A stretch of DNA of 64,000 nt from a virus, in IMG/VR virus record IMGVR_UViG_3300047476_000972, positions 1 through 64,000 of that record; one strand, written 5' to 3'. Under the pieces are notes generated by a model. That model saw only the letters and a program-made list of their open reading frames with translations. It was not told the DNA's origin and did not search any database. A program made the translations under genes and the position numbers. Within the stretch, counting starts at the first letter, position 1; every line of letters starts with the position of its first letter. This document shows positions 1 through 64,000 of the stretch, piece by piece.

Positions 1-2
1 AA

Positions 3-3000
3 AACCCAACCAAGGCTGATATCGCCTCTGCAATTCCACTAGAGGACTTCCTGAAGACTCGCACCGACGCTCCAGAGGGTTGGACCAAGAACGAGGATGG
101 TTCTTTCACTTCTAAGTCTGGTCAGACTGTTAAGGCAGTTGACGCTCAGCCGGAGGGTGACTACATGGTTGAAGGCGCTGGCGAAAGCAATGCGATTGAC
201 CCTGACGTTCCTCTATTCGAAATTCGCGACAAAGACGGCAAGATTCTCGGTGTTGGCCAGAACTGGGCGGGCCTGAACAAGATTGCCATGACCTACGATG
301 CTCTTAATGGAGAGGGCGATGGCACTCCAGAAGAACCAGGCCTAGACCAGACCGCTGGCGAAGGCAGTGACTGGTTTGATAGCGCAGTTGACTTTGACCA
401 CTTATCTGATCCACAGAACTGGAGCCAGTTTAAAGACGGCGAAGCCACCTATACTTCTCCTGACGGCAAGCTAAAACTTACTTGGGAACCAGACGGTGAA
501 GGCGATGTCGGCTTCGGAGCCACCGACCTTTCTGGCATTTCTGTCGAGTACGACGGTCAGCCTGTCGGATCATTCCGAGCAACTCAGCGTGACCTCGAAG
601 AAGGCGACATCGAGGATGGTCTTAAGGATCTCCTAAAGAAGGAAAGCTGGTTCAAGCCAAGTAGCCTAGTCAAGACCGAAAACGACGGCAACTCTTACGG
701 GTTTGACACCGACAAGGGCTACGTAGAAGTAACTCCAGAATTTGACAAGAGTGGCAAGTTCATCGGCTACAAGGTTGAAAAAGAAGCTCGCGATCTAATT
801 GACGAAAACCGTGAAGGCTCTTATTTCAACACCTCTAAGTTCAAGACCAAAGAGGAAGCTCTAGCTGATGCAGAGAAGTTCGCTGAGACTCTTAACGACG
901 AAGACAAACTATCTGATCTTCTAAACGAAAGCTACATGGACGACCCTGGCTTTGACCAAGCTCCGGGTAAGGGAACCGAACTAAGTGAAGCTGGCAAGAA
1001 GATTGCCAAGGACCTAGGTGACCACAAGTTCTTCTATGAAGAAGATGCTGATGGCAATCTAACCGGAGGAGAAGCAACTTACACATCTCCAGATGGCCGC
1101 GTAGAAGCTAAGTACCGCGATGGCTCTTGGTTCGATGACGAGAAGGGCTACATTCCTTGGGACGAGATCGAGGTCTCTGTTGATGGGAAGCTTGTTGACT
1201 CCTTAGTTCGAGACAAACGAGAGTCTTGGCCTGACTTCCTTGACCGCGTTGCCGCTATGTCGGAAAACGGTCTAGAAAATCCTAACTATGCAGAAGAGAA
1301 GAAGGCTAAGCGCGAGGCCGATCGTAAGGCTCGCGAAGACTTCTATAACTCACCAGAGCAGGTAGAAAAGCGCGCACAGGCCAAATGGGAGAAAGAGCAG
1401 GCAGATGCCGCTCAGGAGCAGGCCCGCGAATCTGTTGACAAAGAGGGTCTACTTAAAAAAGTAGATGACCTAGCAAACAAGATCTTTAGTGGAGATAGCG
1501 GAGCCAGCGAAGAGTTCTGGGTGGGCGATGAAGACGAAGACGGCTACCGCAACTGGGGCGTTTACAGTGAAGATGGCGATGAAGTTGCCAGCGGAGTTTT
1601 CGGACCAACTTGGGATGAGACCGATATTGCTTCTGAAATTCGCAACGGAGTCAACGCTCACTTGGACAAGAAGCTTGATGAACTTGAGCCAGCCGCTGGC
1701 CTTGACCAGAATGCAGAGGCACCAACTAAGCCACTATCTGAAAAGCAGATGGAGCCAGCGACTGACAAGCAATATGCTTTCCTAGAAGAGCTACGCTCAG
1801 AACGTGACGGCATCTCGCCCGCAACTGAGAAAGCCATTCAAGATGCACTGGACAACCGCAACCTGACTAAAGCTCAGATGGCATCAATTCTTGGAGAGGT
1901 AACCAAGAAGCCTTTCAAGCCTGGTGTTGACCCAACCAAGCCAACTGAGCGCCAAATCAACTCACTTCAGGGCTACCTGTCTACTAAGGAACTAACTCCT
2001 GACGAGATGAACGACATTCTCGCCGAGCTTGATGCAGGGCTAGATCGTGACTCAATTGAGAAGCTCACCGCTAAGCTACGTCGTCGTCCAGACCGTCAAC
2101 AGACTGAAGGTCTTGATCAGTCAGCGGGTACCCGTTTAACAACTAACCCAGACGGGAGCTCAGAGTACTTCGGCGACGGTGCAGAAGTTGTTGTAGAGAA
2201 AGACGGTGACAAGTTCAAGGTCACGAAGTCTGCGTCTCAGTTCTTGCTAGACGAGAACATCGAACACAGCTACGAAAAAACCGAGACTTACGATTCTGAA
2301 GAAGAAGCACGTAAAGCAGCGGAAGACTTTGCAGCGACCATTGATGATCGCGACAAGCTCTACGACGAGATTTACGAAGACTGGCGCAACTCTGGTGCTG
2401 GCTTTGATCAGGCACCTGGAGAAACCAAGACTCTGTCCCCAAAGATGATGGAACCAGCTACTGATGCTCAGTACAGCTATCTAGAGGGACTCTTCGAAAG
2501 CAAGAACGGCGTTGACGCTGACACGGCTCAGGCAATCACCGAAGCTTTGGAATCTAAGAATCTGACCAAGGCTCAGGCTGGTGCATTTATTGGCAAGCTC
2601 CGCGAGCTAGGTGACAAAGAAAACCTAGGCCAATATGGCAAGCCTTCTCAGAAGATGATTGACTCTGTAAAGCGTGACGTTTACGCTAAGGGTTTGTCTG
2701 ACGCTGACCGTGAGGAAATTCTTAAGGACCTAGAAAACCGCTCAAAGGGCGATGTTTCATCTATCATCAGCATGTTGAAGGACATGGACAATGTTGCTGG
2801 CGGTATGGAGAAGTACATTGACAGCCTAGTTCAGAGTGGCGATGTTAACGCTTTGAAGCGTCTACGTGAAGATGGCCGTTTTGGAGACTACAACGTTGAT
2901 TTAGACAATGCTATTTCTAAGCTAGAGTCTGGTGACAAGGGTTTTGATCAAGCAGCCGGAAAGCAGTACGGAACATCTTGGGAGCAGATGAAGCCAGAGT

Positions 3001-3797
3001 TGGTTTCGTTGGCTGAGGATACCGAGAACAGCGATGAAAAAGGCTACGCGTTCTTAAGTAAAGAATTTGTAGAGGGCCTTGACCCAAACGATATTGATGA
3101 TGCCTACTACCTTTACTCCGAGTTGATGGATGCATACAAAGCGATGCGCCCTGAATCAGAAGAAGGCAAGGCACTAGAGGCTCGCCTGAAAAAGTCAGCT
3201 GACGACTTGCTCGCCAAGATCGAGTCCGACATGGGACCTATCGAAGCAGCTAAGCGTAACCCGGACGACATGGGAAGTACTTTTGAATTTGGTAAGGTTT
3301 TTGATGAAATTGAAGATCTAATTTCTTACTACTACCCTTCAAATGCAGACGAAATTGCCGACCAGCTAACCGACGATGATGGCGGTATTGTTGGCGATGT
3401 TCGCGGAGGCGGCTGGGAAGGTTCAGTACGTTTCAACGAAGAGACTGACAAGTGGGAAGCCCGCATGACTTCTCCTGGCCAAGACTCGGAGAACTACGGC
3501 GAAGACTTCGACTCCCTGTCTGACGCTGCCAACTGGGTTGGCGCGAGCATGGCAGACGAGAACAAGTATCTTCCTCCTCTAGAGGCTCGCCTGCTCAATG
3601 ATGGTTCGCAGGAGTCTCTAGAAGATTTGATTAAAGAGTACGGTGACGATCCAGCTGTTCTAGTTGAAAAGATTCGTTCAGCTGCAGCGTGGTTCCGTAC
3701 TACTCGTCGAAACCAAGGAGACCAGATCGCTAATAAGCTGGAAGACTACGCCGACAGGGTAGAACAGCTTAATGGCGGCACCTCCCCAAAAGCCTAG
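3..3797 (+). CDS. Modular linker-repeat polyprotein, N-terminus outside window (0-frame product)
   Basis: The frame is open from the first bases of the window, so the first ATG (165) is probably internal and the true start lies upstream. Counting from that ATG there are 1,210 residues, highly acidic, with no signal peptide or membrane segment. Modules are separated by G-L/F-D-Q linkers at residues 59, 262, 512, 649, 746 and 926. Three module types occur twice: a beta-type unit with GEATYTSPDG (about 92-157 and 302-365), a helical unit ending in DEDKL/DDRDKL (about 185-256 and 673-741), and a helical unit starting EPATDxQY (about 529-640 and 762-870). The enzymatic function is not recognised. 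It precedes the capsid protease gene and shares its linker with the ArdC-like domains read after a -1 shift at 3785-3791. A packaged, injected defence-evasion protein is my inference. Confidence 0.7.
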   Translation, partial: NPTKADIASAIPLEDFLKTRTDAPEGWTKNEDGSFTSKSGQTVKAVDAQPEGDYMVEGAGESNAIDPDVPLFEIRDKDGKILGVGQNWAGLNKIAMTYDALNGEGDGTPEEPGLDQTAGEGSDWFDSAVDFDHLSDPQNWSQFKDGEATYTSPDGKLKLTWEPDGEGDVGFGATDLSGISVEYDGQPVGSFRATQRDLEEGDIEDGLKDLLKKESWFKPSSLVKTENDGNSYGFDTDKGYVEVTPEFDKSGKFIGYKVEKEARDLIDENREGSYFNTSKFKTKEEALADAEKFAETLNDEDKLSDLLNESYMDDPGFDQAPGKGTELSEAGKKIAKDLGDHKFFYEEDADGNLTGGEATYTSPDGRVEAKYRDGSWFDDEKGYIPWDEIEVSVDGKLVDSLVRDKRESWPDFLDRVAAMSENGLENPNYAEEKKAKREADRKAREDFYNSPEQVEKRAQAKWEKEQADAAQEQARESVDKEGLLKKVDDLANKIFSGDSGASEEFWVGDEDEDGYRNWGVYSEDGDEVASGVFGPTWDETDIASEIRNGVNAHLDKKLDELEPAAGLDQNAEAPTKPLSEKQMEPATDKQYAFLEELRSERDGISPATEKAIQDALDNRNLTKAQMASILGEVTKKPFKPGVDPTKPTERQINSLQGYLSTKELTPDEMNDILAELDAGLDRDSIEKLTAKLRRRPDRQQTEGLDQSAGTRLTTNPDGSSEYFGDGAEVVVEKDGDKFKVTKSASQFLLDENIEHSYEKTETYDSEEEARKAAEDFAATIDDRDKLYDEIYEDWRNSGAGFDQAPGETKTLSPKMMEPATDAQYSYLEGLFESKNGVDADTAQAITEALESKNLTKAQAGAFIGKLRELGDKENLGQYGKPSQKMIDSVKRDVYAKGLSDADREEILKDLENRSKGDVSSIISMLKDMDNVAGGMEKYIDSLVQSGDVNALKRLREDGRFGDYNVDLDNAISKLESGDKGFDQAAGKQYGTSWEQMKPELVSLAEDTENSDEKGYAFLSKEFVEGLDPNDIDDAYYLYSELMDAYKAMRPESEEGKALEARLKKSADDLLAKIESDMGPIEAAKRNPDDMGSTFEFGKVFDEIEDLISYYYPSNADEIADQLTDDDGGIVGDVRGGGWEGSVRFNEETDKWEARMTSPGQDSENYGEDFDSLSDAANWVGASMADENKYLPPLEARLLNDGSQESLEDLIKEYGDDPAVLVEKIRSAAAWFRTTRRNQGDQIANKLEDYADRVEQLNGGTSPKA

Positions 3798-5053
3798 CCC
3801 CCGAAGAGGGGGCTGAGCCTGGATTAGATCAGGACGCTCCAGATTTAGCAAGAATCTCTAGCATCCTTGATAAGTACCGCACTAAACCTGCGACTACTAA
3901 TTCTGTTCGCCCTGCAATGCCTGAAGGTGAACCAGGATCCAAAACTAATCCGCTCGAGCTTACCTCGGAGCAGTTTGACGAGAAGCTTGCTTCTGTAACC
4001 GAGACCAACAAGTCCGCGGCATCTAGCGTTCTTGCTGATGTATTAGAGAAGCTACGCACCCCTAAGAATATTCAAGCTTGGGCGCGCAAATGGGATAGGG
4101 ACGCTAATCGACCTCTCCCGGTTAACCCTGCAAGTGAGACCCACTACACAGGGCCTAACTTGCTTGCGCTAGAAAACGCAGCTTCGGAAAACGGATTCAG
4201 CGACCCTCGTTGGATGAGCGCCTCTCAGGTTGCTCAGGCTGGTGGCTCGATTCCAGCCGGAACCAAGGGTACTCAGATTCTCGTACCTAGCTTCTATGTT
4301 GCCAACCGTGATGGCAAGGTCGTTGAGTACTTTGAGTTCAGAAAAGTTACTGTTTTTAACGGTGACCAGATTCAAGGAATAAATCCATACAACGCCGACG
4401 ACAACAAGTCATATACTGCAAAGGAAGCTGTAGATATTGTTCTCGACAGGATGCGCGAAGCCGCAACTCTCCGAGATGTAGAAACTCCAGAGATCTTCGG
4501 TATTCAGCTAGATAAAGATCAAAATCCTCGCTGGTCACCAAACTACGGTAGAGATGTTGATAGCGTACGACTACCACTCCGCGCAAACTTTGATAGCGAT
4601 GAGTCTTGGTTCAATGCATTTGCTCACGAGCTTATTCACAGCACTGGTAGAACTAACCGACTTAACCGAGAAGAAGTTAAGAAGGCACTGGATGGGAACA
4701 GTAATTCCTACGCAGAAGAAGAGCTAACCGCTGAGCTAGGCTCTATGCTTCTAGCAAAGATGTTCGGGATAAATTCTGACCCAAGCAACTCGATTAGCTA
4801 TCTACTCACCCACATCAAGAACCTAGACGGCGTGAATGCCGATAAGGCCGTGACTGACGCCATGACTAGGGCTCAGCTGGCGGCGGACTACCTGCTGGGT
4901 AACGACGTTCTTCCTCAGTGGAACCCGCTCAAGACTAAGGTTGCTCCAACTCTACAGTCAGCAAGAATGGCGTCTACTACTCCAGAAGACTCTAGCTTGA
5001 ACCCAAACACTAACCCTGATTCAGTTGATGCTCCTCTAGTAGGCCTTGACCAA
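339..5053 (+). repeat. Dispersed G-[LF]-D-Q linker repeat (8 copies)
   Basis: A short protein-level repeat, G-(L/F)-D-Q followed by an Ala/Pro/Gly-rich stretch such as APGK or AAGK, begins at nucleotides 339, 948, 1698, 2109, 2400, 2940, 3821 and 5042. Each copy sits at the boundary between distinct sequence modules. The copy at 3821 lies in the -1 frame between the stop at 3797 and the first ATG of the ArdC frame, so the repeat itself links the two frames. It may be a flexible spacer or a protease recognition site. A related GGLDRNRG occurs in the capsid protease near nucleotide 8208. Confidence 0.85.
3785..3815 (+). promoter_or_regulatory. Programmed -1 ribosomal frameshift signal
   Basis: In the upstream frame the codons CCA AAA at 3786-3791 are preceded by C, giving C CCA AAA, a perfect X XXY YYZ slippery heptamer. 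Four bases later a 7-bp G+C-rich stem (3796-3802 with 3808-3814) closes a 5-base GAAGA loop; its base overlaps the zero-frame TAG at 3795-3797. The -1 frame opens at 3773, after a TAA at 3770, and stays open to 6097, so a shift can only occur between 3773 and 3797, exactly where the heptamer lies. There is no T-tract after the hairpin, which argues against an intrinsic terminator. Confidence 0.85.
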
Positions 5054-6097
5054 GCCCCGGGTAAGAAGCCTTTCAACCGTGCCAATTCAGTGTCAGATAG
5101 CAAGGACGCCAAAGAGCGAGTTCTATCTGGCCTACTGGAAAAGATTAAAGAAGGTAAGGCTCCTTGGCGTAAGCCATTCAAGGACGACGCTAACTATGCT
5201 GGTGCATTCGTTCCGCGTAACCCAGCGTCAAAGCACATCTACAGCGGTATTAACTCGATTGTTCTTCGACTACACCAAGAGCTTGCTGGGTACTCAGATC
5301 CTCGCTGGATGACATACAACCAAGCCACTGATCTAGGTGGTCAGGTTCGTAAAGGATCTAAGGGTGTTCAAATTCTTGTTCCTTACAAAAGGGTCAAGAA
5401 AGAGAAGGACTCTTCAACCGGAGAAGAGAAGGTAACTGGTAGCTATGTCACCTTCGGCGTAAAGACCGTATTCAATGTTGAACAAATTGATGGCCTAAAC
5501 CTGCCAACTGTTAAGGCTGAAGCAGGCGAACCAAAAACTCCTCTAGAGTCTCAGGATTTTATTCTGGAACGCTATCAGAAGTCAATGGAAGCCAAGGGTC
5601 TGAAGGCTCCTCAGGTTTCATACACCTATGTTGGTGCGTACGGAAGCCACTCGTCTTCTCCAAACTGGAACCCAGCTTCTGACGTCATTACTCTTCCAAC
5701 CAAGGAGCAGTTCAACAGCCCAGAGGATATGTTCGACACCATTGCTCATGAGTTAGCCCACTCGACCGGACACAAGGACCGCCTTGACCGCACCGAGCTA
5801 ACTAAGAACTACGGGACAAGCAATGCAGCTCGAGGCGAAGAAGAGCTTATCGCGGAAATTTCTTCAGCGATCCTAGCTAGCATGTTCGGCGTAAACAGCG
5901 ACTTTGACAACACTGCGGCTTATGTAAAGAGCTGGCTACAGGCACTACAGGATAACCCTGATATGGTTATGAAGGCCTCTTCTGAAGCTCAGAAGGTAGT
6001 AGACTATTTGCTAGGTATGGATCTGGGAGACTGGAGCCCTATCGAGGGTTACCGATCATCAAACAAATCTAAATCAGATGGAGACTCAGATGAGTAA
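3791..6097 (+). CDS. Tandem ArdC-like antirestriction metallopeptidases, translated by -1 frameshift
   Basis: Two ArdC-type units are fused. Each has an ArdC N-terminal ssDNA-binding-like domain (signatures such as DPRW, Q-x6-GG, KGTQILVP/KGVQILVP, TVFN-x3-Q-I) followed by a zinc metallopeptidase domain with HExxH (HELIH near nt 4627; HELAH near nt 5749) and a downstream EEEL-x-AE segment that could supply the third zinc ligand. A GLDQAPGK linker at 5042 separates the units. ArdC proteins protect incoming DNA from restriction endonucleases. The first ATG (3917) has no Shine-Dalgarno, and the in-frame region from 3791 to 3916 encodes another linker (GLDQ at 3821), so I read this as the C-terminal part of the upstream polyprotein made by frameshifting. 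Independent initiation at 3917 is the alternative. Confidence 0.8.
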   Translation, partial: SLAPEEGAEPGLDQDAPDLARISSILDKYRTKPATTNSVRPAMPEGEPGSKTNPLELTSEQFDEKLASVTETNKSAASSVLADVLEKLRTPKNIQAWARKWDRDANRPLPVNPASETHYTGPNLLALENAASENGFSDPRWMSASQVAQAGGSIPAGTKGTQILVPSFYVANRDGKVVEYFEFRKVTVFNGDQIQGINPYNADDNKSYTAKEAVDIVLDRMREAATLRDVETPEIFGIQLDKDQNPRWSPNYGRDVDSVRLPLRANFDSDESWFNAFAHELIHSTGRTNRLNREEVKKALDGNSNSYAEEELTAELGSMLLAKMFGINSDPSNSISYLLTHIKNLDGVNADKAVTDAMTRAQLAADYLLGNDVLPQWNPLKTKVAPTLQSARMASTTPEDSSLNPNTNPDSVDAPLVGLDQAPGKKPFNRANSVSDSKDAKERVLSGLLEKIKEGKAPWRKPFKDDANYAGAFVPRNPASKHIYSGINSIVLRLHQELAGYSDPRWMTYNQATDLGGQVRKGSKGVQILVPYKRVKKEKDSSTGEEKVTGSYVTFGVKTVFNVEQIDGLNLPTVKAEAGEPKTPLESQDFILERYQKSMEAKGLKAPQVSYTYVGAYGSHSSSPNWNPASDVITLPTKEQFNSPEDMFDTIAHELAHSTGHKDRLDRTELTKNYGTSNAARGEEELIAEISSAILASMFGVNSDFDNTAAYVKSWLQALQDNPDMVMKASSEAQKVVDYLLGMDLGDWSPIEGYRSSNKSKSDGDSDE

Positions 6098-6257
6098 AGA
6101 AAAGCCTGACATGCTAGGCGGATATACTGAGAATGATCCTGAGTACTGGACTCTTCTAGCCAAGATAATTGGCAATCCAGTCCCAGATTATGAAGATGAC
6201 AGCGAATTCGTTGATGAAGACGGTGTTGTCATCAAGGATATCACACCTGACAAATAA
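6090..6257 (+). CDS. Small acidic hypothetical protein, 55 aa
   Basis: This short frame starts with an ATG at 6090 that overlaps the end of the ArdC frame by 8 bases. A GGAG Shine-Dalgarno lies at 6080-6083, six bases before the start. The product is very acidic, with a DYEDDSEF stretch, and has no recognised domain. The overlap suggests translational coupling to the frameshifted polyprotein, perhaps as a partner or inhibitor, but that is only a guess. Confidence 0.5.
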   Translation: MSKEKPDMLGGYTENDPEYWTLLAKIIGNPVPDYEDDSEFVDEDGVVIKDITPDK

Positions 6258-6318
6258 ATCACTTTAATAAATAACGGGTAAAATTAGTCTAGGGTTTCTG
6301 ACTTTATAGGATTGATGG

Positions 6319-9300
6319 ATGAACCACCTAATCGGCCGCTCTGGCGAACTAGCATTCTATGCTAACAACACTCACGGTGTAGTTATTGATACTGCCGTAG
6401 GAGCCGTTGTCGCCAGCGGTGCAGCGCTAGACCTATTTGCAGAAAACAAGTGGGAGCTTTCATCGACTCCTCTCACTCAATCAGAACAACTTCTTGCTGA
6501 CAAGGTCATAGCCACTCTAGAAGAAGACGCTATTGTTGCATCTGCTGACAGGATGTACACCATCCCTAAGTCAGCTCAGGCAGAGGCGGAAAAAGCCTTG
6601 GCTTGGCGGAAAGAAGAAGGCAGAGGCGGAACCCCTGTCGGCCTTAACACTGCCCGCACCCTCGCTAAGGGCGGTCAGATTGGCATCCGCAAGATCCGCC
6701 ACATTGCTAAATACTTCCCTCGTCACGAAGTTGACAAGAAGGGTAAGGGCTGGAAGCCAGGCGAAGACAACTTCCCGTCTAACGGACGTATCGCATGGGC
6801 ACTCTGGGGTGGAGACGCCGCTTGGCGTTGGGCACGTGCCATCGTTGAGCGCGAAGACAAAAAGGAAAACTCTGTCACTGCGGGTGGATACACTATTTCT
6901 AACTACGTTGATCAGATCAACTACCCTAAGCAGAATGAAGAGCTAAATCCTTTTAAGTACGCTCACGAGCTTGACGCAAACTACGGCCCAGAGTTCTTGG
7001 CTCGAGTCTGCCTAGATGGTTCTGGCATTGACCGACTCTACATGATCGATATTGATGGTTCTGTACACGTCTGGGATGACGGGTGTTGGGACAACCTAGG
7101 TCATGTTGATGGCGACATCTGGACATATGACCGAATGCTAGATGACGTCTATGATCTTGAGGAAAAATCTCACGTAATTATTGACCCTCAGTCTGCACTT
7201 ATGATTGCAGCGCGTATGGCTGTAGACCCATATTGCAAGACTTCTGTTTTTGACCTAGACTCTGACGAAGCGGCTCTAATGGAAGCTGGCATCGGCGGAG
7301 AAGACTGGGAATTCATTGACCAAGTCATTACTGCTGCAGCTTCTGATCAGGATGGTAACTACACTCCAGAAGAGCGTTCAGCAAATGCTGGAAACCAGCC
7401 TCGCAATGCTACCGGTCAGTTTGCCAAGGTAGGCCAGAAGGTAGCTATTGGTGGAGACGCTGCTAGAGGTTCTGGCACAATCCGAGACATTGACGGTGCG
7501 ACAGGCATTGTCACCGTCGACCTTGAAGACGGTAGATCCGTCAAAGTTGGCTCTAAGTACTTAGTACCAGCAGAAAAGGCAAACAGCCGACCAAACTCAC
7601 TTCGTGTTGATGACGCTAGCAAAGCTCCTATGGACTTTTCTGGAATCATCGGGGAGCCTCGTACTCCTCAGAACAGCAAGAAGGCTCACCTTCCGGGAAC
7701 CCTACCGAAGCTAGATGTTGATGCATTTATCAACAACTACGCGTCTTGGGTAGAGAAGGAACGCTACAAGCCAAAGAACGCGGCTGACAAAGCTGCTGTT
7801 AAAAAGCGTTGGCCAAATGCCAAGTTCACTGAGACTTCTATCATTGCAGCGGCAGAAGAAAAAGAAGAGATTCTTACTCCTTCTACTTCTGACGTAAGAC
7901 CTAGATACCTTGCCATCGTTGATCAGCAAGACCCAGAGGCAATGGTTGATCTCGTTGCTGTTATCCCTAAGACCGCTACTTCCACTACTCCTCTTGTCTA
8001 TAAGCGTGAGGGAGATAAGTGGGTTCAGGATGACCAAACTCTAGCTGACCTACGCTCGGCTACCAAACCTCCAGTAATTGAACTAGATAAAGAATCCCTA
8101 AAGGATGTCTTGTCTCAGATGGCAGAGGGAAAGCCTACAGAAGAATCTGCCCCGGAGGCTGTTGCAGCTAGCTTGCTAACTGTCTTTGATGCATTTGTTG
8201 CTGCTGGCGGCCTAGACCGCAACCGTGGCAATGCGGAAGAGCTTCGCCAATACTGGACTCGTGGTAAGGGCGCTGCCAAGATTCGTTGGGGCACTCCAGG
8301 CGACTGGACTCGTTGCGTCCGTCAACTTTCAAAGTACATGGGCCCACGTGCCAAGGGCTATTGTCAGCTTCGTCACAAGGATGCCACTGGCGTATACACT
8401 GGTAGCCGTCTAAACCCGGGCCGTCGTAACGAAACTTCTAGCCTATTTGCCAGCGAGATGGACTTAGTCCAGTCAGTAGTTGCTCAGTCCGAACTAACTG
8501 CGAGAGCAAACGACGCGAGAGAGCGTCTAGGGCTGGTCGCTGGTGCAAAAATGGAGCACGGTGCCAAGTTCAACATCCCTCTACTGATCCCAGAAGACTT
8601 GGAATCAGGAGATGGTCGTAAGTTTGTAAAGGACTCTCTGTCAGTTCGAGAGCTTCCACTTCCACTCCTATGGCAGATCAAGACTGGCGACGGTCACATG
8701 GGGTCTGTAGTAGTTGGACGTATTGATTACGTAGAAAGAACCGAAAACGGTATCGGAAATGCCTATGGCGTTTTTGATACAGGAGCATATGGTCAAGAGG
8801 CAGAGCGTCTAGTACGTAACGGATTCATCCGTGGTGTTTCTGCAGATCTAGACCAGTTCGAGGCAGAAGAAGAGAAGACTGAAAATGCCGAGGACACCGA
8901 AGACGTAGGCAAGAAAAAGCTAACTATAAATCACGCCCGTGTAATGGCTGCTACAATTGTAGCTAAGCCTGCATTCCAAGAATGCACTATCTCTATTGAA
9001 GAACAACCAGCGGGAGACCAGGAGGATGAAGTGATTCCAGTTGACGGAATATACGAAGAATCCGTCGAACAAGAATTCTCTGGCGCACCGCTAGTTGCTT
9101 CAGGATTCATTGACGGCGAGATTCCTATGACACCACCAGCAGAGTGGTTCAAGGACCCTAAGCTGACTAAGGCTACCCCGATTACTGTTGACCCTTCTGG
9201 TCGCATTTACGGACACATTGCAGCTTGGCACGTAAACCACATCGGTATGCCTCGCTCTACCCGCCCACCTCGCTCAAAGAGCAAGTATGCTTACTTCCAC

Positions 9301-10824
9301 ACTGGCGTAGTCCGCTGTGCCGATGGGACTGACATGCCAGTCGGTCAGCTAACTCTTGCTGGTGGGCACGCTCCACTAACTGCTAACGCAGCTTCTGCCG
9401 CTAAGCACTATGACGACACCGCTTCTGCGATTGCCGATGTCCACATGGGTGAAGACGAGTACGGTATCTGGTGCTCTGGCTCTGTACGTCCAGACGCAAC
9501 TGAAATGCAGATTCGTGCACTTCGCGCTTCTGCTCCTTCCGGTGACTGGCGTCCAATCAACGGCTCACTTGAGCTTGTTGCTGTTTGCCAAGTAAACGTT
9601 CCAGGCTTCCCGATTGCTCGCGCGATGGTTGCTTCAGGTAAGGTTATGGCTCTAGTTGCAGCTGGCGCAAGCATGATGGCAATCATGAAGAGCCAGCACG
9701 TAGCGACTCTATCTGAGCGTGCACACAACCTAGCCGAGCTCTCGGCTAATGCTCCTGACCTACGCTCTCGCGTTAAGTCAGCTAAGAAGGCTGTAAAGAA
9801 GCAGGCTATTATTGCCGCTGCTACTAAAGCAGAGGAACTAAAGACCCGTGCTCTAGTTGCTGCAGCTGTTGCCGAGCTAGCTAAGTTCTCCGAAGAAGAG
9901 AGATCTGAACTTGCTGACAAGGGCTTCGCGCTTCCAGACGGTTCTTACCCTATTCGTAACGAGCAAGATCTACGTAACGCAATTCAGGCATATGGACGTG
10001 CAAAACGCGAGAAGCGTGTTACCGTTCGCAAGCACATTGTTAAGCGAGCCAAGGCTCTTGGTAAGGCATATCTAATTCCAGACGAATGGAAGTCAGCCGG
10101 ATCAACCGAGGCTGCTACTATTGTTGCTTCGATGCGCTCTCGACTAGCGGAGTTTGCAGAAGCTCCAGCCAAAGAAATTTCTGATGCTGACCTAGAGAAG
10201 CTCAAGGATGCTAAGCAGGAAGCTGACAAGCAAACTGAAGAAGAGATCAAGATTGCTGAAGACATCCGTACAGGTAAGACCACTGCTAAGGAAGTCTATG
10301 ACGCAGAGGGTCGCAGTAAGTACACCCCAAAGACTCAGCCTCGTGATGCTAAGGGAAAGTACCGTAAGGTCCTTGCTCGTCTAAAGCAGAACCTAGGTGT
10401 AGCTGGTCTTCAGAAAGCCCTAGAAAAAGTAGAAACTGCCGAAAACCTAGAGTTTGCTGGTGACTACGTAAACTCGGCTAAAGCCAGCAGTGAGCTACTA
10501 GGGATGATTGATCGTCTAGACACTAAGGCCCTAAACCCTGAGTCTCTAGAGAACGTCCGCTCAACCGCGGCCGAGCTCGGCAAGACCATTGCCAACCTTC
10601 CATTGCCATTCGGCAAGGAAGCTCAGAAAGTTAGATTTAGCGATCTACCTGCCGGACTAAAGACACTCATCGATGGGATGATTTCTCGAGTCGAAGCAAA
10701 GATCGGTAAAGAGGACGCAGACGTTGCAACCGCAAATCTGAAGTCCTTCATGTCCGGAGCAGATGTCTATTCTCAGGCTGAAATTCAGTCAGAGATGAAC
10801 ACCCTGCTCAGACTCCTTACCTAA
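6319..10824 (+). CDS. Giant multidomain capsid maturation protease
   Basis: This 1,501-residue protein is far longer than a typical prohead protease (about 200-300). Visible parts are: an actinophage-type region at residues 80-180 (GGTPVGLNTARTL, IAKYFPRHE, GRIAWALWGGD); a small beta-barrel-like part near 385-420; a Trp/Cys-containing region after GGLDRNRG at about 630-700; a prohead-protease-like domain at about 745-895 with a Ser candidate in GVSADLD and a His candidate in GDGHMG; a second conserved region at about 930-1110 (GRIYGHIAAWH, YFHTGVV, GGHAPL) annotated as capsid maturation protease in other actinophages as far as I recall; and a basic helical region near 1208-1260. It lies just before the major capsid gene, as expected for head maturation. 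Exact catalytic residues are inferred. Confidence 0.7.
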   Translation: MNHLIGRSGELAFYANNTHGVVIDTAVGAVVASGAALDLFAENKWELSSTPLTQSEQLLADKVIATLEEDAIVASADRMYTIPKSAQAEAEKALAWRKEEGRGGTPVGLNTARTLAKGGQIGIRKIRHIAKYFPRHEVDKKGKGWKPGEDNFPSNGRIAWALWGGDAAWRWARAIVEREDKKENSVTAGGYTISNYVDQINYPKQNEELNPFKYAHELDANYGPEFLARVCLDGSGIDRLYMIDIDGSVHVWDDGCWDNLGHVDGDIWTYDRMLDDVYDLEEKSHVIIDPQSALMIAARMAVDPYCKTSVFDLDSDEAALMEAGIGGEDWEFIDQVITAAASDQDGNYTPEERSANAGNQPRNATGQFAKVGQKVAIGGDAARGSGTIRDIDGATGIVTVDLEDGRSVKVGSKYLVPAEKANSRPNSLRVDDASKAPMDFSGIIGEPRTPQNSKKAHLPGTLPKLDVDAFINNYASWVEKERYKPKNAADKAAVKKRWPNAKFTETSIIAAAEEKEEILTPSTSDVRPRYLAIVDQQDPEAMVDLVAVIPKTATSTTPLVYKREGDKWVQDDQTLADLRSATKPPVIELDKESLKDVLSQMAEGKPTEESAPEAVAASLLTVFDAFVAAGGLDRNRGNAEELRQYWTRGKGAAKIRWGTPGDWTRCVRQLSKYMGPRAKGYCQLRHKDATGVYTGSRLNPGRRNETSSLFASEMDLVQSVVAQSELTARANDARERLGLVAGAKMEHGAKFNIPLLIPEDLESGDGRKFVKDSLSVRELPLPLLWQIKTGDGHMGSVVVGRIDYVERTENGIGNAYGVFDTGAYGQEAERLVRNGFIRGVSADLDQFEAEEEKTENAEDTEDVGKKKLTINHARVMAATIVAKPAFQECTISIEEQPAGDQEDEVIPVDGIYEESVEQEFSGAPLVASGFIDGEIPMTPPAEWFKDPKLTKATPITVDPSGRIYGHIAAWHVNHIGMPRSTRPPRSKSKYAYFHTGVVRCADGTDMPVGQLTLAGGHAPLTANAASAAKHYDDTASAIADVHMGEDEYGIWCSGSVRPDATEMQIRALRASAPSGDWRPINGSLELVAVCQVNVPGFPIARAMVASGKVMALVAAGASMMAIMKSQHVATLSERAHNLAELSANAPDLRSRVKSAKKAVKKQAIIAAATKAEELKTRALVAAAVAELAKFSEEERSELADKGFALPDGSYPIRNEQDLRNAIQAYGRAKREKRVTVRKHIVKRAKALGKAYLIPDEWKSAGSTEAATIVASMRSRLAEFAEAPAKEISDADLEKLKDAKQEADKQTEEEIKIAEDIRTGKTTAKEVYDAEGRSKYTPKTQPRDAKGKYRKVLARLKQNLGVAGLQKALEKVETAENLEFAGDYVNSAKASSELLGMIDRLDTKALNPESLENVRSTAAELGKTIANLPLPFGKEAQKVRFSDLPAGLKTLIDGMISRVEAKIGKEDADVATANLKSFMSGADVYSQAEIQSEMNTLLRLLT

Positions 10825-10949
10825 AAAGTAAGGTACAATTAGTGATAGGTGGAGCGCCTCGCACATTTCGTGCTGAGTCCCTCAGCCTTGACTGTTCACC
10901 ATGAGTGAGGATTTCTCATTCATAAACCAATACTGGCCTAGGAGGTACA

Positions 10950-12974
10950 GTGTACGACCAGATTAAAACACAGCTAGACACTCTGGCTGATCTTAGCGAT
11001 GAACAACTCGCTGAGCTTCAGACTCAGATCGTCGGCGAGTTTGAGTCGATCGATGCTGATGAACCAACTTCTCAGTCAGTTGATGCGATGACATCCCTTG
11101 CGGATTCCCTTGACATCGTACGTGGTGAGCTTTCTCGTCGCGAGGCCCTCGCTGAAGAGTTAGCTGCTCGTGCGGCTGAGGCTACTGCCCGTATTAAGGG
11201 TGGAGCTGAAGAAGGAGAGGAAATGGCTATGGAAGACATGCCAATCGTGGAAGAGGCCCCTGTAGAAGAGGCCCCTGTTGAGGAAGCCCCAGTAGTAGAA
11301 GCAGAGGAAACTCCTGCTGACGAAGTTACTGAGACTCCTGAAGAGGAAAAGAAGGAAGAGGAAGAGGACAAGGAAGAGCCTATGAAGGCATCTGCTGAGA
11401 CCGAAACCGCTCCTGAAACTTCAGCATCAATTGACCAGGAATCAGGTTCTGAACTATCGACCGAATCGGTTGAGACTGTTGACGAGACCATTACTGCAGA
11501 CGGTTCTGCTGAGGAAGTAGTTGCTGATGAAGCACCTGCTGCCGAGGTAGAAGTAGAGACTATCGAAGCCGCGGCCGAGGTAGTTGTAGAAGCAGTAGAG
11601 GGATCAGAAGCATCAGCCGAAGAAACCACTTTAGAAACAACAACCGCTCTTGTAGAAGAGCAGAAAGAGCAGGCACTAGTGAGCGCCGCAGCAGAACAGC
11701 CTTTTGAGGCTCCAGCTGACCGTCAGCCTGTAGTTCAGGTATCAGAGGCAGCTCCAGTGGCAATTACCGCTGGCGCAGACATCCCTGGCTACACCGCAGG
11801 CAGCACCATTAACGACATGTACGAAGTAGCTTCGGCTATGGAGAAGCGTATCCACTCGCTACGTCGTGTAAACGGCGGCGATGGAGAGCAGCACATCGTT
11901 GCATCTATCACCACCCAGTACCCAGAAGAGCGTACCCTAACTGCTAACGCAGAAGAGAACGCACTGAAGATTGGTAACGTTGTAGGTCAGGACGCACTTG
12001 TTGCTTCTGGTGGCCACGCTGCTCCATTCGAAGTCAAGTACGACATCTTCTCGATCGGTTCAACCACTGTACGCCCAGTTCGCGATGCATTGCCTCGCTT
12101 CCAGGCTGACCGTGGCGGTATCCGCTTCGTAACTCCACCATCATTCGCTGCTGGTACCTACGCTGACGCTGTTGGTGTATGGACTGCTGCAACTGATGCT
12201 GACCCACAGTCTGCTACCAAGACTAGCTACACCGTAGTCGCTGCTTCAGAGAACACCGTTTCTACTGACGCTGTTACTCTGCAGCTACAGTTTGGTAACC
12301 TCATGACTCGTGCTTACCCAGAGTTGATTGCTCGCCACAACGAGCTAGCTCTTGTACAGCACGCTCGCGAGGCTGAGCAGAACTTGCTAAGCAAGATTGG
12401 TGACGCATCTACTGCTGTTACTACCACTAACCTAATCGGTTTTGGTCGTGACTTCCTAGTTCAGATCCGTCGTGCAGCTGTTGCTTACCGCTCACGTCAC
12501 CGCATTGACCCACAGACCCGCTTGAAGGCAATCGTTCCTTCATGGATCTACGAGGCAATGGCAGCTGACCTAACTCTATCGATGCCTGGTGACGGTACTC
12601 TTGCAGTATCAAAGTCAGAAATCGACGGCTACCTAGCAACCGTTAACGTTGACCTAGTAGCTTCTCTAGACGCAACTGTCTTCGGCTCACAGGGTGCATC
12701 TGCACTTCTAGAGTTCCCAGACAGCTTCGTTTGGTACCTATTCGCTGAGGGAACATTCTTGTTCCTAGACGGCGGTACCCTAGACCTAGGTATCATCCGT
12801 GACTCTTCACTAGTCGGCACCAACGACTACAAGATGTTCACTGAGACCTTTGAGAATGTTGCTAAGGTCGGCATCGAGGCTCTTAAGATCACCTCGACCA
12901 TCTCAATCAACGGTGTTGCTGCAGCTCTGCGCGACACCACTGGTGGCACCGCTGCAGCCACCATCGAGCTCTAA
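10950..12974 (+). CDS. Major capsid protein with acidic scaffold-like N-terminal domain
   Basis: The start is GTG at 10950 after a strong AGGAGG. Of 674 residues, the first ~270 are Glu/Val/Ala-rich with EEAPVEEAPV-type low complexity, resembling an internal scaffold or delta domain that the protease would remove. The rest looks like an HK97-fold coat protein, with phrases such as DALPRFQADRGGIRF, RRAAVAYRSRHRIDP and FLFLDGGTLDLGIIRDS. It sits directly after the protease and before a second capsid-type gene. A 21-codon frame overlapping its start was rejected as a gene. The capsid assignment rests on position, size and residue pattern. Confidence 0.8.
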   Translation: MYDQIKTQLDTLADLSDEQLAELQTQIVGEFESIDADEPTSQSVDAMTSLADSLDIVRGELSRREALAEELAARAAEATARIKGGAEEGEEMAMEDMPIVEEAPVEEAPVEEAPVVEAEETPADEVTETPEEEKKEEEEDKEEPMKASAETETAPETSASIDQESGSELSTESVETVDETITADGSAEEVVADEAPAAEVEVETIEAAAEVVVEAVEGSEASAEETTLETTTALVEEQKEQALVSAAAEQPFEAPADRQPVVQVSEAAPVAITAGADIPGYTAGSTINDMYEVASAMEKRIHSLRRVNGGDGEQHIVASITTQYPEERTLTANAEENALKIGNVVGQDALVASGGHAAPFEVKYDIFSIGSTTVRPVRDALPRFQADRGGIRFVTPPSFAAGTYADAVGVWTAATDADPQSATKTSYTVVAASENTVSTDAVTLQLQFGNLMTRAYPELIARHNELALVQHAREAEQNLLSKIGDASTAVTTTNLIGFGRDFLVQIRRAAVAYRSRHRIDPQTRLKAIVPSWIYEAMAADLTLSMPGDGTLAVSKSEIDGYLATVNVDLVASLDATVFGSQGASALLEFPDSFVWYLFAEGTFLFLDGGTLDLGIIRDSSLVGTNDYKMFTETFENVAKVGIEALKITSTISINGVAAALRDTTGGTAAATIEL

Positions 12975-13000
12975 TAGTTCGATAAAGCAGTTATCGTTGA

Positions 13001-13024
13001 GGGAGGGTCCTTCGGGGCCCTCCC
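13001..13024 (+). other. Strong UUCG-capped hairpin after the major capsid gene
   Basis: A 10-bp stem (13001-13010 with 13015-13024, one U-G pair) closes a UUCG tetraloop, 26 bases after the capsid stop codon. No U-run follows, so it is more likely an mRNA 3' stability element, processing site or partial terminator that raises capsid expression over downstream genes than a simple intrinsic terminator. Confidence 0.7.
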
Positions 13025-13064
13025 AATACGAGTAAAAACATAGACTTTATTTAGAGGATTTTAA

Positions 13065-13940
13065 ATGGCTTTCACAAAGACTGGTGTTGTAACAGCACCG
13101 AAGATTGTGCCATCAGCTTTTGGCCTACTCGCTGTAGTCAAGCCAGAAAATGGTCCTAACGAGGACCAGTGGGTCCGCGGATTCTCCCAAGAATGGGAAA
13201 CAACCCTTTACTCAGCAACTAACTGGGACGACACCGACTCTACTGATGGCGAAGTTGTCGCTGCTGGAGCACCAACTTACTACACCGAAATTAAGCCTTG
13301 GTTTATCGAGGCAGAAGAGCTACGCTCTACCCTAGGTTTTAGCGGTCTTGACCGTATCGAGCGACTAAAGCGTCAGCTAGAGGGCATCACTCAGCACGCT
13401 ATGGAAGTTGAACTCTGGGACGGTGCAGTTCGTAAGGGTGAGTCACACGCTAATCTGGCTCTTTCCGATGCCGCTGCTACCATTCTCAATAGCGGATCTG
13501 CTCTCTCGCCTAAGCGTGCACTTGCTCTTCTAGAGCACTCAATCGGTCAGGTATCAGACGGTGGCGAGCAGGGTGTAATTCACATGACTCGCGATGTTGC
13601 AGCTCTTCTAGCTAGCAACTCAAACATGCTTTTCCACGACGCCGGAACAGAACACCTACAAACCATGGGTGGGACTCCAGTAGTTGTTGGATCTGGTTAT
13701 TCAGGCACTGGTCCTGATGGTGCAACTGGTGCTACCGCGTCAGTCACCAACAAATGGATTTACGCCACTGGCACCGTCCGCACTTATGTGGGCGATGTTG
13801 ATGTCGTGAACGACAATCTAAGCCAAGCTTACGATGTGTCGGGTAATGCGAATGACATGCGTCTCAAAGCAATCCGCCCAGCCGCGGCTTACTTTGATAC
13901 ATCAATCCACCTTGCTGTTCGAGTCGATCTAACAGCCTAA
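13065..13940 (+). CDS. Second capsid-type structural protein
   Basis: A 291-residue protein starting at ATG 13065 after AGAGGA. Phrases such as ALALLEHSIGQVSDGG, GVIHMTRDVAALLAS, GGTPVVVGSGYSG and WIYATGTVRTYVGDVDVV fit a coat-like or head-decoration protein. The gene lies between the major capsid and major tail genes. Some actinophages have separate hexamer and pentamer capsid proteins; this could be the pentamer or a minor capsid protein, but sequence alone does not decide. No enzymatic motif is seen. Confidence 0.55.
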   Translation: MAFTKTGVVTAPKIVPSAFGLLAVVKPENGPNEDQWVRGFSQEWETTLYSATNWDDTDSTDGEVVAAGAPTYYTEIKPWFIEAEELRSTLGFSGLDRIERLKRQLEGITQHAMEVELWDGAVRKGESHANLALSDAAATILNSGSALSPKRALALLEHSIGQVSDGGEQGVIHMTRDVAALLASNSNMLFHDAGTEHLQTMGGTPVVVGSGYSGTGPDGATGATASVTNKWIYATGTVRTYVGDVDVVNDNLSQAYDVSGNANDMRLKAIRPAAAYFDTSIHLAVRVDLTA

Positions 13941-13959
13941 ACCTAAGGAGAATAGCTAA

Positions 13960-15105
13960 ATGGCTACTCAAGAATATGCAGCTAGCATCCAGGGTGTGTC
14001 TATTCGCGTCACCCGTCTGGATTCTGCCGGCAACTTGATGACTGGTCCAGGAGACAGCTATACCACCTCTGCATTCATGCGTATCTCGTTCACTCCAGAA
14101 TATGAAGAGGGCGACGAGATCACTGAAAAGGGTGCAAACGGTGTTGTATGTGTAACCTACAAGGCACCAGACACACTGAAGCGTATCACCATGGAGCTCG
14201 CAATCTGTGAGCCAGACCCAGAGCTTTCAGCTCTATTGTCTGGTGGTCTACTGCTTCGCAAGAACATCGGATCTTCTGAAGACCCTAACCTAAAGTCTGT
14301 CGGTTGGGCAGCTCCTGGTGTTGGTGACGACCCTGCTGGTAACGGTGTTGCCATCGAGGCTTGGTCACACGCTGTTAAGGACGGAAAGCGCGCTGGCGTT
14401 CTTCCTTACTTCCACTGGGTATTCCCATACGTGAAGATGCGTCAGTCAGGTGACCGCGTTATTGAAAATGGTCTATTGGCTAACACATTCGAAGGCTTTG
14501 GCCTTGGAAACTCGGCCTTCCAGTCTGGTATTGATGGCCGCTGGGAATTCCCAGTTGCTGCAGAGCGTCCATACGCTTACGCACGTGCCGACTGGGCTCC
14601 AACCGGTCTAAACGGCTTCTACACTTGGACTGATGGAACTGGTCCAGTTGTATTTACCGCACCAAACGCTAAGTCACCTACTGCGATCAACATTGAGAGT
14701 GCTGCAGCTACTTACGCTAGCTCGACTGGTACTGCAACTCTTACCTTCAGCGCGGCTCACGGTATCTCGGCTAATGACCAGATTTATGTCCAGAATGTTG
14801 GCGCAGCGTTTAACGGCACCTACACTGTATCTTCTTCTGTTGGTGCGACTGGTACTGGCGGAACCTACACTGTTAGCTACGTAAGCACTGGCGTCACTGA
14901 TGCCATCACTAGCTTCGACGTATCGTCTGGTGCTCGTGTAACAGTTACTAACTCGGTAACTGAAACTCACCCAGCTCCTACCGCTGTAACTAGCGCACAG
15001 CTTGGTGCTGATGCTGATGACACCAGCTACAACGTACCTGGAAACATCAACTACAACGCTGACAACGACATCGACAACATCATCGTTTCGAACGAGTCAG
15101 AGTAA
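13960..15105 (+). CDS. Major tail protein with C-terminal beta-sandwich-like region
   Basis: A 381-residue protein with start ATG 13960 after AAGGAG. The first ~215 residues resemble siphovirus tail-tube proteins, with beta-rich text including TSAFMRISFTPEYEEGDEI and PYFHWVFPYVKM. From about 245 there is a Thr/Ser/Ala-rich stretch (ATLTFSAAHGISANDQIYV, GTYTVS) typical of Ig-like or surface-exposed decoration domains. It ends in an Asp/Asn-rich tail. It is placed after the capsid genes and before the connectors. The major tail call is an inference from order, size and composition. Confidence 0.65.
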   Translation: MATQEYAASIQGVSIRVTRLDSAGNLMTGPGDSYTTSAFMRISFTPEYEEGDEITEKGANGVVCVTYKAPDTLKRITMELAICEPDPELSALLSGGLLLRKNIGSSEDPNLKSVGWAAPGVGDDPAGNGVAIEAWSHAVKDGKRAGVLPYFHWVFPYVKMRQSGDRVIENGLLANTFEGFGLGNSAFQSGIDGRWEFPVAAERPYAYARADWAPTGLNGFYTWTDGTGPVVFTAPNAKSPTAINIESAAATYASSTGTATLTFSAAHGISANDQIYVQNVGAAFNGTYTVSSSVGATGTGGTYTVSYVSTGVTDAITSFDVSSGARVTVTNSVTETHPAPTAVTSAQLGADADDTSYNVPGNINYNADNDIDNIIVSNESE

Positions 15106-15119
15106 CAACTACTAAGTAA

Positions 15120-15162
15120 AACGGGTGGCGCACTGGTCTAATAAGCTAGTACGCCACCCGTT
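15120..15162 (+). terminator. Long hairpin after the major tail gene
   Basis: A perfect 11-bp stem, AACGGGTGGCG (15120-15130) with its complement at 15152-15162, can continue after one mismatch by about five more pairs into the loop. It begins 14 bases after the major tail stop. There is no T-tract, so it may attenuate transcription or protect the 3' end of the abundant head/tail mRNA rather than fully terminate. Confidence 0.6.
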
Positions 15163-15183
15163 AAACTTAGAAGAGAGGTTTAT

Positions 15184-16287
15184 ATGACAAATAACTTTTG
15201 GATCCAGCCCGAAGAGCTTGGCGATTACTCATATACAGAGTTCACCGAAGAAGCTGTTCGCACTGCGTCATACCTTCTCTGGGCCATGTCAGGTCGCAAG
15301 TACACTGGTGAAACCACGGTAACTGAGCGTTACACCTGTACCCTACGCAATAACCGACTCGGCCCTTCAACTAAAACTAACTCTCCAGTCCTTTTCGGTG
15401 GAGATGTCTACAACATTCCTTCTGGGGATTACGACGAATACTCCGAACTAACCTCTGACGGTATGTCCCCAGACTCGCGCATCCGACTACGCGGGCGTCC
15501 AGTAACTAAGATTCACGCCATTCGTAATCGTCTTGGTGACATAATTGACCCATCTAACTACTACCTCGTTGATCACTCAACTGTGCACGTTAAGGCCGGA
15601 ACTCCTTGGACCCCATGCAATACTGAGGTTACATACTCATACGGTACTCCAGTTCCTGCTGTTGGAAAGATGGCAGCTAGAACCCTCGCCATTGAGTTCA
15701 TCAAGCTTTGGTCTGATGACGACACGTGCCAGCTCCCTCAGCGCGTGACCTCCGTTTCACGTCAGGGCGTTTCCTACACCATTCTTGACAACCAAGAGTT
15801 CATCGAAGAACTTCGTACTGGCCTATACGTCATTGACCTATTCCTCAAGACCGTGAACCCAGACAACGCTCGACGTAAGTCGAAGGTATTCTCTCCAGAT
15901 CAGCCTCGCGCTAGACGTTACTCGCCGAAAGCTCTTGTACTTACTGCTGATGCCGACTTTGACTTGGCCCTAGTCAAGGGAGCTTCTGCAAGCTGGACAT
16001 CCACCGGCCTTGATGTTGACCTAAGCAACTTCGAAGAGGACTGGGACCCACTAGTTCAAATCAATAGCTATAGCGGTATTCGCTCTACCAACTTAGATAG
16101 CTCTGACGTCACTCTATCTTCTAACAATACTGTTCTAAGCTTCACCGTTCCATATGCAAAGGCAAATGCTCCACTTGGAATGGTTGACCCGGGTTATTGG
16201 ACTCTCTACGCTACAAAAACTATTGACGGCGTAGAGAACCTAGTAGAACTTGCTTCTGGAAACCTCCAGATCAAGATGTATAGCTAA
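15184..16287 (+). CDS. Probable head-tail connector/adaptor protein
   Basis: A 367-residue protein starting at ATG 15184, preceded by AGAGAGG. The N-terminal ~200 residues (IQPEELGDYSYTEFTEEAV, YLLWAMSGRKYTG, RLRGRPVTKIHAIRNRLGD) resemble phage head-to-tail adaptors; the C-terminal ~120 residues are beta-rich (SWTSTGLDVDLSNFEEDW, VLSFTVPYA). Its place between the major tail gene and the small neck genes fits a connector. I do not recognise a precise family. Confidence 0.5.
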   Translation: MTNNFWIQPEELGDYSYTEFTEEAVRTASYLLWAMSGRKYTGETTVTERYTCTLRNNRLGPSTKTNSPVLFGGDVYNIPSGDYDEYSELTSDGMSPDSRIRLRGRPVTKIHAIRNRLGDIIDPSNYYLVDHSTVHVKAGTPWTPCNTEVTYSYGTPVPAVGKMAARTLAIEFIKLWSDDDTCQLPQRVTSVSRQGVSYTILDNQEFIEELRTGLYVIDLFLKTVNPDNARRKSKVFSPDQPRARRYSPKALVLTADADFDLALVKGASASWTSTGLDVDLSNFEEDWDPLVQINSYSGIRSTNLDSSDVTLSSNNTVLSFTVPYAKANAPLGMVDPGYWTLYATKTIDGVENLVELASGNLQIKMYS

Positions 16288-16298
16288 GAGAGGTAAAT

Positions 16299-16487
16299 AT
16301 GTCAATTCAGACTAATTTCCGCGCTCAGGACATGCTTGGTACCGCTAAGCCTGCCCCTAAGGCTGCTCCTGCTCCTAAGAAGGTGGCTACTAAGCCAGCT
16401 CCTAAGGTAGAGGCTCCTAAGGTAGAGGCTCCAGTGGTAGAGGTTGTAGCTGAGGCAGAACCTGCTGTTGACGTTGTAGAGGAGTAA
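16299..16487 (+). CDS. Ala/Pro/Lys/Val low-complexity protein, 62 aa
   Basis: A short protein with a GAGAGG Shine-Dalgarno before ATG 16299. After an N-terminal SIQTNFRAQDMLG it consists of AP/K-rich repeats and then KVEAPKVEAP and an acidic Val/Glu tail. It is predicted disordered with no fold or known function. It lies 11 bases after the connector gene and 2 bases before the next, so it is probably co-translated with neck genes. Confidence 0.55.
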   Translation: MSIQTNFRAQDMLGTAKPAPKAAPAPKKVATKPAPKVEAPKVEAPVVEVVAEAEPAVDVVEE

Positions 16488-16489
16488 AA

Positions 16490-16999
16490 ATGACAACGAC
16501 CGCTATTGACTTTACTGGTGTTACCGAAGATGCAACAAACCTTCGTGACATGATGGAAGGTGTACTCGAGCGCGTCCAGTCTATTTTTCAGTCCTACAAC
16601 GTAGAGCTTCCTCAGAGGAAGTATTGGACGATGGGGCAACCAGCTATTGATTGTGAGCAGCTGGTTGTTTCATTCGTTCAGATGTATTTAGGCGCGCCTG
16701 GCGCTCAGGTTGCTGAACCTCAGCGTTGCCACGTTCCTCGCAGTGCGACTCTTAACATTATGATTTCTAGGGCTACTCCTATTGTTGGTCAGAATGGTAG
16801 ACCTCCAGCTCCTACAAAGATTCAGCAAGCGTCCGAGACTCTGGCAATTGACTCATGGGTTCTTATGCAGTCAGTAAACTTGCTTGATCAGTGGGATGAG
16901 ACTGGCTACGGCGTTGGTGTTATTGCAACTCTAGAAGCTGGATCGCCTGAAGGTGGGTTCCAAACCACGACTATGAACGTCACTATGGCGGTCCCATAA
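16490..16999 (+). CDS. Probable neck / tail-terminator protein
   Basis: A 169-residue protein starting at ATG 16490. It contains QLVVSFVQMYLGAPG, a CHVPRSATLNIMISRATPIV stretch and WVLMQSVNLLDQWDETGYG, and a beta-rich end. Between a connector and a gp10-like neck gene, tail terminators or head-completion proteins are usual, so the assignment is positional. No catalytic motif is visible. Confidence 0.45.
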   Translation: MTTTAIDFTGVTEDATNLRDMMEGVLERVQSIFQSYNVELPQRKYWTMGQPAIDCEQLVVSFVQMYLGAPGAQVAEPQRCHVPRSATLNIMISRATPIVGQNGRPPAPTKIQQASETLAIDSWVLMQSVNLLDQWDETGYGVGVIATLEAGSPEGGFQTTTMNVTMAVP

Positions 17000-17000
17000 A

Positions 17001-17525
17001 ATGCCAGCTTGGGGACTAGTCCCAGACAGTCCGTGGATATATGCGGCTCAGAAGTTTGGTGGTAAATATAAAGGAAAGTATCACCCGAAGCCACTTGGAC
17101 GAGGTGGACTTTCCGCTGGATTTACTTTTGCAAGCTCTACAGTCAAAATATATAAAACTGCTCTTAACTACCAGACTCACGATCCGTCTGGAATGGTTGG
17201 TTCTTACCTACACAAAATAGGAAAAAGAATTGAAAGAGGGGCTAAAAGACAAGTTGGAGTTCAGAGTGGCAAGCTGCGCCGTAGCATTAACCTACAACAT
17301 ATAGCTTTTAGAGAAGGTGCAGCCATTAAGGTTGGATCTAATGTGAACTATGCTCTCCTACATCACGAAGGCTCTAGGCCTCACATAATTACCCCTGACC
17401 CACCTAATACAGTTTTGGTATTTGGCAGAGGATCTCGCGTAATTCATACCAGAGCTGTTAACCACCCTGGCACTAAACCTAATAGATACCTATCTGATCA
17501 ACTCAGAATCCACGTAAGAGGGTAA
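17001..17525 (+). CDS. HK97 gp10-like neck/tail-completion protein
   Basis: A 174-residue basic protein. KRIERGAKRQVGVQSGKLRRSI followed by IKVGSNVNYALLHHEGSRPHII is the typical pattern of the phage gp10/head-tail joining family: a tail-completion protein with a G-x-L-R-x-S-I segment then VG-x-x-x-x-YA-x-x-x-H-x-G. The sequence order (after a terminator-like gene and before the G/T chaperones) agrees. Confidence 0.7.
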   Translation: MPAWGLVPDSPWIYAAQKFGGKYKGKYHPKPLGRGGLSAGFTFASSTVKIYKTALNYQTHDPSGMVGSYLHKIGKRIERGAKRQVGVQSGKLRRSINLQHIAFREGAAIKVGSNVNYALLHHEGSRPHIITPDPPNTVLVFGRGSRVIHTRAVNHPGTKPNRYLSDQLRIHVRG

Positions 17526-17575
17526 AATAGAAGTACTGCTATTTGGCAGGAACAAGAAAGAAAGACATAAATAAT

Positions 17576-17911
17576 ATGACTAAATTCAAGGACTTTGGTA
17601 CGGGCCCAGACCTGTCCAATGTAGAGCCAATCACCTTCGCACTCCACGGAGAGACTTTTGAGTGCAAGAAAGCTGTTCCAGGTAAGCTTCTTCTTAGCCT
17701 AGTTGCTAAGTCAAAGTCGGAGGATCCAGCTGAAGCTGCTGCAACTATCGGAGATTTCTTCTCTAAGGTTCTACTATCTGACAGCTACACCCGCTTTGAT
17801 GCTCTACTAGAAGACCCGGATCGAATCGTAACTGTAGAGCAGTTGGGTGAGATTACTGGCTGGATTGTAGAGCAGTTCGGTGACCGCCCGGAAGAGCAGC
17901 CAGAGGCTTAG
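17576..17911 (+). CDS. Tail assembly chaperone G
   Basis: A 111-residue acidic protein read from ATG 17576; an in-frame TTG at 17543 exists but the ATG with the preceding AAGAAAG tract is preferred. The text (PITFALHGETFECKKAVPGKLLL, EAAATIGDFFSKVL, DRIVTVEQLGEITGWIVEQFG) matches the style of siphovirus G proteins, which lie directly before the tape measure and are extended by a -1 frameshift. Here the -1 frame is open from 17884 across the stop at 17909-17911. The chaperone coats the tape measure during tail assembly and is not normally in the virion. Confidence 0.75.
   Translation: MTKFKDFGTGPDLSNVEPITFALHGETFECKKAVPGKLLLSLVAKSKSEDPAEAAATIGDFFSKVLLSDSYTRFDALLEDPDRIVTVEQLGEITGWIVEQFGDRPEEQPEA
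17884..17911 (+). promoter_or_regulatory. Probable -1 frameshift zone joining G and T
   Basis: The -1 frame has a TGA at 17881 and then stays open to 18273, while the zero frame stops at 17909-17911, so any shift must happen here. The best slip candidate is C CCG GAA at 17887-17893, which re-pairs well for Pro (CCG to CCC) but poorly for GAA to GGA. No perfect heptamer exists. The G/GT frameshift is conserved across siphoviruses, which supports its existence despite the weak site. Confidence 0.55.
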
Positions 17912-18273
17912 CAGAATGGGCTATTGACCTCTGGCCCTATGTAAACGGAAAAGCTCTGACCCTAGGAATTGATTTGAAGGAGATGAATATGTCAGACATG
18001 TTAGACGTCATTCATTTTCTTTTTGAAGAAGATTCTCGATACTCGTCTCAGGAAGAAGTCGAGTCAGTTAGCGCGATGAGGACTCAAATTTATGAGGGGC
18101 TGTATGGCGTGCCTTACACCTATAAGTTGAAAAAGAGCTCGAGATCAAACATGAATTCTTCTTCGGGAGATTTTTCTGGCATTGAAGAGACTAAACCATA
18201 CATTCCTCCAACAGAGTTTGATCCAGAATCATCCAATCCATTCGGCAGTCTTTTAGAAGCTCCGCTTCGCTAG
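17911..18273 (+). CDS. Tail assembly chaperone T extension (GT fusion)
   Basis: Read in the -1 frame relative to G, this segment begins AEWAIDLWPYVNGKAL and continues through MLDVIHFLFEED, which is typical of T domains; the internal ATG 17974 lacks the conserved AEWAIDLW part. The product GT would carry a polar, Pro/Ser-rich C-terminus (PYIPPTEFDPESSNPFG) that recruits tail-tube subunits. It ends 16 bases before the tape measure. Confidence 0.7.
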   Translation, partial: AEWAIDLWPYVNGKALTLGIDLKEMNMSDMLDVIHFLFEEDSRYSSQEEVESVSAMRTQIYEGLYGVPYTYKLKKSSRSNMNSSSGDFSGIEETKPYIPPTEFDPESSNPFGSLLEAPLR

Positions 18274-18289
18274 TTAAGTAGGTGAAAAA

Positions 18290-21160
18290 GTGGCCCTAGT
18301 AGGTGAAGCGCATATCCTCGTTCGTGCTATTACAACGAACGTAGAGAAGGATATTAAGCGCGCTTTCAGCAATGTTAGCGGTAGTTCTGCGTCCAATGCT
18401 GGAGCATCTCTAGGAGCTTCTTTTTCTAGAGGGCTTAGAGGTAGCTTAGATAATAATGTTTTTTCCAGACTAGCCGAGAACATTGCCCAGATAGCACCTA
18501 ATGGAGAGCAAGCTAGATTAGCTTTCCAGGGCATGGTAAGAAGCTCCTACACGGCTGGGACTGCGATTTCCGTACTACTAGGGGCAATATCTTCTCTAAT
18601 AGGTGGTCTTGGTGCGCTAGTTGGTGCTGCTGGGCAGGCCGCCGTTGGCTTGGTTGCTGTTGCTGGTGCTGCAGTAGCCCTTAAAGTTGGATTTAGCGTT
18701 GCTGGGCTAGCCTTCAAGGGAATTAGCCAAGCAGTTTCTGCGGCAACCTCGGCAAACAAGTCTTATGCTGACTCATTAAGAAAAGCTAAGTTCGAAGCAG
18801 AAGAAGCTGCTCTAGCGGTTGACGAAGCATCTCTAAACCTAGAGAAAGCAATTGAAGCTAGAAACCGAGTAGCTGATCTACCAGTTAATAGCAGAATACG
18901 AAGAGAAGCAGATCTCAACGTAAAAAAGGCAGAACTTGCACTACGTAAGGCAAAGGATGCCGAAAAGAATGCAGGTAAGGCCGCAGGTGGTGCTGGTAGT
19001 CAAGATCCATACGCCGGACTAACTCCTTCTCAGAAGGCGTTTGCTCAGTTCTTGGCTGGTCTAAAGACTAAGATGGACGAGATCAAAGAGGCTGCAGCTA
19101 AGGGCTTCCTACCTCTACTGAAGACTCAGATGGAGCGTCTAATCCAAGCTGGCGCTCTGGAGATTATACGAGACAGATTCTATGACATCGGCAGAGGCAT
19201 GGGATTCGCTGCCGAAAAATTTACTGACATTGTCATGATCAGAGGTAGCCTAAAGAAGCTAGATGAAGTATTAAAAAATATCTCCGAGCAACTTCCGCCA
19301 ATGGGTACTATTTTTGGAAACCTGTTTGACGGTTTGTTAAGTGTTCTTCGTCTTGCTGACCCAGCTATACGAAACTTTATTGGCTATTTAGAAACTAAGT
19401 CAAAGAAGTTTGCTGACTATTTTACCGTTGGTGGAGACCCTAAAAACAGCTCCATATCTAAGTTTTTTGTGGAATCGGAAAAAATGTTGGAAAGATTCTT
19501 TGGAATCTTTGGAAACATTTTCAAGACCATAGGAACCTTAGTAGAGGCTAACTTTGGTCTTGGCTCTGGTGGCGAGATCATGGTGACTTGGCTGGAAAAA
19601 ACTACCAGCGGGTGGGCCAACATGGGACGTACTTTTGACGGCAAAGTCAGTGCTCCATTCAAGCAATGGTTTAGTGATGCTGCAACCAATACAACAAAAA
19701 TATTGGACTCTATCGGAGCGCTTATTAAGGAGTTCCTCAAGCTGGGCGATATGCCAGAAATCGGCGAGACCTTTGACATCCTTAAAGCCGGAGCGCCTGC
19801 CATGGGTGAGCTCATGCGGGCTGGTATTAAGGCTGGACCTTCGCTAGCTCGACTAGTTGTAGAGTTGACAAGAATTTTTGTAGCCCTAGCTGACTCTGAG
19901 GGCCCTAAGGTCTTCTTTGACACTCTAACTACTTTTGCCTCGAAGACTGCAGACATTCTCGAGAGTGAAGTTGCTCAAAAAATTCTTAAAATGGTTGGTG
20001 GATTTCTAGCTTTTGCTCTTGCAATCGGCACAGTAACAAAACTTGCTAAATTCTTCGGAAGCGTCTTTATGGGAGTATTCCAGAACATAGCGGGTATGGC
20101 TGGTGGATTTATAACTAACCTAGGTAGATTCCAAAGTTTCCTTGTGCAGATGAACCTAGGGGCTAAAGACCTAATTGGTAAGGGTGGCTTCTTGAACACC
20201 CTATTCGGAAATCTAGGTGTTGGACTTAGCCGTTTCGGTCGTTTCTTGACTAGTTTTCCTGGTGTTGCAATTATTGCAACTCTTGTTACTCTATTTGTTG
20301 ACCTATATAACAACTCCGAGACCTTTAGAACAACCGTGCAGGCCACCCTGTCTGGTATTGGCGATGCATTTGGTCGCCTCTGGGGCTCGCTAATGGGGCT
20401 GTTTGACCAGCTATTTGGTGGCGAAGGTTTGGGCGGAATTATGGAAGCCATTCGCCCAGTAACTGAACTAATTCTTGGTACGGTATTCCCATTGATTGGT
20501 GGCGTAATTACCGTAATCATTGACACTGTAGCCACCGCAATTAACTTTATAACCACATTGGTTAGAACCATTATGAATGGTATTAAACCACTTGTTAGTG
20601 GAATCATGGATCTATTCAAGGGTAACTTCGGCCCTGGCCTCGCTAAGATTTTTGGTGGCATAGGAATCATGTTGCTAGGAATTATTGAAGGCATTGTTAA
20701 TGCCATCATTGGTGGAATTAACATAGTTCTAGGTGTGGTCAATGGTCTACTCAAGGCGATCGGTGATGGCCCTGTTGGTCAGTTCCTCAAGACTGTTACC
20801 GGTGGAGCTATCAACCTATCGAACGTTAAGCTAAAAGTCGATTACGTTGATTGGACTAGCAAGGCTAAGGCCAACTTGGCTAAAGTTGGCGGCACTAAGA
20901 TGGCCACTGGTGGTACTGTATACCCAAGCTCTGGTGGATCAATGGTTACCGTAGCCGAGGCTGGTCGTCCAGAACGTATCGAACCACTACACCCTAACGG
21001 TCTATCTGATAGAGATATGGCTATCATCAACAAACTTTCTGGAGGCGGTGGCCCTCAGATTCAGGTCACAGTTAACCCATCTGCAAAGATGGATGAGCGC
21101 GAATTGGCAATGCAAGTTTCTCGCCAGATCGCATACGAGATTCGTAAGGGCGGTTACTAA
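18290..21160 (+). CDS. Tape measure protein
   Basis: A 956-residue protein starting at GTG 18290 with AGGTG upstream. It has an N-terminal helical region, a hydrophobic Gly/Ala/Val segment near 85-150, a coiled-coil-like Ala/Glu/Lys region near 160-235, several hydrophobic helices at about 530-850 (IIATLVTLFVDLY, MLLGIIEGIVNAIIGGINIVLGVVNG), and a C-terminal Gly-rich part. Position after G/GT and before the distal tail gene is diagnostic. At about 0.15 nm per residue this implies a tail of roughly 140 nm (estimate). No lysozyme or peptidase motif is evident. Confidence 0.85.
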   Translation: MALVGEAHILVRAITTNVEKDIKRAFSNVSGSSASNAGASLGASFSRGLRGSLDNNVFSRLAENIAQIAPNGEQARLAFQGMVRSSYTAGTAISVLLGAISSLIGGLGALVGAAGQAAVGLVAVAGAAVALKVGFSVAGLAFKGISQAVSAATSANKSYADSLRKAKFEAEEAALAVDEASLNLEKAIEARNRVADLPVNSRIRREADLNVKKAELALRKAKDAEKNAGKAAGGAGSQDPYAGLTPSQKAFAQFLAGLKTKMDEIKEAAAKGFLPLLKTQMERLIQAGALEIIRDRFYDIGRGMGFAAEKFTDIVMIRGSLKKLDEVLKNISEQLPPMGTIFGNLFDGLLSVLRLADPAIRNFIGYLETKSKKFADYFTVGGDPKNSSISKFFVESEKMLERFFGIFGNIFKTIGTLVEANFGLGSGGEIMVTWLEKTTSGWANMGRTFDGKVSAPFKQWFSDAATNTTKILDSIGALIKEFLKLGDMPEIGETFDILKAGAPAMGELMRAGIKAGPSLARLVVELTRIFVALADSEGPKVFFDTLTTFASKTADILESEVAQKILKMVGGFLAFALAIGTVTKLAKFFGSVFMGVFQNIAGMAGGFITNLGRFQSFLVQMNLGAKDLIGKGGFLNTLFGNLGVGLSRFGRFLTSFPGVAIIATLVTLFVDLYNNSETFRTTVQATLSGIGDAFGRLWGSLMGLFDQLFGGEGLGGIMEAIRPVTELILGTVFPLIGGVITVIIDTVATAINFITTLVRTIMNGIKPLVSGIMDLFKGNFGPGLAKIFGGIGIMLLGIIEGIVNAIIGGINIVLGVVNGLLKAIGDGPVGQFLKTVTGGAINLSNVKLKVDYVDWTSKAKANLAKVGGTKMATGGTVYPSSGGSMVTVAEAGRPERIEPLHPNGLSDRDMAIINKLSGGGGPQIQVTVNPSAKMDERELAMQVSRQIAYEIRKGGY

Positions 21161-22140
21161 TGCCAACATATTATGACCCTAGTGCAAATATAAATCCAGC
21201 TACTCAGGCGGATGAGAATAAGTTAGTAAACAAGGCACTATCTAACCTACCCGCTCCGCACATCTCGGGACTAAAACTTCAGGCCGACATTTCTATTGGT
21301 GACCTAACGCTCAATACTATTGACGATAGCGATGTTATCTGGGTATGTACGGATATCGAGGGTTGGTGGAATCTACCAGAACCAGAGCTTCCAGACCTTC
21401 CTCGAGGATGGGGAGACGGTTCCTATGATGCTAAGGGTCGCTACACTGCTAGGCTCATGACCCTGAATGGCTCGTTCCTTACTCAGGATCCTTCCCAAGT
21501 TGAGGCTGCCAGACAAAAACTATTTAATGCTATTGACTTGGTATACGCTGGCGCGGACTTGGTAGTTAAGGAATCCCCAGTAATTAAAACTGCTTTTGTC
21601 AGACTTAGCGGTAGGCCAGAAATTGCCACCATGAAGGCTAGAGGTCGGACTGATTTTTCTATTGGTCTTAAAGCTGCTGACCCAATCAAATACGAGTATC
21701 TTTACACTTCTAGCCAAGCTGGTTCAGGCGAGACTATTGTGGATGGTTACAGGGAAAAAACTATCTCAGCCAATGGAAATACTACATGTACAAACTCGGG
21801 GACATATAAAGTTCCAACTGTCCTAGCTATAGCTGGTCCAGTTAATGCTGGAGCAACCATAGTTAATGCCATCAACTACTCTGACTCGAGCGTTACTGAC
21901 ATCTCTGAGACCATAACAGTAGTTACTGCTATCCCAAGCGGATCTACTCTAGAGATTGATTCGCTGAATAGAGAAGTGGTTCTAGTAACTGGAAGCACCG
22001 TTGTAAATGCGAGAAGTTATATCTCTACTCTCAGCGACTGGATCAGATTAGAGCCAAGCTCTAAGGCAAGCAATACAATCACCTTCACAGCCTCTGGAGG
22101 TACCTGTACCGTATCTTTCAGATCTGGCTGGATTGGCTAG
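21160..22140 (+). CDS. Distal tail (Dit-like) minor tail protein
   Basis: A 326-residue protein whose ATG overlaps the tape-measure stop (TAATG). The N-terminal part has the pattern GLKLQADISIGDLTLNTIDDSDVIWVCTDIEGWWN and RYTARLMTLNGSFLT, followed by a beta-rich region with TCTNSGTYKVPTVLAIAGP, which is typical of the second domain of siphovirus distal tail proteins. It caps the tube and starts the tail tip. The family call is by order and fold-like features. Confidence 0.6.
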   Translation: MPTYYDPSANINPATQADENKLVNKALSNLPAPHISGLKLQADISIGDLTLNTIDDSDVIWVCTDIEGWWNLPEPELPDLPRGWGDGSYDAKGRYTARLMTLNGSFLTQDPSQVEAARQKLFNAIDLVYAGADLVVKESPVIKTAFVRLSGRPEIATMKARGRTDFSIGLKAADPIKYEYLYTSSQAGSGETIVDGYREKTISANGNTTCTNSGTYKVPTVLAIAGPVNAGATIVNAINYSDSSVTDISETITVVTAIPSGSTLEIDSLNREVVLVTGSTVVNARSYISTLSDWIRLEPSSKASNTITFTASGGTCTVSFRSGWIG

Positions 22141-22149
22141 TGTTATAAT
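22141..22149 (+). promoter_or_regulatory. Candidate extended -10 promoter
   Basis: TGTTATAAT, an exact extended -10 (TG-n-TATAAT), lies just after the distal tail stop and 30 bases before the next start codon. I find no convincing -35 hexamer at 16-18 bases, which extended -10 promoters do not require. It could give extra transcription of the minor tail genes. Confidence 0.4.
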
Positions 22150-22179
22150 TTATCTAAAGACAACGACGAAAGTACAGTA

Positions 22180-24510
22180 ATGGCGACTTTAACTACACAA
22201 CCGACACTCTCGGCTAATTATCGCTATTTCGTTTGCGACCTTGTTACTAACGAGCTACTAGCAGAAATTCCGCTAAGCGGGGTATCTTATGGTCGATCAA
22301 TTCGCGAGGCAGGGCCTTTTACAGGTGACATTCCAGTAAGCCCTGAAACCTACAACCTGAGCCTATACGAGAACACTGTTCCAGGTAAAACAGCTCTATA
22401 CATTGTTCGTAATAACCAGTGTGTGTGGGGCGGAATCATTTGGTCTAGATCATATGACATCAAAAATAAAGTTTTGAACATTAGTGGTAACGAGTTCCCT
22501 AGCTACCTGTATCACCGCGTTGCATGGAAGACCTTTGACAATGGCTACAACGCTACAGTTACCCTAGACACTAACGGCATCGGCAAGCTAGAGCTGCAAG
22601 ATAACGAAACATTTGATTTTGAAGCTAATATGCCAATTCAATTGGTGTTTGGTTCAGAAAACAATCAGAAGTACAACGGCTACTACTACATCACTGATGA
22701 TCCTGCACCCACTACTAGCGTTGCTTACTTCACTGCTCAAAAAGACGGTAATGGTCTTATTTCTGTTCAAGGGGTAGCTAGGCAGGACACAAGTACAGCT
22801 GTCTATGTAAGACAAGATACGTACCAATATGCACGTGATTTGCTCGATGCATTAGAGCTGGATTTTTATGGACCTATCTTTGGAAATTCTGAGATAGAGC
22901 CCTCTCAGGTATTCGCGCAAATTATTACTACGGTATCTAGAACATCTAATGTCGCTACCGCGGTTTTTGCCAAGCCCCACTACTTGATTGCCGGACAAGG
23001 GTTTACTGTCAGAAATAGTGACACGGCTCTAGATGGTCGCCATGTGGTGCTAGATGTTCCAAATGAGAACACCATAACATTTACCAGCACTGGTAACGAT
23101 ATCTCCACGACTTCATTGACATCAAACGAGTCGGCCATATCTCAATACTCAAGAGCCGCTACTGGTGTTGTCACGGTGACTACTACATCTTCGCACTCAT
23201 TTAATGTGGATGATGTTGTAGAGGTAAGCGGACTTACTAACCTAATAGACGGTACCCATGTAGTGACTGGAACTACCAGCACAACTCTAACCTTTCAGAC
23301 TGAAGTTACTGTAGCTATCGCAACTAGCGAGCCTGCGGAAGACGCCACCGTGGAACGTAAGGCAGAAATTAGGTATGGATCTTACGGCGAGTATTCTCAG
23401 AACTCGGGACTTCAGTTGGATTACTCTACTGGTGGGCTCAGTGTTCAATCTCCTAGAGATAATCACCCATTTAGGGGTTTCGAACTTAAGTATGTCGGAG
23501 AGATTCTAGAGGAATATTCAAACAAGCCGGGTGGCTTTGAGTATCGAATTGACTGCGCATACGATGCGAATACAAACTCATTCACCAGAACTTTTGTCTT
23601 CCTGCCTATGGAGCCTGACTCTTTAAGAGAATATAAAAACGCGCTCCCAAACTCTAAGCTTCCTGCTGGTAAATACGCTCCCCTATCCGCGTTTAATGCG
23701 GACAAGATTGTATTTGAGCACCCTGGAAACATCCTAGCTGCTAGCATGGTTGAATCGGCAGAAGACGCGGCTACACGCTTCTGGGTTCAGGGTGATGACG
23801 ACACTGGTAACTCTAATGCTTCACTGCCCTATGCGGCTGAATCAAACTTTGACTATTTAGATCGTGGGTGGCCTCTACTTGATCAAGTAGAAAAGATTGA
23901 CAATATTAGCGAAGAGTCAATACTTTACGACGAGTATGCGACTCGTATGCTCTCGGAGTCAGTACCTCCGATTTCGAGTTTCTCTATTACTGTAGACGGA
24001 TCCCTCCGACCAACGCTAGGAACATACAAACCAGGAGACTGGTGTTCAATCATTATTAATGATGATTTTGTGCAACTAAGAATTCAAAGCGAACTAGAGC
24101 CCGGGAGCTCGCAGGCAGATAGAGCTGGTGTCTTGCTTCGTAAGATTGATGCGTTTGAGGTGTCTGTACCAGAAAGCCCTAGCGTCCCGGAGGAAGTTAC
24201 TTTGACCCTAGTAACTGAGACTGAAATTGATTCTGCTGGTGCCACTTTGATTGATTTAGATCCGACAATCATCAACACTACAAGCATTACTTTTGCTGTT
24301 AAATTTGACACTGAAAGAACAGATAGCTCTACCACTATTGCTCTATTTAGGGGCTCTACTCAGCTGACGACATGGACCCTTGATGCTGACGACATTCTTG
24401 ATGCAACTTATTCAGCAACTGGTCTATCAGCTGGTACTAAATACGAATTTAAGCTAAAAGTTAATGGGACTACTTACGTAACTCAGTATGTAAAGACAAG
24501 GGCCTCGTAA
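22180..24510 (+). CDS. Minor tail protein (tail hub / Tal-like)
   Basis: A 776-residue protein. The N-terminal ~230 residues (FVCDLVTNELLAEIPLSGVSYGRSI, GPFTGDIPV, TALYIVRNNQCVWGGIIWSR) match the usual opening of actinophage tail-hub proteins. An inserted region at about 245-385 contains two Ser/Thr-rich beta repeats of the form TSRTSNVATAVFA and ATGVVTVTTTSSH. The hub-type part resumes at about 390-670 (FELKYVGEILEEYSNKPGGFEY). A fibronectin-III-like end lies after about 680. It probably forms the tail-tip base together with the next protein. Confidence 0.6.
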   Translation: MATLTTQPTLSANYRYFVCDLVTNELLAEIPLSGVSYGRSIREAGPFTGDIPVSPETYNLSLYENTVPGKTALYIVRNNQCVWGGIIWSRSYDIKNKVLNISGNEFPSYLYHRVAWKTFDNGYNATVTLDTNGIGKLELQDNETFDFEANMPIQLVFGSENNQKYNGYYYITDDPAPTTSVAYFTAQKDGNGLISVQGVARQDTSTAVYVRQDTYQYARDLLDALELDFYGPIFGNSEIEPSQVFAQIITTVSRTSNVATAVFAKPHYLIAGQGFTVRNSDTALDGRHVVLDVPNENTITFTSTGNDISTTSLTSNESAISQYSRAATGVVTVTTTSSHSFNVDDVVEVSGLTNLIDGTHVVTGTTSTTLTFQTEVTVAIATSEPAEDATVERKAEIRYGSYGEYSQNSGLQLDYSTGGLSVQSPRDNHPFRGFELKYVGEILEEYSNKPGGFEYRIDCAYDANTNSFTRTFVFLPMEPDSLREYKNALPNSKLPAGKYAPLSAFNADKIVFEHPGNILAASMVESAEDAATRFWVQGDDDTGNSNASLPYAAESNFDYLDRGWPLLDQVEKIDNISEESILYDEYATRMLSESVPPISSFSITVDGSLRPTLGTYKPGDWCSIIINDDFVQLRIQSELEPGSSQADRAGVLLRKIDAFEVSVPESPSVPEEVTLTLVTETEIDSAGATLIDLDPTIINTTSITFAVKFDTERTDSSTTIALFRGSTQLTTWTLDADDILDATYSATGLSAGTKYEFKLKVNGTTYVTQYVKTRAS

Positions 24511-24512
24511 TC

Positions 24513-27206
24513 ATGGGAATTAGACGTAGACGTAAAAAGCTGACCAGCCTCATATCCAATATGGATAAAAGGATCAGAACTGTAGAGTTTAAGAAGACAG
24601 CCTATGGAGTCACCAGCACCACGGAAGAAGTCTCTTCTAATGAAGAAGTTGGCGGTAACGAACCAGCCGGCTCTGTATACTCTCCTACCCTACCGAACCC
24701 ATGGACTCGAGTACAACGAGCCTACTTCCACCCATCAAACGTAGTAGCTGGAGATAGGTTTGAGGTCCTGATGTACAATACCAACGGTATTGAGTCAGTA
24801 TCAGGGTCTTCCGCTGAGAAGGGGGACTTTGTATCTATCTCTGCGCTAGGTAGATCTGCAGCTCCGATTGTTACCGTTGGCAGAACATACTTCAAAAATA
24901 CTAACCCTAGTAATCCCTACTACACATGTCGCGCTCACGGAACTCCAAGTTGGTCGCTGAGCTCCACTAATACACGCGAAAGCCTAAAATTTAATGGTAA
25001 TCAGGTATACGTGCCATTGCCAATCTCTGGAGATGTTTTTGGCACCGTTACCCATACATACCTGTTCTCGCATGGAAGCAGTATTACGGCAAATGGTCCT
25101 AGATACTCTCTAGCAACTAGAGCGTTGATTGCTTCGCACTCAGCTACAACAACTACTGCCACCCTAACCATCTCGGGAACTTCGCACCACTACACAGCTG
25201 ATGACATTATTGATGTCAATGATCTTCCTGAAGCATATCGAGGCGTAGATGGCTTGTTTAAGGTGAAGTCTGTAACTTCCACTACCATCAGCTACGATTT
25301 TGATACTCCTCTATCGGCAGCTATTTCGTCTGCTACTGCTAGTTCGGGTACATATATTTATTCAGTTGCACAGAAATATGTCCGAGTTGGATCAACTTGG
25401 TTTGATACTGCAAATAAAGATAAGGTCTATTATTGGAATGGGCTGAGGTACCAAAGTAGCCAAGTAGAGGGGTTGACAAATGACGGTTCTGCACCAAGCC
25501 CGCCTACAAACCTTACTTTAGTTACAAGTGGGTATAACCGAGGTACCGACGGCGGTGCTAGGTCTAGGGTTGATCTATCTTGGACTGCGCCAACAACATC
25601 TGCTAATGGTAATACTTTAGATGATTTACTCGGATATAAAATTAGGATAAGCGAGACTGGCTACAGCAACTGGCGTGACACTAGAGATTTAAATGGACGA
25701 GACACTTCTGAAACAATAACTGGCTTAGATCCAAATAAGCAATATTACTTCCGAGTAACCGCCTATGATTCATTTGGGAACGAATCTACTGGACTTGACG
25801 GGACAATTGTTACTGGATTGGCCGCACTTAGCGTCGAAAAACCGTCGGCCCCTACAATTCCTACACCTAGGCTTGGAGTAGTTTTAGTTAGCTGGGATGG
25901 GAAAGACTATAACGGCGCTACAGTTCCTTTAGAGCTAATCAACTTTTTAGAGGTGCATGGATCAACTACTAGCGGATTTACCCCTAGCTCTAGCACCTTG
26001 CTAGCAAAAATTTATTCTAAAAACGCCCCCGCTGCAATTTCCAATCTTACCTACAACGCAACTTACTACTTTAAACTTGTTGCAGTCGATAAAAATGGCA
26101 ATTCTAGTGATCCTTCCACTCAAACATCGGCCATAATTAAGCCCCTAGTTGATACTGACGTTATCGGTAAGGTTTTGAATGGAGCAAACATTGTAGACGG
26201 CTCTATTACTGCATCCGATTCAATTATTGGTAATACTATTACTGGCGGACTAATTCAGGCTCTTGCCATCAACGCTGGGCATATCGAGTCAAATAGCATC
26301 ACCACAGACCGACTACAAGCCGGAACAATGACTGGCTTTACTATTCAAACATCCACCGGAAACACCGCAGTTATTCTAAGTGCGGCCGATAACAGTCTCT
26401 CCGTAAAAGTTAACGGAACTGTAGCAGCGTATTTAACCGGAACATACGACAGCACGTGGGGATATGGCGCTATGTTTGGGCTAGGGACCATCGGAGATCC
26501 ATACAGTAGCAACGTGTTTTTCGAGGCGGATGCCTCCATTATTAGAGGTCCAAATAACGTAGCGGGGCTGGCTGCTTGGAGAAGTGGCGGTGGATATCTT
26601 GATCTCTGGGCCAACACTCAAATGAACCTAAGCGCCAGCTACATAACCATGGGCGATGCTCTTTCCGATTTAATAGATATTCAAGGCGCGGTAGTCATTA
26701 ATGGTACCACTGGTCTATATGTTCAAAATCGAATTGATGCATATGGACGTATTGCAGCTCCTTCTTTTGCAATATGGGGCGTCGGTACTGTGATCACCGG
26801 AACTGGTGGTGTAGCACCTATCTCTGGTACCACAACCTCGGCCGCGAACGTTCGTCAACCAACCAGCGGTGACTCCCTGCTGAGGTTTGTTTCCTCTAGT
26901 GGTAGATATAAAAACACTGTCGTGGATATAGATTCTGTTGAAGAGCTAAACCCTAAGCTTTTATTAGACTTGCCTGTACGTGCTTTTAAGTACAATACTG
27001 ACTACTTAAGTAATCCTGAAGACTCTAGGTACGATAGTCTAGTCCCTGGTTTTATTGCTGAAGAAGTAGAGCAGTTCTACGGAGCCGCGGTAGACTATAA
27101 TGAAGACAATGTTCCAGAAAACTGGAATGAAAAGATGATGGTGCCTAGCATGCTAGCACTTATTCAAGACCTATATAGACAAATTGACGAACTGAAGCAA
27201 AGGTAA
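24513..27206 (+). CDS. Minor tail/spike protein with FN3 domains and C-terminal S74 intramolecular chaperone
   Basis: An 897-residue protein. FN3-type domains lie at about 330-430 (PSPPTNLTLV ... YYFRVTAYDSFGNES) and 440-545 (YNATYYFKLVAVDKNGNSS). These are followed by a Ser/Thr-rich fibre part (GANIVDGSITASDSI). The last ~105 residues match the Peptidase_S74 endosialidase chaperone: SSGRYK with a Ser/Lys cleavage pair, NPKLLLDLPVRAFKYN and PGFIAEEVEQF, ending in a helical coil. Such domains trimerise the fibre and then cut themselves off. It is a likely receptor-binding spike. Confidence 0.75.
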   Translation: MGIRRRRKKLTSLISNMDKRIRTVEFKKTAYGVTSTTEEVSSNEEVGGNEPAGSVYSPTLPNPWTRVQRAYFHPSNVVAGDRFEVLMYNTNGIESVSGSSAEKGDFVSISALGRSAAPIVTVGRTYFKNTNPSNPYYTCRAHGTPSWSLSSTNTRESLKFNGNQVYVPLPISGDVFGTVTHTYLFSHGSSITANGPRYSLATRALIASHSATTTTATLTISGTSHHYTADDIIDVNDLPEAYRGVDGLFKVKSVTSTTISYDFDTPLSAAISSATASSGTYIYSVAQKYVRVGSTWFDTANKDKVYYWNGLRYQSSQVEGLTNDGSAPSPPTNLTLVTSGYNRGTDGGARSRVDLSWTAPTTSANGNTLDDLLGYKIRISETGYSNWRDTRDLNGRDTSETITGLDPNKQYYFRVTAYDSFGNESTGLDGTIVTGLAALSVEKPSAPTIPTPRLGVVLVSWDGKDYNGATVPLELINFLEVHGSTTSGFTPSSSTLLAKIYSKNAPAAISNLTYNATYYFKLVAVDKNGNSSDPSTQTSAIIKPLVDTDVIGKVLNGANIVDGSITASDSIIGNTITGGLIQALAINAGHIESNSITTDRLQAGTMTGFTIQTSTGNTAVILSAADNSLSVKVNGTVAAYLTGTYDSTWGYGAMFGLGTIGDPYSSNVFFEADASIIRGPNNVAGLAAWRSGGGYLDLWANTQMNLSASYITMGDALSDLIDIQGAVVINGTTGLYVQNRIDAYGRIAAPSFAIWGVGTVITGTGGVAPISGTTTSAANVRQPTSGDSLLRFVSSSGRYKNTVVDIDSVEELNPKLLLDLPVRAFKYNTDYLSNPEDSRYDSLVPGFIAEEVEQFYGAAVDYNEDNVPENWNEKMMVPSMLALIQDLYRQIDELKQR

Positions 27207-27209
27207 GTA

Positions 27210-27365
27210 ATGGAAAATCAGGTTGACATAAACTCAGTTATCAATGAGTTTAAGGCTATTATTGCCGATCAAGCTCAGGTTATCGCAATTTTACGAGCAA
27301 CCGTTATATCACTACAATCTAATGCGAATCCGTCTTCATCTACACCCTCATCGGATGGTCAATAA
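27210..27365 (+). CDS. Small coiled-coil-like hypothetical protein, 51 aa
   Basis: ATG 27210 lies three bases after the spike stop with AAAGGT upstream. The product is helical (VINEFKAIIADQAQVIAILRATV) and ends in a Ser/Pro-rich tail. It ends directly before ATG 27366, which suggests co-translation. It is not in any family I recognise; a small tail-associated or chaperone protein is possible. Confidence 0.5.
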   Translation: MENQVDINSVINEFKAIIADQAQVIAILRATVISLQSNANPSSSTPSSDGQ

Positions 27366-27836
27366 ATGTTAGAAGTGCGAGATGGGGCTAGAACCCTTCA
27401 GTTTAGTGGCTCGCTTTTAGGGAAATCTACATCTAAACGTGGCGACTCAATTAGATGGATTGAATTCGAGCTATATAGGACTGACAGCGGTTCCTACATA
27501 CTGTCACGTATTGGCGTTTCTTTAGTATTCCATGGAGCAGCTTGCGCCTTAGTTAAGCGCTACGGATTAAGTGAAATAGCTTTTGACAAGTTAAATAAAA
27601 AAGCAATTCCATGCCCGGAATGCGATCCATCCGAAGAAGCCGAGCTAGTATTTCCTGAAAAGTATCGTCACTGGGCTCAAGTCTCGGAAGAGCCTGGAGC
27701 CGTGCTAGATGCGTTATATAAGTACGATGACAACGGCGCACGCTACCTAACAAATGTCGCTCAAAGGTTGCTTGAAGAAGCGTCTAAGAACGATGACCTA
27801 ATTGCGGACATTTATAAAATAGAGATAATTCCCTAA
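27366..27836 (+). CDS. Hypothetical protein, 156 aa
   Basis: This is the last gene of the structural block, followed by a strong terminator. It starts with a beta-rich part (LEVRDGARTLQFSGSLLG, WIEFELYRTDSGSYILSRIG), then AIPCPECDPSEEAELVFPEKYRHW with a CPEC pair, and a helical end. I do not recognise it. The gene's regulation with the tail operon suggests a structural or early-infection role, without evidence. Confidence 0.5.
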   Translation: MLEVRDGARTLQFSGSLLGKSTSKRGDSIRWIEFELYRTDSGSYILSRIGVSLVFHGAACALVKRYGLSEIAFDKLNKKAIPCPECDPSEEAELVFPEKYRHWAQVSEEPGAVLDALYKYDDNGARYLTNVAQRLLEEASKNDDLIADIYKIEIIP

Positions 27837-27842
27837 CAAGAC

Positions 27843-27870
27843 ACCCTAGTTGCAAAGACTAGGGTTTTTT
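27843..27870 (+). terminator. Intrinsic terminator of the structural operon
   Basis: An 8-bp perfect stem ACCCTAGT/ACTAGGGT with a 7-base loop is followed by a run of Ts ending at 27870. It lies seven bases after the last structural gene. The polymerase gene begins downstream, so late and replication transcripts are separated here. Confidence 0.85.
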
Positions 27871-27903
27871 GCTAATATAAATTTCTTATCGAAAAGGATT
27901 TAT

Positions 27904-29721
27904 ATGGCAGGACTAGAAGGCATTCAGCTAGAGCTGGTAGATAGTGCCGAACAAGCATCTAAGTTTATTACTTGGCTTGGTGAGAGGCGTCCACTAAATG
28001 CCATTGCCATTGATACCGAGACCGGGGAGCTTCCGGGAAATCCGCGTGACCACGCTCTATCACCTTGGCATGGACGCCTGCGCCTAGCTCAGGTGGGTGA
28101 TGGCATGACTGGCTGGGCTATTCCTTGGGACGAGTGGGGTGGTGTTTTCTACGAGGCCATGGGTAAATTCGATGGGCCTATTGTCTGCCACAACATTGCT
28201 TTCGAGGCTAAGTGGTTTGAGATCCAATCTCGCTGGAGCATGCCTTGGCACCGATCACATGACACGATGATCATGGCGCAGCTAATTGATCCGCTTGGCC
28301 AAGGCGGTCTAAAGCCCCTCACTGAACGTTATGTTGATCGCCACGCAGCGTATCTACAGACTCAGTTGGATGTGGGGCTAGCTGCTAATGGTTGGACTTG
28401 GGGTACTGTTCCAACTACCTTTGCACCTTACTGGTCTTATGGCGCACTAGACACGATTCTCACGATGCGACTTTTTGAGCAATTCTGGGAGAAGTGTGCT
28501 CCAGGTCGTCCATACTCTCAGGCCTACGAGCTAGAGATGAATACTCGCCGTATCGTGACCCGCATGGAGCTTAACGGTGCTCGCCTAGATCTGGATTACT
28601 CGCAGAAGAAGTTTAATGACTTGCTTCAATACACCGAGCAAGTGAAAGACTGGGTTCAGAAAACATACAACGCTTCAGTCACGAGTAATCCTCAGATGGC
28701 GCGCGTATTCGAGGAGCAACTCGGATCTCAGATTACCGAGACCACCCCTAGTGGGCAGAAGTCATTGACCAAGGACCAGCTCAAGCTATTCACTATCCAC
28801 GGCTCTGAAGAAGTTAAGCAGCTTGCAGACACGATGTTGAAGCAACGTAAAGCTGACAAGCTCGCAAACACTTACTTCCTAAACTTCATTAACGACAACG
28901 TAAACGGATTTGTTCACCCGTCCGTAAAGACCATGGGTGCTCGTACTGGACGCATGTCTATCCAGAACCCTGCGCTACAGACTCTTCCAAAAGGTGATGA
29001 CACCGTACGTCGTGCGTTCTTGCCTAAGGACGATGATCACGTAATTATTACGTCCGACCTTGATCAGGTAGAGTTCCGTATGTTTTCTTCCCTGTCTGGT
29101 GATGAAAACCTTATCAATCTATTCAATATGGCAGATGCTACTGGCTCTGACCCATTTACCGAGATCGGACGTGAAATCTACGCTGACCCGACCATGCAAA
29201 AGTCTGATAAGCGCCGTGGCCTAATTAAGGGTGTGGTTTATGGTCGCCTATATGGTGCTGGCGTCTCAAAGCAAGCCCTGACTGCGGGAGTGCCTGAAGA
29301 ACAGATGCGTGCCGTATCTAACGCTTTCGATGATCGTTTCCCTGGAATGTCACTATTCCAGAAGAAAGTAGAAGATATTGGAATGCGTCGCTTGCGAGCA
29401 GAGGGCCAAGGTTATGTAAATACTTGGACTGGGCGTCGCTTACCTTGCGATGAAGACCGCGTCTACACTTTGGTTAATTATCTAATTCAAGGAGGAGCGG
29501 CCGAGGTATTCAAGTCGAACTTGATTAAGTTGGATCAAGCTGACTTGACTGAACTTTTGATCGTCCCTGTGCATGACGAAATTGTAGTAAATGCCCCTCG
29601 AAAAGAGGCGGAAGAAATTAAACAGTTGGTTCGTAAATGTATGACAACCACTGAAGGCTGGGCTGTCCCCCTAACAGCTGATGCCGATGGCCCACTAGAG
29701 ACTTGGGGAGATAAATACTAA
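27904..29721 (+). CDS. Family A DNA polymerase with 3'-5' exonuclease domain
   Basis: The start is ATG 27904 with AAGGA at 27894-27898; a longer frame begins at a TTG inside the terminator and is unlikely. The 605-residue product has exonuclease motifs (IDTETGELPG, CHNIAFEAKWFE, YSYGALDT) and polymerase motifs A (SDLDQVEFRMF), B (KRRGLIKGVVYGRLYG) and C (PVHDEIVV). No N-terminal 5' nuclease domain is present, as in many phage enzymes. The residue after the motif B Lys helix is Val/Tyr rather than the T7-type Phe. It is the replicative polymerase and its stop overlaps the resolvase start. Confidence 0.92.
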   Translation: MAGLEGIQLELVDSAEQASKFITWLGERRPLNAIAIDTETGELPGNPRDHALSPWHGRLRLAQVGDGMTGWAIPWDEWGGVFYEAMGKFDGPIVCHNIAFEAKWFEIQSRWSMPWHRSHDTMIMAQLIDPLGQGGLKPLTERYVDRHAAYLQTQLDVGLAANGWTWGTVPTTFAPYWSYGALDTILTMRLFEQFWEKCAPGRPYSQAYELEMNTRRIVTRMELNGARLDLDYSQKKFNDLLQYTEQVKDWVQKTYNASVTSNPQMARVFEEQLGSQITETTPSGQKSLTKDQLKLFTIHGSEEVKQLADTMLKQRKADKLANTYFLNFINDNVNGFVHPSVKTMGARTGRMSIQNPALQTLPKGDDTVRRAFLPKDDDHVIITSDLDQVEFRMFSSLSGDENLINLFNMADATGSDPFTEIGREIYADPTMQKSDKRRGLIKGVVYGRLYGAGVSKQALTAGVPEEQMRAVSNAFDDRFPGMSLFQKKVEDIGMRRLRAEGQGYVNTWTGRRLPCDEDRVYTLVNYLIQGGAAEVFKSNLIKLDQADLTELLIVPVHDEIVVNAPRKEAEEIKQLVRKCMTTTEGWAVPLTADADGPLETWGDKY

Positions 29722-30176
29722 TGATCTACGTTCTTGCAGTTGACCCTGGTAAAGCCACCGGAATGGCGCTATTTAGCCTCCAAAAAGGCCAAGATCCGGT
29801 CCTAGAGTGGTCAGGGGAGTTTCAACAGCACGAATACGCATCTCCAATTCGCGCCTCTCTAGCGACCGTACAAGGCGAATTAGAGGTGGTCTGCGAGCGA
29901 TTCACAATTAACGCCCAGACTGTTAAAAACTCTCAGGCCCCGTACTCGCTCGAGCAGATTGGCATCCTCAAGCAATGTCTTATGGATGCTGGTCGCCCGG
30001 CCGATGACATTTATTTTCAAAGCCCTGCGGACGCAAAAGCCATGTTTTCCAACGAAAAGCTGAAGAAGCTTGGCTATTGGCATAAAGGTGGCGAAGGCCA
30101 CGCACTTGACGCCATCCGACACGGTCTGCTAAGGTGTATCAAAGCTGGTTGGAAACCTATACAGCTACTAAATTAG
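29721..30176 (+). CDS. RuvC-like Holliday junction resolvase
   Basis: A 151-residue protein of the RNase H fold, overlapping the polymerase stop (TAATG). AVDPGKATGMALF holds the first catalytic Asp, CERF a Glu, and HALDAIRHGL a last acidic motif. It probably resolves branched replication intermediates before packaging. Co-transcribed with the DNA polymerase. Confidence 0.8.
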   Translation: MIYVLAVDPGKATGMALFSLQKGQDPVLEWSGEFQQHEYASPIRASLATVQGELEVVCERFTINAQTVKNSQAPYSLEQIGILKQCLMDAGRPADDIYFQSPADAKAMFSNEKLKKLGYWHKGGEGHALDAIRHGLLRCIKAGWKPIQLLN

Positions 30177-30177
30177 T

Positions 30178-30224
30178 TATTATCAAAAAAATAACTTGAC
30201 AAAGTTTTTTTCTGATAATATAAA
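30178..30224 (+). promoter_or_regulatory. Strong promoter with flanking inverted repeat upstream of helicase
   Basis: TTGACA at 30196-30201, then 17 bases, then TATAAA at 30219-30224. An inverted repeat TATTATCA (30178-30185) with TGATAATA (30213-30220), extended imperfectly by A and T tracts, encloses the -35 and reaches the -10, so it looks like an operator. Expected start is near 30231; the gene has AAAGGA before ATG 30251. Confidence 0.75.
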
Positions 30225-30250
30225 TATACGTAAAGACGCAAAGGATAAAA

Positions 30251-32062
30251 ATGTCAGTTTTTGTTGAGCTAGAGGAATCTGGCGTAGACATCATTATTAA
30301 CGCCGAGTGGCGTCTGAAAGAGCTGTGCAAGAGCATTCCTGGCGCTACTTGGAATTCTAAGGAAGGCGTCTGGCGACTAGCTGCGTCTTGGGCTGGATGT
30401 TTGGCCTTGCGCTCTACCTTTAAGGAAAGCCTTGAGATCGGCCCTCGCTTGGCCGAGTGGGCTAAGAACGAAAAGCTTAACCGTATTGATCCGTCAAATC
30501 ACCTACGCGATGTAGACATGATGGAAGACGGAGATCAGGATCTTTTCCCTCACCAGCGTGCAGGAGTCGAGTTCCTATCCACTGCTCGCCGTGCTCTTCT
30601 AGCTGACGAGCCTGGACTTGGCAAAACCGCTCAGGCTATCCGCTCCCTAAAGCGCCTGCATGACAAAGGCGAAGCAGTTTTTCCGGCATTAATCGTATGC
30701 CCGAATACTTTGAAGAAGAACTGGGAGCGTGAGTTTGATAAGTGGTGGCCTGGAGTAAATGTCACCGTTATTGGAGGATCAGCTACGCAACGTCGTGCTC
30801 AATTTGAAAGTGACGCCGAGGTTTATGTAATTAACTGGGAGTCTTTGCGTAGCCACTCTCGCCTCGCTCCTTATGGCTCTATTGCTCTAGCTCGATGCCA
30901 AGACTGCGACGGACATGACTCGCGTATTACCCCTGCTCGTTGTGAAGTACACCGCCGTGAGCTAAACACTATTGACTTCAAGGCTGTTATTGCTGACGAG
31001 ATTCATCGCTCTAAAGACCCTAAGTCTAAGCAGACTCGCGCTCTTTGGGCCGCCACTGGCGAAGCTGATATCCGCTATGCACTAACTGGTACTCCAATTG
31101 CCAATGACGTTGTAGATCTTTGGCCAATTCTTCACTGGATCTCTCCAGAAGAATGGCCAAGCAAGACTCGCTGGATTGACCGCATGATCAACACTATGCT
31201 CAACGCATTCGGTGGAATGATGGTTCTTGGTGTAAAGCCAGACATGGAGCAAGAGTTTTACGCAGCTATCAATCCACGCATGCGTCGTATGCTCAAGGCT
31301 AAGGTTCTACCTTGGCTACCTGCTGTTCTCACGGAGCGTCGTGACGTCGAGATGGGTGCTAAACAAGCTAAGGCCTATAAGCAGATGCTCGAGAACATGA
31401 TTGCTTTGATTGAAGCCCCTGATGGCACTCTCGGAGATGCAGTTGTTGCGCCTAATCCTCTTACCCAAGCTCTACGTCTACTACAGTTTGCTAGCTCTTA
31501 CGCAACCATCGAAGTAAATGAATCGGGACAAGAGAGCCTTATTTTGTCAGACCCTTCTTGTAAGGTTGATGCTCTGATGGATGACATGAAGAATGGTGAC
31601 TTTGGCGATGACTCTGTTGCAGTCTGTGCAGTATCACGCCAGCTGATTGAAATCCTAAGTGCACGTCTTACAAAAGAAGGCATTGCTCATGGGCTGATCA
31701 CTGGCTCAATCACAGCTGAAGATCGCCAAAAGGCTATTGATGACTTCCAGTCTGGAAAGACTAAGTGGATCCTTTTCACGGCACAAGCTGGTGGTGTGGG
31801 TGTTACCTTGACAACAGCGCGTCGCCTTGTTATGCTTCAAAGGCCATGGTCTCTTGTTGACTACAAGCAGGCTTTGGACCGTGTTCACCGCATTGGCTCT
31901 GAGATTCACGATTCAGTGATTATCACCGACTACGTAACTCAGGGGACTGTCGAAGAGCGTGTAATCCAGGCTCTAGACACTAAAGCTGACAATTTTGAGC
32001 AGATTGTTCGTGACAAGCACCAGCTGCTCCAAATGCTTAAAGAAAGCAAGGCAACTCTATAA
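30251..32062 (+). CDS. SNF2-family DEAD/DEAH-type helicase
   Basis: A 603-residue superfamily-2 protein. After an N-terminal ~80-residue domain (VDIIINAEWRLKELCKSIPG) it has motif I ADEPGLGKTAQA, motif II ADEIH, motif III LTGTP, motif V TAQAGGVGVTL and motif VI QALDRVHRIGS. Between motifs Ia and II lies an insertion with CQDCDGH then CEVHR, a possible zinc site. It probably remodels DNA during replication or recombination. A strong regulated promoter drives it and it overlaps the RecB-like nuclease (TAATG). Confidence 0.85.
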   Translation: MSVFVELEESGVDIIINAEWRLKELCKSIPGATWNSKEGVWRLAASWAGCLALRSTFKESLEIGPRLAEWAKNEKLNRIDPSNHLRDVDMMEDGDQDLFPHQRAGVEFLSTARRALLADEPGLGKTAQAIRSLKRLHDKGEAVFPALIVCPNTLKKNWEREFDKWWPGVNVTVIGGSATQRRAQFESDAEVYVINWESLRSHSRLAPYGSIALARCQDCDGHDSRITPARCEVHRRELNTIDFKAVIADEIHRSKDPKSKQTRALWAATGEADIRYALTGTPIANDVVDLWPILHWISPEEWPSKTRWIDRMINTMLNAFGGMMVLGVKPDMEQEFYAAINPRMRRMLKAKVLPWLPAVLTERRDVEMGAKQAKAYKQMLENMIALIEAPDGTLGDAVVAPNPLTQALRLLQFASSYATIEVNESGQESLILSDPSCKVDALMDDMKNGDFGDDSVAVCAVSRQLIEILSARLTKEGIAHGLITGSITAEDRQKAIDDFQSGKTKWILFTAQAGGVGVTLTTARRLVMLQRPWSLVDYKQALDRVHRIGSEIHDSVIITDYVTQGTVEERVIQALDTKADNFEQIVRDKHQLLQMLKESKATL

Positions 32063-33000
32063 TGATGACTGAACCTATTCGCATCTCTAACTCTGAGATT
32101 CAAACCTTCAAGGATTGCCGTCGCCGGTGGTGGTTTACTTACTATCGCCGTCTCAAGCCAAAGATGGCTGAGTTTACTGGTGCACTCGCGCTTGGATCTC
32201 GTATCCACGAGGCACTAGATCAGTACTACAGCTCAAAGATGGAGCGTGACCTACTTCAGATTCACGCTGAACTAGTTGCTGCAGACATGAAGACTCTTAC
32301 CGACGAGTTTCGTGACACAACCAGCCTAGAGACCGAAGCTGAGCTTGGTCGCGTAATGCTTGAGGGCTACCTAGAGTGGATGGAACTCGAAGGTATTGAC
32401 GCAGAGCTAGAAATGATCTCTACTGAAGAGATTATTGAGCGTCCAATGATGGACGGTCGCGTCACCCTTCAGGGAAAAATTGACATGCGTGTTCGTCGCA
32501 AGATTGACGGCGTTCGTATGTTCCGTGACTTCAAGACTGTTGGTGGATCTTTTGCTGACTTTGGGTCTATCGCCCACATGAACGAGCAGGTCTTGACTTA
32601 TATGGTTCTAGAGGAAGCTCAGAACAAGGATGGCGAACGCTCAGAGGGTGGTATCTTTACGATGCTTCGTAAGGTTAAGCGCGGTGCTTATGCTAAGCCA
32701 CCGTTCTATGACCAGATTGAAGTTCGTCACAATGCTTTTACTTTGCGCTCGTTCTACCAGCGTCTAGAGGGAACCCTAGAGGACATCCTTCGAGTGCGTG
32801 ATGGACTTGACGCTGGTGAAAGCCACTATAAACTTGCATATCCTAAGCCGTCTCGTGACTGCAAATGGAAATGCCAATTCTTCTCTATTTGCCCGCTGGT
32901 TGACGATGGTTCGGCAGCTGAAGCAGCAATTAGTGATGCGTTTGCGGTCGCCGACCCTTACGGTTATTACGGAATCGAAGAAAAGAAAGGAAGTGAGTAA
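32062..33000 (+). CDS. RecB/Cas4-like PD-(D/E)XK exonuclease with Fe-S-type cysteines
   Basis: A 312-residue nuclease: N-terminal SNSEIQTFKDCRRRWWF, GSRIHEALDQYY, then GKIDMR and FRDFKT (catalytic D and DxK) and the HMNEQVLTYM helix with Gln/Tyr. Cys19 and a C-terminal C267-x3-C271-x5-C277 set could ligate a 4Fe-4S cluster as in AddB and Cas4. It may process DNA ends for recombination with the next two genes. Not CRISPR-associated here, as no array or cas genes are seen. Confidence 0.85.
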   Translation: MMTEPIRISNSEIQTFKDCRRRWWFTYYRRLKPKMAEFTGALALGSRIHEALDQYYSSKMERDLLQIHAELVAADMKTLTDEFRDTTSLETEAELGRVMLEGYLEWMELEGIDAELEMISTEEIIERPMMDGRVTLQGKIDMRVRRKIDGVRMFRDFKTVGGSFADFGSIAHMNEQVLTYMVLEEAQNKDGERSEGGIFTMLRKVKRGAYAKPPFYDQIEVRHNAFTLRSFYQRLEGTLEDILRVRDGLDAGESHYKLAYPKPSRDCKWKCQFFSICPLVDDGSAAEAAISDAFAVADPYGYYGIEEKKGSE

Positions 33001-33002
33001 GA

Positions 33003-33767
33003 ATGTCGGAAGTCGATCGCAGTTTAACAATTATGGTTTATGGCGAATCGAAGGTTGGTAAATCAACCTTTGCCGTTACAGCTCCTTACCCACGTCTTAT
33101 GCTTGACGTTGAGGGTGGACATCGTTTCCTCCCAATCACTGTCAAGTACTGGGACCCTATTCGCGAAGAACCACCGGTTGCTGATGGAACATGGGACACT
33201 GTTGTGGTCCAGGTTCGTGACTACGATGTAGTCCTCAAGACCTTCCAGTGGCTTCAGAGTGGGAAGCACCAGTTCAAGTCCTTGATCATCGACTCAATCT
33301 CTGAGTTGCAGGTCAAGTGCATGGACAACATTGCAGGAACCGAACAGATGAAGATGCAACAGTGGGGCGAATTGCTTCGCCACATGGGCGCGCTACTTCG
33401 TGATCTTCGTGACCTAACAATGCACCCAACTCAGCCTCTTGAGGCTGTAGTTCTGACCGCTATGGCACGTAAGGGTCAGGACGGCGTTTACCGTCCTTAT
33501 CTACAGGGTCAGCTAGCAATTCAGGCCCCGTACTTCTATGACATCCTAGGCGCAATCACAGTGGAACAGTTCCCTAACTCGGACCCACTGCAGCCTCCAT
33601 ACAAGGTGCGACGCATGTACGTTGAGCGCACACCTGAGTATGAAGCTGGAGAACGCGTCCAGGGTCGTCTAGGAAAAATCGTCGAGCAGGGAGACCTTGG
33701 TGTCGAACGCATGCTCGATGTAATCTTTGGCGAAAAGACAAAGACCACAAAGAAAACAAGTAACTAA
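33003..33767 (+). CDS. RecA-like ATPase (Sak4/AAA_24-type)
   Basis: A 254-residue P-loop protein with GESKVGKST (Walker A) at the N-terminus and SLIIDSISEL (Walker B), ending in a basic tail KTKTTKKTSN. It lies between a RecB-like nuclease and an SSB-like gene, matching phage recombination cassettes in which a Sak4-type ATPase anneals single strands with the SSB. Start ATG 33003 lies 3 bases after the nuclease stop. Confidence 0.75.
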   Translation: MSEVDRSLTIMVYGESKVGKSTFAVTAPYPRLMLDVEGGHRFLPITVKYWDPIREEPPVADGTWDTVVVQVRDYDVVLKTFQWLQSGKHQFKSLIIDSISELQVKCMDNIAGTEQMKMQQWGELLRHMGALLRDLRDLTMHPTQPLEAVVLTAMARKGQDGVYRPYLQGQLAIQAPYFYDILGAITVEQFPNSDPLQPPYKVRRMYVERTPEYEAGERVQGRLGKIVEQGDLGVERMLDVIFGEKTKTTKKTSN

Positions 33768-33775
33768 GGAAAATC

Positions 33776-34357
33776 ATGAGTTCACTCAATTGGAGCGACC
33801 TAATCAAGGACGCTGGAGAACCTACTAGCTACGAGCCACTACCTGATGGTGACTACGAACTAAAGGTTATCGAATCAAAGGCTAAGAACACTCAGTCTGG
33901 CAAGACTATGTTCAGCATCACCACCGAGGTTCAGGGTGGCCCGCACGCAAAGCGTCGTGTCTGGGACAACCTGACCGTATCACCTGAGAACCCAAAGGCA
34001 TTGGCTATCTTCTTCTCGAAGATGGAGTCCCTAGGTCTACCTCGTGATTTCTTCACCGCGTCTAACCCAAGCAACGCTCAGATCGAGCAGGCCCTACTAG
34101 GTCGCTCGTTCCGCGGAACGCTAGGTAAGAAGACCTACAACGGTACTGTCAGCAATGAGATTACCAAGTACTTCCGCCTAGTGGCCGATGCAACTGCCGG
34201 AGCACCAGTACCACCTGCTCCAGCTGCGGCACCAGCACCTGCTCCAGCTGCTCCAGTAGCCACTCCGTTTGACGGACCGTCGGTTGCTAACGCAGCACCA
34301 GCACCTGCTCCAGCACCAGCACCTGCGGCTCCTGTTTCATCAGAAGAGCCGTTCTAA
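33776..34357 (+). CDS. SSB-like single-strand DNA-binding protein
   Basis: A 193-residue protein. Residues 1-145 form a compact domain (LPDGDYELKVIESKAKNTQSGKTMF) of DUF669-like type; residues ~146-186 are an Ala/Pro-rich linker, and the end is SSEEPF, reminiscent of the acidic Pro-Phe tip by which bacterial SSBs recruit partners. The neighbouring ATPase and nuclease fit this role. Its terminator follows at 34369. Confidence 0.65.
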   Translation: MSSLNWSDLIKDAGEPTSYEPLPDGDYELKVIESKAKNTQSGKTMFSITTEVQGGPHAKRRVWDNLTVSPENPKALAIFFSKMESLGLPRDFFTASNPSNAQIEQALLGRSFRGTLGKKTYNGTVSNEITKYFRLVADATAGAPVPPAPAAAPAPAPAAPVATPFDGPSVANAAPAPAPAPAPAAPVSSEEPF

Positions 34358-34368
34358 ATAAAAGTATC

Positions 34369-34404
34369 GAGGGGGTGTCTTATAGGCACCCCCTCTTTAT
34401 TTAT
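34369..34404 (+). terminator. Intrinsic terminator after SSB-like gene
   Basis: A 9-bp perfect stem GAGGGGGTG (34369-34377) with CACCCCCTC (34387-34395) is followed by TTTATTTAT. It closes the recombination cassette 11 bases after the stop codon. Confidence 0.9.
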
Positions 34405-34415
34405 AAAGGGTTAAG

Positions 34416-35456
34416 ATGAAAGTACTATTTACTGGAATGCTGTCTGCTCACTGTAAGGTGCCGACAGATGTCTCAAACAAGACTTTTTACACTGCATTTT
34501 CTTTAGTGTTTAGAGATCTATATCCAGAAGCTGAAATTGAGTGGAAAGCGCCGTCTCTAGCGTGGGACGAGGAATATCTTTCACAATATGATTTCATTTT
34601 TATTGGAATGGTGCCACCTACTTCGATGAGCGCCAACATGATCTACGGAACCCTTAAGTGTCTAGACACCGTCTACGATTGGCCTAATGTTCGTCTGATA
34701 ATGGACTCTCCCCAGCTGTGGCAATATGCCCCTGGGCTATCTGCTATCAGTAAAGACCCTACTTACTTAGTGAGTAGTTTCTACTCTAAGCGCCCTAGCT
34801 ATAAGCAAGCCGACACATACAAAACACTATCTAGCTTCAAGCGAGTGGCTGAGAGGATGCTTACTGAGAAGTGGCCTAAAGTCATTTATCCAGAACTCCC
34901 TTGGCACGACTCGGCCCGTAAGAGTGAATTGATCTCCGATCACCTGCCTCATGTCACTGACGCTTTCGGACTAAATTTAGATGGATACTTTCTAAACAAT
35001 AAAAATCCAGACTATAAAGAGGTCTTTGACGCCCCTTGGTCTGTCGACAGCTTCAAATCTAAATGGGCTGGGAAGCTCAGCCGGACTGTATCCATGTCGT
35101 TCAGCGAGCTAAAGCTTGGAAAGACTTTTAATGATGTCCATGCAGAAGCTGCGCTTCGTAGTTCAATCGGCCTGATTGTTCCGCCTACGGACCGCAACGT
35201 CGGGACGTGGTGGAGTTATAGGTACCTGCAGGGCTTGCTCTCTGGCGTTCCTGTAGCGACTGACTGGACTGAGTCTAAAGCTTTGGGATCGGCGTGGGCC
35301 GTATTACCGTATCAAATCGAGGACATGACCCCGATTGAACGAAAAGAGCTGGCTCAGAAGCAACTCGAATCTTATAAAAAGAACGCCCCGAGTCTGCCTG
35401 AACTAAAGCAAAAAATTGAACTAGTATTAAACCATAAAGGAGAACACAATGCCTGA
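34416..35456 (+). CDS. Glycosyltransferase-like protein (GT-B-type, tentative)
   Basis: A 346-residue protein starting MKVLFTGMLSAHCK, with a GT-B-like organisation: an N-terminal Rossmann-like start, IIMDSPQ-like text (LIMDSPQLWQYAPG) in the middle, and a C-terminal signature GLIVPPTDRNVGTWWSYRYLQGLLSGVPVATD similar to the nucleotide-sugar-binding part of such enzymes. The exact family is unknown. Its C-terminus overlaps the next gene by 8 bases. It may modify virion proteins or DNA. Confidence 0.5.
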   Translation: MKVLFTGMLSAHCKVPTDVSNKTFYTAFSLVFRDLYPEAEIEWKAPSLAWDEEYLSQYDFIFIGMVPPTSMSANMIYGTLKCLDTVYDWPNVRLIMDSPQLWQYAPGLSAISKDPTYLVSSFYSKRPSYKQADTYKTLSSFKRVAERMLTEKWPKVIYPELPWHDSARKSELISDHLPHVTDAFGLNLDGYFLNNKNPDYKEVFDAPWSVDSFKSKWAGKLSRTVSMSFSELKLGKTFNDVHAEAALRSSIGLIVPPTDRNVGTWWSYRYLQGLLSGVPVATDWTESKALGSAWAVLPYQIEDMTPIERKELAQKQLESYKKNAPSLPELKQKIELVLNHKGEHNA

Positions 35457-35877
35457 AGTAAATGATGCGTGGGTAAAACAGCAACTAGAAGAGGCTAAGG
35501 TCCGAGTAGGATCTGGCAAGGCGATTATCCGGTTGCTAGAGACATGGGAATCCCTAGGTGATTTGTCGGATAACATCTCTAAAGAGACCATTGAAATTTT
35601 CAGTCGACTAGCCCTAGGCAGGTTGGCTAAAGACCCAGAAGCAAAGCCAGACGAGGTCTGGGTCCCTGCTCAGCCTGGCCAGATCAAAGTTGGCGATGAG
35701 GTCCGAGTCCTAGTAGACGCCTTTAATGACAAGACTGGTGTAATCCATAATGGTCGTCGTGGGAAAGTAACAGCAGTGCGTTATGGCGATGTAATCTTTA
35801 AGTCAACGGATGGCAAGACTCCAGAACTAGATGGAGTTCACTACTCTCCATATAAGTTAGAAAAAAGGATTAAGTAA
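35449..35877 (+). CDS. Hypothetical protein with SH3/KOW-like region, 142 aa
   Basis: Starts within the end of the upstream gene (8-base overlap) after AAAGGAG. The N-terminus is helical; residues ~80-140 (KVGDEVRVLVDAFNDKTGVIHNGRRGKVTAVRYGDVIF) look like a small beta-barrel of SH3/KOW type, often nucleic-acid-binding. The function is unknown. Confidence 0.5.
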   Translation: MPEVNDAWVKQQLEEAKVRVGSGKAIIRLLETWESLGDLSDNISKETIEIFSRLALGRLAKDPEAKPDEVWVPAQPGQIKVGDEVRVLVDAFNDKTGVIHNGRRGKVTAVRYGDVIFKSTDGKTPELDGVHYSPYKLEKRIK

Positions 35878-36113
35878 TGCGCACCAGTTTCGAGATTAAG
35901 GTATACGCAAATACCCTAGAAGATGCGAAGACCAAGGCCTACCAAGAAGTCTCTAAGTTCATTGGAGTATCTACAGATGAGGTAAAAGGAATAGTTGACC
36001 TAGAACTTAAGGTGAAAACCTATGATCTAAAGGATGATGCCCCTGAGCCAGACGGTGACTTCGAGGTAGTTGTCTACGGCGCTGTAAAACACAGCATTGT
36101 AAGGCCTCTATAA
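35877..36113 (+). CDS. Small hypothetical protein, 78 aa
   Basis: Its ATG overlaps the preceding stop. The product alternates strands and a helix (FEIKVYANTLEDAKTKAYQEVSKFIG, VDLELKVKTYDLK, FEVVVYGAV), suggesting a ferredoxin-like alpha/beta fold. No function is recognised. Confidence 0.5.
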   Translation: MRTSFEIKVYANTLEDAKTKAYQEVSKFIGVSTDEVKGIVDLELKVKTYDLKDDAPEPDGDFEVVVYGAVKHSIVRPL

Positions 36114-36118
36114 ATTAT

Positions 36119-36176
36119 TTGACAAAACCAACCGTAAGCGGTACATTGTTTTTATGCAAACATTTGTACCGCTTAC
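36119..36176 (+). promoter_or_regulatory. Leaderless-type promoter overlapped by 11-bp inverted repeat
   Basis: TTGACA (36119-36124), 17-base spacer, TACATT (36142-36147). The expected start, about 7 bases on, coincides with ATG 36154, and no Shine-Dalgarno is present, so the mRNA is probably leaderless. A perfect inverted repeat GTAAGCGGTAC (36134-36144) / GTACCGCTTAC (36166-36176) overlaps the -10 and the first codons and could be an operator or a hairpin. Confidence 0.75.
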
Positions 36177-36645
36177 TTCTTCTTTTGAAGACATTGCCCG
36201 CACACTAGATCGTGCCCGTCTCAATAAGCAAGCCCTAGAAGGCTGGCAGATTTTGATGACCCTCCTTGAGCTGGATCCTCATGGCAACCACCGTGTCCCT
36301 AAGGGCTGGGTAAATCACCCAGCTGTCAAGATGTGGCGCGGCCATGAAATGGCGCTATATCTGTACATTCAAGCTATGGTGGATGAATGGAAGCGTCGTG
36401 GCTATAAGTCAACTATTGGTGACAAAGCTAAAGACACTATCAAGACTGCTATGTCCAAGGGGTTGCTGGCCTCGTCTGCTTCAAGTAATCCACGATGGAT
36501 TTCTGACATGAAATTATTTAAAGAAGTAGCTGCGAGCCATCGGTTAGCTCTTCTTAACAAGGACTACGAGTGGTACTCGCAATTCAATTGGGACGAGGAC
36601 ACTGGTAAAAAGCCAGAAACCTACGAATATCTCTGGCCTGAATAA
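36154..36645 (+). CDS. Pyrimidine dimer DNA glycosylase (endonuclease V/Pyr_excise-like)
   Basis: A 163-residue protein. MQTFVPLTSSFEDIARTLDRARLNKQALEGWQIL followed by WVNHPAVKMWRGHEMALYLYIQAMVDEWKRRGYK is the family pattern of PF03013-type enzymes related to T4 endonuclease V, which excise UV photodimers. Only part of the T4 catalytic set can be judged by eye. A UV-repair gene suits a phage of sunlit water; it is transcribed from its own promoter. Confidence 0.8.
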   Translation: MQTFVPLTSSFEDIARTLDRARLNKQALEGWQILMTLLELDPHGNHRVPKGWVNHPAVKMWRGHEMALYLYIQAMVDEWKRRGYKSTIGDKAKDTIKTAMSKGLLASSASSNPRWISDMKLFKEVAASHRLALLNKDYEWYSQFNWDEDTGKKPETYEYLWPE

Positions 36646-36703
36646 ATTTGTAATTTACGGTATTTAACACGAAATAGTTAAACTTCAATTGTAGAATCTT
36701 TAT

Positions 36704-37048
36704 ATGAAAGATTCTCGAATTGGCGAGTCGCTTTGGTTTATCTGGGATACCCCCAATAACCAATTTGGCGACTATCCAATTTTCTACACCGAAGATCACG
36801 TTGATATAGATAATGAAGTCGTTCGACGTGCCTTGGCATCTGCAATCCAACGTGAAGGGATAGTATCCTCTCTAGGAGAGGGCTACTTTCTTGTTGATCA
36901 TGGAGAGACTTGGCAAGGGTACTCTGGGTCTGTAGATTCTAGCGAAGTAGAGGATCTTTACGAATGTGATGAGAATGGTTCAACTTCCGACGGAGAAATT
37001 ATGCCAGAAGTTGCCCCCACTACTTGGGTTAGGATTTTTGACTTTTGA
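36704..37048 (+). CDS. Hypothetical acidic protein, 114 aa
   Basis: ATG 36704 has no Shine-Dalgarno. TAGAAT at 36692-36697 would put a transcription start on this ATG, a second leaderless candidate, though without a good -35. The protein is acidic (ESLWFIWDTPNNQFGDYPIFYTEDHVD) with no known domain. It overlaps the WhiB gene by four bases, so the two are probably linked in expression. Confidence 0.5.
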   Translation: MKDSRIGESLWFIWDTPNNQFGDYPIFYTEDHVDIDNEVVRRALASAIQREGIVSSLGEGYFLVDHGETWQGYSGSVDSSEVEDLYECDENGSTSDGEIMPEVAPTTWVRIFDF

Positions 37049-37500
37049 TAGACACGCCTGGATGGTACGAAGAAGCTGAATGCTCTAAGCCAATATATAG
37101 AGATGTAATTAAGAACTTCTTTCTGAACAAGTCGGCTCAGCAGTTGCCTGCGCTGAAGATATGCGATGCATGTCCAGTAAAAAGAGATTGCCTTAAGATG
37201 GCCCTAGAAAATAAAGAAATATGGGGCATATGGGGAGGGCTCACTCCTAAAAAGATCCGTAGAACTCTATCTGTGAATTGGCAAGGCCAAGAGATGCGTC
37301 ACAAGCGCCCACCACTATGTCCTGCCTGTGAGGCAAAGACTGACAAACTTATAACTAAGACAGTCAATCGCCCTAACGGTGGGCGCTGGGCAACCATGAA
37401 GCTAGTCGAGTGTGTGGAGTGTAATTTCTCATGGCAGAGCAGAACAAGTGCTAATGCTGTAGAGGCGTTTCACTTGCTAAAGACTAAGAAGAAGTCCTAG
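37045..37500 (+). CDS. WhiB-family transcription factor with C-terminal zinc-ribbon
   Basis: A 151-residue protein from TTG 37045 (AGGA upstream). Cys13, Cys40, Cys43 and Cys49 form the WhiB 4Fe-4S cluster set (C-x26-C-x2-C-x5-C), followed by GIWGG at 61-65 and a basic segment, the hallmark of Wbl proteins that bind sigma factor and DNA. An extra C-terminal part, C92-x2-C95 and C123-x2-C126, looks like a zinc ribbon, which usual WhiB proteins lack. It indicates an actinobacterial host. Phage WhiB proteins can redirect host transcription. It overlaps convergently with the next gene by 17 bases. Confidence 0.85.
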   Translation: MIDTPGWYEEAECSKPIYRDVIKNFFLNKSAQQLPALKICDACPVKRDCLKMALENKEIWGIWGGLTPKKIRRTLSVNWQGQEMRHKRPPLCPACEAKTDKLITKTVNRPNGGRWATMKLVECVECNFSWQSRTSANAVEAFHLLKTKKKS

Positions 37501-38575
37501 CTGCAGCCTTGTAATACTCTAGATTATTTTTCAAACGTTCGTTGTTTGGGTCGTGAAGTACGGCAGCTTCTCCATAAACCAAAGCTTCTTGGTACATCCC
37601 TAGGTTGTATGCAGCTATAGAAGCTAAGTCGTGCGGTAAGGCTCCCCAAGCAAAGTCCTCGCATAGATAGTCCAATGGCTTCTCTTTGATCTTGAGAGCG
37701 TCTAGCGAAACCTCGTAGCAATCAGCCCAGTTCTTTTCTTCGTACAAAAATTGCGCGTACTCTACGAGGGCTTCCCTGCGTCCGGGGGCTTCATCTATAG
37801 CTGAAACTAGCCATGTAAAGCGATTCTCTGGCTCGCACTTAGCTAGGTAGCGCATTGATGCGGCTCGCTCTGGCCTCCAAGTTGCGCTAGGAATTGATAG
37901 GTGCCTTTTGAATTCTTTAGCAGCTTCTTCGTACTGAGCGTAGAAGAAGAGCTCCCTAGCGTAATAAAAAGCACTTCTATCGTCGTTTGGTGTTTCTTTT
38001 ACAGCGAGTTTTAGTAGTGGAAGGTACTGCCCACGGCTCTTAGTAGGGTCAGCTCTGTGGTGCAGAATTACCTCTGGGATAGTTACTCGACTCTCTGGTC
38101 GATCCATTTCCCAGTAAAGAGTCTCGTGGCAAGGTTGACGCCAGCGGTATCCAAAGCGTCCATGAATTTTGTCAGCATAGAACTGAATGCCTGGAGTTAC
38201 TCCATCTTCTTTCCAGTTCCAGATGTAGTCATAGGCGATGCGATCAATGTTTCCGTTGGTTTCTTGCCAAGCCTTATCTATTGCATCTGCCCAGCCTGGT
38301 TGTAGATACTCGTCTAAATCGATTGATAGGCAGATATCAATATCGGCTGGAATCAAACTTAAGGCCGTATTTCTAGGAACATCAAAACGCCACGGCTTCT
38401 GAGTAATCTCATAAACAACTGCTCCGCGCTCTCGTAGACGTTCTACGGTGCCGTCTGTTGATCCGGTGTCGCAGACTAAAACAAGATCTGCTCCCTCGTT
38501 TGCATCCATAAATTTATCTACATGTTTGATCTCGTTTAGTGCGATGGCATAGACACAAGTTCTTACTTTACGCAT
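37484..38575 (-). CDS. GT-A family 2 glycosyltransferase with C-terminal TPR-like repeats
   Basis: A 363-residue protein with CVYAIALNE, CDTGSTDGT and the D86-L-D88 (IDLDEYL) metal/nucleotide-sugar motif. From about 190 it has helical repeats (RSAFYYARELFFYAQYEEAAKEF, ASIAAYNLGMYQEALVYGEAAVLHDPNNERL) like TPRs, which could hold a protein substrate. It is a paralogue of the gene upstream, which it overlaps by 8 bases. Confidence 0.8.
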   Translation of the reverse strand: MRKVRTCVYAIALNEIKHVDKFMDANEGADLVLVCDTGSTDGTVERLRERGAVVYEITQKPWRFDVPRNTALSLIPADIDICLSIDLDEYLQPGWADAIDKAWQETNGNIDRIAYDYIWNWKEDGVTPGIQFYADKIHGRFGYRWRQPCHETLYWEMDRPESRVTIPEVILHHRADPTKSRGQYLPLLKLAVKETPNDDRSAFYYARELFFYAQYEEAAKEFKRHLSIPSATWRPERAASMRYLAKCEPENRFTWLVSAIDEAPGRREALVEYAQFLYEEKNWADCYEVSLDALKIKEKPLDYLCEDFAWGALPHDLASIAAYNLGMYQEALVYGEAAVLHDPNNERLKNNLEYYKAAARTSS

Positions 38576-39614
38576 TTGATCCCTCGTACCACTTCATGTT
38601 TTCAATGAGTCTTTGATTATTCGGATCTAATTCTAATGCTAGCTTCCCGTGTTTAAGTGCCAGCTCGATTTTCCCGCAGTAGTATGCGGAAAGGGCGACA
38701 ATGTCATGAGGACCGTACCCCCATGCTTCTTTAGAGTAAGTGAATCCGTCACGACGTTCAGCAACATCTAAACACTCTAATGCAAGCCTAAGAGCTATCG
38801 AGTGATCTCCTTCAGACGAGTAAAGTTTTGCCATATCGTATAAAGTTTCTCGCTCTTTACTCTGTCCATAGGCTCTCCACAGCTGTACCATTGCAGTATC
38901 TGTATCCCCTTTTGCTTGGTAGTTGCGTGCAATGTTTCTTGCAATATAGGATTTAACAACAGGGCCATCGGAGCACTTATCATAGCTCTCGGAGCGCCAA
39001 AATATAGCTTGATCTAGATTTCCTATAGCCTCGTAATCATTTGCTAAGAAATACCTAGTGCGCCAATTTTCATCGCCCTCGCTAATCTTCTTGTGTAAGA
39101 GGTTCAAATAGCTGCGTCTACTCTTTGTAGTGTCTTGCCATTCGTCAAGAAAAATTTGATCATTCCACAGGGTTTTCTCTGAAATAGACCAAGATAAGGT
39201 CTCGTGAACTGCACCCACCCATTTGCAATTATGACGAGAGTGGATCTTAGAATGCCATTGCCAAGAACCGCCATTGTGTCGGTATCGGTGATTCAAAATA
39301 GTGGCGTCTAGTTCCCATGAATCCTCTAGATGTTTTCGCCAGCCTGGCAACAACACTTCATCAATGTCTAGCGAGACTGCAATGTCTACATCTGAGGGTA
39401 GCAAATTTAGAGCTGCATTTTTAGCGTCATCGAATCGCCAAGGAGCTATTTTGATTTTGTAAACCTGAATTCCTAGCGACTCTGCAAGGACACTAGTTCC
39501 GTCTGTAGACCCCGTGTCTGCCAGCAAAATATAATCTGCTTCTTTCGCAGACTCTGCCCAGCGGGAAATGAATTGCTCCTCGTTTAGAGCTATAGCGTAG
39601 ACCGCTACCTTCAT
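38568..39614 (-). CDS. GT-A family 2 glycosyltransferase with C-terminal TPR-like repeats (paralogue)
   Basis: A 348-residue protein with the same layout: VYAIALNE, ADTGSTDGT, D83-I-D85 (LDIDEVLLPGW), then HNGGSWQWHSKIHSR and HETLSWS, and TPR-like repeats ending LALELDPNNQRLIENM. The pair is probably a tandem duplication with divergent acceptor specificity. Two bases separate it from the metallophosphoesterase gene. Confidence 0.8.
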   Translation of the reverse strand: MKVAVYAIALNEEQFISRWAESAKEADYILLADTGSTDGTSVLAESLGIQVYKIKIAPWRFDDAKNAALNLLPSDVDIAVSLDIDEVLLPGWRKHLEDSWELDATILNHRYRHNGGSWQWHSKIHSRHNCKWVGAVHETLSWSISEKTLWNDQIFLDEWQDTTKSRRSYLNLLHKKISEGDENWRTRYFLANDYEAIGNLDQAIFWRSESYDKCSDGPVVKSYIARNIARNYQAKGDTDTAMVQLWRAYGQSKERETLYDMAKLYSSEGDHSIALRLALECLDVAERRDGFTYSKEAWGYGPHDIVALSAYYCGKIELALKHGKLALELDPNNQRLIENMKWYEGSNA

Positions 39615-39616
39615 AA

Positions 39617-40822
39617 CTACTCCACTGTAATAACGCTGATGAACTCTCGAGGGTTGAAATCTCCACCTAGAACCATAGTAAGAAGTCCGGCATTAGAGGT
39701 TGCACCAGCTCGGTCACGGTACCACTCCGACCCTGGGTCCGTGGTTGGGCACTGACACCACAAGCGGTGTCCGATATCCATTGTGCGGAAGTTGTGGTAG
39801 TGGCCAGAGATCCATACGTCGCACAGGCCTAGAGCAGTCTGACCTAGGGACTGTTGCTGTAGGTACTTCTCTGGATTGTTTGCGCTCATCTGGTGGCCGT
39901 GGAATAGTCCTACCATTGTTCCGTTGATGTCTACTGCTAGAGTCTGGTGTCCCGACGCAGGGAAGCGGAATTCAACATGTGACAGAGCTTGGTTTTCTGC
40001 ACACGCATCCTGAACAGCAGATGCAATTTCCACATTCCATCCGTCTGCAGGGTCTGCAGCGACTTGGCGAGTTACCTCGTCGTGGTTTCCGTTTACTACG
40101 GGGACAACCATACGCTCCGCCATTGGAGCAAAAGATTTAATCTGTGACATAAGTAGTCGACGTGCTACACGAACTTGCTCGGTCAGACCTAGGTCAGATG
40201 CAGCTTGGCCTTGTAGACGTCCACCCTGAGAAACAATTCCTTCTACGTGGTCGCCAGGTAGTGCTAGAACAATTGTTCCTAGCTCTAGTCCAATTTTTTT
40301 ATAAGCCTCGAACTTGTCAACAGCCTTCTGTGTTCCAGCCAAGATTCGATCAATAGACTGCTGAGTACCATTCCCCTGAGCCTTCTTACCGATCTGCTGA
40401 TCGCTCGGTGCGACTAAGTATGCACCTTTACCAGTGCGTTGCTTTATCCCGCGCTCTGGACGCCACTTCTTAATTTCATCAATTAGCTTTTCTGCATCTA
40501 GCGCATTTTCTCGGTCAGCCCAAGCGTTGTTCGGGGTTAGATTCACTCGAACAGACTCGAGGAACTCTCCGTCATACTTCTGCCACTTACCTCGGCGCAT
40601 GGACGACACTGTCCATTCTTCTGGGTCAAGTCCAAATTCTTGAAGAATCGAGCTAGCGTCAGGAATCTCCGATGATGGACGGGGCTTCGAGATTACGAAA
40701 CCACCCTTAGAGGAATCAACATCCATTCTTGGACGCCAATCCTCTGGGATATTTAGAGACTTAATGTCAGATCCGGTTGTCCCCGGTGAAGCTAGTTTTT
40801 CTAAGCGTTCGCTTAGGCTCAT
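39617..40822 (-). CDS. Calcineurin-like metallophosphoesterase
   Basis: A 401-residue protein with metallophosphoesterase motifs: LPGDHVEG, VVNGNHDE, GLFHGHQM and WISGHYHNF, supplying the metal ligands. The N-terminal ~125 residues are polar and carry ILQEFGLDPEEW. Members include SbcD-like nucleases and phosphatases; a nuclease role in phage DNA metabolism is likely but not shown. It overlaps the upstream small gene by 4 bases (ATGA). Confidence 0.75.
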   Translation of the reverse strand: MSLSERLEKLASPGTTGSDIKSLNIPEDWRPRMDVDSSKGGFVISKPRPSSEIPDASSILQEFGLDPEEWTVSSMRRGKWQKYDGEFLESVRVNLTPNNAWADRENALDAEKLIDEIKKWRPERGIKQRTGKGAYLVAPSDQQIGKKAQGNGTQQSIDRILAGTQKAVDKFEAYKKIGLELGTIVLALPGDHVEGIVSQGGRLQGQAASDLGLTEQVRVARRLLMSQIKSFAPMAERMVVPVVNGNHDEVTRQVAADPADGWNVEIASAVQDACAENQALSHVEFRFPASGHQTLAVDINGTMVGLFHGHQMSANNPEKYLQQQSLGQTALGLCDVWISGHYHNFRTMDIGHRLWCQCPTTDPGSEWYRDRAGATSNAGLLTMVLGGDFNPREFISVITVE

Positions 40823-41082
40823 TTCTGAACCTTCCTATAGCATGTACAGATCTTTCCCCTATGACGATCAAAGGAGCTCTTTGATACATCATACCCCTCT
40901 TCACGCATAAGTTGGGATAAAGTTACATTAGACACGCTAGCAGGATCTTCATAAGATACGGCCATCACTTCATTCAGAAGTTGTACGTCTTTAGCGGGCA
41001 GTTTAGAAAGTATCCGCCCTACTTTGCATTTTAAATTTGAAGACTCTGACTGGGCGTCAGCAAGCTTTTTTGATAGAGACAT
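40819..41082 (-). CDS. Small probable DNA-binding protein, 87 aa
   Basis: An 87-residue basic protein with helical text VQLLNEVMAVSYEDP, then LSQLMREEGYDVSKSSFDRHRG, which could be a helix-turn-helix, and a KICTCYRK end. It is preceded by GGAG. It is the first gene of the minus-strand operon under the promoter at 41112-41140. A repressor-like or recruitment role is only a guess. Confidence 0.45.
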   Translation of the reverse strand: MSLSKKLADAQSESSNLKCKVGRILSKLPAKDVQLLNEVMAVSYEDPASVSNVTLSQLMREEGYDVSKSSFDRHRGKICTCYRKVQK

Positions 41083-41111
41083 GGCTGCTCCTTCATTTCG
41101 TCTATTTCGTC

Positions 41112-41140
41112 ATTTTATAGCTTATCAACATTCAAGTCAA
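41112..41140 (-). promoter_or_regulatory. Minus-strand promoter for phosphoesterase-glycosyltransferase operon
   Basis: On the minus strand TTGACT (41140-41135), 17 bases and TAAAAT (41117-41112). The predicted start is near 41105, before the GGAG and ATG of the gene at 41082. Good match to a sigma-70-like consensus. Confidence 0.65.
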
Positions 41141-41148
41141 TATTTAAA

Positions 41149-41508
41149 CTATTCTGGTTTTTTTCGAGGCTTTCTTCGAATTGAAATAGGCTCTTCTGTC
41201 ATCCTTAGCCCACCCAGATCTAAGCCATTTTTGGCTAAAATTATGTCTTTTATAAGTTCTGTTTCTGCCGACATCTTCACGACGTGGGTCTCGATGCTGT
41301 TGACTCGATCAGCCAAAGAGCTGCCACCATTCTCCCAGAGTTGGTGCTCTACGCGGTCCAACCGCTCAGATATAGTTCTGCCCTTACCGTCTGCTCCCAG
41401 TACTTCACTTAGGCGGTGAACGATTCTAAAGGTAGCATATACGCCACCAAAGATAACGCCAAGGGCGGTTATTACAGCGGCAATAGTTAAAATAATCTCG
41501 ACAGTCAT
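41149..41508 (-). CDS. Holin-like membrane protein with coiled coil (DUF2746-like)
   Basis: A 119-residue protein with one N-terminal transmembrane helix (IILTIAAVITALGVIFGGVYATF) then ISERLDRVEHQLWENGGSSLADRV, a coiled-coil stretch and a basic end RRKPRKKPE. The HQLWENGGSSL phrase recurs in actinophage small membrane proteins near lysis genes. Hence holin-like, though no endolysin is in the window. Confidence 0.6.
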   Translation of the reverse strand: MTVEIILTIAAVITALGVIFGGVYATFRIVHRLSEVLGADGKGRTISERLDRVEHQLWENGGSSLADRVNSIETHVVKMSAETELIKDIILAKNGLDLGGLRMTEEPISIRRKPRKKPE

Positions 41509-41737
41509 GACCTATAATAGAAATCTACTCGGTGAACCAATTAGGTTTGTTTCATCTATTTTACCCTAATAGGGTCTTCCTTATTTGGCTGGGCGTTAGG
41601 TCGTCCCCCTGAATGAGTCTGCTGGCAATCTGCCATTTTTATTTTTGAGTTTGCATTTGTTGCCTTTGGCTGTATGCTGATGTTAGTATTTTCGGAGAGT
41701 TTATGTATTTCTTTAGTGACGGCAAGGCGGTAGCGTA
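41509..41737. promoter_or_regulatory. Divergent intergenic region with 13-bp palindrome
   Basis: About 230 bases separate the minus-strand membrane gene and the plus-strand primase. It contains ACCCTAATAGGGT at 41563-41575, a perfect palindrome about a central base, a possible operator between the two start regions. On the minus strand TATTAT (about 41519-41514) lies very close to the gene start; on the plus strand no convincing promoter is seen. Nothing else is evident. Confidence 0.45.
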
Positions 41738-44377
41738 ATGAGCGCATGGGAGACAGCGGGTAACGGAAAGCTTGCTCGCGGAGCCGCGTACTTTGCACGT
41801 GAGCACGGGTGGACAATTCTGCCAGTACACGGCATTACCAATGACGGTCGTTGCACCTGTGGTCGTCCTCACGCAGAGACCAAAGACATTGGTAAGCACC
41901 CAGCTCTGAATAGCTGGAACACTGAATCCTCTAACAATCCTGAAGTAGTTGCTAAGTGGTACGAAGAAAACCCTGACTACAACATCGGTGTTTTCTGTAA
42001 GCCGTCTGGATTCTTTGCGATTGATATTGATCCACGTTCTGGTGGAGATGACTCTTTTGAGATTCTTGAAGCACGCGCCGAGGGTGCACTACCTCCAACT
42101 GTTGAGGCGCAGACCGGAAACTACACCGTACGTGGAAAAGTTGTACGTGGTCGCCACCTAATCTACAAGTGCGATCCTAATGAGAAGTTCCTAGGAAACT
42201 TAGAAAAGTCTGGCCTTAAGGGAATTGATATTAAGCACAATGGGTACATTCTTATTGCGCCTTCTCGCCACTTCTCTGGTACTACATACGACTGGAAGCC
42301 TGGTCACGCTCCTTGGGAGATGGAAATTGCTACAGCACCTGAAGAACTACTTGCAGTCCTACGTGCTCGTACGCCTCGTCAGGGATCTGGCTCTGCGTAC
42401 AAAGAAGGATCGTGGGATTGGCTGGACGAGCTTGAGTTCAGTGGTGAAAAAGTTGACATCGAAAAGATTCTCGGTGAAGGCATTGACGAAGGCCACCGAG
42501 CAGTCGAGGTTTATCGACTTGCTTGTGCTCTAGCAAATAAGTTTGGTACCAGCTCTGAATCTCGTTTGATGATTGAGTCAATGATGATTCGCTTCAATCA
42601 CGAGATGATCCGTCCTCCTATGGAGCTAGAGGGTCCTAACTCGCTATTGATGCATACTCACCGTGCAATTGATTTTGTCTCTAACAGTCCGAAACTTGAT
42701 CGCAAGTGGGAGGGCCTCACGGAGTGGGCGCGTAATGGCGGTAACGAATGGGCTAAGAGGTCTCAGGAGGAAACCTCTCAGTCTCTAGTTCTATCTGGCT
42801 CTGACAACTCTGCTATGCCTGTTGCTTCTATGCCACCTAAGTTTGTTGGGGACATTGTTACTGACCTAATTGAGAGTGGTGTTTCTGTAGCAGATGCTAC
42901 AAACAAGGGAAACACTCCCCTACCTAAAGATGTTGACGCAATTAGCGCCGAAGATGGTGGACGTCCGGGCTATCGAACTCTTACTGATGTTGGTAACAGC
43001 CGTAGGCTTATTGATACATATGGATCTGCAATCCGCTACACCCCTGGACTTGGCTGGTTCTATTGGGAAGGTCAGTACTGGTGTCCAGACGCTGAAGAAC
43101 TTCACCTAAAAGAGCTAGCTAAACGAATTTCTACGGTTATTGCCAGCGAAGTTATTAACTACGACGAAGACGACCCTAAGCGTTCAGAATTAGTAAACCA
43201 CGCTAAGCAAGCCAAGTCAGCTGCAAAGATTTCGACCATGACAGCACTTGCTGACTCAGATGAGCGAGTCTCTGTTCCTGTAGAAAACTGGGACAGCTCA
43301 CCGCACTTGCTTGGTGTTCTCAATGGTGTGGTTGATCTACGTAGCGGAGAACTTCTACGTGGTCGTCCTGATCTGCACATTACCAAGCGTGCTCCGGTCT
43401 CGTACACTCCCGGGTTGCGCAACATCCGCTGGGAACAGTTTATTGACTATGCAACTGGTGGCGATAAAGAACTCCAAGAGTGGATCCAAAAAGCAGTTGG
43501 CTATACACTAACGGGTCTTAGCAACCAAGACGTATTGTTTTTGGTCTATGGACCTCCAGGATCTGGTAAGAACACGTTCGTTGAGACTATTGTCAATGCC
43601 CTTGGTTCTGAACAGTACGCTGGAAAATTGCCATCTGAAATTATGGCGTCTGGTCAGGCTCAAAACTCTTCGAACCAGTACTACATGGCTGAACTTCGTG
43701 GTAAGCGTATGATCTGGATTGACGAGTTGCCAGAGTCCGAGCGCCTAAATGAAAACCAGATTAAGCAGCTGACTGGTTCATCTACTATTCAGGGCCGTTC
43801 ACCTGGCGAGAAGCCTTTTACATTCAAGGCCCAAGGCAAGATGTGGATCACGACTAACCACCGTCCGATCATTACTGACGATGCTATGTGGCGTCGTCTG
43901 CGTCCAATCCCATGGTCAAACATCCCAGAGACTTCAGATCCAGACCTAAAAGCATACCTATCCGACCCAGAGGGTGGTCTTCCAGCAGTTCTATCATGGG
44001 CGGTAGATGGCGCAATTAAGTACCTGACTTCTTCTGCGCGCGATCCTCTTGGAATGTGCGGTGCTATTAGTGACGCTTCTGACATCTATCGTAAGAACGA
44101 AGACCGAATCGGTATCTTCCTTGATGAAGAAACGAAGGAGTCGGTAGGCGCATCTGCCCAGATTAAGAGCCTCTACTCTGTCTATCGTGTGTGGAGTGAT
44201 GAGCGTGGTGAGCGTCCTATGTCACAGATTGCGTTCCAGCGTAAGCTCTCGGATCGCGGTATGACAGTTGTTGGTCAGGGAGCTAAGGCAACTCTAGAGA
44301 ATCGTGCTTTGAACCCTCGTGTTGTTCCTAGTGGTGAAGTAGACTGGGGTATGGCAACACGACTAGCTCGAATCTAA
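41738..44377 (+). CDS. PrimPol-SF3 primase-helicase
   Basis: An 879-residue protein. N-terminal prim-pol domain (bifunctional primase/polymerase type) with a Cys/His cluster CTCGRPH, metal-binding FAIDIDPRSGG (about residue 93) and KGIDIKHNGYILIAPS. C-terminal D5/SF3 helicase: Walker A GPPGSGKNT near 605, Walker B MIWIDELPE, sensor KMWITTNHRP and arginine DAMWRRLRPIPW. It would prime and unwind at the replication fork with the family A polymerase. Start ATG has AAGGCGG upstream. Confidence 0.9.
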   Translation: MSAWETAGNGKLARGAAYFAREHGWTILPVHGITNDGRCTCGRPHAETKDIGKHPALNSWNTESSNNPEVVAKWYEENPDYNIGVFCKPSGFFAIDIDPRSGGDDSFEILEARAEGALPPTVEAQTGNYTVRGKVVRGRHLIYKCDPNEKFLGNLEKSGLKGIDIKHNGYILIAPSRHFSGTTYDWKPGHAPWEMEIATAPEELLAVLRARTPRQGSGSAYKEGSWDWLDELEFSGEKVDIEKILGEGIDEGHRAVEVYRLACALANKFGTSSESRLMIESMMIRFNHEMIRPPMELEGPNSLLMHTHRAIDFVSNSPKLDRKWEGLTEWARNGGNEWAKRSQEETSQSLVLSGSDNSAMPVASMPPKFVGDIVTDLIESGVSVADATNKGNTPLPKDVDAISAEDGGRPGYRTLTDVGNSRRLIDTYGSAIRYTPGLGWFYWEGQYWCPDAEELHLKELAKRISTVIASEVINYDEDDPKRSELVNHAKQAKSAAKISTMTALADSDERVSVPVENWDSSPHLLGVLNGVVDLRSGELLRGRPDLHITKRAPVSYTPGLRNIRWEQFIDYATGGDKELQEWIQKAVGYTLTGLSNQDVLFLVYGPPGSGKNTFVETIVNALGSEQYAGKLPSEIMASGQAQNSSNQYYMAELRGKRMIWIDELPESERLNENQIKQLTGSSTIQGRSPGEKPFTFKAQGKMWITTNHRPIITDDAMWRRLRPIPWSNIPETSDPDLKAYLSDPEGGLPAVLSWAVDGAIKYLTSSARDPLGMCGAISDASDIYRKNEDRIGIFLDEETKESVGASAQIKSLYSVYRVWSDERGERPMSQIAFQRKLSDRGMTVVGQGAKATLENRALNPRVVPSGEVDWGMATRLARI

Positions 44378-44384
44378 GGATAAA

Positions 44385-45140
44385 ATGAAACTCTTTATCG
44401 GAACGCCAATGTATGGCGGAAACTGCAAAACTTCCTATGTGCAGAGTCTTTTAGATCTAATTTTACAACTGAAGGCTACCGAAGGCTATGAAGTTGAGTG
44501 GAGCTTTATTTACAATGAAAGCCTTATCACTCGAGCTAGAAACACCGTTGTTGATAATTTCCTAAAGTCTGATGCAGATGCGCTTCTATTTATCGATAGT
44601 GATCACGGGTTCTCTGCTAGTGACATCATAAAGATGATTGAGTCTGGTAAAGATCTTATTGGTGCGGTTTATCCGATGAAGGCACTGAATTGGGAAAGAA
44701 CTGTAGACGCAGCTAATCTTGGGTATCCAGATATCGAGTACTATAGTGGGTTCTTCGCGGCTAACATGTTACCTGGAACAGTGAACTTTAGCATTCTCGA
44801 GCCGCTAGAAGTCGAGTCCGTTGGAACCGGAATGATGTTCATCACCCGAAAAGTTTTTGAGGAAATGGCACCAATTTGCCAGAAGTATGCAAGACACTCC
44901 CAAGGGAGTGGGGAGATTTCTTTCACCGATGATCCTTATATTGAGTTCTTCAAAACAAGTATCGATGAGCGCGGAGTTCTTTTGTCTGAAGATTACGAGT
45001 TCTGCCGTATGTGGCGATCGCTGGGGAACTCGGTCTACGCAGCTCCTTGGGTAACTATTACCCATGCCGGTGAGTATGTCTTTAAGGGTAGCTTTGCTAG
45101 AACTCTTATGTACTTAAATAATAAAGAAAATAAAAACTAA
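44385..45140 (+). CDS. GT-A-type glycosyltransferase
   Basis: A 251-residue protein. NESLITRARNTVVDNFL followed by ALLFIDSDHGFSASDI (D71-S-D73) and a late SEDYEFCRMWRSLG match small phage GT-A enzymes. It has no membrane segment. It lies before the fibre array with a 4-base convergent overlap. A possible role is fibre or DNA glycosylation. Confidence 0.75.
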   Translation: MKLFIGTPMYGGNCKTSYVQSLLDLILQLKATEGYEVEWSFIYNESLITRARNTVVDNFLKSDADALLFIDSDHGFSASDIIKMIESGKDLIGAVYPMKALNWERTVDAANLGYPDIEYYSGFFAANMLPGTVNFSILEPLEVESVGTGMMFITRKVFEEMAPICQKYARHSQGSGEISFTDDPYIEFFKTSIDERGVLLSEDYEFCRMWRSLGNSVYAAPWVTITHAGEYVFKGSFARTLMYLNNKENKN

Positions 45141-45412
45141 GAAGTTTTAGACAAGTACTGACCGTACTTCATTTTTAAGTGAGACTTCAGGGCCTTAGCC
45201 TCAGAGGAGTACTGATCAAATATCTCTGTTTCAGAGTATTCTTCTGGAGTTTTTGAACCATCAGCCACCAAACTCGACTTTAGTTTATATGTAAAATCTC
45301 CTATAGATGCCTCGAAAAAGAACTCCCAGCGTTTAACCGATCCGTCCTCATTTAAAACTGGGCTAAGGTTAGTGATGCTTTTTGTTGCTAGGTCCCATGT
45401 CTCTTCTGGCAT
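45137..45412 (-). CDS. Hypothetical protein, 91 aa
   Basis: The last gene of the minus-strand fibre array; ATG overlaps the upstream stop (TAATG). A beta-rich start (RWEFFFEASIGDFTYKLKSSLVADG) then a helical end. Perhaps a fibre-associated or chaperone-like protein; not recognised. Confidence 0.5.
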   Translation of the reverse strand: MPEETWDLATKSITNLSPVLNEDGSVKRWEFFFEASIGDFTYKLKSSLVADGSKTPEEYSETEIFDQYSSEAKALKSHLKMKYGQYLSKTS

Positions 45413-45747
45413 TATCTAAGCCCTCTAATCAAAGCTTCAATCTCGACGTCGGTAAGTCCAACTGTATCTTTGAGCTTCTGACGGGCAGTAAATGGCGCTT
45501 CTCTAGCTTCTATTTCTTCTGAAGTTAGGTTTCTGATGGCCCAAGTCTGAGTGTATGTCCCACCATTCAACTCTGGACTTGTCTCGTAATATGTTTCTGT
45601 TGAGGTTATCGTCGGAGGATTGGTTGGCTCAACAGCAAACCACCCGACGGGCAGTTGATCACCTATTTGCCACCCCTCAACTGCGAGGGCAGCATCTCCA
45701 GGGAAAAGTGGATATCTGTTATTTACCGTGTCAATATACATATACAT
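45412..45747 (-). CDS. Probable tail-fibre assembly/attachment protein, 111 aa
   Basis: An 111-residue protein beginning MYMYIDTVNNRYPLFPGD; the C-terminus (RQKLKDTVGLTDVEIEALIRGLR) and the W-x-V/P-rich middle resemble small tail-fibre assembly proteins encoded beside fibre genes. It follows the beta-propeller fibre by 4 bases. Confidence 0.5.
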   Translation of the reverse strand: MYMYIDTVNNRYPLFPGDAALAVEGWQIGDQLPVGWFAVEPTNPPTITSTETYYETSPELNGGTYTQTWAIRNLTSEEIEAREAPFTARQKLKDTVGLTDVEIEALIRGLR

Positions 45748-45750
45748 AGT

Positions 45751-47094
45751 TTACTTTATGTTCCTTTTGTATGAAGAAAGAGTACCAGAAAAAGCGCTAG
45801 TACTAGCATTTCCTGATGTCGAGGATGTGGTAGCTACTCCGATAGATGTAGAGGCCCATGAGGCCGGAGTTGCTGAAGCTAGAGATCCAACCGAGTAATT
45901 GATGTCTCCATATGTCCCAGTTAGTGAACCATCGCCAGGAAGTTTAACAATTCCAACGCATGCATTACTTGAGCCATTAATGGTTATAGATCCAACTGGT
46001 ATATACAAATTTTCACTAGAATCTAGTTTTATTTCAAAGCCGTATCCGGCACTTACACCAGATAGAATTCGTTGCCAAAGTAAATTGCCATTAGTGTCAT
46101 ACTTAGCAATTAGAGTATTGTAGTTGGGGTAATCACTGCCTACCGCATAGATATTTCCAGATGTCGGAGAATGCACTACTGATCGCCATAGTCCCCCCTC
46201 GAGAGCTCTAGTCCAGGCGACAGACCCGTTGGATCCGTTGATTTTGGACAGAACTGCCAACACCGTGTAAGGAGTGACTCCGCTATCTGATCCTTGATAC
46301 CCGGCAGCGTAGGCATTTGTGGTGTCGGCAGACATACATAGTGTACTGCTATATCGATTAGAGTCGTTATTGTAGTATATACTCCAGAGCTGGCCATACG
46401 TTTCATTTAATTTAGTAATTAATCCGTAGGCTTCTGGAAATGATCCAGTGGATGCAAAGTCTCCATAAAAATACAGACTTTGAGTAGAACCTTCCATTTT
46501 TACGTTATCAAAGTAGCCGTTACTGCCGTGAGTGAGATTACGATACGTATTAAAATTATCTCCAGTAGTGTTAAACCTAGTAGTCATGTAATAGATACTA
46601 GGCGCGCTGCCGAATCCTGCTACAGATACGGTATTTCCGAATGGGTCTAATGCTAAAGATCTGTGGTGAAATAGACTGTTACTCGTCACCCCGTCCCCTA
46701 CCAGTCTTTGCCATATAATGTCTCCGTTTAGGTCTATTTTCATATGTAGTCTTTTAGCTACGCCGCTTGTATAAACGGCACCTAAAAGAAACAGCTCGGA
46801 ACCACTACATTGCATTGACTGAAAATAAGTTTCTGCACCAGCTTGGTACCATTTTTGCCAGACTTTACGTCCGTATTGGTCAATTTTTGCCAAAAATCCA
46901 GAACTTAGGTTGCTTGGCCCAGATCCATATCCACATACGTAACTATTTCCCGAGGAATCAATGGCAATTCCTTGAACCCCTTCGTATGTTGATGACGTCT
47001 CGCCGAAGACTGAAACCCAGTGAGGAGATAGAGTCTCTAAAAATCTTCCACCGCTACCCATGGAAGCATTTCCCAATGATTGAAGTATTGGCAT
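45751..47094 (-). CDS. Beta-propeller (SBBP-repeat) tail protein
   Basis: A 447-residue protein with repeating blades such as GIAIDSSGNSYVCGYG, LFLLGAVYTSGVAKRLHMKID, SGNIYAVGSDY and LIAKYDTNGNLLWQRIL, the pattern of seven-bladed SBBP propellers. The C-terminus is Ser/Thr-rich with ASTSAFSGTLSSYKRN. It is likely a receptor-binding protein of the fibre array. Confidence 0.7.
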   Translation of the reverse strand: MPILQSLGNASMGSGGRFLETLSPHWVSVFGETSSTYEGVQGIAIDSSGNSYVCGYGSGPSNLSSGFLAKIDQYGRKVWQKWYQAGAETYFQSMQCSGSELFLLGAVYTSGVAKRLHMKIDLNGDIIWQRLVGDGVTSNSLFHHRSLALDPFGNTVSVAGFGSAPSIYYMTTRFNTTGDNFNTYRNLTHGSNGYFDNVKMEGSTQSLYFYGDFASTGSFPEAYGLITKLNETYGQLWSIYYNNDSNRYSSTLCMSADTTNAYAAGYQGSDSGVTPYTVLAVLSKINGSNGSVAWTRALEGGLWRSVVHSPTSGNIYAVGSDYPNYNTLIAKYDTNGNLLWQRILSGVSAGYGFEIKLDSSENLYIPVGSITINGSSNACVGIVKLPGDGSLTGTYGDINYSVGSLASATPASWASTSIGVATTSSTSGNASTSAFSGTLSSYKRNIK

Positions 47095-47100
47095 AAATAC

Positions 47101-50695
<3,595 letters not shown>

Positions 50696-50696
<1 letters not shown>

Positions 50697-51058
50697 TATT
50701 TAGTTACCTCCGCGCGAACAGTTAGGTTTCCTTGAAGGAGGTTGGTAACTGTTCCAGTTGATGTTTCTTCTAGCTCTAGATCGTATACATAGATACCTGG
50801 AGTCATAGCAGCTGTCTGAGACGGGGTTATTAATATGATGACAGAACCTATTGACGCATTTATAGAGAGGCCGTTTGATGGAGTAGTTAGCTCCAGAATA
50901 GTGTTGAGATCGGGGGTCTTCTCGCGAATATCCATGCGAGCTGTGTATCCAGTTAAAGGAACTACATTTTTTGCAGAACTTTTAAGCGCTATAGATCGAT
51001 GCAAGGTAGCACCTTGATCTACTACTATATCATAAACATTAGTGGTTGCGCAATACAC
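50696..51058 (-). CDS. Fibre-base/baseplate-like protein, 120 aa
   Basis: From GTG 51058 with AGAGGA. A beta-rich protein ([56 protein letters not shown]) of the kind that forms the base to which fibres attach. A second, partial copy lies at 63870-64000. It directly precedes collagen-like fibre 2. Confidence 0.55.
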
Positions 51059-51114
51059 GGGAATCCTCTGGAGAAAAGGCTAGTCCTTTATATTTTACCG
51101 TATTTAGGGTTTTC

Positions 51115-51714
51115 CTAGTTGGTTAGCTTTTTAATCCAGAATGCTGGGGCCATATACTTTACCCCTGCTAGTACAGGAATGGACTCGTGGTAGTACGGAG
51201 CTACTGAGGGAAAGATCACTACACTACCAGCTTCTGGCTTAATCCTCACCCCGAACTCTGTAAAGTTAAGCTCTCCACCCTCCACGTCATCATTTAGATA
51301 TAAAACTGCAGACATTAGTGGCTCTATAGCAGGGTCTCCGTAGTAGTCCACGTGGGGTCCCATAGCTGAGCCTGTAGCATATTTTGAAATACTAAGAGGC
51401 AGTGGGTCTTTGTACTCGATGTAATTTTTACGGGCATAGTCTTGTCCGACTTTTGTTAGTGCATCTTTTATCGTACTATAGACTGCCCGAGCAGCCTCGG
51501 AGCTGGTACTTAGCTTGGATTCATCTGTGGACTTCTTTTGGCCAAAAACATACTTTGGCCCCTCTCCCGAGGCTACCCACTCGCTCCATTTTTCAATGGC
51601 ATCATTGTCAGTAAGATCTTCGTCAGATGTTTCGATTAAAGATACTAGGTCGCTAGGGGCGTCTACTACATTTTTATAGTAGTAAATCTTGTCTGCAAAA
51701 ATTTCTGGTTGCAT
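51115..51714 (-). CDS. 2OG-Fe(II) dioxygenase (prolyl 4-hydroxylase-like) 1
   Basis: I place the start at ATG 51714, overlapping the upstream stop (TAATG), rather than at a longer alternative 27 bases earlier. GPHVDYY gives H-x-D, the later PYYHES the second His, and GVKY the Lys expected to bind 2-oxoglutarate in P4H-type enzymes. A DDVEGGELNF turn precedes the second His. Such enzymes hydroxylate Pro, Lys or Asp side chains in proteins. Target unknown; collagen-like fibres are next door. Confidence 0.8.
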   Translation of the reverse strand: MQPEIFADKIYYYKNVVDAPSDLVSLIETSDEDLTDNDAIEKWSEWVASGEGPKYVFGQKKSTDESKLSTSSEAARAVYSTIKDALTKVGQDYARKNYIEYKDPLPLSISKYATGSAMGPHVDYYGDPAIEPLMSAVLYLNDDVEGGELNFTEFGVRIKPEAGSVVIFPSVAPYYHESIPVLAGVKYMAPAFWIKKLTN

Positions 51715-52448
51715 TAGGCGAACTTGTTGCCCTTTTCCCACTCTACTTTTTGCTCCGCCTGAGCCTTACGGACTTCTCGAATCTCTTCTTCCCAAGCTGC
51801 CTTCTTTTCATCAGAGTAGACTGCGTCAGCGAAGTCCCAGAAGGAAACCATGGTGTAGCGAGTGCCTTTTAAAATTTCTTGAACTCCGTGAATATTCTCT
51901 ACTCCACCTGGGAAACAGATGTATGAATAGGCGCGTGGCTTAAATTCGATATCGTGCTCTGGGAAATACAACTCCCCGCCCTCGTAGTCATCATTCAAGT
52001 ACAGAATCCCGACATACTTATTAATTTCAAATGCATTAGGGTGACCATCAAAGTCGGAGTTGTCCGAGTGCGGGGCCGCGAATCCGCCTACATCCCATTT
52101 CTGAGCGTGGGAAGTATTTGCCACTACTTCGCGATCAAAGACTAGTTCAATAGCTTCTTGAAACTTCTGTCGAAGTAACTCGAAGAATCGTGGTGGTAGA
52201 GAGTACTCTGCCAGTTTAGGATCGTCTGGGTGGATTCCCATTCCAGAAGAGCCATAGAAAGCGATGTCGCCCCACTGGGAAGAGTATGACTCAATGTAAT
52301 CAATGATGCTCTTAGCTGCGTCTGGCGTCACAAAATTAGGAATCTCTATGATTCTGTTCTGCGGAATACCGAGCTCGCCTTTAACAGTAGGCTCGTCTTT
52401 GTAGATGATAAAAGTGTCTTTATCAATAGTTTCAAGATATAGAGACAT
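51714..52448 (-). CDS. 2OG-Fe(II) dioxygenase 2
   Basis: A 244-residue enzyme with H127-x-D129 (APHSDN), H187 (ENIHGV) and R197 (KGTRY) as the co-substrate-binding base; DDYEGGELYF is shared with the neighbours. An extra C-terminal helical stretch, rich in Glu, Lys and Ala, follows residue 205. It overlaps neighbours on both sides by TAATG. Confidence 0.8.
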   Translation of the reverse strand: MSLYLETIDKDTFIIYKDEPTVKGELGIPQNRIIEIPNFVTPDAAKSIIDYIESYSSQWGDIAFYGSSGMGIHPDDPKLAEYSLPPRFFELLRQKFQEAIELVFDREVVANTSHAQKWDVGGFAAPHSDNSDFDGHPNAFEINKYVGILYLNDDYEGGELYFPEHDIEFKPRAYSYICFPGGVENIHGVQEILKGTRYTMVSFWDFADAVYSDEKKAAWEEEIREVRKAQAEQKVEWEKGNKFA

Positions 52449-53221
52449 TAGTGGTCAATACCTTTCAGGTTATAGCGTCCAGAGTTTCGCTCTACGCGTT
52501 CGCGTTCTTTTTCCATTTCGGCCCAGACTTCGTGGCCATATTTTGCTTGACCATCGCGCCACTCCTGAGTGCCTTCGAATTCATATTGCCAGAAAGATCG
52601 TACGAAGTACTTCTGACCAGCGGTAGTTTTATTAACGCCATGGTAGTAAGGAGCTCGAGAAGGGAACACTAGAACGTCTCCCGCCTGAGGCTTGTGCATG
52701 AAGAACTCTACGTCTGTCCCTTCTTCGTTGAGGACCTTAAAACAGATCTCTCCGCCCTCATAGTCTCCATTTAGATACATGGTGCATGTCATAACTGGCT
52801 TGTCTCCGGGAGCGTCTGCGCGCTCCTGTTGAAAGTCTGTGTGATAGAACATGCCCACGTTAGTGTCTGCTCCGCCATCTGTTTTGTACATACAGATAGC
52901 AGGGGCGGTGAATTTCCAGTTGGGAATGCTGTCAGTGAAGTAAGTATCATAATAATGCTTGGTAGCTTCATAAAACGCTTGAAGAATTTTTAAAGCAGGA
53001 TCAGTTAGATCCTTATCACCAGCTAGTAAGGCCTGAGACCACTCTTCTTCATTTGGAAATGACGAAAATGTGTGATTCCTGACCTTAACAGTGGTCAAAT
53101 CTCCGAAAGTGAACCACTGACGCCACTCACTATTGTTCTTGTGGAACTCGATGATCTCTTCTGGGTTTTCATAGAGACCTCGATACACAATCACATTTGG
53201 GTAGAGTTCCAGAACTTCCAT
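52448..53221 (-). CDS. 2OG-Fe(II) dioxygenase 3
   Basis: Start at ATG 53221 overlapping the upstream stop; an in-frame ATG 12 bases upstream is less likely. Metal ligands H127-x-D129 (MFYHTDF), H194 (PYYHGV) and K204 (GQKYF), numbered from this start; GDYEGGEICF replaces DDYEGGEL. The C-terminus is charged. Family: 2OG-FeII_Oxy type P4H. Confidence 0.8.
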   Translation of the reverse strand: MEVLELYPNVIVYRGLYENPEEIIEFHKNNSEWRQWFTFGDLTTVKVRNHTFSSFPNEEEWSQALLAGDKDLTDPALKILQAFYEATKHYYDTYFTDSIPNWKFTAPAICMYKTDGGADTNVGMFYHTDFQQERADAPGDKPVMTCTMYLNGDYEGGEICFKVLNEEGTDVEFFMHKPQAGDVLVFPSRAPYYHGVNKTTAGQKYFVRSFWQYEFEGTQEWRDGQAKYGHEVWAEMEKERERVERNSGRYNLKGIDH

Positions 53222-53904
53222 TAGATACCGCACTGGCTTTCATGAGAAAGAATAGTCCAGAAGAATGGCACTGTGTAACGGATTCCAGACGTAATCTGAG
53301 TTACGCCGTGAATATACTCCATATCGCCTGGGAAGAAGTAGGCAGCTCCAGCCTTTGGCTTGAATTGGATTCCCTGATTAGGAAAGTACAACTCCCCGCC
53401 TTCATAGTCATCATTGATGTAGAAAAGACCAGCAATGTCGTAGTACGGGAAGTCGTTTGGCTTTCCGCGATCTTCTCCCTCGTGCAACTCTTTATCTGCG
53501 TGAGGCATCTGTAGCTGGCCTGGCAACCAACGAACTAGTGCTGGAGATGTAGGAACCGCATCTACTTTAAAGAACGCGTCTACTTCTCTCTTTAGTCGTT
53601 CAACCATTCCGTTGATAACTTCTGGAATCTTAGGGTCTACGGCACGAATAGTGTCATAGGTAGCTACTCGATCTTTCCAATACTCCGAGTCATAAATGAC
53701 AGTGCCCTCTTCGTTATAGTGGGTTTCTGTGACATCCCATGAGGTGTTTGATCGGATAAACGCATTGAGAGTCTGTAGCTCCTCGGGCGTCATAAAATCT
53801 TCTCTGGCCTGAATGTTGGAAGGGCTGTTTCCAAAGAATCCAGAAGGTGTTATGGACATTCTGTTTTCTAGCCTAGAGTTTGAGTAGTCTTCTAAAGGTT
53901 CCAT
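53221..53904 (-). CDS. 2OG-Fe(II) dioxygenase 4
   Basis: A 227-residue enzyme; H135-x-D137 (QMPHADKE), H199 (EYIHGV), R209 (GIRY). The insert between the first His and the beta-strands (HEGEDRGKPNDFPYY) is longer than in the neighbours. ATG 53904 has AGGAT upstream. First gene downstream of the DUF6065-like pair. Confidence 0.8.
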   Translation of the reverse strand: MEPLEDYSNSRLENRMSITPSGFFGNSPSNIQAREDFMTPEELQTLNAFIRSNTSWDVTETHYNEEGTVIYDSEYWKDRVATYDTIRAVDPKIPEVINGMVERLKREVDAFFKVDAVPTSPALVRWLPGQLQMPHADKELHEGEDRGKPNDFPYYDIAGLFYINDDYEGGELYFPNQGIQFKPKAGAAYFFPGDMEYIHGVTQITSGIRYTVPFFWTILSHESQCGI

Positions 53905-53916
53905 GCATCTATCCTA

Positions 53917-54648
53917 TCATTCATAAACTCTTCGAGTCCAAACTTCCTTCTGGTAGACTCCCCCGTCTGGAACACGATACTTCTTGCTATTAGCGTTGTT
54001 GTCCATGGCCATTTTCATGTATGGGACCTTAGCATCAACTTCCGATTCCCAGTCCTCGCGCTTGAAGGGCAACATCTGAGCGTAAGGAGTACCTGCTGGC
54101 AGAACTCCAGTCCAACCTTTAACAATAAAAAATGGCATAGTCCCTGGAAGATTGACTTTGTCGTTGTCAATGATCCCGCTTGTTGTTAAAAATGGTAGCT
54201 CAAAGCGGTTAAATGGTTGAGTGTATAAGACGCTATACCCGTCTGGTACCTGCACTGCCCAGTCCGACCACCATGCAAAATGAACTTCATGATACCCCAT
54301 CGGGGCTTTGAACTGAGGCATCGGCGGCCTGTTTTGAATGAAATCTTTATTTTGAGGATCTAATACTTTGGCTTTAATTACGCCATTGTCTTCATAGAAC
54401 TCGATGTCACAAGGGGTGCGGTAGACATATCCGGTGCCCATGATGTCAAAAACAGCAGGGCAAGCCTTCCACGTTGGAATTTTTCCTCCGACATAAGGAT
54501 CTTTCCAGTGTTCGCCATCTGGCTTGAGAGCAAAACGATCAGCTTTGCGATACCATTCAGGAATTGTCTTGATGGTCGGCTTTGGGGTTGACGGACTGTC
54601 TTCCGTTAGCCATGGGCGATTTTTGATGAATTTAATCAGTTGTTTCAA
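53917..54648 (-). CDS. DUF6065-like protein A
   Basis: A 243-residue protein from TTG 54648, overlapping its upstream gene by 17 bases. Features: IPEWYRKADRF, FAWWSDWAVQVPDGYSVLYTQPFNRFE, LPAGTPYAQMLPF. Its paralogue next door shares the PAGTP-A-x3-P signature. DUF6065-like is my tentative family call; a beta-barrel/cupin-like fold is likely. Function unknown, although being inside a hydroxylase operon is suggestive. Confidence 0.5.
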   Translation of the reverse strand: MKQLIKFIKNRPWLTEDSPSTPKPTIKTIPEWYRKADRFALKPDGEHWKDPYVGGKIPTWKACPAVFDIMGTGYVYRTPCDIEFYEDNGVIKAKVLDPQNKDFIQNRPPMPQFKAPMGYHEVHFAWWSDWAVQVPDGYSVLYTQPFNRFELPFLTTSGIIDNDKVNLPGTMPFFIVKGWTGVLPAGTPYAQMLPFKREDWESEVDAKVPYMKMAMDNNANSKKYRVPDGGVYQKEVWTRRVYE

Positions 54649-55366
54649 TTGTCATTCCTGTCACTGGGCATTTAATGGTTTTAAGTTTGATGTTCTTAGA
54701 TTCATGTTGCCCCATAGAGGAGCCGTCATAGTTGACTGCATCACGATACATCTTTGACCAATCGCCTTTAGAGTTTTTTGCTTCGGCAGCTTCGCCATAC
54801 TTTCTCAGCTCTTCCCAGTATTCGTTTGGAAGACTGCCCTCTGTTATCTCCATCTGATAGCTCGACTGCAGATCGCCAATTGATATGGGGATCACAGCTG
54901 CTACGGGAGTGCCAGCGGGGATAAAGATTTCTTTGTTTGGCTCTGTAATTTTTATAGCAAGTGGCAGCTCGCCCTTATAAAAAGAGGTGCTTAGGATAGT
55001 GGTAAATGTCTGAGTCCCTCTAATAAATTGGTTCGGCACTGGCATTGTCAGCATTGATACGTCGACGTCAGTTGAAAAAACTAGCCCAGTCTTAAAACTA
55101 AGCGTACCGTGAGCCCTACCAGTGTAGACAAACTCTTCGCCCTCTAGAATTTTGACGTGGTGTTCTTCAGAGTTTTCTACGCCATCCCAGATCGCTCGGA
55201 CATCTTTATTAAAGGAAATACCCCAGCCGAGACCATTAGTCAGTGTCATAGGAAAGCACATATACGCGTGCTTCCCTGAAGTATTGTCCATCCAGTCTCG
55301 GGTAGCACGTAGCTGCTCGATGGTCGCAGCTTTTTCGTGTAACCTTTGTACTCGGATAGTTTTCAT
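54632..55366 (-). CDS. DUF6065-like protein B
   Basis: A 244-residue protein. CFPMTLTNGLGWGISF, WDG, then FIPAGTPVAAVIP show the same family as protein A. A C-terminal part with IKCPVTGMTIETTD. Its ATG overlaps the upstream hydroxylase stop (TAATG). Function unknown. Confidence 0.5.
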   Translation of the reverse strand: MKTIRVQRLHEKAATIEQLRATRDWMDNTSGKHAYMCFPMTLTNGLGWGISFNKDVRAIWDGVENSEEHHVKILEGEEFVYTGRAHGTLSFKTGLVFSTDVDVSMLTMPVPNQFIRGTQTFTTILSTSFYKGELPLAIKITEPNKEIFIPAGTPVAAVIPISIGDLQSSYQMEITEGSLPNEYWEELRKYGEAAEAKNSKGDWSKMYRDAVNYDGSSMGQHESKNIKLKTIKCPVTGMTIETTD

Positions 55367-56115
55367 TAGTCGCCTGTCTCGACGATGAACTGGGGGCGGT
55401 GGAACTTTTCTGAATAATCAAGCATGGTAACCATCGAGTGCTTAGTTCCAGATAGAACCGGCATTGCTCGATGAGGGTACATGTAATTAGACGGGAAGAT
55501 GTATAGGTCTCCTGCAGTGGGCTTCACTTTAACATTCTGCAACCTAAAGTACAGCTCTCCACCTTCGTAGTCATCGTTAGGGAAGGCCACTAATGACGTG
55601 ACGCAGTTGTAGGAGAACCCGTGATCATGGTGCTCTTGGAAGTGCTGCCCTGGACCGTACTTAATAAAGTTAGTTGCCTCCCAGTAGCGCAGTTCTCCGA
55701 TGTTGTACATCTTGGTGTAGTGCTTTACCGCTTGGAGCTGTCGGTGATGGGTCTCTTCCCAAAGGGCTACCAGCTTCTGAGCAGCTTCGGAAGGGTCGTG
55801 CTGAATGTCTGTTTTCTTGTACTTAAAGTCAACGCAGTCGCGGTACTCTGGCATTTTTACGCCATAACCAACTAGAGCTTCCTCGTAGTGGTATTGGTTG
55901 CTTGGGTCAAGAAGTACGTCTTCTAACCGCTGAATCACCTGTAGCTCGGTTGGAATTACGTTTCTGTAAACCCAGATGCCAGACATGGGGACGACTTCTT
56001 CCGCGGTAGTCCAAGTCTTTTCTTCAATTTCATACCACTTAGTAAGACGAACATTGTGATCGTTGATGTCTTGCATCATCTTTTCTGTTGGCTTTCCTAC
56101 ATGATTGTTCTGCAT
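55366..56115 (-). CDS. 2OG-Fe(II) dioxygenase 5
   Basis: A 249-residue enzyme; H162-x-D164 (QEHHDH), H215 (YMYPHRAM), K225 (SGTKH). NDDYEGGELYF precedes. AGGA before ATG. The local pattern FVAFPNDDYEGG resembles the next gene more than others, so genes 5 and 6 are probably recent paralogues. Confidence 0.8.
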   Translation of the reverse strand: MQNNHVGKPTEKMMQDINDHNVRLTKWYEIEEKTWTTAEEVVPMSGIWVYRNVIPTELQVIQRLEDVLLDPSNQYHYEEALVGYGVKMPEYRDCVDFKYKKTDIQHDPSEAAQKLVALWEETHHRQLQAVKHYTKMYNIGELRYWEATNFIKYGPGQHFQEHHDHGFSYNCVTSLVAFPNDDYEGGELYFRLQNVKVKPTAGDLYIFPSNYMYPHRAMPVLSGTKHSMVTMLDYSEKFHRPQFIVETGD

Positions 56116-56122
56116 GATTGTC

Positions 56123-56881
56123 CTAATACTTCAACTTGTATTCTTGAATAATTGGGGATACCTTGTGGTTCACGTCTCCGCGATCGTTGTAGTCAGTCAT
56201 AATTACAACGGCATATTTTGTTCCAGAGATCATGTCTTGGGAGGCGTGCTCATAGATGTAGGTTGATGGGAAAACAACTACGTCTCCGGCCTTTGGCTTA
56301 ATAGATAGGCCGTTCATTCGAGGGAACCAAATCTCTCCGCCCTCATAGTCGTCGTTTAGATATACAACTACTGAGACAGTGCACACGTAGGTTGGGCCAT
56401 GATCAGCGTGAACCTTAAAGTGAGTTCCTGATCCTTCATACTTTACAAAGTTAAAAGCCTCGTATGAGCAGATCCCCACTCCCCAGTAGCGGCCGTAGTC
56501 ATCCACACACTGGCGAACTGCTTGGAACACGGCTTCGTGTACATCGTAGAGTTCGGCATTGTGCTCGTTACGAGGACCTAGGCCAGTGGAGTTGATTTTA
56601 AAGTCTTGTGCATTTCTCGCATTGACGTCTACGTCAGCAGAAGAAGTAACCTTTGCTCCTTGCCAACGATACCTGCCAGTGCCATCTAAATTTTTTTCTA
56701 GGGTGTCAATGTAGTGCTTACCTTGTTCTTTGGTAATTGCACCACTATAGACGTTTACGCCTAGGGCTGGATTTGCTACGGTAATAGCTGGATTAGTGGT
56801 AGCCTGTCGATCAGGCATACGATGCGCTGAGGTCTCTGACCTGTCTTTAGTAAACCAATCATTCATGCATTTAGTATACAT
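56123..56881 (-). CDS. 2OG-Fe(II) dioxygenase 6
   Basis: A 252-residue enzyme with H158-x-D160 (KVHADHGP), H212 (YIYEHAS), K222 (SGTKY) and DDYEGGEIWF. The start ATG 56881 lacks a Shine-Dalgarno; an alternative ATG lies 15 bases on. Closest to dioxygenase 5 by its ADHG/HDHG and TKY/TKH features. Confidence 0.75.
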   Translation of the reverse strand: MYTKCMNDWFTKDRSETSAHRMPDRQATTNPAITVANPALGVNVYSGAITKEQGKHYIDTLEKNLDGTGRYRWQGAKVTSSADVDVNARNAQDFKINSTGLGPRNEHNAELYDVHEAVFQAVRQCVDDYGRYWGVGICSYEAFNFVKYEGSGTHFKVHADHGPTYVCTVSVVVYLNDDYEGGEIWFPRMNGLSIKPKAGDVVVFPSTYIYEHASQDMISGTKYAVVIMTDYNDRGDVNHKVSPIIQEYKLKY

Positions 56882-56898
56882 ACGAATATGTAAAAATG

Positions 56899-57675
56899 CT
56901 AGATTATCGGGACATATCCTTCAAGATTTTTTGGGAAGTCTGCTGGCGGGCAGTAGCACTCTGGGCACCCTATACACTCTTTGTTTTTAGGGGGTAGCCC
57001 CTCAAATGAGATAGGCTTTCCGGTGGCTTCGTAGAACCGTATCTCGGCATCATGCGTATACTCTTTTGCTAATTTCCTAAAAGAGTCTTTGTCAACTGTA
57101 TTGCTGTCTAGGTTGTAGGACCAATCTTCAGGCTTAGAATATATGGCAAAAAAGACGATCATATAATCTTCGTCATTAGTTGATGGATATGGTGGCCTAC
57201 CGTGTATATGCTGTTGGCCATTAAAAAAGACAGCTGAATTTTCTTCTTCGGAGTATACGTGGCCTTCTATTTCTACTCCCCAGTCCGAGATTCCGTGCTT
57301 TACAACGCATAGATCCATCAAATACTGGCTAGAAGTGTCATCTAGATGTCTCCAAAGATATGGGACTATGTCTTCTTGTTTTTGATATCTAGCTGCAAAG
57401 ATAAAGTTTTGTTTTAGATCAGGCTCTCCCCAGCTCTCCCTTGCCAAAGCCAGCAACTCTTCTCCCACAAAATGAGGGATCTCGGGGTTACAAGTCCATC
57501 TCCCTGAGATTGTGTGGTACTTAGCTGAAGAGCCTGGTCCCCACTCTTGAGCCATAAGTACTTCTTTTATGGCATTGAAGCTTTTCTCAGAGAGCAGGTT
57601 GCTCTTCTTAAATGGTTTATACGGGGTAGGCAAAGGCCACTTTATGTTTGGACTGTTGTCTGCATAAAGTGGCAC
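56899..57675 (-). CDS. Divergent 2OG-Fe(II)-like dioxygenase with C-terminal Cys cluster
   Basis: A 258-residue protein from GTG 57675. WRHLDDTS gives H110-x-D112; QQHIHGRP gives a late His and Arg; so the cofactor fold is retained although the DDYEGGEL signature is missing. The C-terminus has C234-x2-C237-x2-C240-x-C242, which could bind zinc. Divergent relative to the other six; it could be inactive, or have a different substrate. Confidence 0.6.
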   Translation of the reverse strand: MPLYADNSPNIKWPLPTPYKPFKKSNLLSEKSFNAIKEVLMAQEWGPGSSAKYHTISGRWTCNPEIPHFVGEELLALARESWGEPDLKQNFIFAARYQKQEDIVPYLWRHLDDTSSQYLMDLCVVKHGISDWGVEIEGHVYSEEENSAVFFNGQQHIHGRPPYPSTNDEDYMIVFFAIYSKPEDWSYNLDSNTVDKDSFRKLAKEYTHDAEIRFYEATGKPISFEGLPPKNKECIGCPECYCPPADFPKNLEGYVPII

Positions 57676-57700
57676 TTTGCTACTACCCTATCCCTCTACT

Positions 57701-58516
57701 TTAGAGGATTCGCATGAACCTCGGTGGGAAGAATGGGAATGATGGTGGGAAGAACGGGAAGAACGGGAAGAACGGGAAGTAAGGGAAGAACGGGAAGAAT
57801 GGGAAGTAAGGGAAATATGGTGGGAAGAACGGGAAGAACGGGAAGAACGGGAAGTAAGGGAAGAATGGCGGAAAGAATGGGAAATATGGCGGGAAGAACG
57901 GCGGGGTTGTATTGCTAGTGGAGTAGTCAGACCACGCAGAAGTTCCGTTTGCGTTGGTTACGCGAACTCTATACTGCTGTGAGGTATCTGCCTCTTGAGC
58001 TACGTTTGCAGATGTTCCTGTTGTGTTGCCTGACTTGGAGTCGGTGCTCTCCCAGTAGTATGTGCTGAGGGTTGCACCGCCAGTAGCTGGTGCTGACCAA
58101 GAAACATAGTCTGTCTGATCGCCAGAAAAGTTCTGAACTGTTGGTGCATTTGGAGTGGCAGGAACTGTAGTGATAGTTACAGAGCCAGATTCGGTTGAAA
58201 GTGCAGAAGTTCCAGCAGCATTTGTTGCTGAAACTTTAAAGGTGTATGAAGCAGCTGAATCTAGGCCACCAACAACAATCGGAGAAGATCCGCCGGTTAG
58301 GTTTGTGGCAGTGGTGTCTTCTATTCCGCTTTTATATGCAATTACAGTAAATGAAGTCGCAGAAGGAGAGTCGGCTGGGAGCTCGAAAGAAACGCTAGCC
58401 GCACCGTCATTGAAGGCGCGGTTAGTTCCGACGTTACTACCCGAAACATTTATTGGGGCTTTTGGCTCCAAAAAGTCGTTAGACGCCTGAGACTTTCTAC
58501 CAGCTCTCTTGCTCAT
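57701..58516 (-). CDS. Fibronectin-III protein with Phe/Pro/Tyr-rich C-terminal tail
   Basis: A 271-residue protein with AGGAGA before the ATG. Two FN3-type domains (about 20-118 and 120-203). From residue 205 to 267 it is almost only Phe, Pro and Tyr in FFP/YFP units, then FMRIL. The hydrophobic aromatic tail is very unusual. A tail-fibre tip, a membrane-active segment or a self-assembly tract are possible. Next to the hydroxylase block. Confidence 0.75.
   Translation of the reverse strand: MSKRAGRKSQASNDFLEPKAPINVSGSNVGTNRAFNDGAASVSFELPADSPSATSFTVIAYKSGIEDTTATNLTGGSSPIVVGGLDSAASYTFKVSATNAAGTSALSTESGSVTITTVPATPNAPTVQNFSGDQTDYVSWSAPATGGATLSTYYWESTDSKSGNTTGTSANVAQEADTSQQYRVRVTNANGTSAWSDYSTSNTTPPFFPPYFPFFPPFFPYFPFFPFFPFFPPYFPYFPFFPFFPYFPFFPFFPFFPPSFPFFPPRFMRIL
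57716..57904 (-). repeat. Tandem FFP/YFP-coding repeat
   Basis: About 190 bases of degenerate 9-base units (minus strand TTC-TTC-CCG/CCA and TAC-TTC-CCN variants) encode the Phe/Pro/Tyr tail. The plus strand reads as GGGAAGAAC/GGGAAGTAA repeats. Repeat number may vary among isolates by slippage. Not a CRISPR array: no spacers. Confidence 0.85.
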
Positions 58517-58530
58517 TTAATTCTCTCCTA

Positions 58531-61449
58531 TTAGGCGGTCAAGTCGCCGTATACCAGCCATGTGTTAGAGGCACGCTTTAATAGTGTAGCAGATGACCAG
58601 CGGGTCCTTAGCTTTAGACCCGGGGTAGCGTTTACAGTAACTCCGACCGCGCCCTCAATTGTGACTTGACCTGTATTGGTCTGAATAATGTCCAGAGTGG
58701 TTCCAACTGGATAGTCCACGGTCGAGTCTGCAGGAATTGTTAGTGTGGTTGCCGAGGTCTTGCTGATCTCTATGATGGTATCACGCTCATTGAGATTAGA
58801 CAGAGTATATGAGTCAGTCTTAGCTGAGATGGTCGTGATAGATGGAACACCTTGCTTAGTCTGAGCTCCGTCAGTGAATGCAACTCCAGATGCTCCTACG
58901 GTGACAGTTCCTGTGAATGTAGGATCTGCAGTCGGGGCCTTGGCGTCAATCTGAGTCTGAATTGCTGAAGTAACACCATTCAAGTACTGAAGTTCTGTGT
59001 TTGACACATCTCCAATAGTTGCCGATTCAGCGGTGAGCGAGTCAACCGCGATCGAAGCTAGAGCGAAGCTAGAGTGGGCAGTGTTGATAAAGACTGATTC
59101 GTCTGGCTCTGGTGTGTAGCCGTCGAAAATCTTAAATACTCCATCACTAGCATCCCTAAACATACCAGCGTGAGCATATCCAGCACCATTTACTGTGTCG
59201 TAACGACCAGCAGCCCAACCTAGGTCAGGGTTGAAGTGGACCTTGCCTCGCGCGGTTCCACCGCTAGTGTAGGTATCGGTTACGGTGCTAGTTACTGTGA
59301 AGGTAGTACTGGTTACAGCCGTAATCTCTAGGCCGTCACCAGAAATGTTGAATGAAGATGGAGTCACGCCTGTTACAGTTACATAGTCTCCGGCCTCGTA
59401 ACCGTGGGCAGCTTGAGTTGTATATACAACTTCGGTACCGCTACCAACAGCATTGGTGATGGTGCTCATGCCCGCTTGGTTGAGGTAGATCATGTTGTCG
59501 CGTAGCTTTAGGTCAGCTGCACTAACGGTTGTAGTAGTTCCTTGAACTACTAGGTTTCCAGTAATGGTTAGACCTGGAATCTCTACTGACCCAGTGAAAG
59601 TTGCCCCAGAAAGCCCAGCCTTTGCATCTAGCTGAGTCTGAATGGCACTAGTCACGCCGTTTACGTAACCAATCTCCGTTGAAGAAACATCGCCAATTGA
59701 GGTAGTCGATGGAAGTGAAATTGTTCCACTGAATGTTGCATCTGCAGTCGGTGCCTTTAGATCCAAAGCACTCTGAGTATCGGTGGAAATTGGCTTGTCC
59801 GCATCGGCGGTGTTGTCTACGTTTCCAAGGCCAACCATGCCCTTAGTAATTCCAGAAACAGTGCCGGTGAAAGTAGGGCTTTCAGTTGGAGCTTTGTCGT
59901 TCAGCTGAGTCTGGATTGCGCTAGTTACGCCATCTACATAGTTTAGTTCTGTAGTAGTGGCAGTAATTCCGTCTAGAGTGTTTAGCTCAGAAGTGGAGGC
60001 TGTGATACCGCTTAGAGTGTTGAGCTCTGAAGTAGACGCCGTGATGCCGTTCAAAGTATTTAGCTCTGAGGTGGTCGCGGTAATTCCGTCTAGAGTGTTA
60101 ATCTCTGCAGCTGTAGCTGTAACGCCATTTAGGATGTTTAGCTCTGCTGTAGTGGAGGTAATTCCGTCCAATACGTTAAGCTCTGCGGCCGAAGCCGTAA
60201 TCCCATCAAGGGTGTTTAGCTCCGCTGTCGTTGCTGTAATACCATCCAAAACATTTAGCTCTGAGCTCGAAACTGTAATACCGCTCAAGGTGTTTAGCTC
60301 AGTAGTTGAGATAACGACTCCATCTAGAACATTTAGTTCAGTGGCGTTAGCTGTAAGACCAGCGATGTTCAAGATGTCGGCTGCAGTTACAGTTCCAATA
60401 GTTGTTGATGATGGTAGCGACACGTTACCAGTAAAGGTAGGACCGTCTAAGTACGCTAGGTTAGCTGTATCAGAAATACCGTGCACCGAAGTAGTGTCAG
60501 AGTTATGGGTAGTAATAGCGGAAGATACGTCAGTTAGATACGCCAAATCTTCAGTATTGGTGATACCGTGAATATTTGTAGATACGTTGTGATCGGTGAT
60601 TGCATTATCAGCGTATGTTTCATATGCAGTCGTTAGGCTTGAGGTCAGGGATGCAATCTCAGATGAGGTTGTTCCTGCGTAGTCAAGAGAAGTCCAGGCT
60701 GTTACACCGTTTCCAATCTTAAACTTGCCAGTATTGCTTTCTAGAGCAAATACGTTTGCCGATACAACTGGGTTTGTGTTAGTCCAGTTAGTAGAAGTAT
60801 TGATCTCTAGAGTGGCTTTAGTGCCAATAGAAGTCGTGATGGTCGAAGCAAAGTTCGGGTCATCACCTAGTGCAGCAGCCAGCTCGTTCAACGTGTTTAG
60901 TGTCGTTGGAGAAGAGTCAATCAGGTTAGCAATTGCAGTGTCAGTGTATGAATTAGCAGCTGATTCTGCTGAGTCTGCCTTTGACTGAGCACCAGTCTGA
61001 GTTTCTAATTCGCTCGTATCTGCGATTCCATGAACGCTTGTAGTGTCTGCGTTGTGGTTATATACAGAGGTGTCTGTGTAATCTTTTACTTCGATTTCTA
61101 AAGCATCCACCTTCGACTGAGCGCCAGTCTGGGTCTCGAGAGCAGATGTGTCAGCGATTCCGTGAACGTTGGTGGTGTCTGAGGCATGGGTTGAAAGATC
61201 GCTAGAGGAGGCCTTTGCATCTAGCTGAGTTTGAATAGCAGAGGTAACACCGTCTAGATAGCCGATCTCGGTATCAGAAACTCCGGTCACTGCACCGACA
61301 TATGGAAGTGACGTCCACGCTGTTGAACCATTACCTACTTTAACCTTGCCAGTATCGGTCTCAAATGCGAGCTCGCCTACGGAAAGAGTAGGGTTAGTAG
61401 AGGTCCAGTTAGCCGCTGTACCGCGACGTATTTGAATTTTAACTGCCAT
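58531..61449 (-). CDS. Long repeat tail fibre protein
   Basis: A 972-residue fibre. N-terminus IQIRRGTAANWTSTNPTLSVGELAFETDTGKVKVGNG is the usual fibre-anchor domain, repeated near 215-255. A middle set of eleven 13-residue repeats (ELNxLDGIT-type) at about 371-513, several xxTSAIQTQLDAKA units, THNSDTTSVHGI repeats, and a C-terminal globular part. It should be an elongated trimeric beta-fibre. Confidence 0.75.
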   Translation of the reverse strand: MAVKIQIRRGTAANWTSTNPTLSVGELAFETDTGKVKVGNGSTAWTSLPYVGAVTGVSDTEIGYLDGVTSAIQTQLDAKASSSDLSTHASDTTNVHGIADTSALETQTGAQSKVDALEIEVKDYTDTSVYNHNADTTSVHGIADTSELETQTGAQSKADSAESAANSYTDTAIANLIDSSPTTLNTLNELAAALGDDPNFASTITTSIGTKATLEINTSTNWTNTNPVVSANVFALESNTGKFKIGNGVTAWTSLDYAGTTSSEIASLTSSLTTAYETYADNAITDHNVSTNIHGITNTEDLAYLTDVSSAITTHNSDTTSVHGISDTANLAYLDGPTFTGNVSLPSSTTIGTVTAADILNIAGLTANATELNVLDGVVISTTELNTLSGITVSSSELNVLDGITATTAELNTLDGITASAAELNVLDGITSTTAELNILNGVTATAAEINTLDGITATTSELNTLNGITASTSELNTLSGITASTSELNTLDGITATTTELNYVDGVTSAIQTQLNDKAPTESPTFTGTVSGITKGMVGLGNVDNTADADKPISTDTQSALDLKAPTADATFSGTISLPSTTSIGDVSSTEIGYVNGVTSAIQTQLDAKAGLSGATFTGSVEIPGLTITGNLVVQGTTTTVSAADLKLRDNMIYLNQAGMSTITNAVGSGTEVVYTTQAAHGYEAGDYVTVTGVTPSSFNISGDGLEITAVTSTTFTVTSTVTDTYTSGGTARGKVHFNPDLGWAAGRYDTVNGAGYAHAGMFRDASDGVFKIFDGYTPEPDESVFINTAHSSFALASIAVDSLTAESATIGDVSNTELQYLNGVTSAIQTQIDAKAPTADPTFTGTVTVGASGVAFTDGAQTKQGVPSITTISAKTDSYTLSNLNERDTIIEISKTSATTLTIPADSTVDYPVGTTLDIIQTNTGQVTIEGAVGVTVNATPGLKLRTRWSSATLLKRASNTWLVYGDLTA
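59911..60339 (-). repeat. Eleven 39-bp (13-residue) tandem repeats
   Basis: Within the 972-residue fibre the ELN start of each unit falls at residues 371, 384, 397, 410, 423, 436, 449, 462, 475, 488 and 501, exactly 13 apart. The core is ELN-x-LDGIT-x4. A strictly periodic stretch fits a triple beta-prism shaft. Copy number may vary. Confidence 0.85.
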
Positions 61450-61850
61450 TAGAAGCTACTTTCGTTTCCACCGTCATATACCGACACAAATAGCGTGGTG
61501 TTGTGAAGTCCACCATCTATTGTACCAGTAAAATCGGTTGTATTGTATGATCCGCCGTCCCCTGTGATTAGCCCAAAGTTGGCCAGCATGTCAATAAAAT
61601 TGACGTTAACCCATTTGCTAGTGCTACCGTCATATATAAGTGTCTGCCCATTGATTGGGTCAGTTAGTGTCGCGTCTGTTAGCTCGGATAGTGCCGACGC
61701 GCCACTCCCCTGGGATGCTACCCACGAGCTACCGTTGTGTACATAGATCGCTTGCTCGTCTAGTTTGTAAAAGAGATCGCCAGCAGAGCCTACCGACGGG
61801 AGGGTTGCTCCCGACGGTAGACCAACTGGTGTTAAAAACCTTCTAGACAA
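61449..61850 (-). CDS. Tail-fibre-associated protein, 133 aa
   Basis: From TTG 61850 with GAGGAT. GDLFYKLDEQAIYVHNGSSWVASQ and TLIYDGSTSKWVNVN are fibre-type beta repeats. Its stop overlaps the next fibre start (TAATG). Probably a short fibre or adaptor. Not an enzyme. Confidence 0.6.
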   Translation of the reverse strand: MSRRFLTPVGLPSGATLPSVGSAGDLFYKLDEQAIYVHNGSSWVASQGSGASALSELTDATLTDPINGQTLIYDGSTSKWVNVNFIDMLANFGLITGDGGSYNTTDFTGTIDGGLHNTTLFVSVYDGGNESSF

Positions 61851-61875
61851 GTTCTATCCTCGGTAGATTGTGAAA

Positions 61876-63540
61876 CTAGCCTACAACAACAACGCGGTAT
61901 GAATCAGCACTAACATCCCCAGAAACCCATGAAAGAGTAACTACTGAGGTGCTGGTGCGAACTACATCTACCTCGACTTGGTCGTAACTTACTGCATCAA
62001 AGACCTGTACAGTTACGTCGCGAGTTCCCAGACCGTGAGTCACGGTCCAAGTTACTGAACCTGAGGTTGCGGTTAGGGCTGAGTTGTTTACAGCGTACTT
62101 AGTTGTAGGTGCTGCAGCGGTAATTGCATCCGCGATCTCGGTATCTACGTATTGCTTGGTAGCTGCGTGTAGGTTGCTAGATGGGTCGGCGTGTAGAGTT
62201 AGGGCACCGGTCATGGTGTCGCCAGACTTAGCTACCTTTTCGCCAATTGAGGTGGTGATGGTTGTAGCGAAGCTAGCGTCATCGTTAATCGCAGCAGCGA
62301 GCTCGTTAAGAGTGTCTAGTAGTGCTGGAGCACCGTCTACTAGATCTGAAACTGCAGTAGCGATTCGATCAGTAATGGTGTTGCCAGTTGAACCATTTAC
62401 AGTGGCGTCACCAATGTACTGGTCAAGCTTGCCTTGAGTGACAATCTCATTGGTAGAGGTGGCTGATCCCTTGTAAACACTACCATCAGCGTTAAGGATG
62501 ATGTCACCGCTGTTTGATTCGAGTGACAAATCACCAGATGCCTCTAGTACAAGAGCACCAGCAGTATCTGCCACCTGAGAGCCGTTGACACCGAACTCGA
62601 GGGCTCCATCGATAGTCTTGTTGCTGAGTGTCTGAATATCTGAGGTGCCAACAATGTCACCAGTCACACCGTGTGTTGAGGTGTCTGAAATGTGTGTGGT
62701 TAGGTCACCAGCAACTGTAGATGCTGCACCTGCAGCGTCATACCAAGTGTCAACTGTGGTGCGGTCAATCTGAATTTGGCCGGTAGCAATTTCAAGACCG
62801 CCGCTAGTAGCAAGGTCAGCCGAGATTGTTCCAGTCGAGTAAGTGATACCGTCGCCGCCTGATAGGTGGCTATCTACTAGGCTGTCTGCGTAGTACTTGT
62901 TAGTAGTACCTTCAGTTAGATCATCCGTAGTCGAGTCAGCAACGCCATTCTCAGCTGTGATTGTTAGACCAGCGCCGTTACCTGTAATGGTTATGTTGGT
63001 TAGAGTTGCGCCAGTTAGAAGCTCGGCAGCATCGGTCTTTGCACGTGACTCGGTGTAGTAAAGGTTAGTTACACCTTCTTCGATGTCGTCGGTATCTAGC
63101 CCGTTGATAGCTGTGTCGGTGTAGCTATTTGCGTTAGTTTCGGCTGTTGAAGCCGCGCCAGCCGCATCGTAGTTAGTAGCAAGGCTGTCAGCGTAGGATT
63201 CTGCGTTCGCCTGGGCAGTCGATGCGGCACCTGCAGCGTCATACGCTGATGCAGTTGCATCTAGTGCACGCTGGTTGGTGAAATAAAGATTACTTACGCC
63301 CTCTTCGATGTCATCAGTATCCAATGCATCAATTGCATTGTTGATCGCTTCGGTAACGTTACCGCCAGCAGCTAGCGCAAGCCAGTCTGTACCATTCCAA
63401 ACGGTTAGCTGGTTAGTGTCAGTGTCGTAGTAGATCTGACCAGATACTGGGCTTGATGGTGGGGTGGATAGGTTTTGAATTCTTGCATTGAGAAGCTCAT
63501 TCTTATTAAGATTGAGCCCCGTGAGGAACTGCTTAGCCAT
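61876..63540 (-). CDS. Tail fibre protein with DDIEEG/AGAAST repeats
   Basis: A 554-residue fibre. After MAKQFLTGLNLNKNELLNARIQNLS and a Tyr/Trp-rich anchor (GQIYYDTDTNQLTVWNGTDWL) it has repeats of the form LDTDDIEEGVxNLYYT and YDAAGAASTAxxNAxSYxD, then TGALTLHADPSSNLHAATKQYVD and a beta-rich C-terminus (WTVTHGLGTRDVTVQVFDA). Probable long tail fibre. Confidence 0.75.
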   Translation of the reverse strand: MAKQFLTGLNLNKNELLNARIQNLSTPPSSPVSGQIYYDTDTNQLTVWNGTDWLALAAGGNVTEAINNAIDALDTDDIEEGVSNLYFTNQRALDATASAYDAAGAASTAQANAESYADSLATNYDAAGAASTAETNANSYTDTAINGLDTDDIEEGVTNLYYTESRAKTDAAELLTGATLTNITITGNGAGLTITAENGVADSTTDDLTEGTTNKYYADSLVDSHLSGGDGITYSTGTISADLATSGGLEIATGQIQIDRTTVDTWYDAAGAASTVAGDLTTHISDTSTHGVTGDIVGTSDIQTLSNKTIDGALEFGVNGSQVADTAGALVLEASGDLSLESNSGDIILNADGSVYKGSATSTNEIVTQGKLDQYIGDATVNGSTGNTITDRIATAVSDLVDGAPALLDTLNELAAAINDDASFATTITTSIGEKVAKSGDTMTGALTLHADPSSNLHAATKQYVDTEIADAITAAAPTTKYAVNNSALTATSGSVTWTVTHGLGTRDVTVQVFDAVSYDQVEVDVVRTSTSVVTLSWVSGDVSADSYRVVVVG

Positions 63541-63552
63541 TTTTTTTCTTTC

Positions 63553-63870
63553 TTATGAGAGATGAGCCGTCCCAGCAAGTGCGCTGGAGAAGGTTATTGT
63601 TAGGGTTGTTTCGTTGGTATGTGTTACGTTCCCCTCTACCTGATCGCCAGCACTATTGAATACTGTGACGTTAGGGTAGAAGTTAAGATTGTGATTTATA
63701 GTCCATGTACTAAGAGGTGCGTTTTGAAGGTGGCGGTAAGACACTAGATCAACTATGTTTTCAGCTTGAACACCGTCAGCACCTGCCGGTCCCTGTGGGC
63801 CGGGGGCGGTGACAACTATCTGCCTAACATAGCGTCCAGTAGTGATACTGCTTGGAACGTCTCCAGCCAC
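63553..63870 (-). CDS. Short collagen-like fibre protein, 105 aa
   Basis: From GTG 63870 overlapping the upstream stop. A short GPQGPAGADG collagen-like motif is followed by a beta-rich domain (WTINHNLNFYPNVTVFNSAGDQVEGNV) similar to fibre C-terminal domains. It is probably a fibre tip or adaptor. Confidence 0.65.
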   Translation of the reverse strand: MAGDVPSSITTGRYVRQIVVTAPGPQGPAGADGVQAENIVDLVSYRHLQNAPLSTWTINHNLNFYPNVTVFNSAGDQVEGNVTHTNETTLTITFSSALAGTAHLS

Positions 63871-64000
63871 TATCTAGTCACCTCCGACCTAACTACAAAA
63901 TTGCCTTGTATTAATTTGTATATGTATAGAGTGTTAGAAGGAGCTATTAGTTCTAAGTCATATACATACTTGTCTTCTGGAATCGTAGTCATAACTTCGT
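63870..64000 (-). CDS. Partial paralogue of the 120-aa fibre-base protein
   Basis: The minus-strand frame from the window edge to TAG (63872-63870) reads YVYDLELIAPSN then LIQGNFVVRSEVTR, closely matching [13 protein letters not shown] and [14 protein letters not shown] at 50696-51058. The 5' end lies outside the window. It ends on the start of a short collagen-like gene, as does the first copy with fibre 2. Confidence 0.75.
   Translation of the reverse strand, partial: EVMTTIPEDKYVYDLELIAPSNTLYIYKLIQGNFVVRSEVTR

Follow-up and report, generated by a model that had tools for sequence, protein, structure and literature searches.

Polyvalent proteins, as described by Iyer et al. (2017) (PMC5512222), are long, multi-domain proteins that combine ArdC-N with a zincin-type metallopeptidase (MPTase), are encoded beside head genes, and have domains that are reshuffled among relatives. 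Self-processing by the MPTase was proposed in that study for these proteins, including P1 DdrB, which carries an MPTase, although the N4 vRNAP and the plasmid proteins ArdC/TraC1 were cited as being transferred uncut; it contains neither the word "frameshift" nor the word "linker" (PMC5512222). The Dar proteins of phage P1 (DarA and DdrB) are head-packaged anti-restriction proteins, and DarA is a substrate of the P1 prohead protease, which trims it (PMC12810830).

A second group of comparable systems is defined by recoding. In tail assembly chaperone genes of the lambda gpG/gpGT type, a slippery sequence lies at the overlap of two ORFs and is conserved among relatives. In retroviruses, a −1 frameshift directed by a slippery heptamer and an RNA structure adds the protease to a modular product (Gag/Gag-Pol). 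Programmed frameshifts annotated in phages are overwhelmingly of the tail assembly chaperone kind, which made up 2397 of the 2476 joined genes in one survey (PMC10885494).

The locus described here shares the above features of the polyvalent proteins, and differs from them in that its MPTase part lies in another frame, reached via a predicted −1 shift, and in that its modules meet at a uniform G[LF]DQ seam. The P1 Dar proteins differ in being encoded by separate genes without a described frameshift or repeated linker motif, and their packaging has a presumed counterpart here. The locus resembles the tail assembly chaperone genes in its conserved slippery sequence at a two-ORF overlap, but the gene is a different one, it lies in the portal-protease interval, and the extension is long and carries enzyme domains. 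The likeness to Gag/Gag-Pol consists of a modular upstream product, a heptamer with an RNA structure, and a peptidase found in the shifted product only; by contrast, there is no homology, a zinc metallopeptidase stands in place of an aspartic protease, and both cleavage and a set product ratio are presumed in the phage.

The gene slot and its relatives

The window analyzed comprises 64,000 nucleotides (bases 1-64000 of a 77,561-base IMG/VR virus record). Because it begins at the first base of the record, the 5′ end of ORF1 is missing; complete orthologues are available in five relatives (L002, L003, L004, L008, and L010), and ORF1 of the relatives is 1723-1943 aa long. The genes and domains concerned are as follows.

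3-3797, + strand: ORF1, a modular polyprotein of the polyvalent type, truncated at the contig start
3791-6097, + strand: ORF2 as read past the predicted −1 shift (SLAPEEGAEPGLDQ...), assigned from synonymous and nonsynonymous differences in the −1 frame
3833-5041 (bounds approximate), + strand: first ArdC-N + MPTase-PolyVal unit (HELIH), from Pfam PF08401 and PF18818 and the HExxH motif
5102-5983, + strand: second ArdC-N + MPTase-PolyVal unit (HELAH), from Pfam
6319-10824, + strand: prohead protease fusion, S78-like, a context gene, from PHROG matches and annotated orthologues

ORF2 contains two ArdC-N (PF08401) and two MPTase-PolyVal (PF18818) domains that score far above the Pfam cut-off (164 bits for MPTase-PolyVal vs a cut-off of 27.5), and its zincin motifs, HELIH and HELAH, are each followed by a downstream E. 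These four domains are fused to the modular ORF1 via the predicted −1 shift. In relatives, the giant-protein gene occupies the interval from the portal gene to the protease/capsid genes, which is the head-gene location typical of polyvalent proteins, and this portal-protease interval contains one or more giant proteins in every locus whose contig covers it. Judged by its domains and its location, the ORF1+ORF2 product is a polyvalent protein of the class of Iyer et al. (2017) (PMC5512222). The suggestion of the initial annotation that the locus encodes a modular, head-linked defence protein was thus upheld by the polyvalent domains within a head-gene cluster, the two zincins, and the adjacent prohead protease.

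The 6319-10824 product matches head maturation protease/portal families in PHROG, and its orthologues are annotated as capsid maturation proteases; the Pfam family PF04586 was matched only at E = 0.024, under the cut-off. By terminase and protease, the closest named relatives are DSL-LC01, a metagenome-assembled phage (PMC10611076), and Microbacterium phages, from which the host of the window phage is probably an actinobacterium. DSL-LC01 and the Microbacterium phages Pumpernickel, Cece, A3Wally, and Big4 have a protease and a terminase orthologous to those of the window, and a giant protein with a similar N-terminal domain in the same gene slot. These giants differ in that they are encoded by a single ORF, have A/P/E-rich linkers, and contain no G[LF]DQ; a search of them for an HExxH zincin found none. 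Nearly all the relatives are metagenomic. Among genome contigs, the protease query yielded a single short match, in a MAG, and the ORF1 N-terminal query yielded nothing; annotated phages showed no match to the window DNA or the ORF1 protein. Rfam and tRNA scans of the 64,000-nt window and a PADLOC scan of the three proteins (ORF1, ORF2, and the protease) were empty.

The predicted −1 frameshift and its signal

That the G[LF]DQ motif occurs in two frames is the key clue to the expression of this gene, because the copy at 3821-3832 lies past the stop of ORF1 (3797) but ahead of the first ATG in ORF2 (3917), in a stretch without ATG, GTG, or TTG. Two elements are found at the overlap.

3785-3791, + strand: slippery heptamer C_CCA_AAA, the predicted −1 site in the ORF1 frame, kept in 7/7 genomes
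3796-3814, + strand: putative stimulatory hairpin AGCCCCC-GAAGA-GGGGGCT, with an invariant stem and a variable loop (z −3.3)

In all seven genomes of the window group, an in-frame CCCAAAA precedes a GCN codon and the TAG that ends ORF1, after which comes AGCCCCC-loop-GGGGGCT, whose loop takes several forms. In each of these genomes, ORF2 is in the −1 register relative to ORF1. Conservation of the ORF2 frame starts exactly at the slip (PKS.AP..GA). Downstream of the hairpin, gap-free comparison of five genomes gave 44 synonymous and 22 nonsynonymous codon differences in the −1 frame, vs 9:55 in the 0 frame and 3:69 in the third frame. A search of the whole viral collection with the exact DNA pattern of the slip cassette matched these relatives only.

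The presence of an ATG at 3917 in the window would allow ORF2 to be a separate gene starting there, or the overlap might simply reflect a sequencing error. However, this ATG is not conserved among the relatives, four of the seven genomes have none of the common starts (ATG, GTG, or TTG) for 60 codons past the slip, and the −1 frame upstream of the ATG is under protein-level selection; a sequencing error is ruled out because numerous independent contigs carry this signal as well. A locus without frameshifting is accordingly very improbable. The signal and its conservation instead predict a conserved programmed −1 ribosomal frameshift that links ORF1 to ORF2 and on which the two ArdC-MPTase units of ORF2 appear to depend.

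The same design is found in more distant relatives. A search with the adjacent protease as the query returned 80 loci. Nine further loci of the relatives split the giant protein by −1 (L038, L039, L042, L048, L049, L068, L086, L093, and L094). In all nine, a heptamer lies in frame, immediately 5′ of the ORF1 stop.

L038 and L093: AAAAAAA, then TAG
L039, L042, L048, L049, and L086: CCCAAAA, then TAG or TAA
L068 and L094: AAAAAAA, GCA, stop

A hairpin 3′ of the slip was predicted in 8/8 distant loci that were folded, with shuffle z values of −1.8 to −3.8 over all sites; that of L086 retains the pairing although its inner sequence is unlike that of L039, L042, and L048. Every distinct distant locus encodes an HExxH zincin in the second frame (L049 is nearly identical to L048), and a downstream E motif is common to the seven distant zincins aligned. 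These zincins are of another type than the MPTase-PolyVal found in the window group: the L094 zincin passes Pfam Peptidase_Mx1, and a PDB profile search with this second type reached at best E = 0.009, which is only suggestive. The combination of a predicted frameshift with a zincin recurs across the group with unrelated zincins. L103, which has a −1 overlap without a slippery site, was left out of the frameshift count.

The two parts also occur as one. In L096 (5766-9329), a natural in-frame fusion without a slip site encodes both parts of a protein whose homologues are split by the frameshift in L068 and L094, which supports the joined protein as the real product elsewhere. The single-ORF relatives L055, L064, and L066 carry an ArdC-MPTase towards the C-terminus, together with an exonuclease and, in two of them, a UvrD helicase, and contain no G[LF]DQ. 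More widely, the same-slot single-ORF giants of L041, L043, L055, L064, and L066, with their UvrD or PIF1 helicase, exonuclease, and ADP-ribosyltransferase domains, form a rich pool of polyvalent proteins that have so far escaped annotation. As a separate observation, the zincin region of L086 (6009-9068) contains an inserted stretch that resembles residues 1676-1893 of the DSL-LC01 protein; the insert separates HEVGH from the glutamate motif downstream of it and looks HipA-like by eye.

G[LF]DQ linkers and module exchange

The initial annotation had reported eight copies of G-[L/F]-D-Q in two frames within 339-5053. Exactly eight were counted, six in the ORF1 frame and two in the ORF2 frame, against 0.058 expected for these frames from composition.

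339-350, + strand: linker 1, GLDQ (motif count; low-pLDDT joint)
948-959, + strand: linker 2, GFDQ (motif count; low-pLDDT joint)
1698-1709, + strand: linker 3, GLDQ (motif count; low-pLDDT joint)
2109-2120, + strand: linker 4, GLDQ (motif count; low-pLDDT joint)
2400-2411, + strand: linker 5, GFDQ (motif count; low-pLDDT joint)
2940-2951, + strand: linker 6, GFDQ (motif count; low-pLDDT joint)
3821-3832, + strand: linker 7, GLDQ, 10 codons past the slip, with access predicted through the frameshift only; in 7/7 genomes
5042-5053, + strand: linker 8, GLDQ, separating the two ArdC-MPTase units

The core is followed in the window by A/T/N/S/D, then A/P, and then usually G/P. The 12-mer that encodes it differs in all eight copies, which rules out a recent duplication or DNA repeat as the origin of the linkers and implies that the repeat is maintained at the peptide level. 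In an AlphaFold2 model of window 339-3794 (alignment of 7 rows, mean pLDDT 66, pTM 0.27, with 248 of the 1152 residues below pLDDT 50), the ORF1 linkers, at model residues 1, 204, 454, 591, 688, and 868, fall in six separate inter-domain segments of pLDDT < 50 without secondary structure. An AlphaFold model of the first 430 aa was of low quality (pLDDT 44), and Foldseek found no usable match with the ORF1 model.

In the viral-contig searches, ORF2 identity was about 90% for L002, L003, and L004; the corresponding values for further relatives were 67% (L008), 72% (L010), and 62-71% (L026/L031). Across seven genomes, G[LF][DN]Q occurs 64 times (L 38 and F 26; D 62 and N 2), mostly followed by A/D/N/K, A/P, and G/P. 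The counts of G and Q in this set are fixed by the search pattern, and the unbiased view comes from the orthologous columns, in which G, D, and Q are fully retained at six of the eight window positions where a residue is aligned, L and F interchange, and the flanks are 53-84% conserved. Three genomes depart from this pattern: L004 reads GFNQ at one site, L008 differs in a module, and the first linker of L031 is degenerate. An extra G[LF]DQ in L003 (WEGLDQDTKD) was rejected as a chance match within a module, where L004 has WDELDQDTKD. Taken together with the codon differences, this pattern indicates that the linkers are under peptide-level selection.

When the proteins of the seven genomes were cut at the motif and the pieces clustered, module order was found to vary, with the changes at linker boundaries. 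Module H is present in L002 and L003 only, modules G and F are absent from the window, and in L031 an additional module, M, follows the frameshift and precedes ArdC. The relatives thus gain, lose, duplicate, and swap modules at the linker joints while a core is retained, and the earlier placement of the motif at module boundaries is borne out both by this swapping and by the disorder predicted for the six modelled copies. In L031 (7701-7755), an in-frame ORF1 stop adjoins a duplicated 16-aa stretch, GLDQAAKSVSDRDRQL; the stop and duplication reflect either linker-mediated recombination or a misassembly caused by the repeat.

These observations would fit linkers that are never cut and serve either as docking motifs for a head component or as standard joints that form a favoured seam for module exchange. 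Their position in disordered joints, the turnover of modules at the seams, and the A/P/T/E-rich joints that homologous giant proteins use in place of G[LF]DQ agree with such a role. On the other hand, a plain joint does not need to retain G, D, and Q at nearly every orthologous site, and a seam for pure DNA recombination is at variance with codons that differ in each copy. Uncleaved linkers of this kind are plausible, yet short of probable.

Possible cleavage and a proposed mechanism

That G[LF]DQ is kept so exactly suggests a recognized peptide, and the proteases encoded at the locus offer two candidates. The first possibility is that the linkers are sites of the 6319-10824 prohead protease, so that a packaged polyprotein would be cut into its modules at head maturation, as in the case of DarA. 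The S78-like protease is encoded by the adjoining gene, there is the precedent of P1 DarA (PMC12810830), and the motif, with a hydrophobic P3, Q at P1, and often A at P1′, is reminiscent, in how its specificity residues are spaced, of the A-X-E rule followed by the SPN3US prohead protease gp245 (PMC10052503). However, G[LF]DQ is absent from the major capsid protein, including its N-terminal region, and from the protease of this phage, two proteins that the prohead protease must cut, and the relatives in other lineages with an orthologous protease lack it. In the major capsid protein (window 10950-12974), a conserved QV[STK]E-APVAI.AGADIPG ends the acidic N-terminal region and is itself a candidate prohead cleavage site. 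Cleavage of the linkers by the prohead protease therefore seems unlikely.

The initial annotation had also linked the motif to GGLDRNRG within the protease, and this part of its proposal failed.

8206-8229, + strand: GGLDRNRG, start of a folded domain (phrog_6439), from a PHROG match; not a linker

The sequence begins a conserved folded domain, AAGG[L/A]DRNRG[N/G]AE, that is found also in phages without any linkers, and it was rejected as a ninth copy. Separately, the orthologue of this protease is split or bears an insert in several relatives, including L066. In L040 (=L003) and L086, at about 10000-15000, two ORFs each match the domain of protease aa 623-697 (GGLDRNRG...RWGTPGDW), which is duplicated at the protease split, and in DSL-LC01 (L019; 20804-25723) the orthologue is present as three CDS. 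No Rfam intron match was found for the split or inserted proteases.

The second possibility is that the MPTase recognizes the linkers in cis, in which case the frameshift would set the amount of protease and the minority long form would process the majority short form. The zincin, of which there are two unrelated types, always lies in the shifted part; one linker is located just past the slip and another between the two MPTase units; and autoprocessing by the MPTase was proposed by Iyer et al. (PMC5512222). Against this, the single-ORF relatives have an ArdC-MPTase without such linkers, the N4 vRNAP and plasmid ArdC/TraC1 are transferred uncut (PMC5512222), and the zincins may instead act on targets in the host. 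Processing in cis also appears doubtful rather than likely. Because the capsid protein and the protease lack the motif, and because relatives with an orthologous protease or an ArdC-MPTase lack the linkers, cleavage by any protease is proposed tentatively, as an event somewhat short of probable. The predicted frameshift, which the initial annotation had overlooked, is both the better supported and the more surprising feature of the locus.

The best explanation of the data, which we consider reasonably probable, is a polyvalent protein of a probable actinobacteriophage lineage of the lake type, made in two forms by frameshifting, with linker seams selected as peptides. Most ribosomes would terminate at 3797 and yield the modular ORF1 product as the major form, and a minority would slip by −1 on CCCAAAA, aided by the hairpin just 3′ of it, and read into ORF2, such that the fusion gains two ArdC-N/MPTase units. 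Frameshifting by a fraction of the ribosomes would thus keep the metallopeptidase-bearing part in constant proportion to the modular part, as the minor of the two. The modules would be connected through disordered G[LF]DQ seams, which would also be the places at which they are gained, lost, and swapped. The likeliest reason for so exact a peptide may be recognition by a protein, for which the leading candidate would be proteolysis that frees the modules, carried out either by the MPTase in cis or by the S78-like prohead protease. The motif statistics, the predicted disorder, the module exchange, and the frameshift signal with its conservation come from the sequences themselves; packaging and ejection of the polyprotein with the phage DNA, its cleavage, and the frameshift efficiency are inferred. 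It is also tempting to speculate on a phage analogue of Gag/Gag-Pol, in which the −1 frameshift doses a zincin onto the end of a head-packaged defence polyprotein that is cut at G[LF]DQ, by this zincin or by the prohead protease, into ejectable modules, an extension of the two-form model that is at present rather doubtful.

No frameshift in a polyvalent protein was found in the literature searched, which covers only part of published work. Annotation probably records genes of this kind as two separate proteins and assigns ORF2 a start that is wrong. If a conserved frameshift does control the dose of the metallopeptidase/ArdC part on a giant anti-defence protein associated with the head, this would be a novel role for recoding. 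Furthermore, the proposal made in 2017 that the MPTase processes polyvalent proteins becomes directly testable, because cut sites are predicted, the dose can be separated by one silent mutation of the heptamer, and a natural fusion is available.

Follow-up and report, generated by a model that had tools for sequence, protein, structure and literature searches.

A conserved oxygenase cassette beside a proline- and phenylalanine-rich tail gene in uncultured phages: a candidate system for virion-protein maturation

Phage genes for 2-oxoglutarate (2OG)/Fe(II) oxygenases are usually filed under auxiliary metabolism, with no known role. We describe a cassette of such enzymes that nearly always follows a gene for a Pro- and Phe-rich tail protein, and which therefore probably hydroxylates that protein. 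We put the probability that the cassette is a virion-protein maturation system, in which prolyl-hydroxylase-like enzymes would hydroxylate the Pro/Phe tail of this neighbor (Fn3-FFP), at roughly 0.57.

Results

The window, a stretch of 64,000 nucleotides comprising positions 1 to 64,000 of IMG/VR record IMGVR_UViG_3300047476_000972, carries a block at 51115-57675 that is filled by nine minus-strand genes, transcribed in the order g9, g8, g7, g6, g5, g4, g3, g2, g1. A prior sequence-only reading had counted seven dioxygenase-like genes in these 6.5 kb, and that count stands. Six genes pass the curated 27-bit cut-off of PF13640 (2OG-FeII_Oxy_3) with 30-48 bits, namely g1 (51115-51714; 43.7 bits), g2 (51714-52448; 34.9 bits), g3 (52448-53221; 36.2 bits), g4 (53221-53904; 30.1 bits), g7 (55366-56115; 47.8 bits) and g8 (56123-56881; 46.2 bits); the seventh, g9 (56899-57675), is recognized by its predicted fold. 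Interleaved with them are g5 (53917-54648) and g6 (54632-55366), two DUF6065-type genes that the same reading had passed over, as it had the Fn3-FFP gene upstream. Also absent from it was an eighth PF13640 gene, which lies outside the block at 70937-71509 of the same 77.6-kb record. The TAATG stop-start overlaps reported between the genes are present at four of the eight junctions (g7/g6, g4/g3, g3/g2 and g2/g1), whereas one of the others overlaps by 17 nt and three are separated by 7, 12 and 17 nt.

The HxD..H iron ligands and the distal Lys or Arg are intact in all six PF13640 genes of the block. As had been read from the sequence, the 2OG-binding residue is Lys in four of these enzymes (g1, g3, g7, g8) and Arg in two (g2, g4), and the choice between them proves to be fixed by orthologous lineage. 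Across the window and related loci, the active site is kept in 498 of 498 complete PF13640-type copies, a result that rules out the dead paralogues raised as a possible refutation. Paralogues within the block share 22-43% identity, while orthologues evolve with dN/dS of 0.01-0.16 where dS is unsaturated; together with the recurrence of the block in many viral contigs, these values establish that the block is not a product of chance.

The phylogeny that had been proposed as a check is now available as a tree built from 147 genes of 21 viruses. Every virus contributes exactly one gene to each of the g8, g7 and g4 lineages (support 0.92, 1.00 and 1.00) and at least one gene to the g2 lineage (21 of 21 viruses). 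Counts by locus agree: single copies occur in 46/50 (g8), 49/50 (g7) and 46/50 (g4) loci, and the g2 lineage has at least one copy in 45/50. We accordingly treat g8, g7, g4, g6 and g5, present at about one per virus, as core and g2 as near-core; g1 and g3 belong to variable lineages in the tree, and g9 is an accessory member. The paralogues are thus real, intact and non-redundant genes, with a one-to-one retention that is ancient.

The solved structures nearest to the oxygenases in sequence are those of prolyl hydroxylases, which share the HxD..H and Lys/Arg residues: prolyl 3-hydroxylase 1 (P3H1, 2.9e-13) comes first, with prolyl 4-hydroxylases (~1e-9) and EGLN1/PHD2 (~1e-7) further down, although the match to the PKHD-type enzyme PiuC (8.8e-11) nearly equals that to P3H1. 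The known substrates of prolyl hydroxylases are protein segments containing proline; relatives of the PF13640 prolyl hydroxylases work on other substrates. The phage enzymes, whose activity is predicted, differ from these relatives in forming clustered paralogues in an operon beside a Phe/Pro-repeat protein. The divergent member, g9, has no Pfam or PHROG match, PF13640 included. Its AlphaFold model (pLDDT 89) nevertheless retrieves 2OG oxygenases throughout the PDB matches listed (best Foldseek E 9e-7), and an alignment shows H110, D112 and H158 to be invariant among 14 homologues, with R160 likewise invariant. On the strength of this predicted fold and the HxD..H motif, we identify g9 as a 2OG-Fe(II) oxygenase.

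The g6 protein matches DUF6065 (PF19541) with 97.2 bits, against a cut-off of 26.6. Its AlphaFold model (pLDDT 88) is predicted to adopt a dUTPase-like fold, superposing on dUTPases with a VIA Z of ~11 and an rmsd of 2.5-5.5 Å over 108-130 residues (best Foldseek E to the fold, 4e-4), but the dUTPase profile PF00692 matches neither g5 nor g6, and in motif III of g6 the sequence STS stands at the position expected for Asp, where no Asp is seen. The g5 protein (phrog_7084) lacks a Pfam match and is linked to g6 as a distant DUF6065 relative by hhalign (probability 92%). It carries a motif-III-like IIDND, at which it aligns with the separate, ordinary dUTPase that the phage encodes, with an hhalign probability of just 20%. 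Among isolates, g5 homologues occur only in haloarchaeal hafunaviruses, close to tail genes; in the two hafunaviruses examined, the homologue has no oxygenase neighbors. We found no paper on DUF6065 among open-licence PMC papers.

The cassette sits within a set of tail genes on the same strand. Directly downstream lies a small tail-fibre-assembly-like protein (50696-51058; phrog_1084 / phrog_3304). Upstream, 25 bp from g9, is the gene for Fn3-FFP (57701-58516), followed further upstream by a tail-fibre protein (58531-61449) that matches several tail-fibre PHROGs. Fn3-FFP, the proposed substrate, consists of two Fn3-like domains (PF00041, 28.5 bits against a cut-off of 25) and a C-terminal (F/Y)FP-repeat tail that is ~92% Phe and Pro, with some Tyr. 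A homologue with a Pro-rich tail lies directly upstream of nearly all cassettes that extend far enough (34 of 36 with enough upstream sequence). The association holds in the reverse direction as well. Among 80 IMG/VR loci retrieved solely by the tail-repeat pattern, downstream sequence extends for 3 kb or more behind 62 tail ORFs, of which 54 have a same-strand oxygenase, and 53 a DUF6065-like gene, within that distance; an oxygenase upstream of the tail ORF is found in just 2 of 31. Tail-positive contigs that lack an adjoining cassette are in most cases fragments of small size, or have PF13640/DUF6065 genes at another place; exceptions are a 38-kb contig (L119) in which a tail-like repeat occurs with no PF13640 match, and a 54-kb contig (that of L081) with one PF13640 gene and no DUF6065. 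Within a set of 32 contigs, each 52 kb or longer and picked by capsid similarity alone, the tail repeat is present in three, and the same three carry full DUF6065 and 7-10 PF13640 genes; the remaining 29 have 0-2 PF13640 genes each.

Comparison of Fn3 homologues points to the residue that matters. Each of the 29 distinct Pro-rich tails (Pro content of 25% or more) has two or more oxygenases downstream, as opposed to none of 13 Pro-poor tails, two of which have one oxygenase each. The Pro-poor tails (FGAFGA, FGFTP, FTPYS) retain a high Phe content, and 11 of 13 keep DUF6065, yet they lack oxygenase sets; proline rather than phenylalanine is therefore the probable target. One or two changes on the Fn3 tree are enough to explain the contrast, which thus does not represent many independent events. 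Tail length correlates weakly with oxygenase number (rho 0.32, p 0.07). The sequence-only reading had taken the expansion to imply separate substrates or steps; non-redundant, lineage-fixed paralogues bear out its general sense, but not separate substrates as worded, since a cassette that tracks a single Pro/Phe-tail neighbor is better explained by one shared substrate with several types of site.

A typical cassette holds 4-10 oxygenase paralogues, and two cassette types differ in the order of their genes but not in the core set. Some cassettes include an SDR, a PF11397 glycosyltransferase or TauD-type oxygenases, extras that are variable rather than core; PF11397 was found in 9 of 36 contigs and has no match in the record studied here. 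Searches of isolate phages returned neither a near-identity match to the region nor the cassette, and no match to Fn3-FFP under a low-complexity filter that masks its tail. A single-query scan of bacterial genomes for DUF6065 yielded one contig with the same cassette (L191), which, being short and part of a MAG, says little about the host. The cassette is old and widespread in uncultured phages; the host of this phage, and of many related cassette phages, is probably an actinobacterium. The sequence-only reading knew of no described system with this arrangement, and among open-licence PMC papers we likewise found the cassette undescribed, with no earlier functional assignment.

Discussion

In the scheme that we infer for substrate, target residue (proline), DUF6065 role and glycosylation alike, the oxygenases, drawing on O2, Fe(II) and 2-oxoglutarate, would hydroxylate the Fn3-FFP tail, most likely at prolines, with labor divided among the paralogues by position, by repeat register or by step in a succession. 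A very hydrophobic repeat would in this way become hydroxyproline-rich, probably forming a polyproline-like rod or an adhesive tip on the phage tail. For the DUF6065-type proteins, a part in binding, presenting or assembling the Fn3-tail protein is likelier than one in its hydroxylation, and in some viruses the PF11397 glycosyltransferase of the cassette may add sugars to the new hydroxyls. A viral precedent is the prolyl 4-hydroxylase of Chlorella virus PBCV-1, thought to target proline repeats of viral proteins; it is the lone enzyme of an algal virus, and to our knowledge PBCV-1 has no DUF6065 genes, Fn3-FFP partner or operon of paralogues. A possible likeness in the sugar step comes from PF11397, a family that we take to include the Skp1 hydroxyproline GlcNAc-transferase. 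In Dictyostelium and Toxoplasma, PHD-type hydroxylation of Skp1 is followed by the action of glycosyltransferases on the hydroxyproline (PMC3515798). The Skp1 pathway differs in being a eukaryotic system of single-site oxygen sensing.

Could the enzymes serve another substrate? Two large collagen-like proteins encoded downstream on the minus strand at 47101-50696 (a GPTGPQG protein at 49179-50696 and a second at 47101-49179, both with PF01391 matches) could be modified at their Gly-X-Y repeats, as happens with animal prolyl or lysyl hydroxylases, and 25 of 38 cassette contigs have PF01391 matches above cut-off. Collagen tail fibres were also raised by the authors of a Baltic Sea study in connection with a viral prolyl 4-hydroxylase, whose use they termed cryptic; the same paper cites the PBCV-1 enzyme (PMC9301287). 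However, full cassettes occur with no PF01391 match in several contigs, among them ones of 90 kb (G018, the longest), 45.6 kb (G013) and 35 kb (G015), which may be incomplete, and the Fn3-FFP gene is a tight neighbor whether collagen is present or absent. These collagen-free contigs lead us to reject collagen-like fibres as the general substrate, so far as gene content can indicate, and we consider it unlikely that they explain the cassette. A role on a small molecule, a surface glycan or host metabolism, such as PiuC-type iron handling, also seems unlikely. Cyanophage relatives annotated as PiuC (phrog_61) share the superfamily and the phage setting, and the SDR, PF11397 or TauD-type genes of some cassettes recall biosynthetic clusters; but the cyanophage enzymes are only ~26-34% identical to those of the cassette, which isolate phages did not yield, the additional enzymes are variable and not core, and the cassette adjoins tail-fibre genes and is strictly linked to a single protein and to that protein's proline content.

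Action on nucleic acid in the manner of TET/JBP or AlkB enzymes, in which the dUTPase-like proteins would handle a modified nucleotide, strikes us as most improbable: the predicted fold of g6 and the IIDND of g5 would suit it, but the Tet_JBP match of g4 (16.1 bits) falls far under its 34.9-bit cut-off, the phage has its own ordinary dUTPase, and the cassette comes after a tail gene rather than replication genes. Tail modules often travel as blocks, so co-occurrence alone could reflect hitch-hiking, with the oxygenases moved alongside the tail-fibre genes and unrelated to them in role. The few independent events on the Fn3 tree and the presence of the cassette in just 3 of 32 capsid relatives fit such an account, which we nonetheless regard as very unlikely, given that internal order is rearranged between the two cassette types with the core set retained and that Pro-poor relatives keep DUF6065 without oxygenase sets.

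Hydroxylation of the Fn3-FFP tail is the reading that we favor, and the role of the oxygenases is directly testable because a conserved gene set and a specific predicted substrate lie in the same operon. A fuller version, in which several lineage-fixed prolyl hydroxylases work in sequence on the Phe-Pro repeat, with dUTPase-fold scaffolds and optional sugars, to build a hydroxyproline-rich adhesive rod on the virion, is tentative, and we lean against it as a complete account; such an assembly line, if true, would be a previously undescribed, oxygen-dependent form of virion maturation. If the favored reading is correct, the cassette would amount to a suite of enzymes dedicated to the finishing of one viral appendage, and its Lys- and Arg-type prolyl-hydroxylase-like enzymes would provide a set with which patterned hydroxylated repeats could be produced. 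Phages would then mature a tail protein post-translationally through several enzymes, in a process that requires O2, Fe(II) and 2-oxoglutarate.

Conservation and active sites of an oxygenase cassette

The block at 51115-57675 comprises nine genes, all on the minus strand and numbered here in transcription order as g9 (56899-57675), g8 (56123-56881), g7 (55366-56115), g6 (54632-55366), g5 (53917-54648), g4 (53221-53904), g3 (52448-53221), g2 (51714-52448) and g1 (51115-51714), with TAATG at four of the eight junctions. Family matches assign six of the nine to the PF13640 2OG-Fe(II) oxygenases and g6 to DUF6065; profile comparison identifies g5, a phrog_7084 protein, as a distant relative of g6, and g9, which has no family match, is predicted by structural modeling to adopt a 2OG oxygenase fold. 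The oxygenases (51115-56881) also match PHROGs whose labels, DNA endonuclease (2297, 274) and ferrochelatase (3531), look like misannotations.

With g5 as query, 55 loci were retrieved from IMG/VR, nearly all of which keep the order g8-g7-g6-g5-g4-(variable)-g2-g1 as far as the contig reaches; an alternative order (tail gene-X-g8-g5-g7-g6-g4) leaves the core set unchanged. In a tree of 147 oxygenase genes from 21 viruses, the g8, g7 and g4 clades each hold exactly one gene per virus and the g2 clade at least one, while g1 and g3 vary; among 50 loci, g8 is single-copy in 46, g7 in 49, g4 in 46, g6 in 48 and g5 in 44. The one-per-virus core clades, together with retention of the core in both gene orders, therefore indicate that the oxygenase expansion is ancient and that one core paralogue cannot replace another.

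The HxD..H motif and Lys or Arg of the six PF13640 proteins proved to be exactly as the sequence-only reading had them, and the site is intact in 498 of 498 complete PF13640-type copies from the window and related loci (292 Lys, 206 Arg). Lys or Arg is fixed by clade (g8, 99 K/2 R; g7, 85 K; g1, 68 K/2 R; g3, 39 K/8 R; g2, 77 R; g4, 85 R/1 K). Between orthologues, dN/dS lies at 0.01-0.16 in the pairs that allow an estimate of dS; many pairs are saturated for dS.

Two TauD-family oxygenases are interleaved in one related cassette (L044:14274-15191 and L044:16729-17610), and recruitment therefore extends past PF13640. A small protein without known family (L037:4659-5198) has ~21 relatives inside other cassettes. 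A 5.3 kb contig of a Chitinophagaceae MAG (L191, JAFMJX010000128.1) also carries g5 and g6 along with oxygenases and the tail gene; it is probably a phage contig and perhaps mis-binned.

The cassette accompanies a proline-rich tail

The gene at 57701-58516, 25 bp upstream of the cassette, encodes two Fn3-like domains and an (F/Y)FP-repeat tail; across 105 distinct tails, Phe makes up 49% of the residues, Pro 43% and Tyr 3%. Some homologues (L026, L028, L033, L036, L042, L061) carry a long C-terminal extension beyond the tail whose weak Hint-domain likeness (17-18 bits, under cut-off) hints at possible self-processing. Four loci (L091, L104, L118, L123) have two tandem short FFP-tail genes, which in L091 and L123 come right after a collagen-like gene.

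Among loci found by repeat pattern alone, an oxygenase lies within 3 kb downstream in 54 of 62 and upstream in 2 of 31. Across 24 repeat-bearing contigs, mostly without an adjacent cassette or too short to show one, PF13640 occurs anywhere in 17 and DUF6065 in 14; most of the others are short. Among 32 contigs picked solely by major capsid similarity, the repeat is present in three, and the same three carry full DUF6065 and 7-10 PF13640 genes.

We also compared homologues of the Fn3 N-terminal part, splitting distinct tails at 25% Pro. At least two oxygenases accompany 29 of 29 tails with at least 25% Pro versus 0 of 13 below, whereas DUF6065 is present with 29 of the Pro-rich set and 11 of the 13 Pro-poor. 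Variant Pro-rich tails (HFPP, APPVFF) retain the oxygenases; Phe-rich, Pro-poor tails (FGA (FGAFGA), FGFTP, FTPYS) have at most one oxygenase and mostly keep DUF6065. The Pro-poor homologues L285, L291, L293, L302, L305, L309, L315, L333 and L317 form a natural comparison group. The contrast rests on few events, since the Fn3 tree needs just one or two changes.

A model for tail modification and its rivals

Of proteins with solved structures, those nearest to the oxygenase profile are prolyl 3-hydroxylase 1, PiuC, prolyl 4-hydroxylases and EGLN1. Because the oxygenases track proline rather than phenylalanine content, we infer that they would hydroxylate tail prolines, the paralogues perhaps serving different tail positions or steps. 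The neighboring collagen-like proteins (47101-50696) are one obvious alternative substrate and perhaps an additional one; complete cassettes, however, occur in contigs without collagen matches, and an (F/Y)FP-type homologue precedes g8 in related loci reaching upstream, including those without collagen-like genes. Metabolic or glycan and nucleic-acid roles for the cassette are further rivals to tail hydroxylation, as is hitch-hiking for its association with the tail.

DUF6065 proteins, which accompany the Fn3 protein even without oxygenases, may for that reason bind or assemble it; their modeled dUTPase-like fold would permit a trimer, and g5 might conceivably retain a nucleotide activity. Single-copy g5 homologues of haloarchaeal hafunaviruses (L189:7830-8714, L190:7830-8666) are neighbored by baseplate and tail-fibre genes and have no oxygenases alongside; this setting suggests that the family has a function related to the tail. 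A PF11397 (GlcNAc) glycosyltransferase gene within several cassettes, beside g9-type oxygenases in L014 (10773-11780) and L044 (6716-7714), hints that sugar might be added to hydroxylated residues in some viruses. No PF11397 match was found in the 77.6 kb record that includes the window; two glycosyltransferase-like genes with C-terminal TPR similarity (37484-39614, phrog_13126) are a possible source of glycosylation there.

The phage and its probable host

The IMG/VR record is 77.6 kb long (window, bases 1-64000), and structural genes in the window are siphovirus-like. According to the Dishui Lake paper (PMC10611076), only actinobacteria and the phages that infect them carry WhiB. A WhiB-like gene was recognized by eye in the record beyond the window (L008:7676-7999), and of 28 related contigs 16 match WhiB; both findings suggest actinobacterial hosts. 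The window also encodes a 1501-aa protein matching portal and head-maturation-protease PHROGs, possibly a fusion (6319-10824), and an anti-restriction protein with ArdC N-terminal and zincin-like metallopeptidase domains (3917-6097). Beyond it lie a subtilase (PF00082) whose start resembles a signal peptide (L008:12529-13728) and, outside the cassette, an eighth PF13640 gene (L008:8938-9510; record 70937-71509) adjoining a glutathione-peroxidase-like gene (L008:9519-10139; record 71518-72138).

Relation to known systems

Database searches did not find the cassette in isolate phages, nor did a literature search of open-licence PMC papers find a published account. There is precedent in PBCV-1 (cited in PMC9301287) for a viral enzyme that probably hydroxylates proline repeats. 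What is new is the multi-enzyme operon, with its linked Phe/Pro tail and DUF6065 partners.

Follow-up and report, generated by a model that had tools for sequence, protein, structure and literature searches.

A phenylalanine-proline tract on a phage tail-region protein as a candidate substrate of downstream prolyl-hydroxylase-like enzymes

A viral gene in the window, that is, the whole 64,000-nucleotide stretch analysed here (positions 1 to 64,000 of IMG/VR record IMGVR_UViG_3300047476_000972), ends in a tract of phenylalanine-proline (F-P) repeats and is followed by a block of 2OG-Fe(II) oxygenase genes. Among relatives of this gene, the presence of the adjacent oxygenase block depends on the type of tract. 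Judged from the sequences and their arrangement, the tract appears to be the best candidate so far for a target of the viral proline-hydroxylase-like enzymes, and the most economical account would have these enzymes act on the tract and recognise F-P as their motif. The phage is an environmental one and its host is probably a member of the Actinobacteria; a WhiB-like regulator encoded at 37045-37500 points to an actinobacterial host. Isolates of phages of Nanopelagicales now exist (PMC10202952).

The tract gene and its parts are as follows.

57701..58516, minus strand: whole FN3-FN3-tract protein, 271 aa (ORF with ATG start; Pfam fn3; 142 viral relatives)
58457..58516, minus strand: basic conserved N-terminus with NDFLEP (N13, D14, F15, L16 and P18 invariant, 40 relatives)
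57905..58456, minus strand: two FN3 domains, approximately residues 21-204 (Pfam fn3 at 37-109; model of the relative L043)
57716..57904, minus strand: (xF)P/PP tract, residues 205-267 (61 of 63 residues F, P or Y; shuffle test)

A preliminary description of this DNA had noted that nearly all of residues 205-267 are F, P or Y and that they end a protein with two FN3 domains, and both statements are correct. The tract comprises 31 F, 25 P, 5 Y, 1 S and 1 R. Pfam places one fn3 domain at residues 37-109 (E 1.7e-6), and evidence for the second comes from the relative L043, whose model shows two FN3 domains at high confidence ahead of its tract; on these two grounds the protein is an FN3 protein. 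The span first assigned to the tract, 57701-57904, is narrowed to 57716-57904, since the remainder encodes the last four residues (MRIL) and the TAA stop. From end to end the tract parses as (xF)P or (xF)PP, where x is any residue, that is, as xF dipeptides split by one or two prolines. None of 200,000 composition-preserving shuffles of the tract matched this grammar, and FFF and PPP were both absent in just 14 of 200,000.

The NDFLEP peptide is a putative virion docking peptide. PHROG matches of the protein are weak (minor tail, E 6.7e-4; Hoc-like, E 0.0076), and its neighbours are tail genes. On the plus strand, a collagen-like ORF (GRTGRTG, 57724-57918) was rejected, since it mirrors the CCN codons for proline, and a further antisense frame contains stops. 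The tract itself has no glycine and hence is not a collagen-like Gly-X-Y repeat. An inverted repeat at 57685-57712 spans the stop codon, and the relative L006, whose sequence differs there, seems able to pair as well; RNA folding around the end of the gene is no better than in shuffles (not significant).

A scan of IMG/VR with the whole protein retrieved the 142 relatives, and two tract-pattern scans contributed further loci beyond these. The protein of L004 is identical to that of the window and the protein of L005 is 96% identical; both carry the tract, the tract of L005 differs from that of the window by four synonymous and no amino-acid changes, and in relatives the FN3 part runs into the F-P tract in the same frame; it follows that the reading frame is real. 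Shortened or frame-broken tracts in relatives had been foreseen as the observation that would speak against the tract. Its length does vary among relatives, from 17 to 177 residues, yet grammar and frame hold in 140 distinct F-P tracts from IMG/VR phages, where proline runs are one or two residues long and 3595 of 3687 (97.5%) come after phenylalanine. The NDFLEP N-terminus and the FN3 domains are conserved and the region beyond them varies: the FN3 part can be followed by F-P tracts (FFP, YFP, PHFPP, FCP) or by GAFGAF, FGFTP or SFTPY tracts, and the tract by nothing, a Cys-rich end or a Hint-like domain. Several N-terminal architectures precede F-P tracts.

The INPHARED phage database alone would have missed these relatives, because tblastn with the window protein gave no match there; it became informative only once queried with a Hint-bearing relative. 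In about 85,000 prokaryote genomes the tract pattern had 0 exact matches and the NDFLEP pattern gave nine stretches, none of them confirmed, and thus no prophage or cellular copy was found in the prokaryote genomes searched. A search of the literature for the tract string found nothing. Phenylalanine codons in F-P tracts (window 57716-57904 and 136 relatives) are 92% TTC; where these genes encode FN3 the TTC share is 15%, and in the neighbouring oxygenase genes it is about 20%. Slippage avoidance, frame maintenance and translation speed are candidate causes of this bias.

The genes around the tract gene, listed from its upstream neighbour through the downstream block, are as follows.

58531..61449, minus strand: upstream tail-fibre-like protein with Mtd_N (Pfam Mtd_N E 2.1e-17; phrog tail-fibre matches)
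56899..57675, minus strand: divergent 2OG-Fe(II) oxygenase, first gene downstream (HxD...H invariant; Foldseek matches to 2OG dioxygenases including PHD2)
56123..56881, minus strand: 2OG-Fe(II) oxygenase (PF13640 E 9.4e-12)
55366..56115, minus strand: 2OG-Fe(II) oxygenase (PF13640 E 3e-12)
54632..55366, minus strand: DUF6065 protein (PF19541 E 1.4e-27)
53917..54648, minus strand: phrog_7084 protein (homologue comes after the tract gene in most GAF loci)
53221..53904, minus strand: 2OG-Fe(II) oxygenase (PF13640 E 9.9e-7)
52448..53233, minus strand: 2OG-Fe(II) oxygenase (PF13640 E 1.2e-8)
51714..52448, minus strand: 2OG-Fe(II) oxygenase (PF13640 E 3e-8)
51115..51741, minus strand: 2OG-Fe(II) oxygenase (PF13640 E 5.6e-11; nearest solved relatives prolyl hydroxylases, PDB matches)

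The oxygenase genes reported just downstream of the tract are thus real, and they encode six PF13640 proteins and a seventh, more divergent one. H158, D160 and H212 are invariant in all six. The seventh, the product of the first downstream gene, has no match in Pfam or in a profile comparison with the PF13640 set; its model is modest (mean pLDDT 67) and adopts a 2OG dioxygenase fold with PHD2 among the top Foldseek matches, and HxD...H is invariant in its relatives. The HxD...H site, the PF13640 matches and the fold match of the seventh place these proteins in the 2OG-Fe(II) oxygenase superfamily. For one enzyme (51115-51741) the best solved matches by sequence are a PKHD-type hydroxylase and prolyl 4-hydroxylases. 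The targets of PF13640 enzymes can be residues or molecules other than proline.

F-P phages keep the DUF6065 (54632-55366) and phrog_7084 (53917-54648) genes in synteny with the tract gene, and GAF phages do so for the phrog_7084 type. This tail region also encodes two collagen-like GPTGPTG tail proteins still further downstream, at 47101-50696. Outside the window, an ORF of the same record (L414:11508-12725; record 74507-75724) has a signal-peptide-like start and is subtilisin-like by eye.

The linkage between tract and oxygenases was scanned with a profile made from the window's oxygenases, for genes with at least 4 kb of downstream sequence and within a limit of 4 kb. In these counts, which include near-copies and loci that are not mutually independent, 132 of the 136 F-P tract genes have an oxygenase gene downstream, at a median distance of 532 nt and with 3.1 copies on average, and only 2 of 67 have one upstream, so the arrangement is directional. 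Among GAF-tract homologues, in which the GAFGAF repeat is free of proline, no oxygenase was found either downstream (0/38) or upstream (0/35); one of six TP-type tract genes has a downstream oxygenase, as does one further non-F-P tract gene, that of L059; in the two tract genes without F-P that have one, L034 and L059, it lies at 1.5-3.5 kb. The link to F-P tracts is seen behind several kinds of N-terminus, namely NDFLEP-FN3 (87/87), other FN3 (18/19) and unclassified (10/10). PF13640 occurs anywhere in the record in 23 of 32 GAF/TP phages versus 32 of 32 F-P phages; GAF phage genomes often carry oxygenases, and therefore adjacency, not presence, is the signal. As a control, unrelated viral (TP)n proteins were sampled; of the 23 testable ones a single one had an oxygenase in its vicinity, which indicates that Pro-rich repeats in general do not attract oxygenase genes. 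Collagen was considered as the true oxygenase substrate and rejected, as collagen-like ORFs lie near only 3 of 41 F-P loci. The earlier suggestion that the tract could be a substrate for the downstream hydroxylases hence gains strong comparative support (132/136 versus 0/38).

An alternative that carries real weight, though we judge it clearly the less probable, is that the oxygenases act elsewhere, on tail-fibre proteins, host targets or metabolites, and co-travel with the tract in one inherited tail cassette. The F-P/GAF contrast is indeed partly confounded by lineage. In the tree of the neighbouring phrog_7084 gene, one deep split parts the F-P from the GAF phages, with a single switch between these two lineages, and this tree is thus uninformative as a test of independence. 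Some oxygenases are encoded at a distance from the tract gene, such as one at 70.9 kb in the window's record, and L034 and L059 have oxygenases without F-P. The FN3 tree, on the other hand, speaks against action elsewhere. Tract type switches five times on it as labelled, or about three times after discounting two truncated F-P rows; where a case is informative, the oxygenase block switches together with tract type. For example, L264 has an F-P-type FN3 and a GAF tract; a phrog_7084-type gene follows directly and the oxygenase block is absent. L018, L027 and L041 fall within the GAF/TP clade and have an F-P tract and oxygenases. An independent-pairs test on this tree yields 3 pairs only, too few for significance.

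The persistence of the link behind differing N-termini likewise counts against targets elsewhere, as does the position of the oxygenases in the GAF lineage. In L402-L409 and L234, the tail-locus oxygenases stand immediately behind another tail protein, a Pro-rich one with long repeats of TP, VTP or TPAV, or one or two genes further on; a PF11397 GlcNAc transferase is often their neighbour. L400, L401 and L412 start at the contig end, with the upstream gene out of view, and in L410, L411 and L413 the oxygenases are in other contexts. We read this gene order as suggesting that, within this phage group, each lineage has its oxygenase placed after the Pro-repeat protein. Tail proteins with TP/VTP repeat linkers lie at L403:8333-11368, L406:2923-4917 and L234:9738-11300, each with a 2OG oxygenase next, and in several phages with such proteins a PF11397 GlcNAc transferase and a sulfotransferase-like gene come after. 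A 'YPYP' tract of L234 was discarded because it arises when a (TP)n protein is read out of frame.

PF11397, which we take to be the family of the Skp1 GlcNAc transferase, also occurs inside the oxygenase block of L007, L008, L057 and L177, where the order is tract gene, seventh-type oxygenase, PF11397, HxD...H protein and PF13640 oxygenases. The window's own record has no PF11397 match, and glycosylation is therefore not claimed for the window phage.

In the account that we propose, and to which we give slightly better than an even chance when taken as a whole, an accessory tail-region protein would be anchored through its N-terminus and FN3 domains, with a flexible, extended (xF)P/PP tract as its C-terminus. 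The enzymes of the directly downstream genes would hydroxylate tract prolines after phenylalanine, before assembly, and in some relatives the GlcNAc transferase may next glycosylate the hydroxyproline. Modification would render a sticky aromatic tract soluble, stiffer and possibly sugar-coated. On the virion, the modified tract would form a surface or receptor-facing bristle, with a presumed role in adsorption. A wider reading, which we offer tentatively, is that of a hydroxyproline-rich glycoprotein system: (xF)P/PP or (T/V)P tail repeats would be hydroxylated by the clustered phage 2OG oxygenases and, in some phages, decorated with GlcNAc by the Skp1-type transferase, giving extensin-like sugar-coated bristles.

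AlphaFold assigns no structure to the tract. In the model of the Hint-bearing L043, the FN3 domains are confident, the tract has no secondary structure (pLDDT about 40-60) and the C-terminus has a Hint fold (BIL2 6y75, TMt 0.75); this model argues for a flexible or extended tract. The window protein lacks a Hint domain and is thus, unlike some relatives, not a Hint/BIL protein. A Hint-like domain stands right behind the aromatic tract in L014, L024, L030, L033, L042, L043, L049, L264 and others; by inspection, F-P types have Cys at its first position and most GAF types Ser, as though the GAF-type domains had lost activity.

The predicted disorder, together with the quite unlike aromatic tracts that homologues carry at the same place, is also compatible with an unmodified aromatic adhesive. 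Phenylalanine stickers would then bind the host surface or each other, proline would only stop folding, and GAF, FTPFG and SFTPY tracts would be functional equivalents. We consider this improbable, as it gives no reason for oxygenase genes to lie beside F-P tracts but not beside GAF tracts. Insertion of the tract into the host envelope during adsorption, raised in the preliminary description, finds no support and is very improbable: phenylalanine makes up about half of the tract, but 40% is proline, mean Kyte-Doolittle hydropathy is 0.56, and Gly-rich and other tracts stand in its place in homologues. The same proline content and hydropathy, and the helix-free model of the relative, argue against a transmembrane or membrane-inserted helix of about 20 residues, and by inspection the N-terminus MSKRAGRKSQASNDFLEP is not a signal peptide. 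Self-assembly of the tract into a fibre tip, likewise raised in the preliminary description, would be a further possible role; the neighbour of the tract gene is the tail-fibre-like gene with the Mtd_N domain. Least probable of all is a functionless low-complexity by-product of replication slippage, which would fit the tandem repeats in the DNA and the strongly variable length but not the grammar retained in 140 distinct tracts, the synonymous-only changes in L005 or the TTC contrast between tract (92%) and FN3 part (15%).

Viral prolyl hydroxylases paired with Pro-rich proteins are already known, and the version with an F-P tract is new. To our knowledge, the gene neighbourhood of PBCV-1 does not point to one substrate. 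PBCV-1 has a prolyl 4-hydroxylase and Pro-rich viral proteins (Eriksson 1999, cited in PMC9301287), and so resembles the present case in combining a virus-encoded enzyme with candidate viral substrates; it differs in being a eukaryotic virus in which the aromatic-proline tract is absent. Plant extensins and other hydroxyproline-rich glycoproteins (PMC4132260) share the Pro-rich repeat, the prolyl hydroxylase and possible O-glycosylation of hydroxyproline, whereas the phage protein has aromatic-rich (xF)P repeats and no signal peptide, and its modification is only proposed. In Dictyostelium Skp1 (PMC3515798) a prolyl hydroxylase is likewise followed by a GlcNAc transferase, but at a single site of a cytoplasmic protein; among the phages here the transferase is present only in some relatives. 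C-terminal Hint domains are found in tail-region proteins of phage NCTB and of Erwinia/Yersinia jumbo phages, as they are after the tract in several relatives; in the former they follow collagen-like repeats, and the window protein has none.

In Baltic Sea water, phage genes for prolyl-hydroxylase-like enzymes belong to the abundant viral genes, and what viruses use them for has been called cryptic (PMC9301287). A recent structure-based survey finds such enzymes widespread in marine phages, with substrates not named; its PHROG 61 oxygenases are similar in fold to human EGLN3 and annotated without a substrate (PMC12774648). The window oxygenases match phrog_61, and here a candidate substrate gene is named. 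The gene neighbourhood points to a single concrete candidate substrate, whose motif, F-P, is simple, and the main interest of the finding is that the substrate question becomes testable. If true, a bacterial virus would offer a rare example of protein hydroxylation, and perhaps of glycosylated hydroxyproline, and the aromatic-proline tracts of these tail proteins would constitute a new sequence class.
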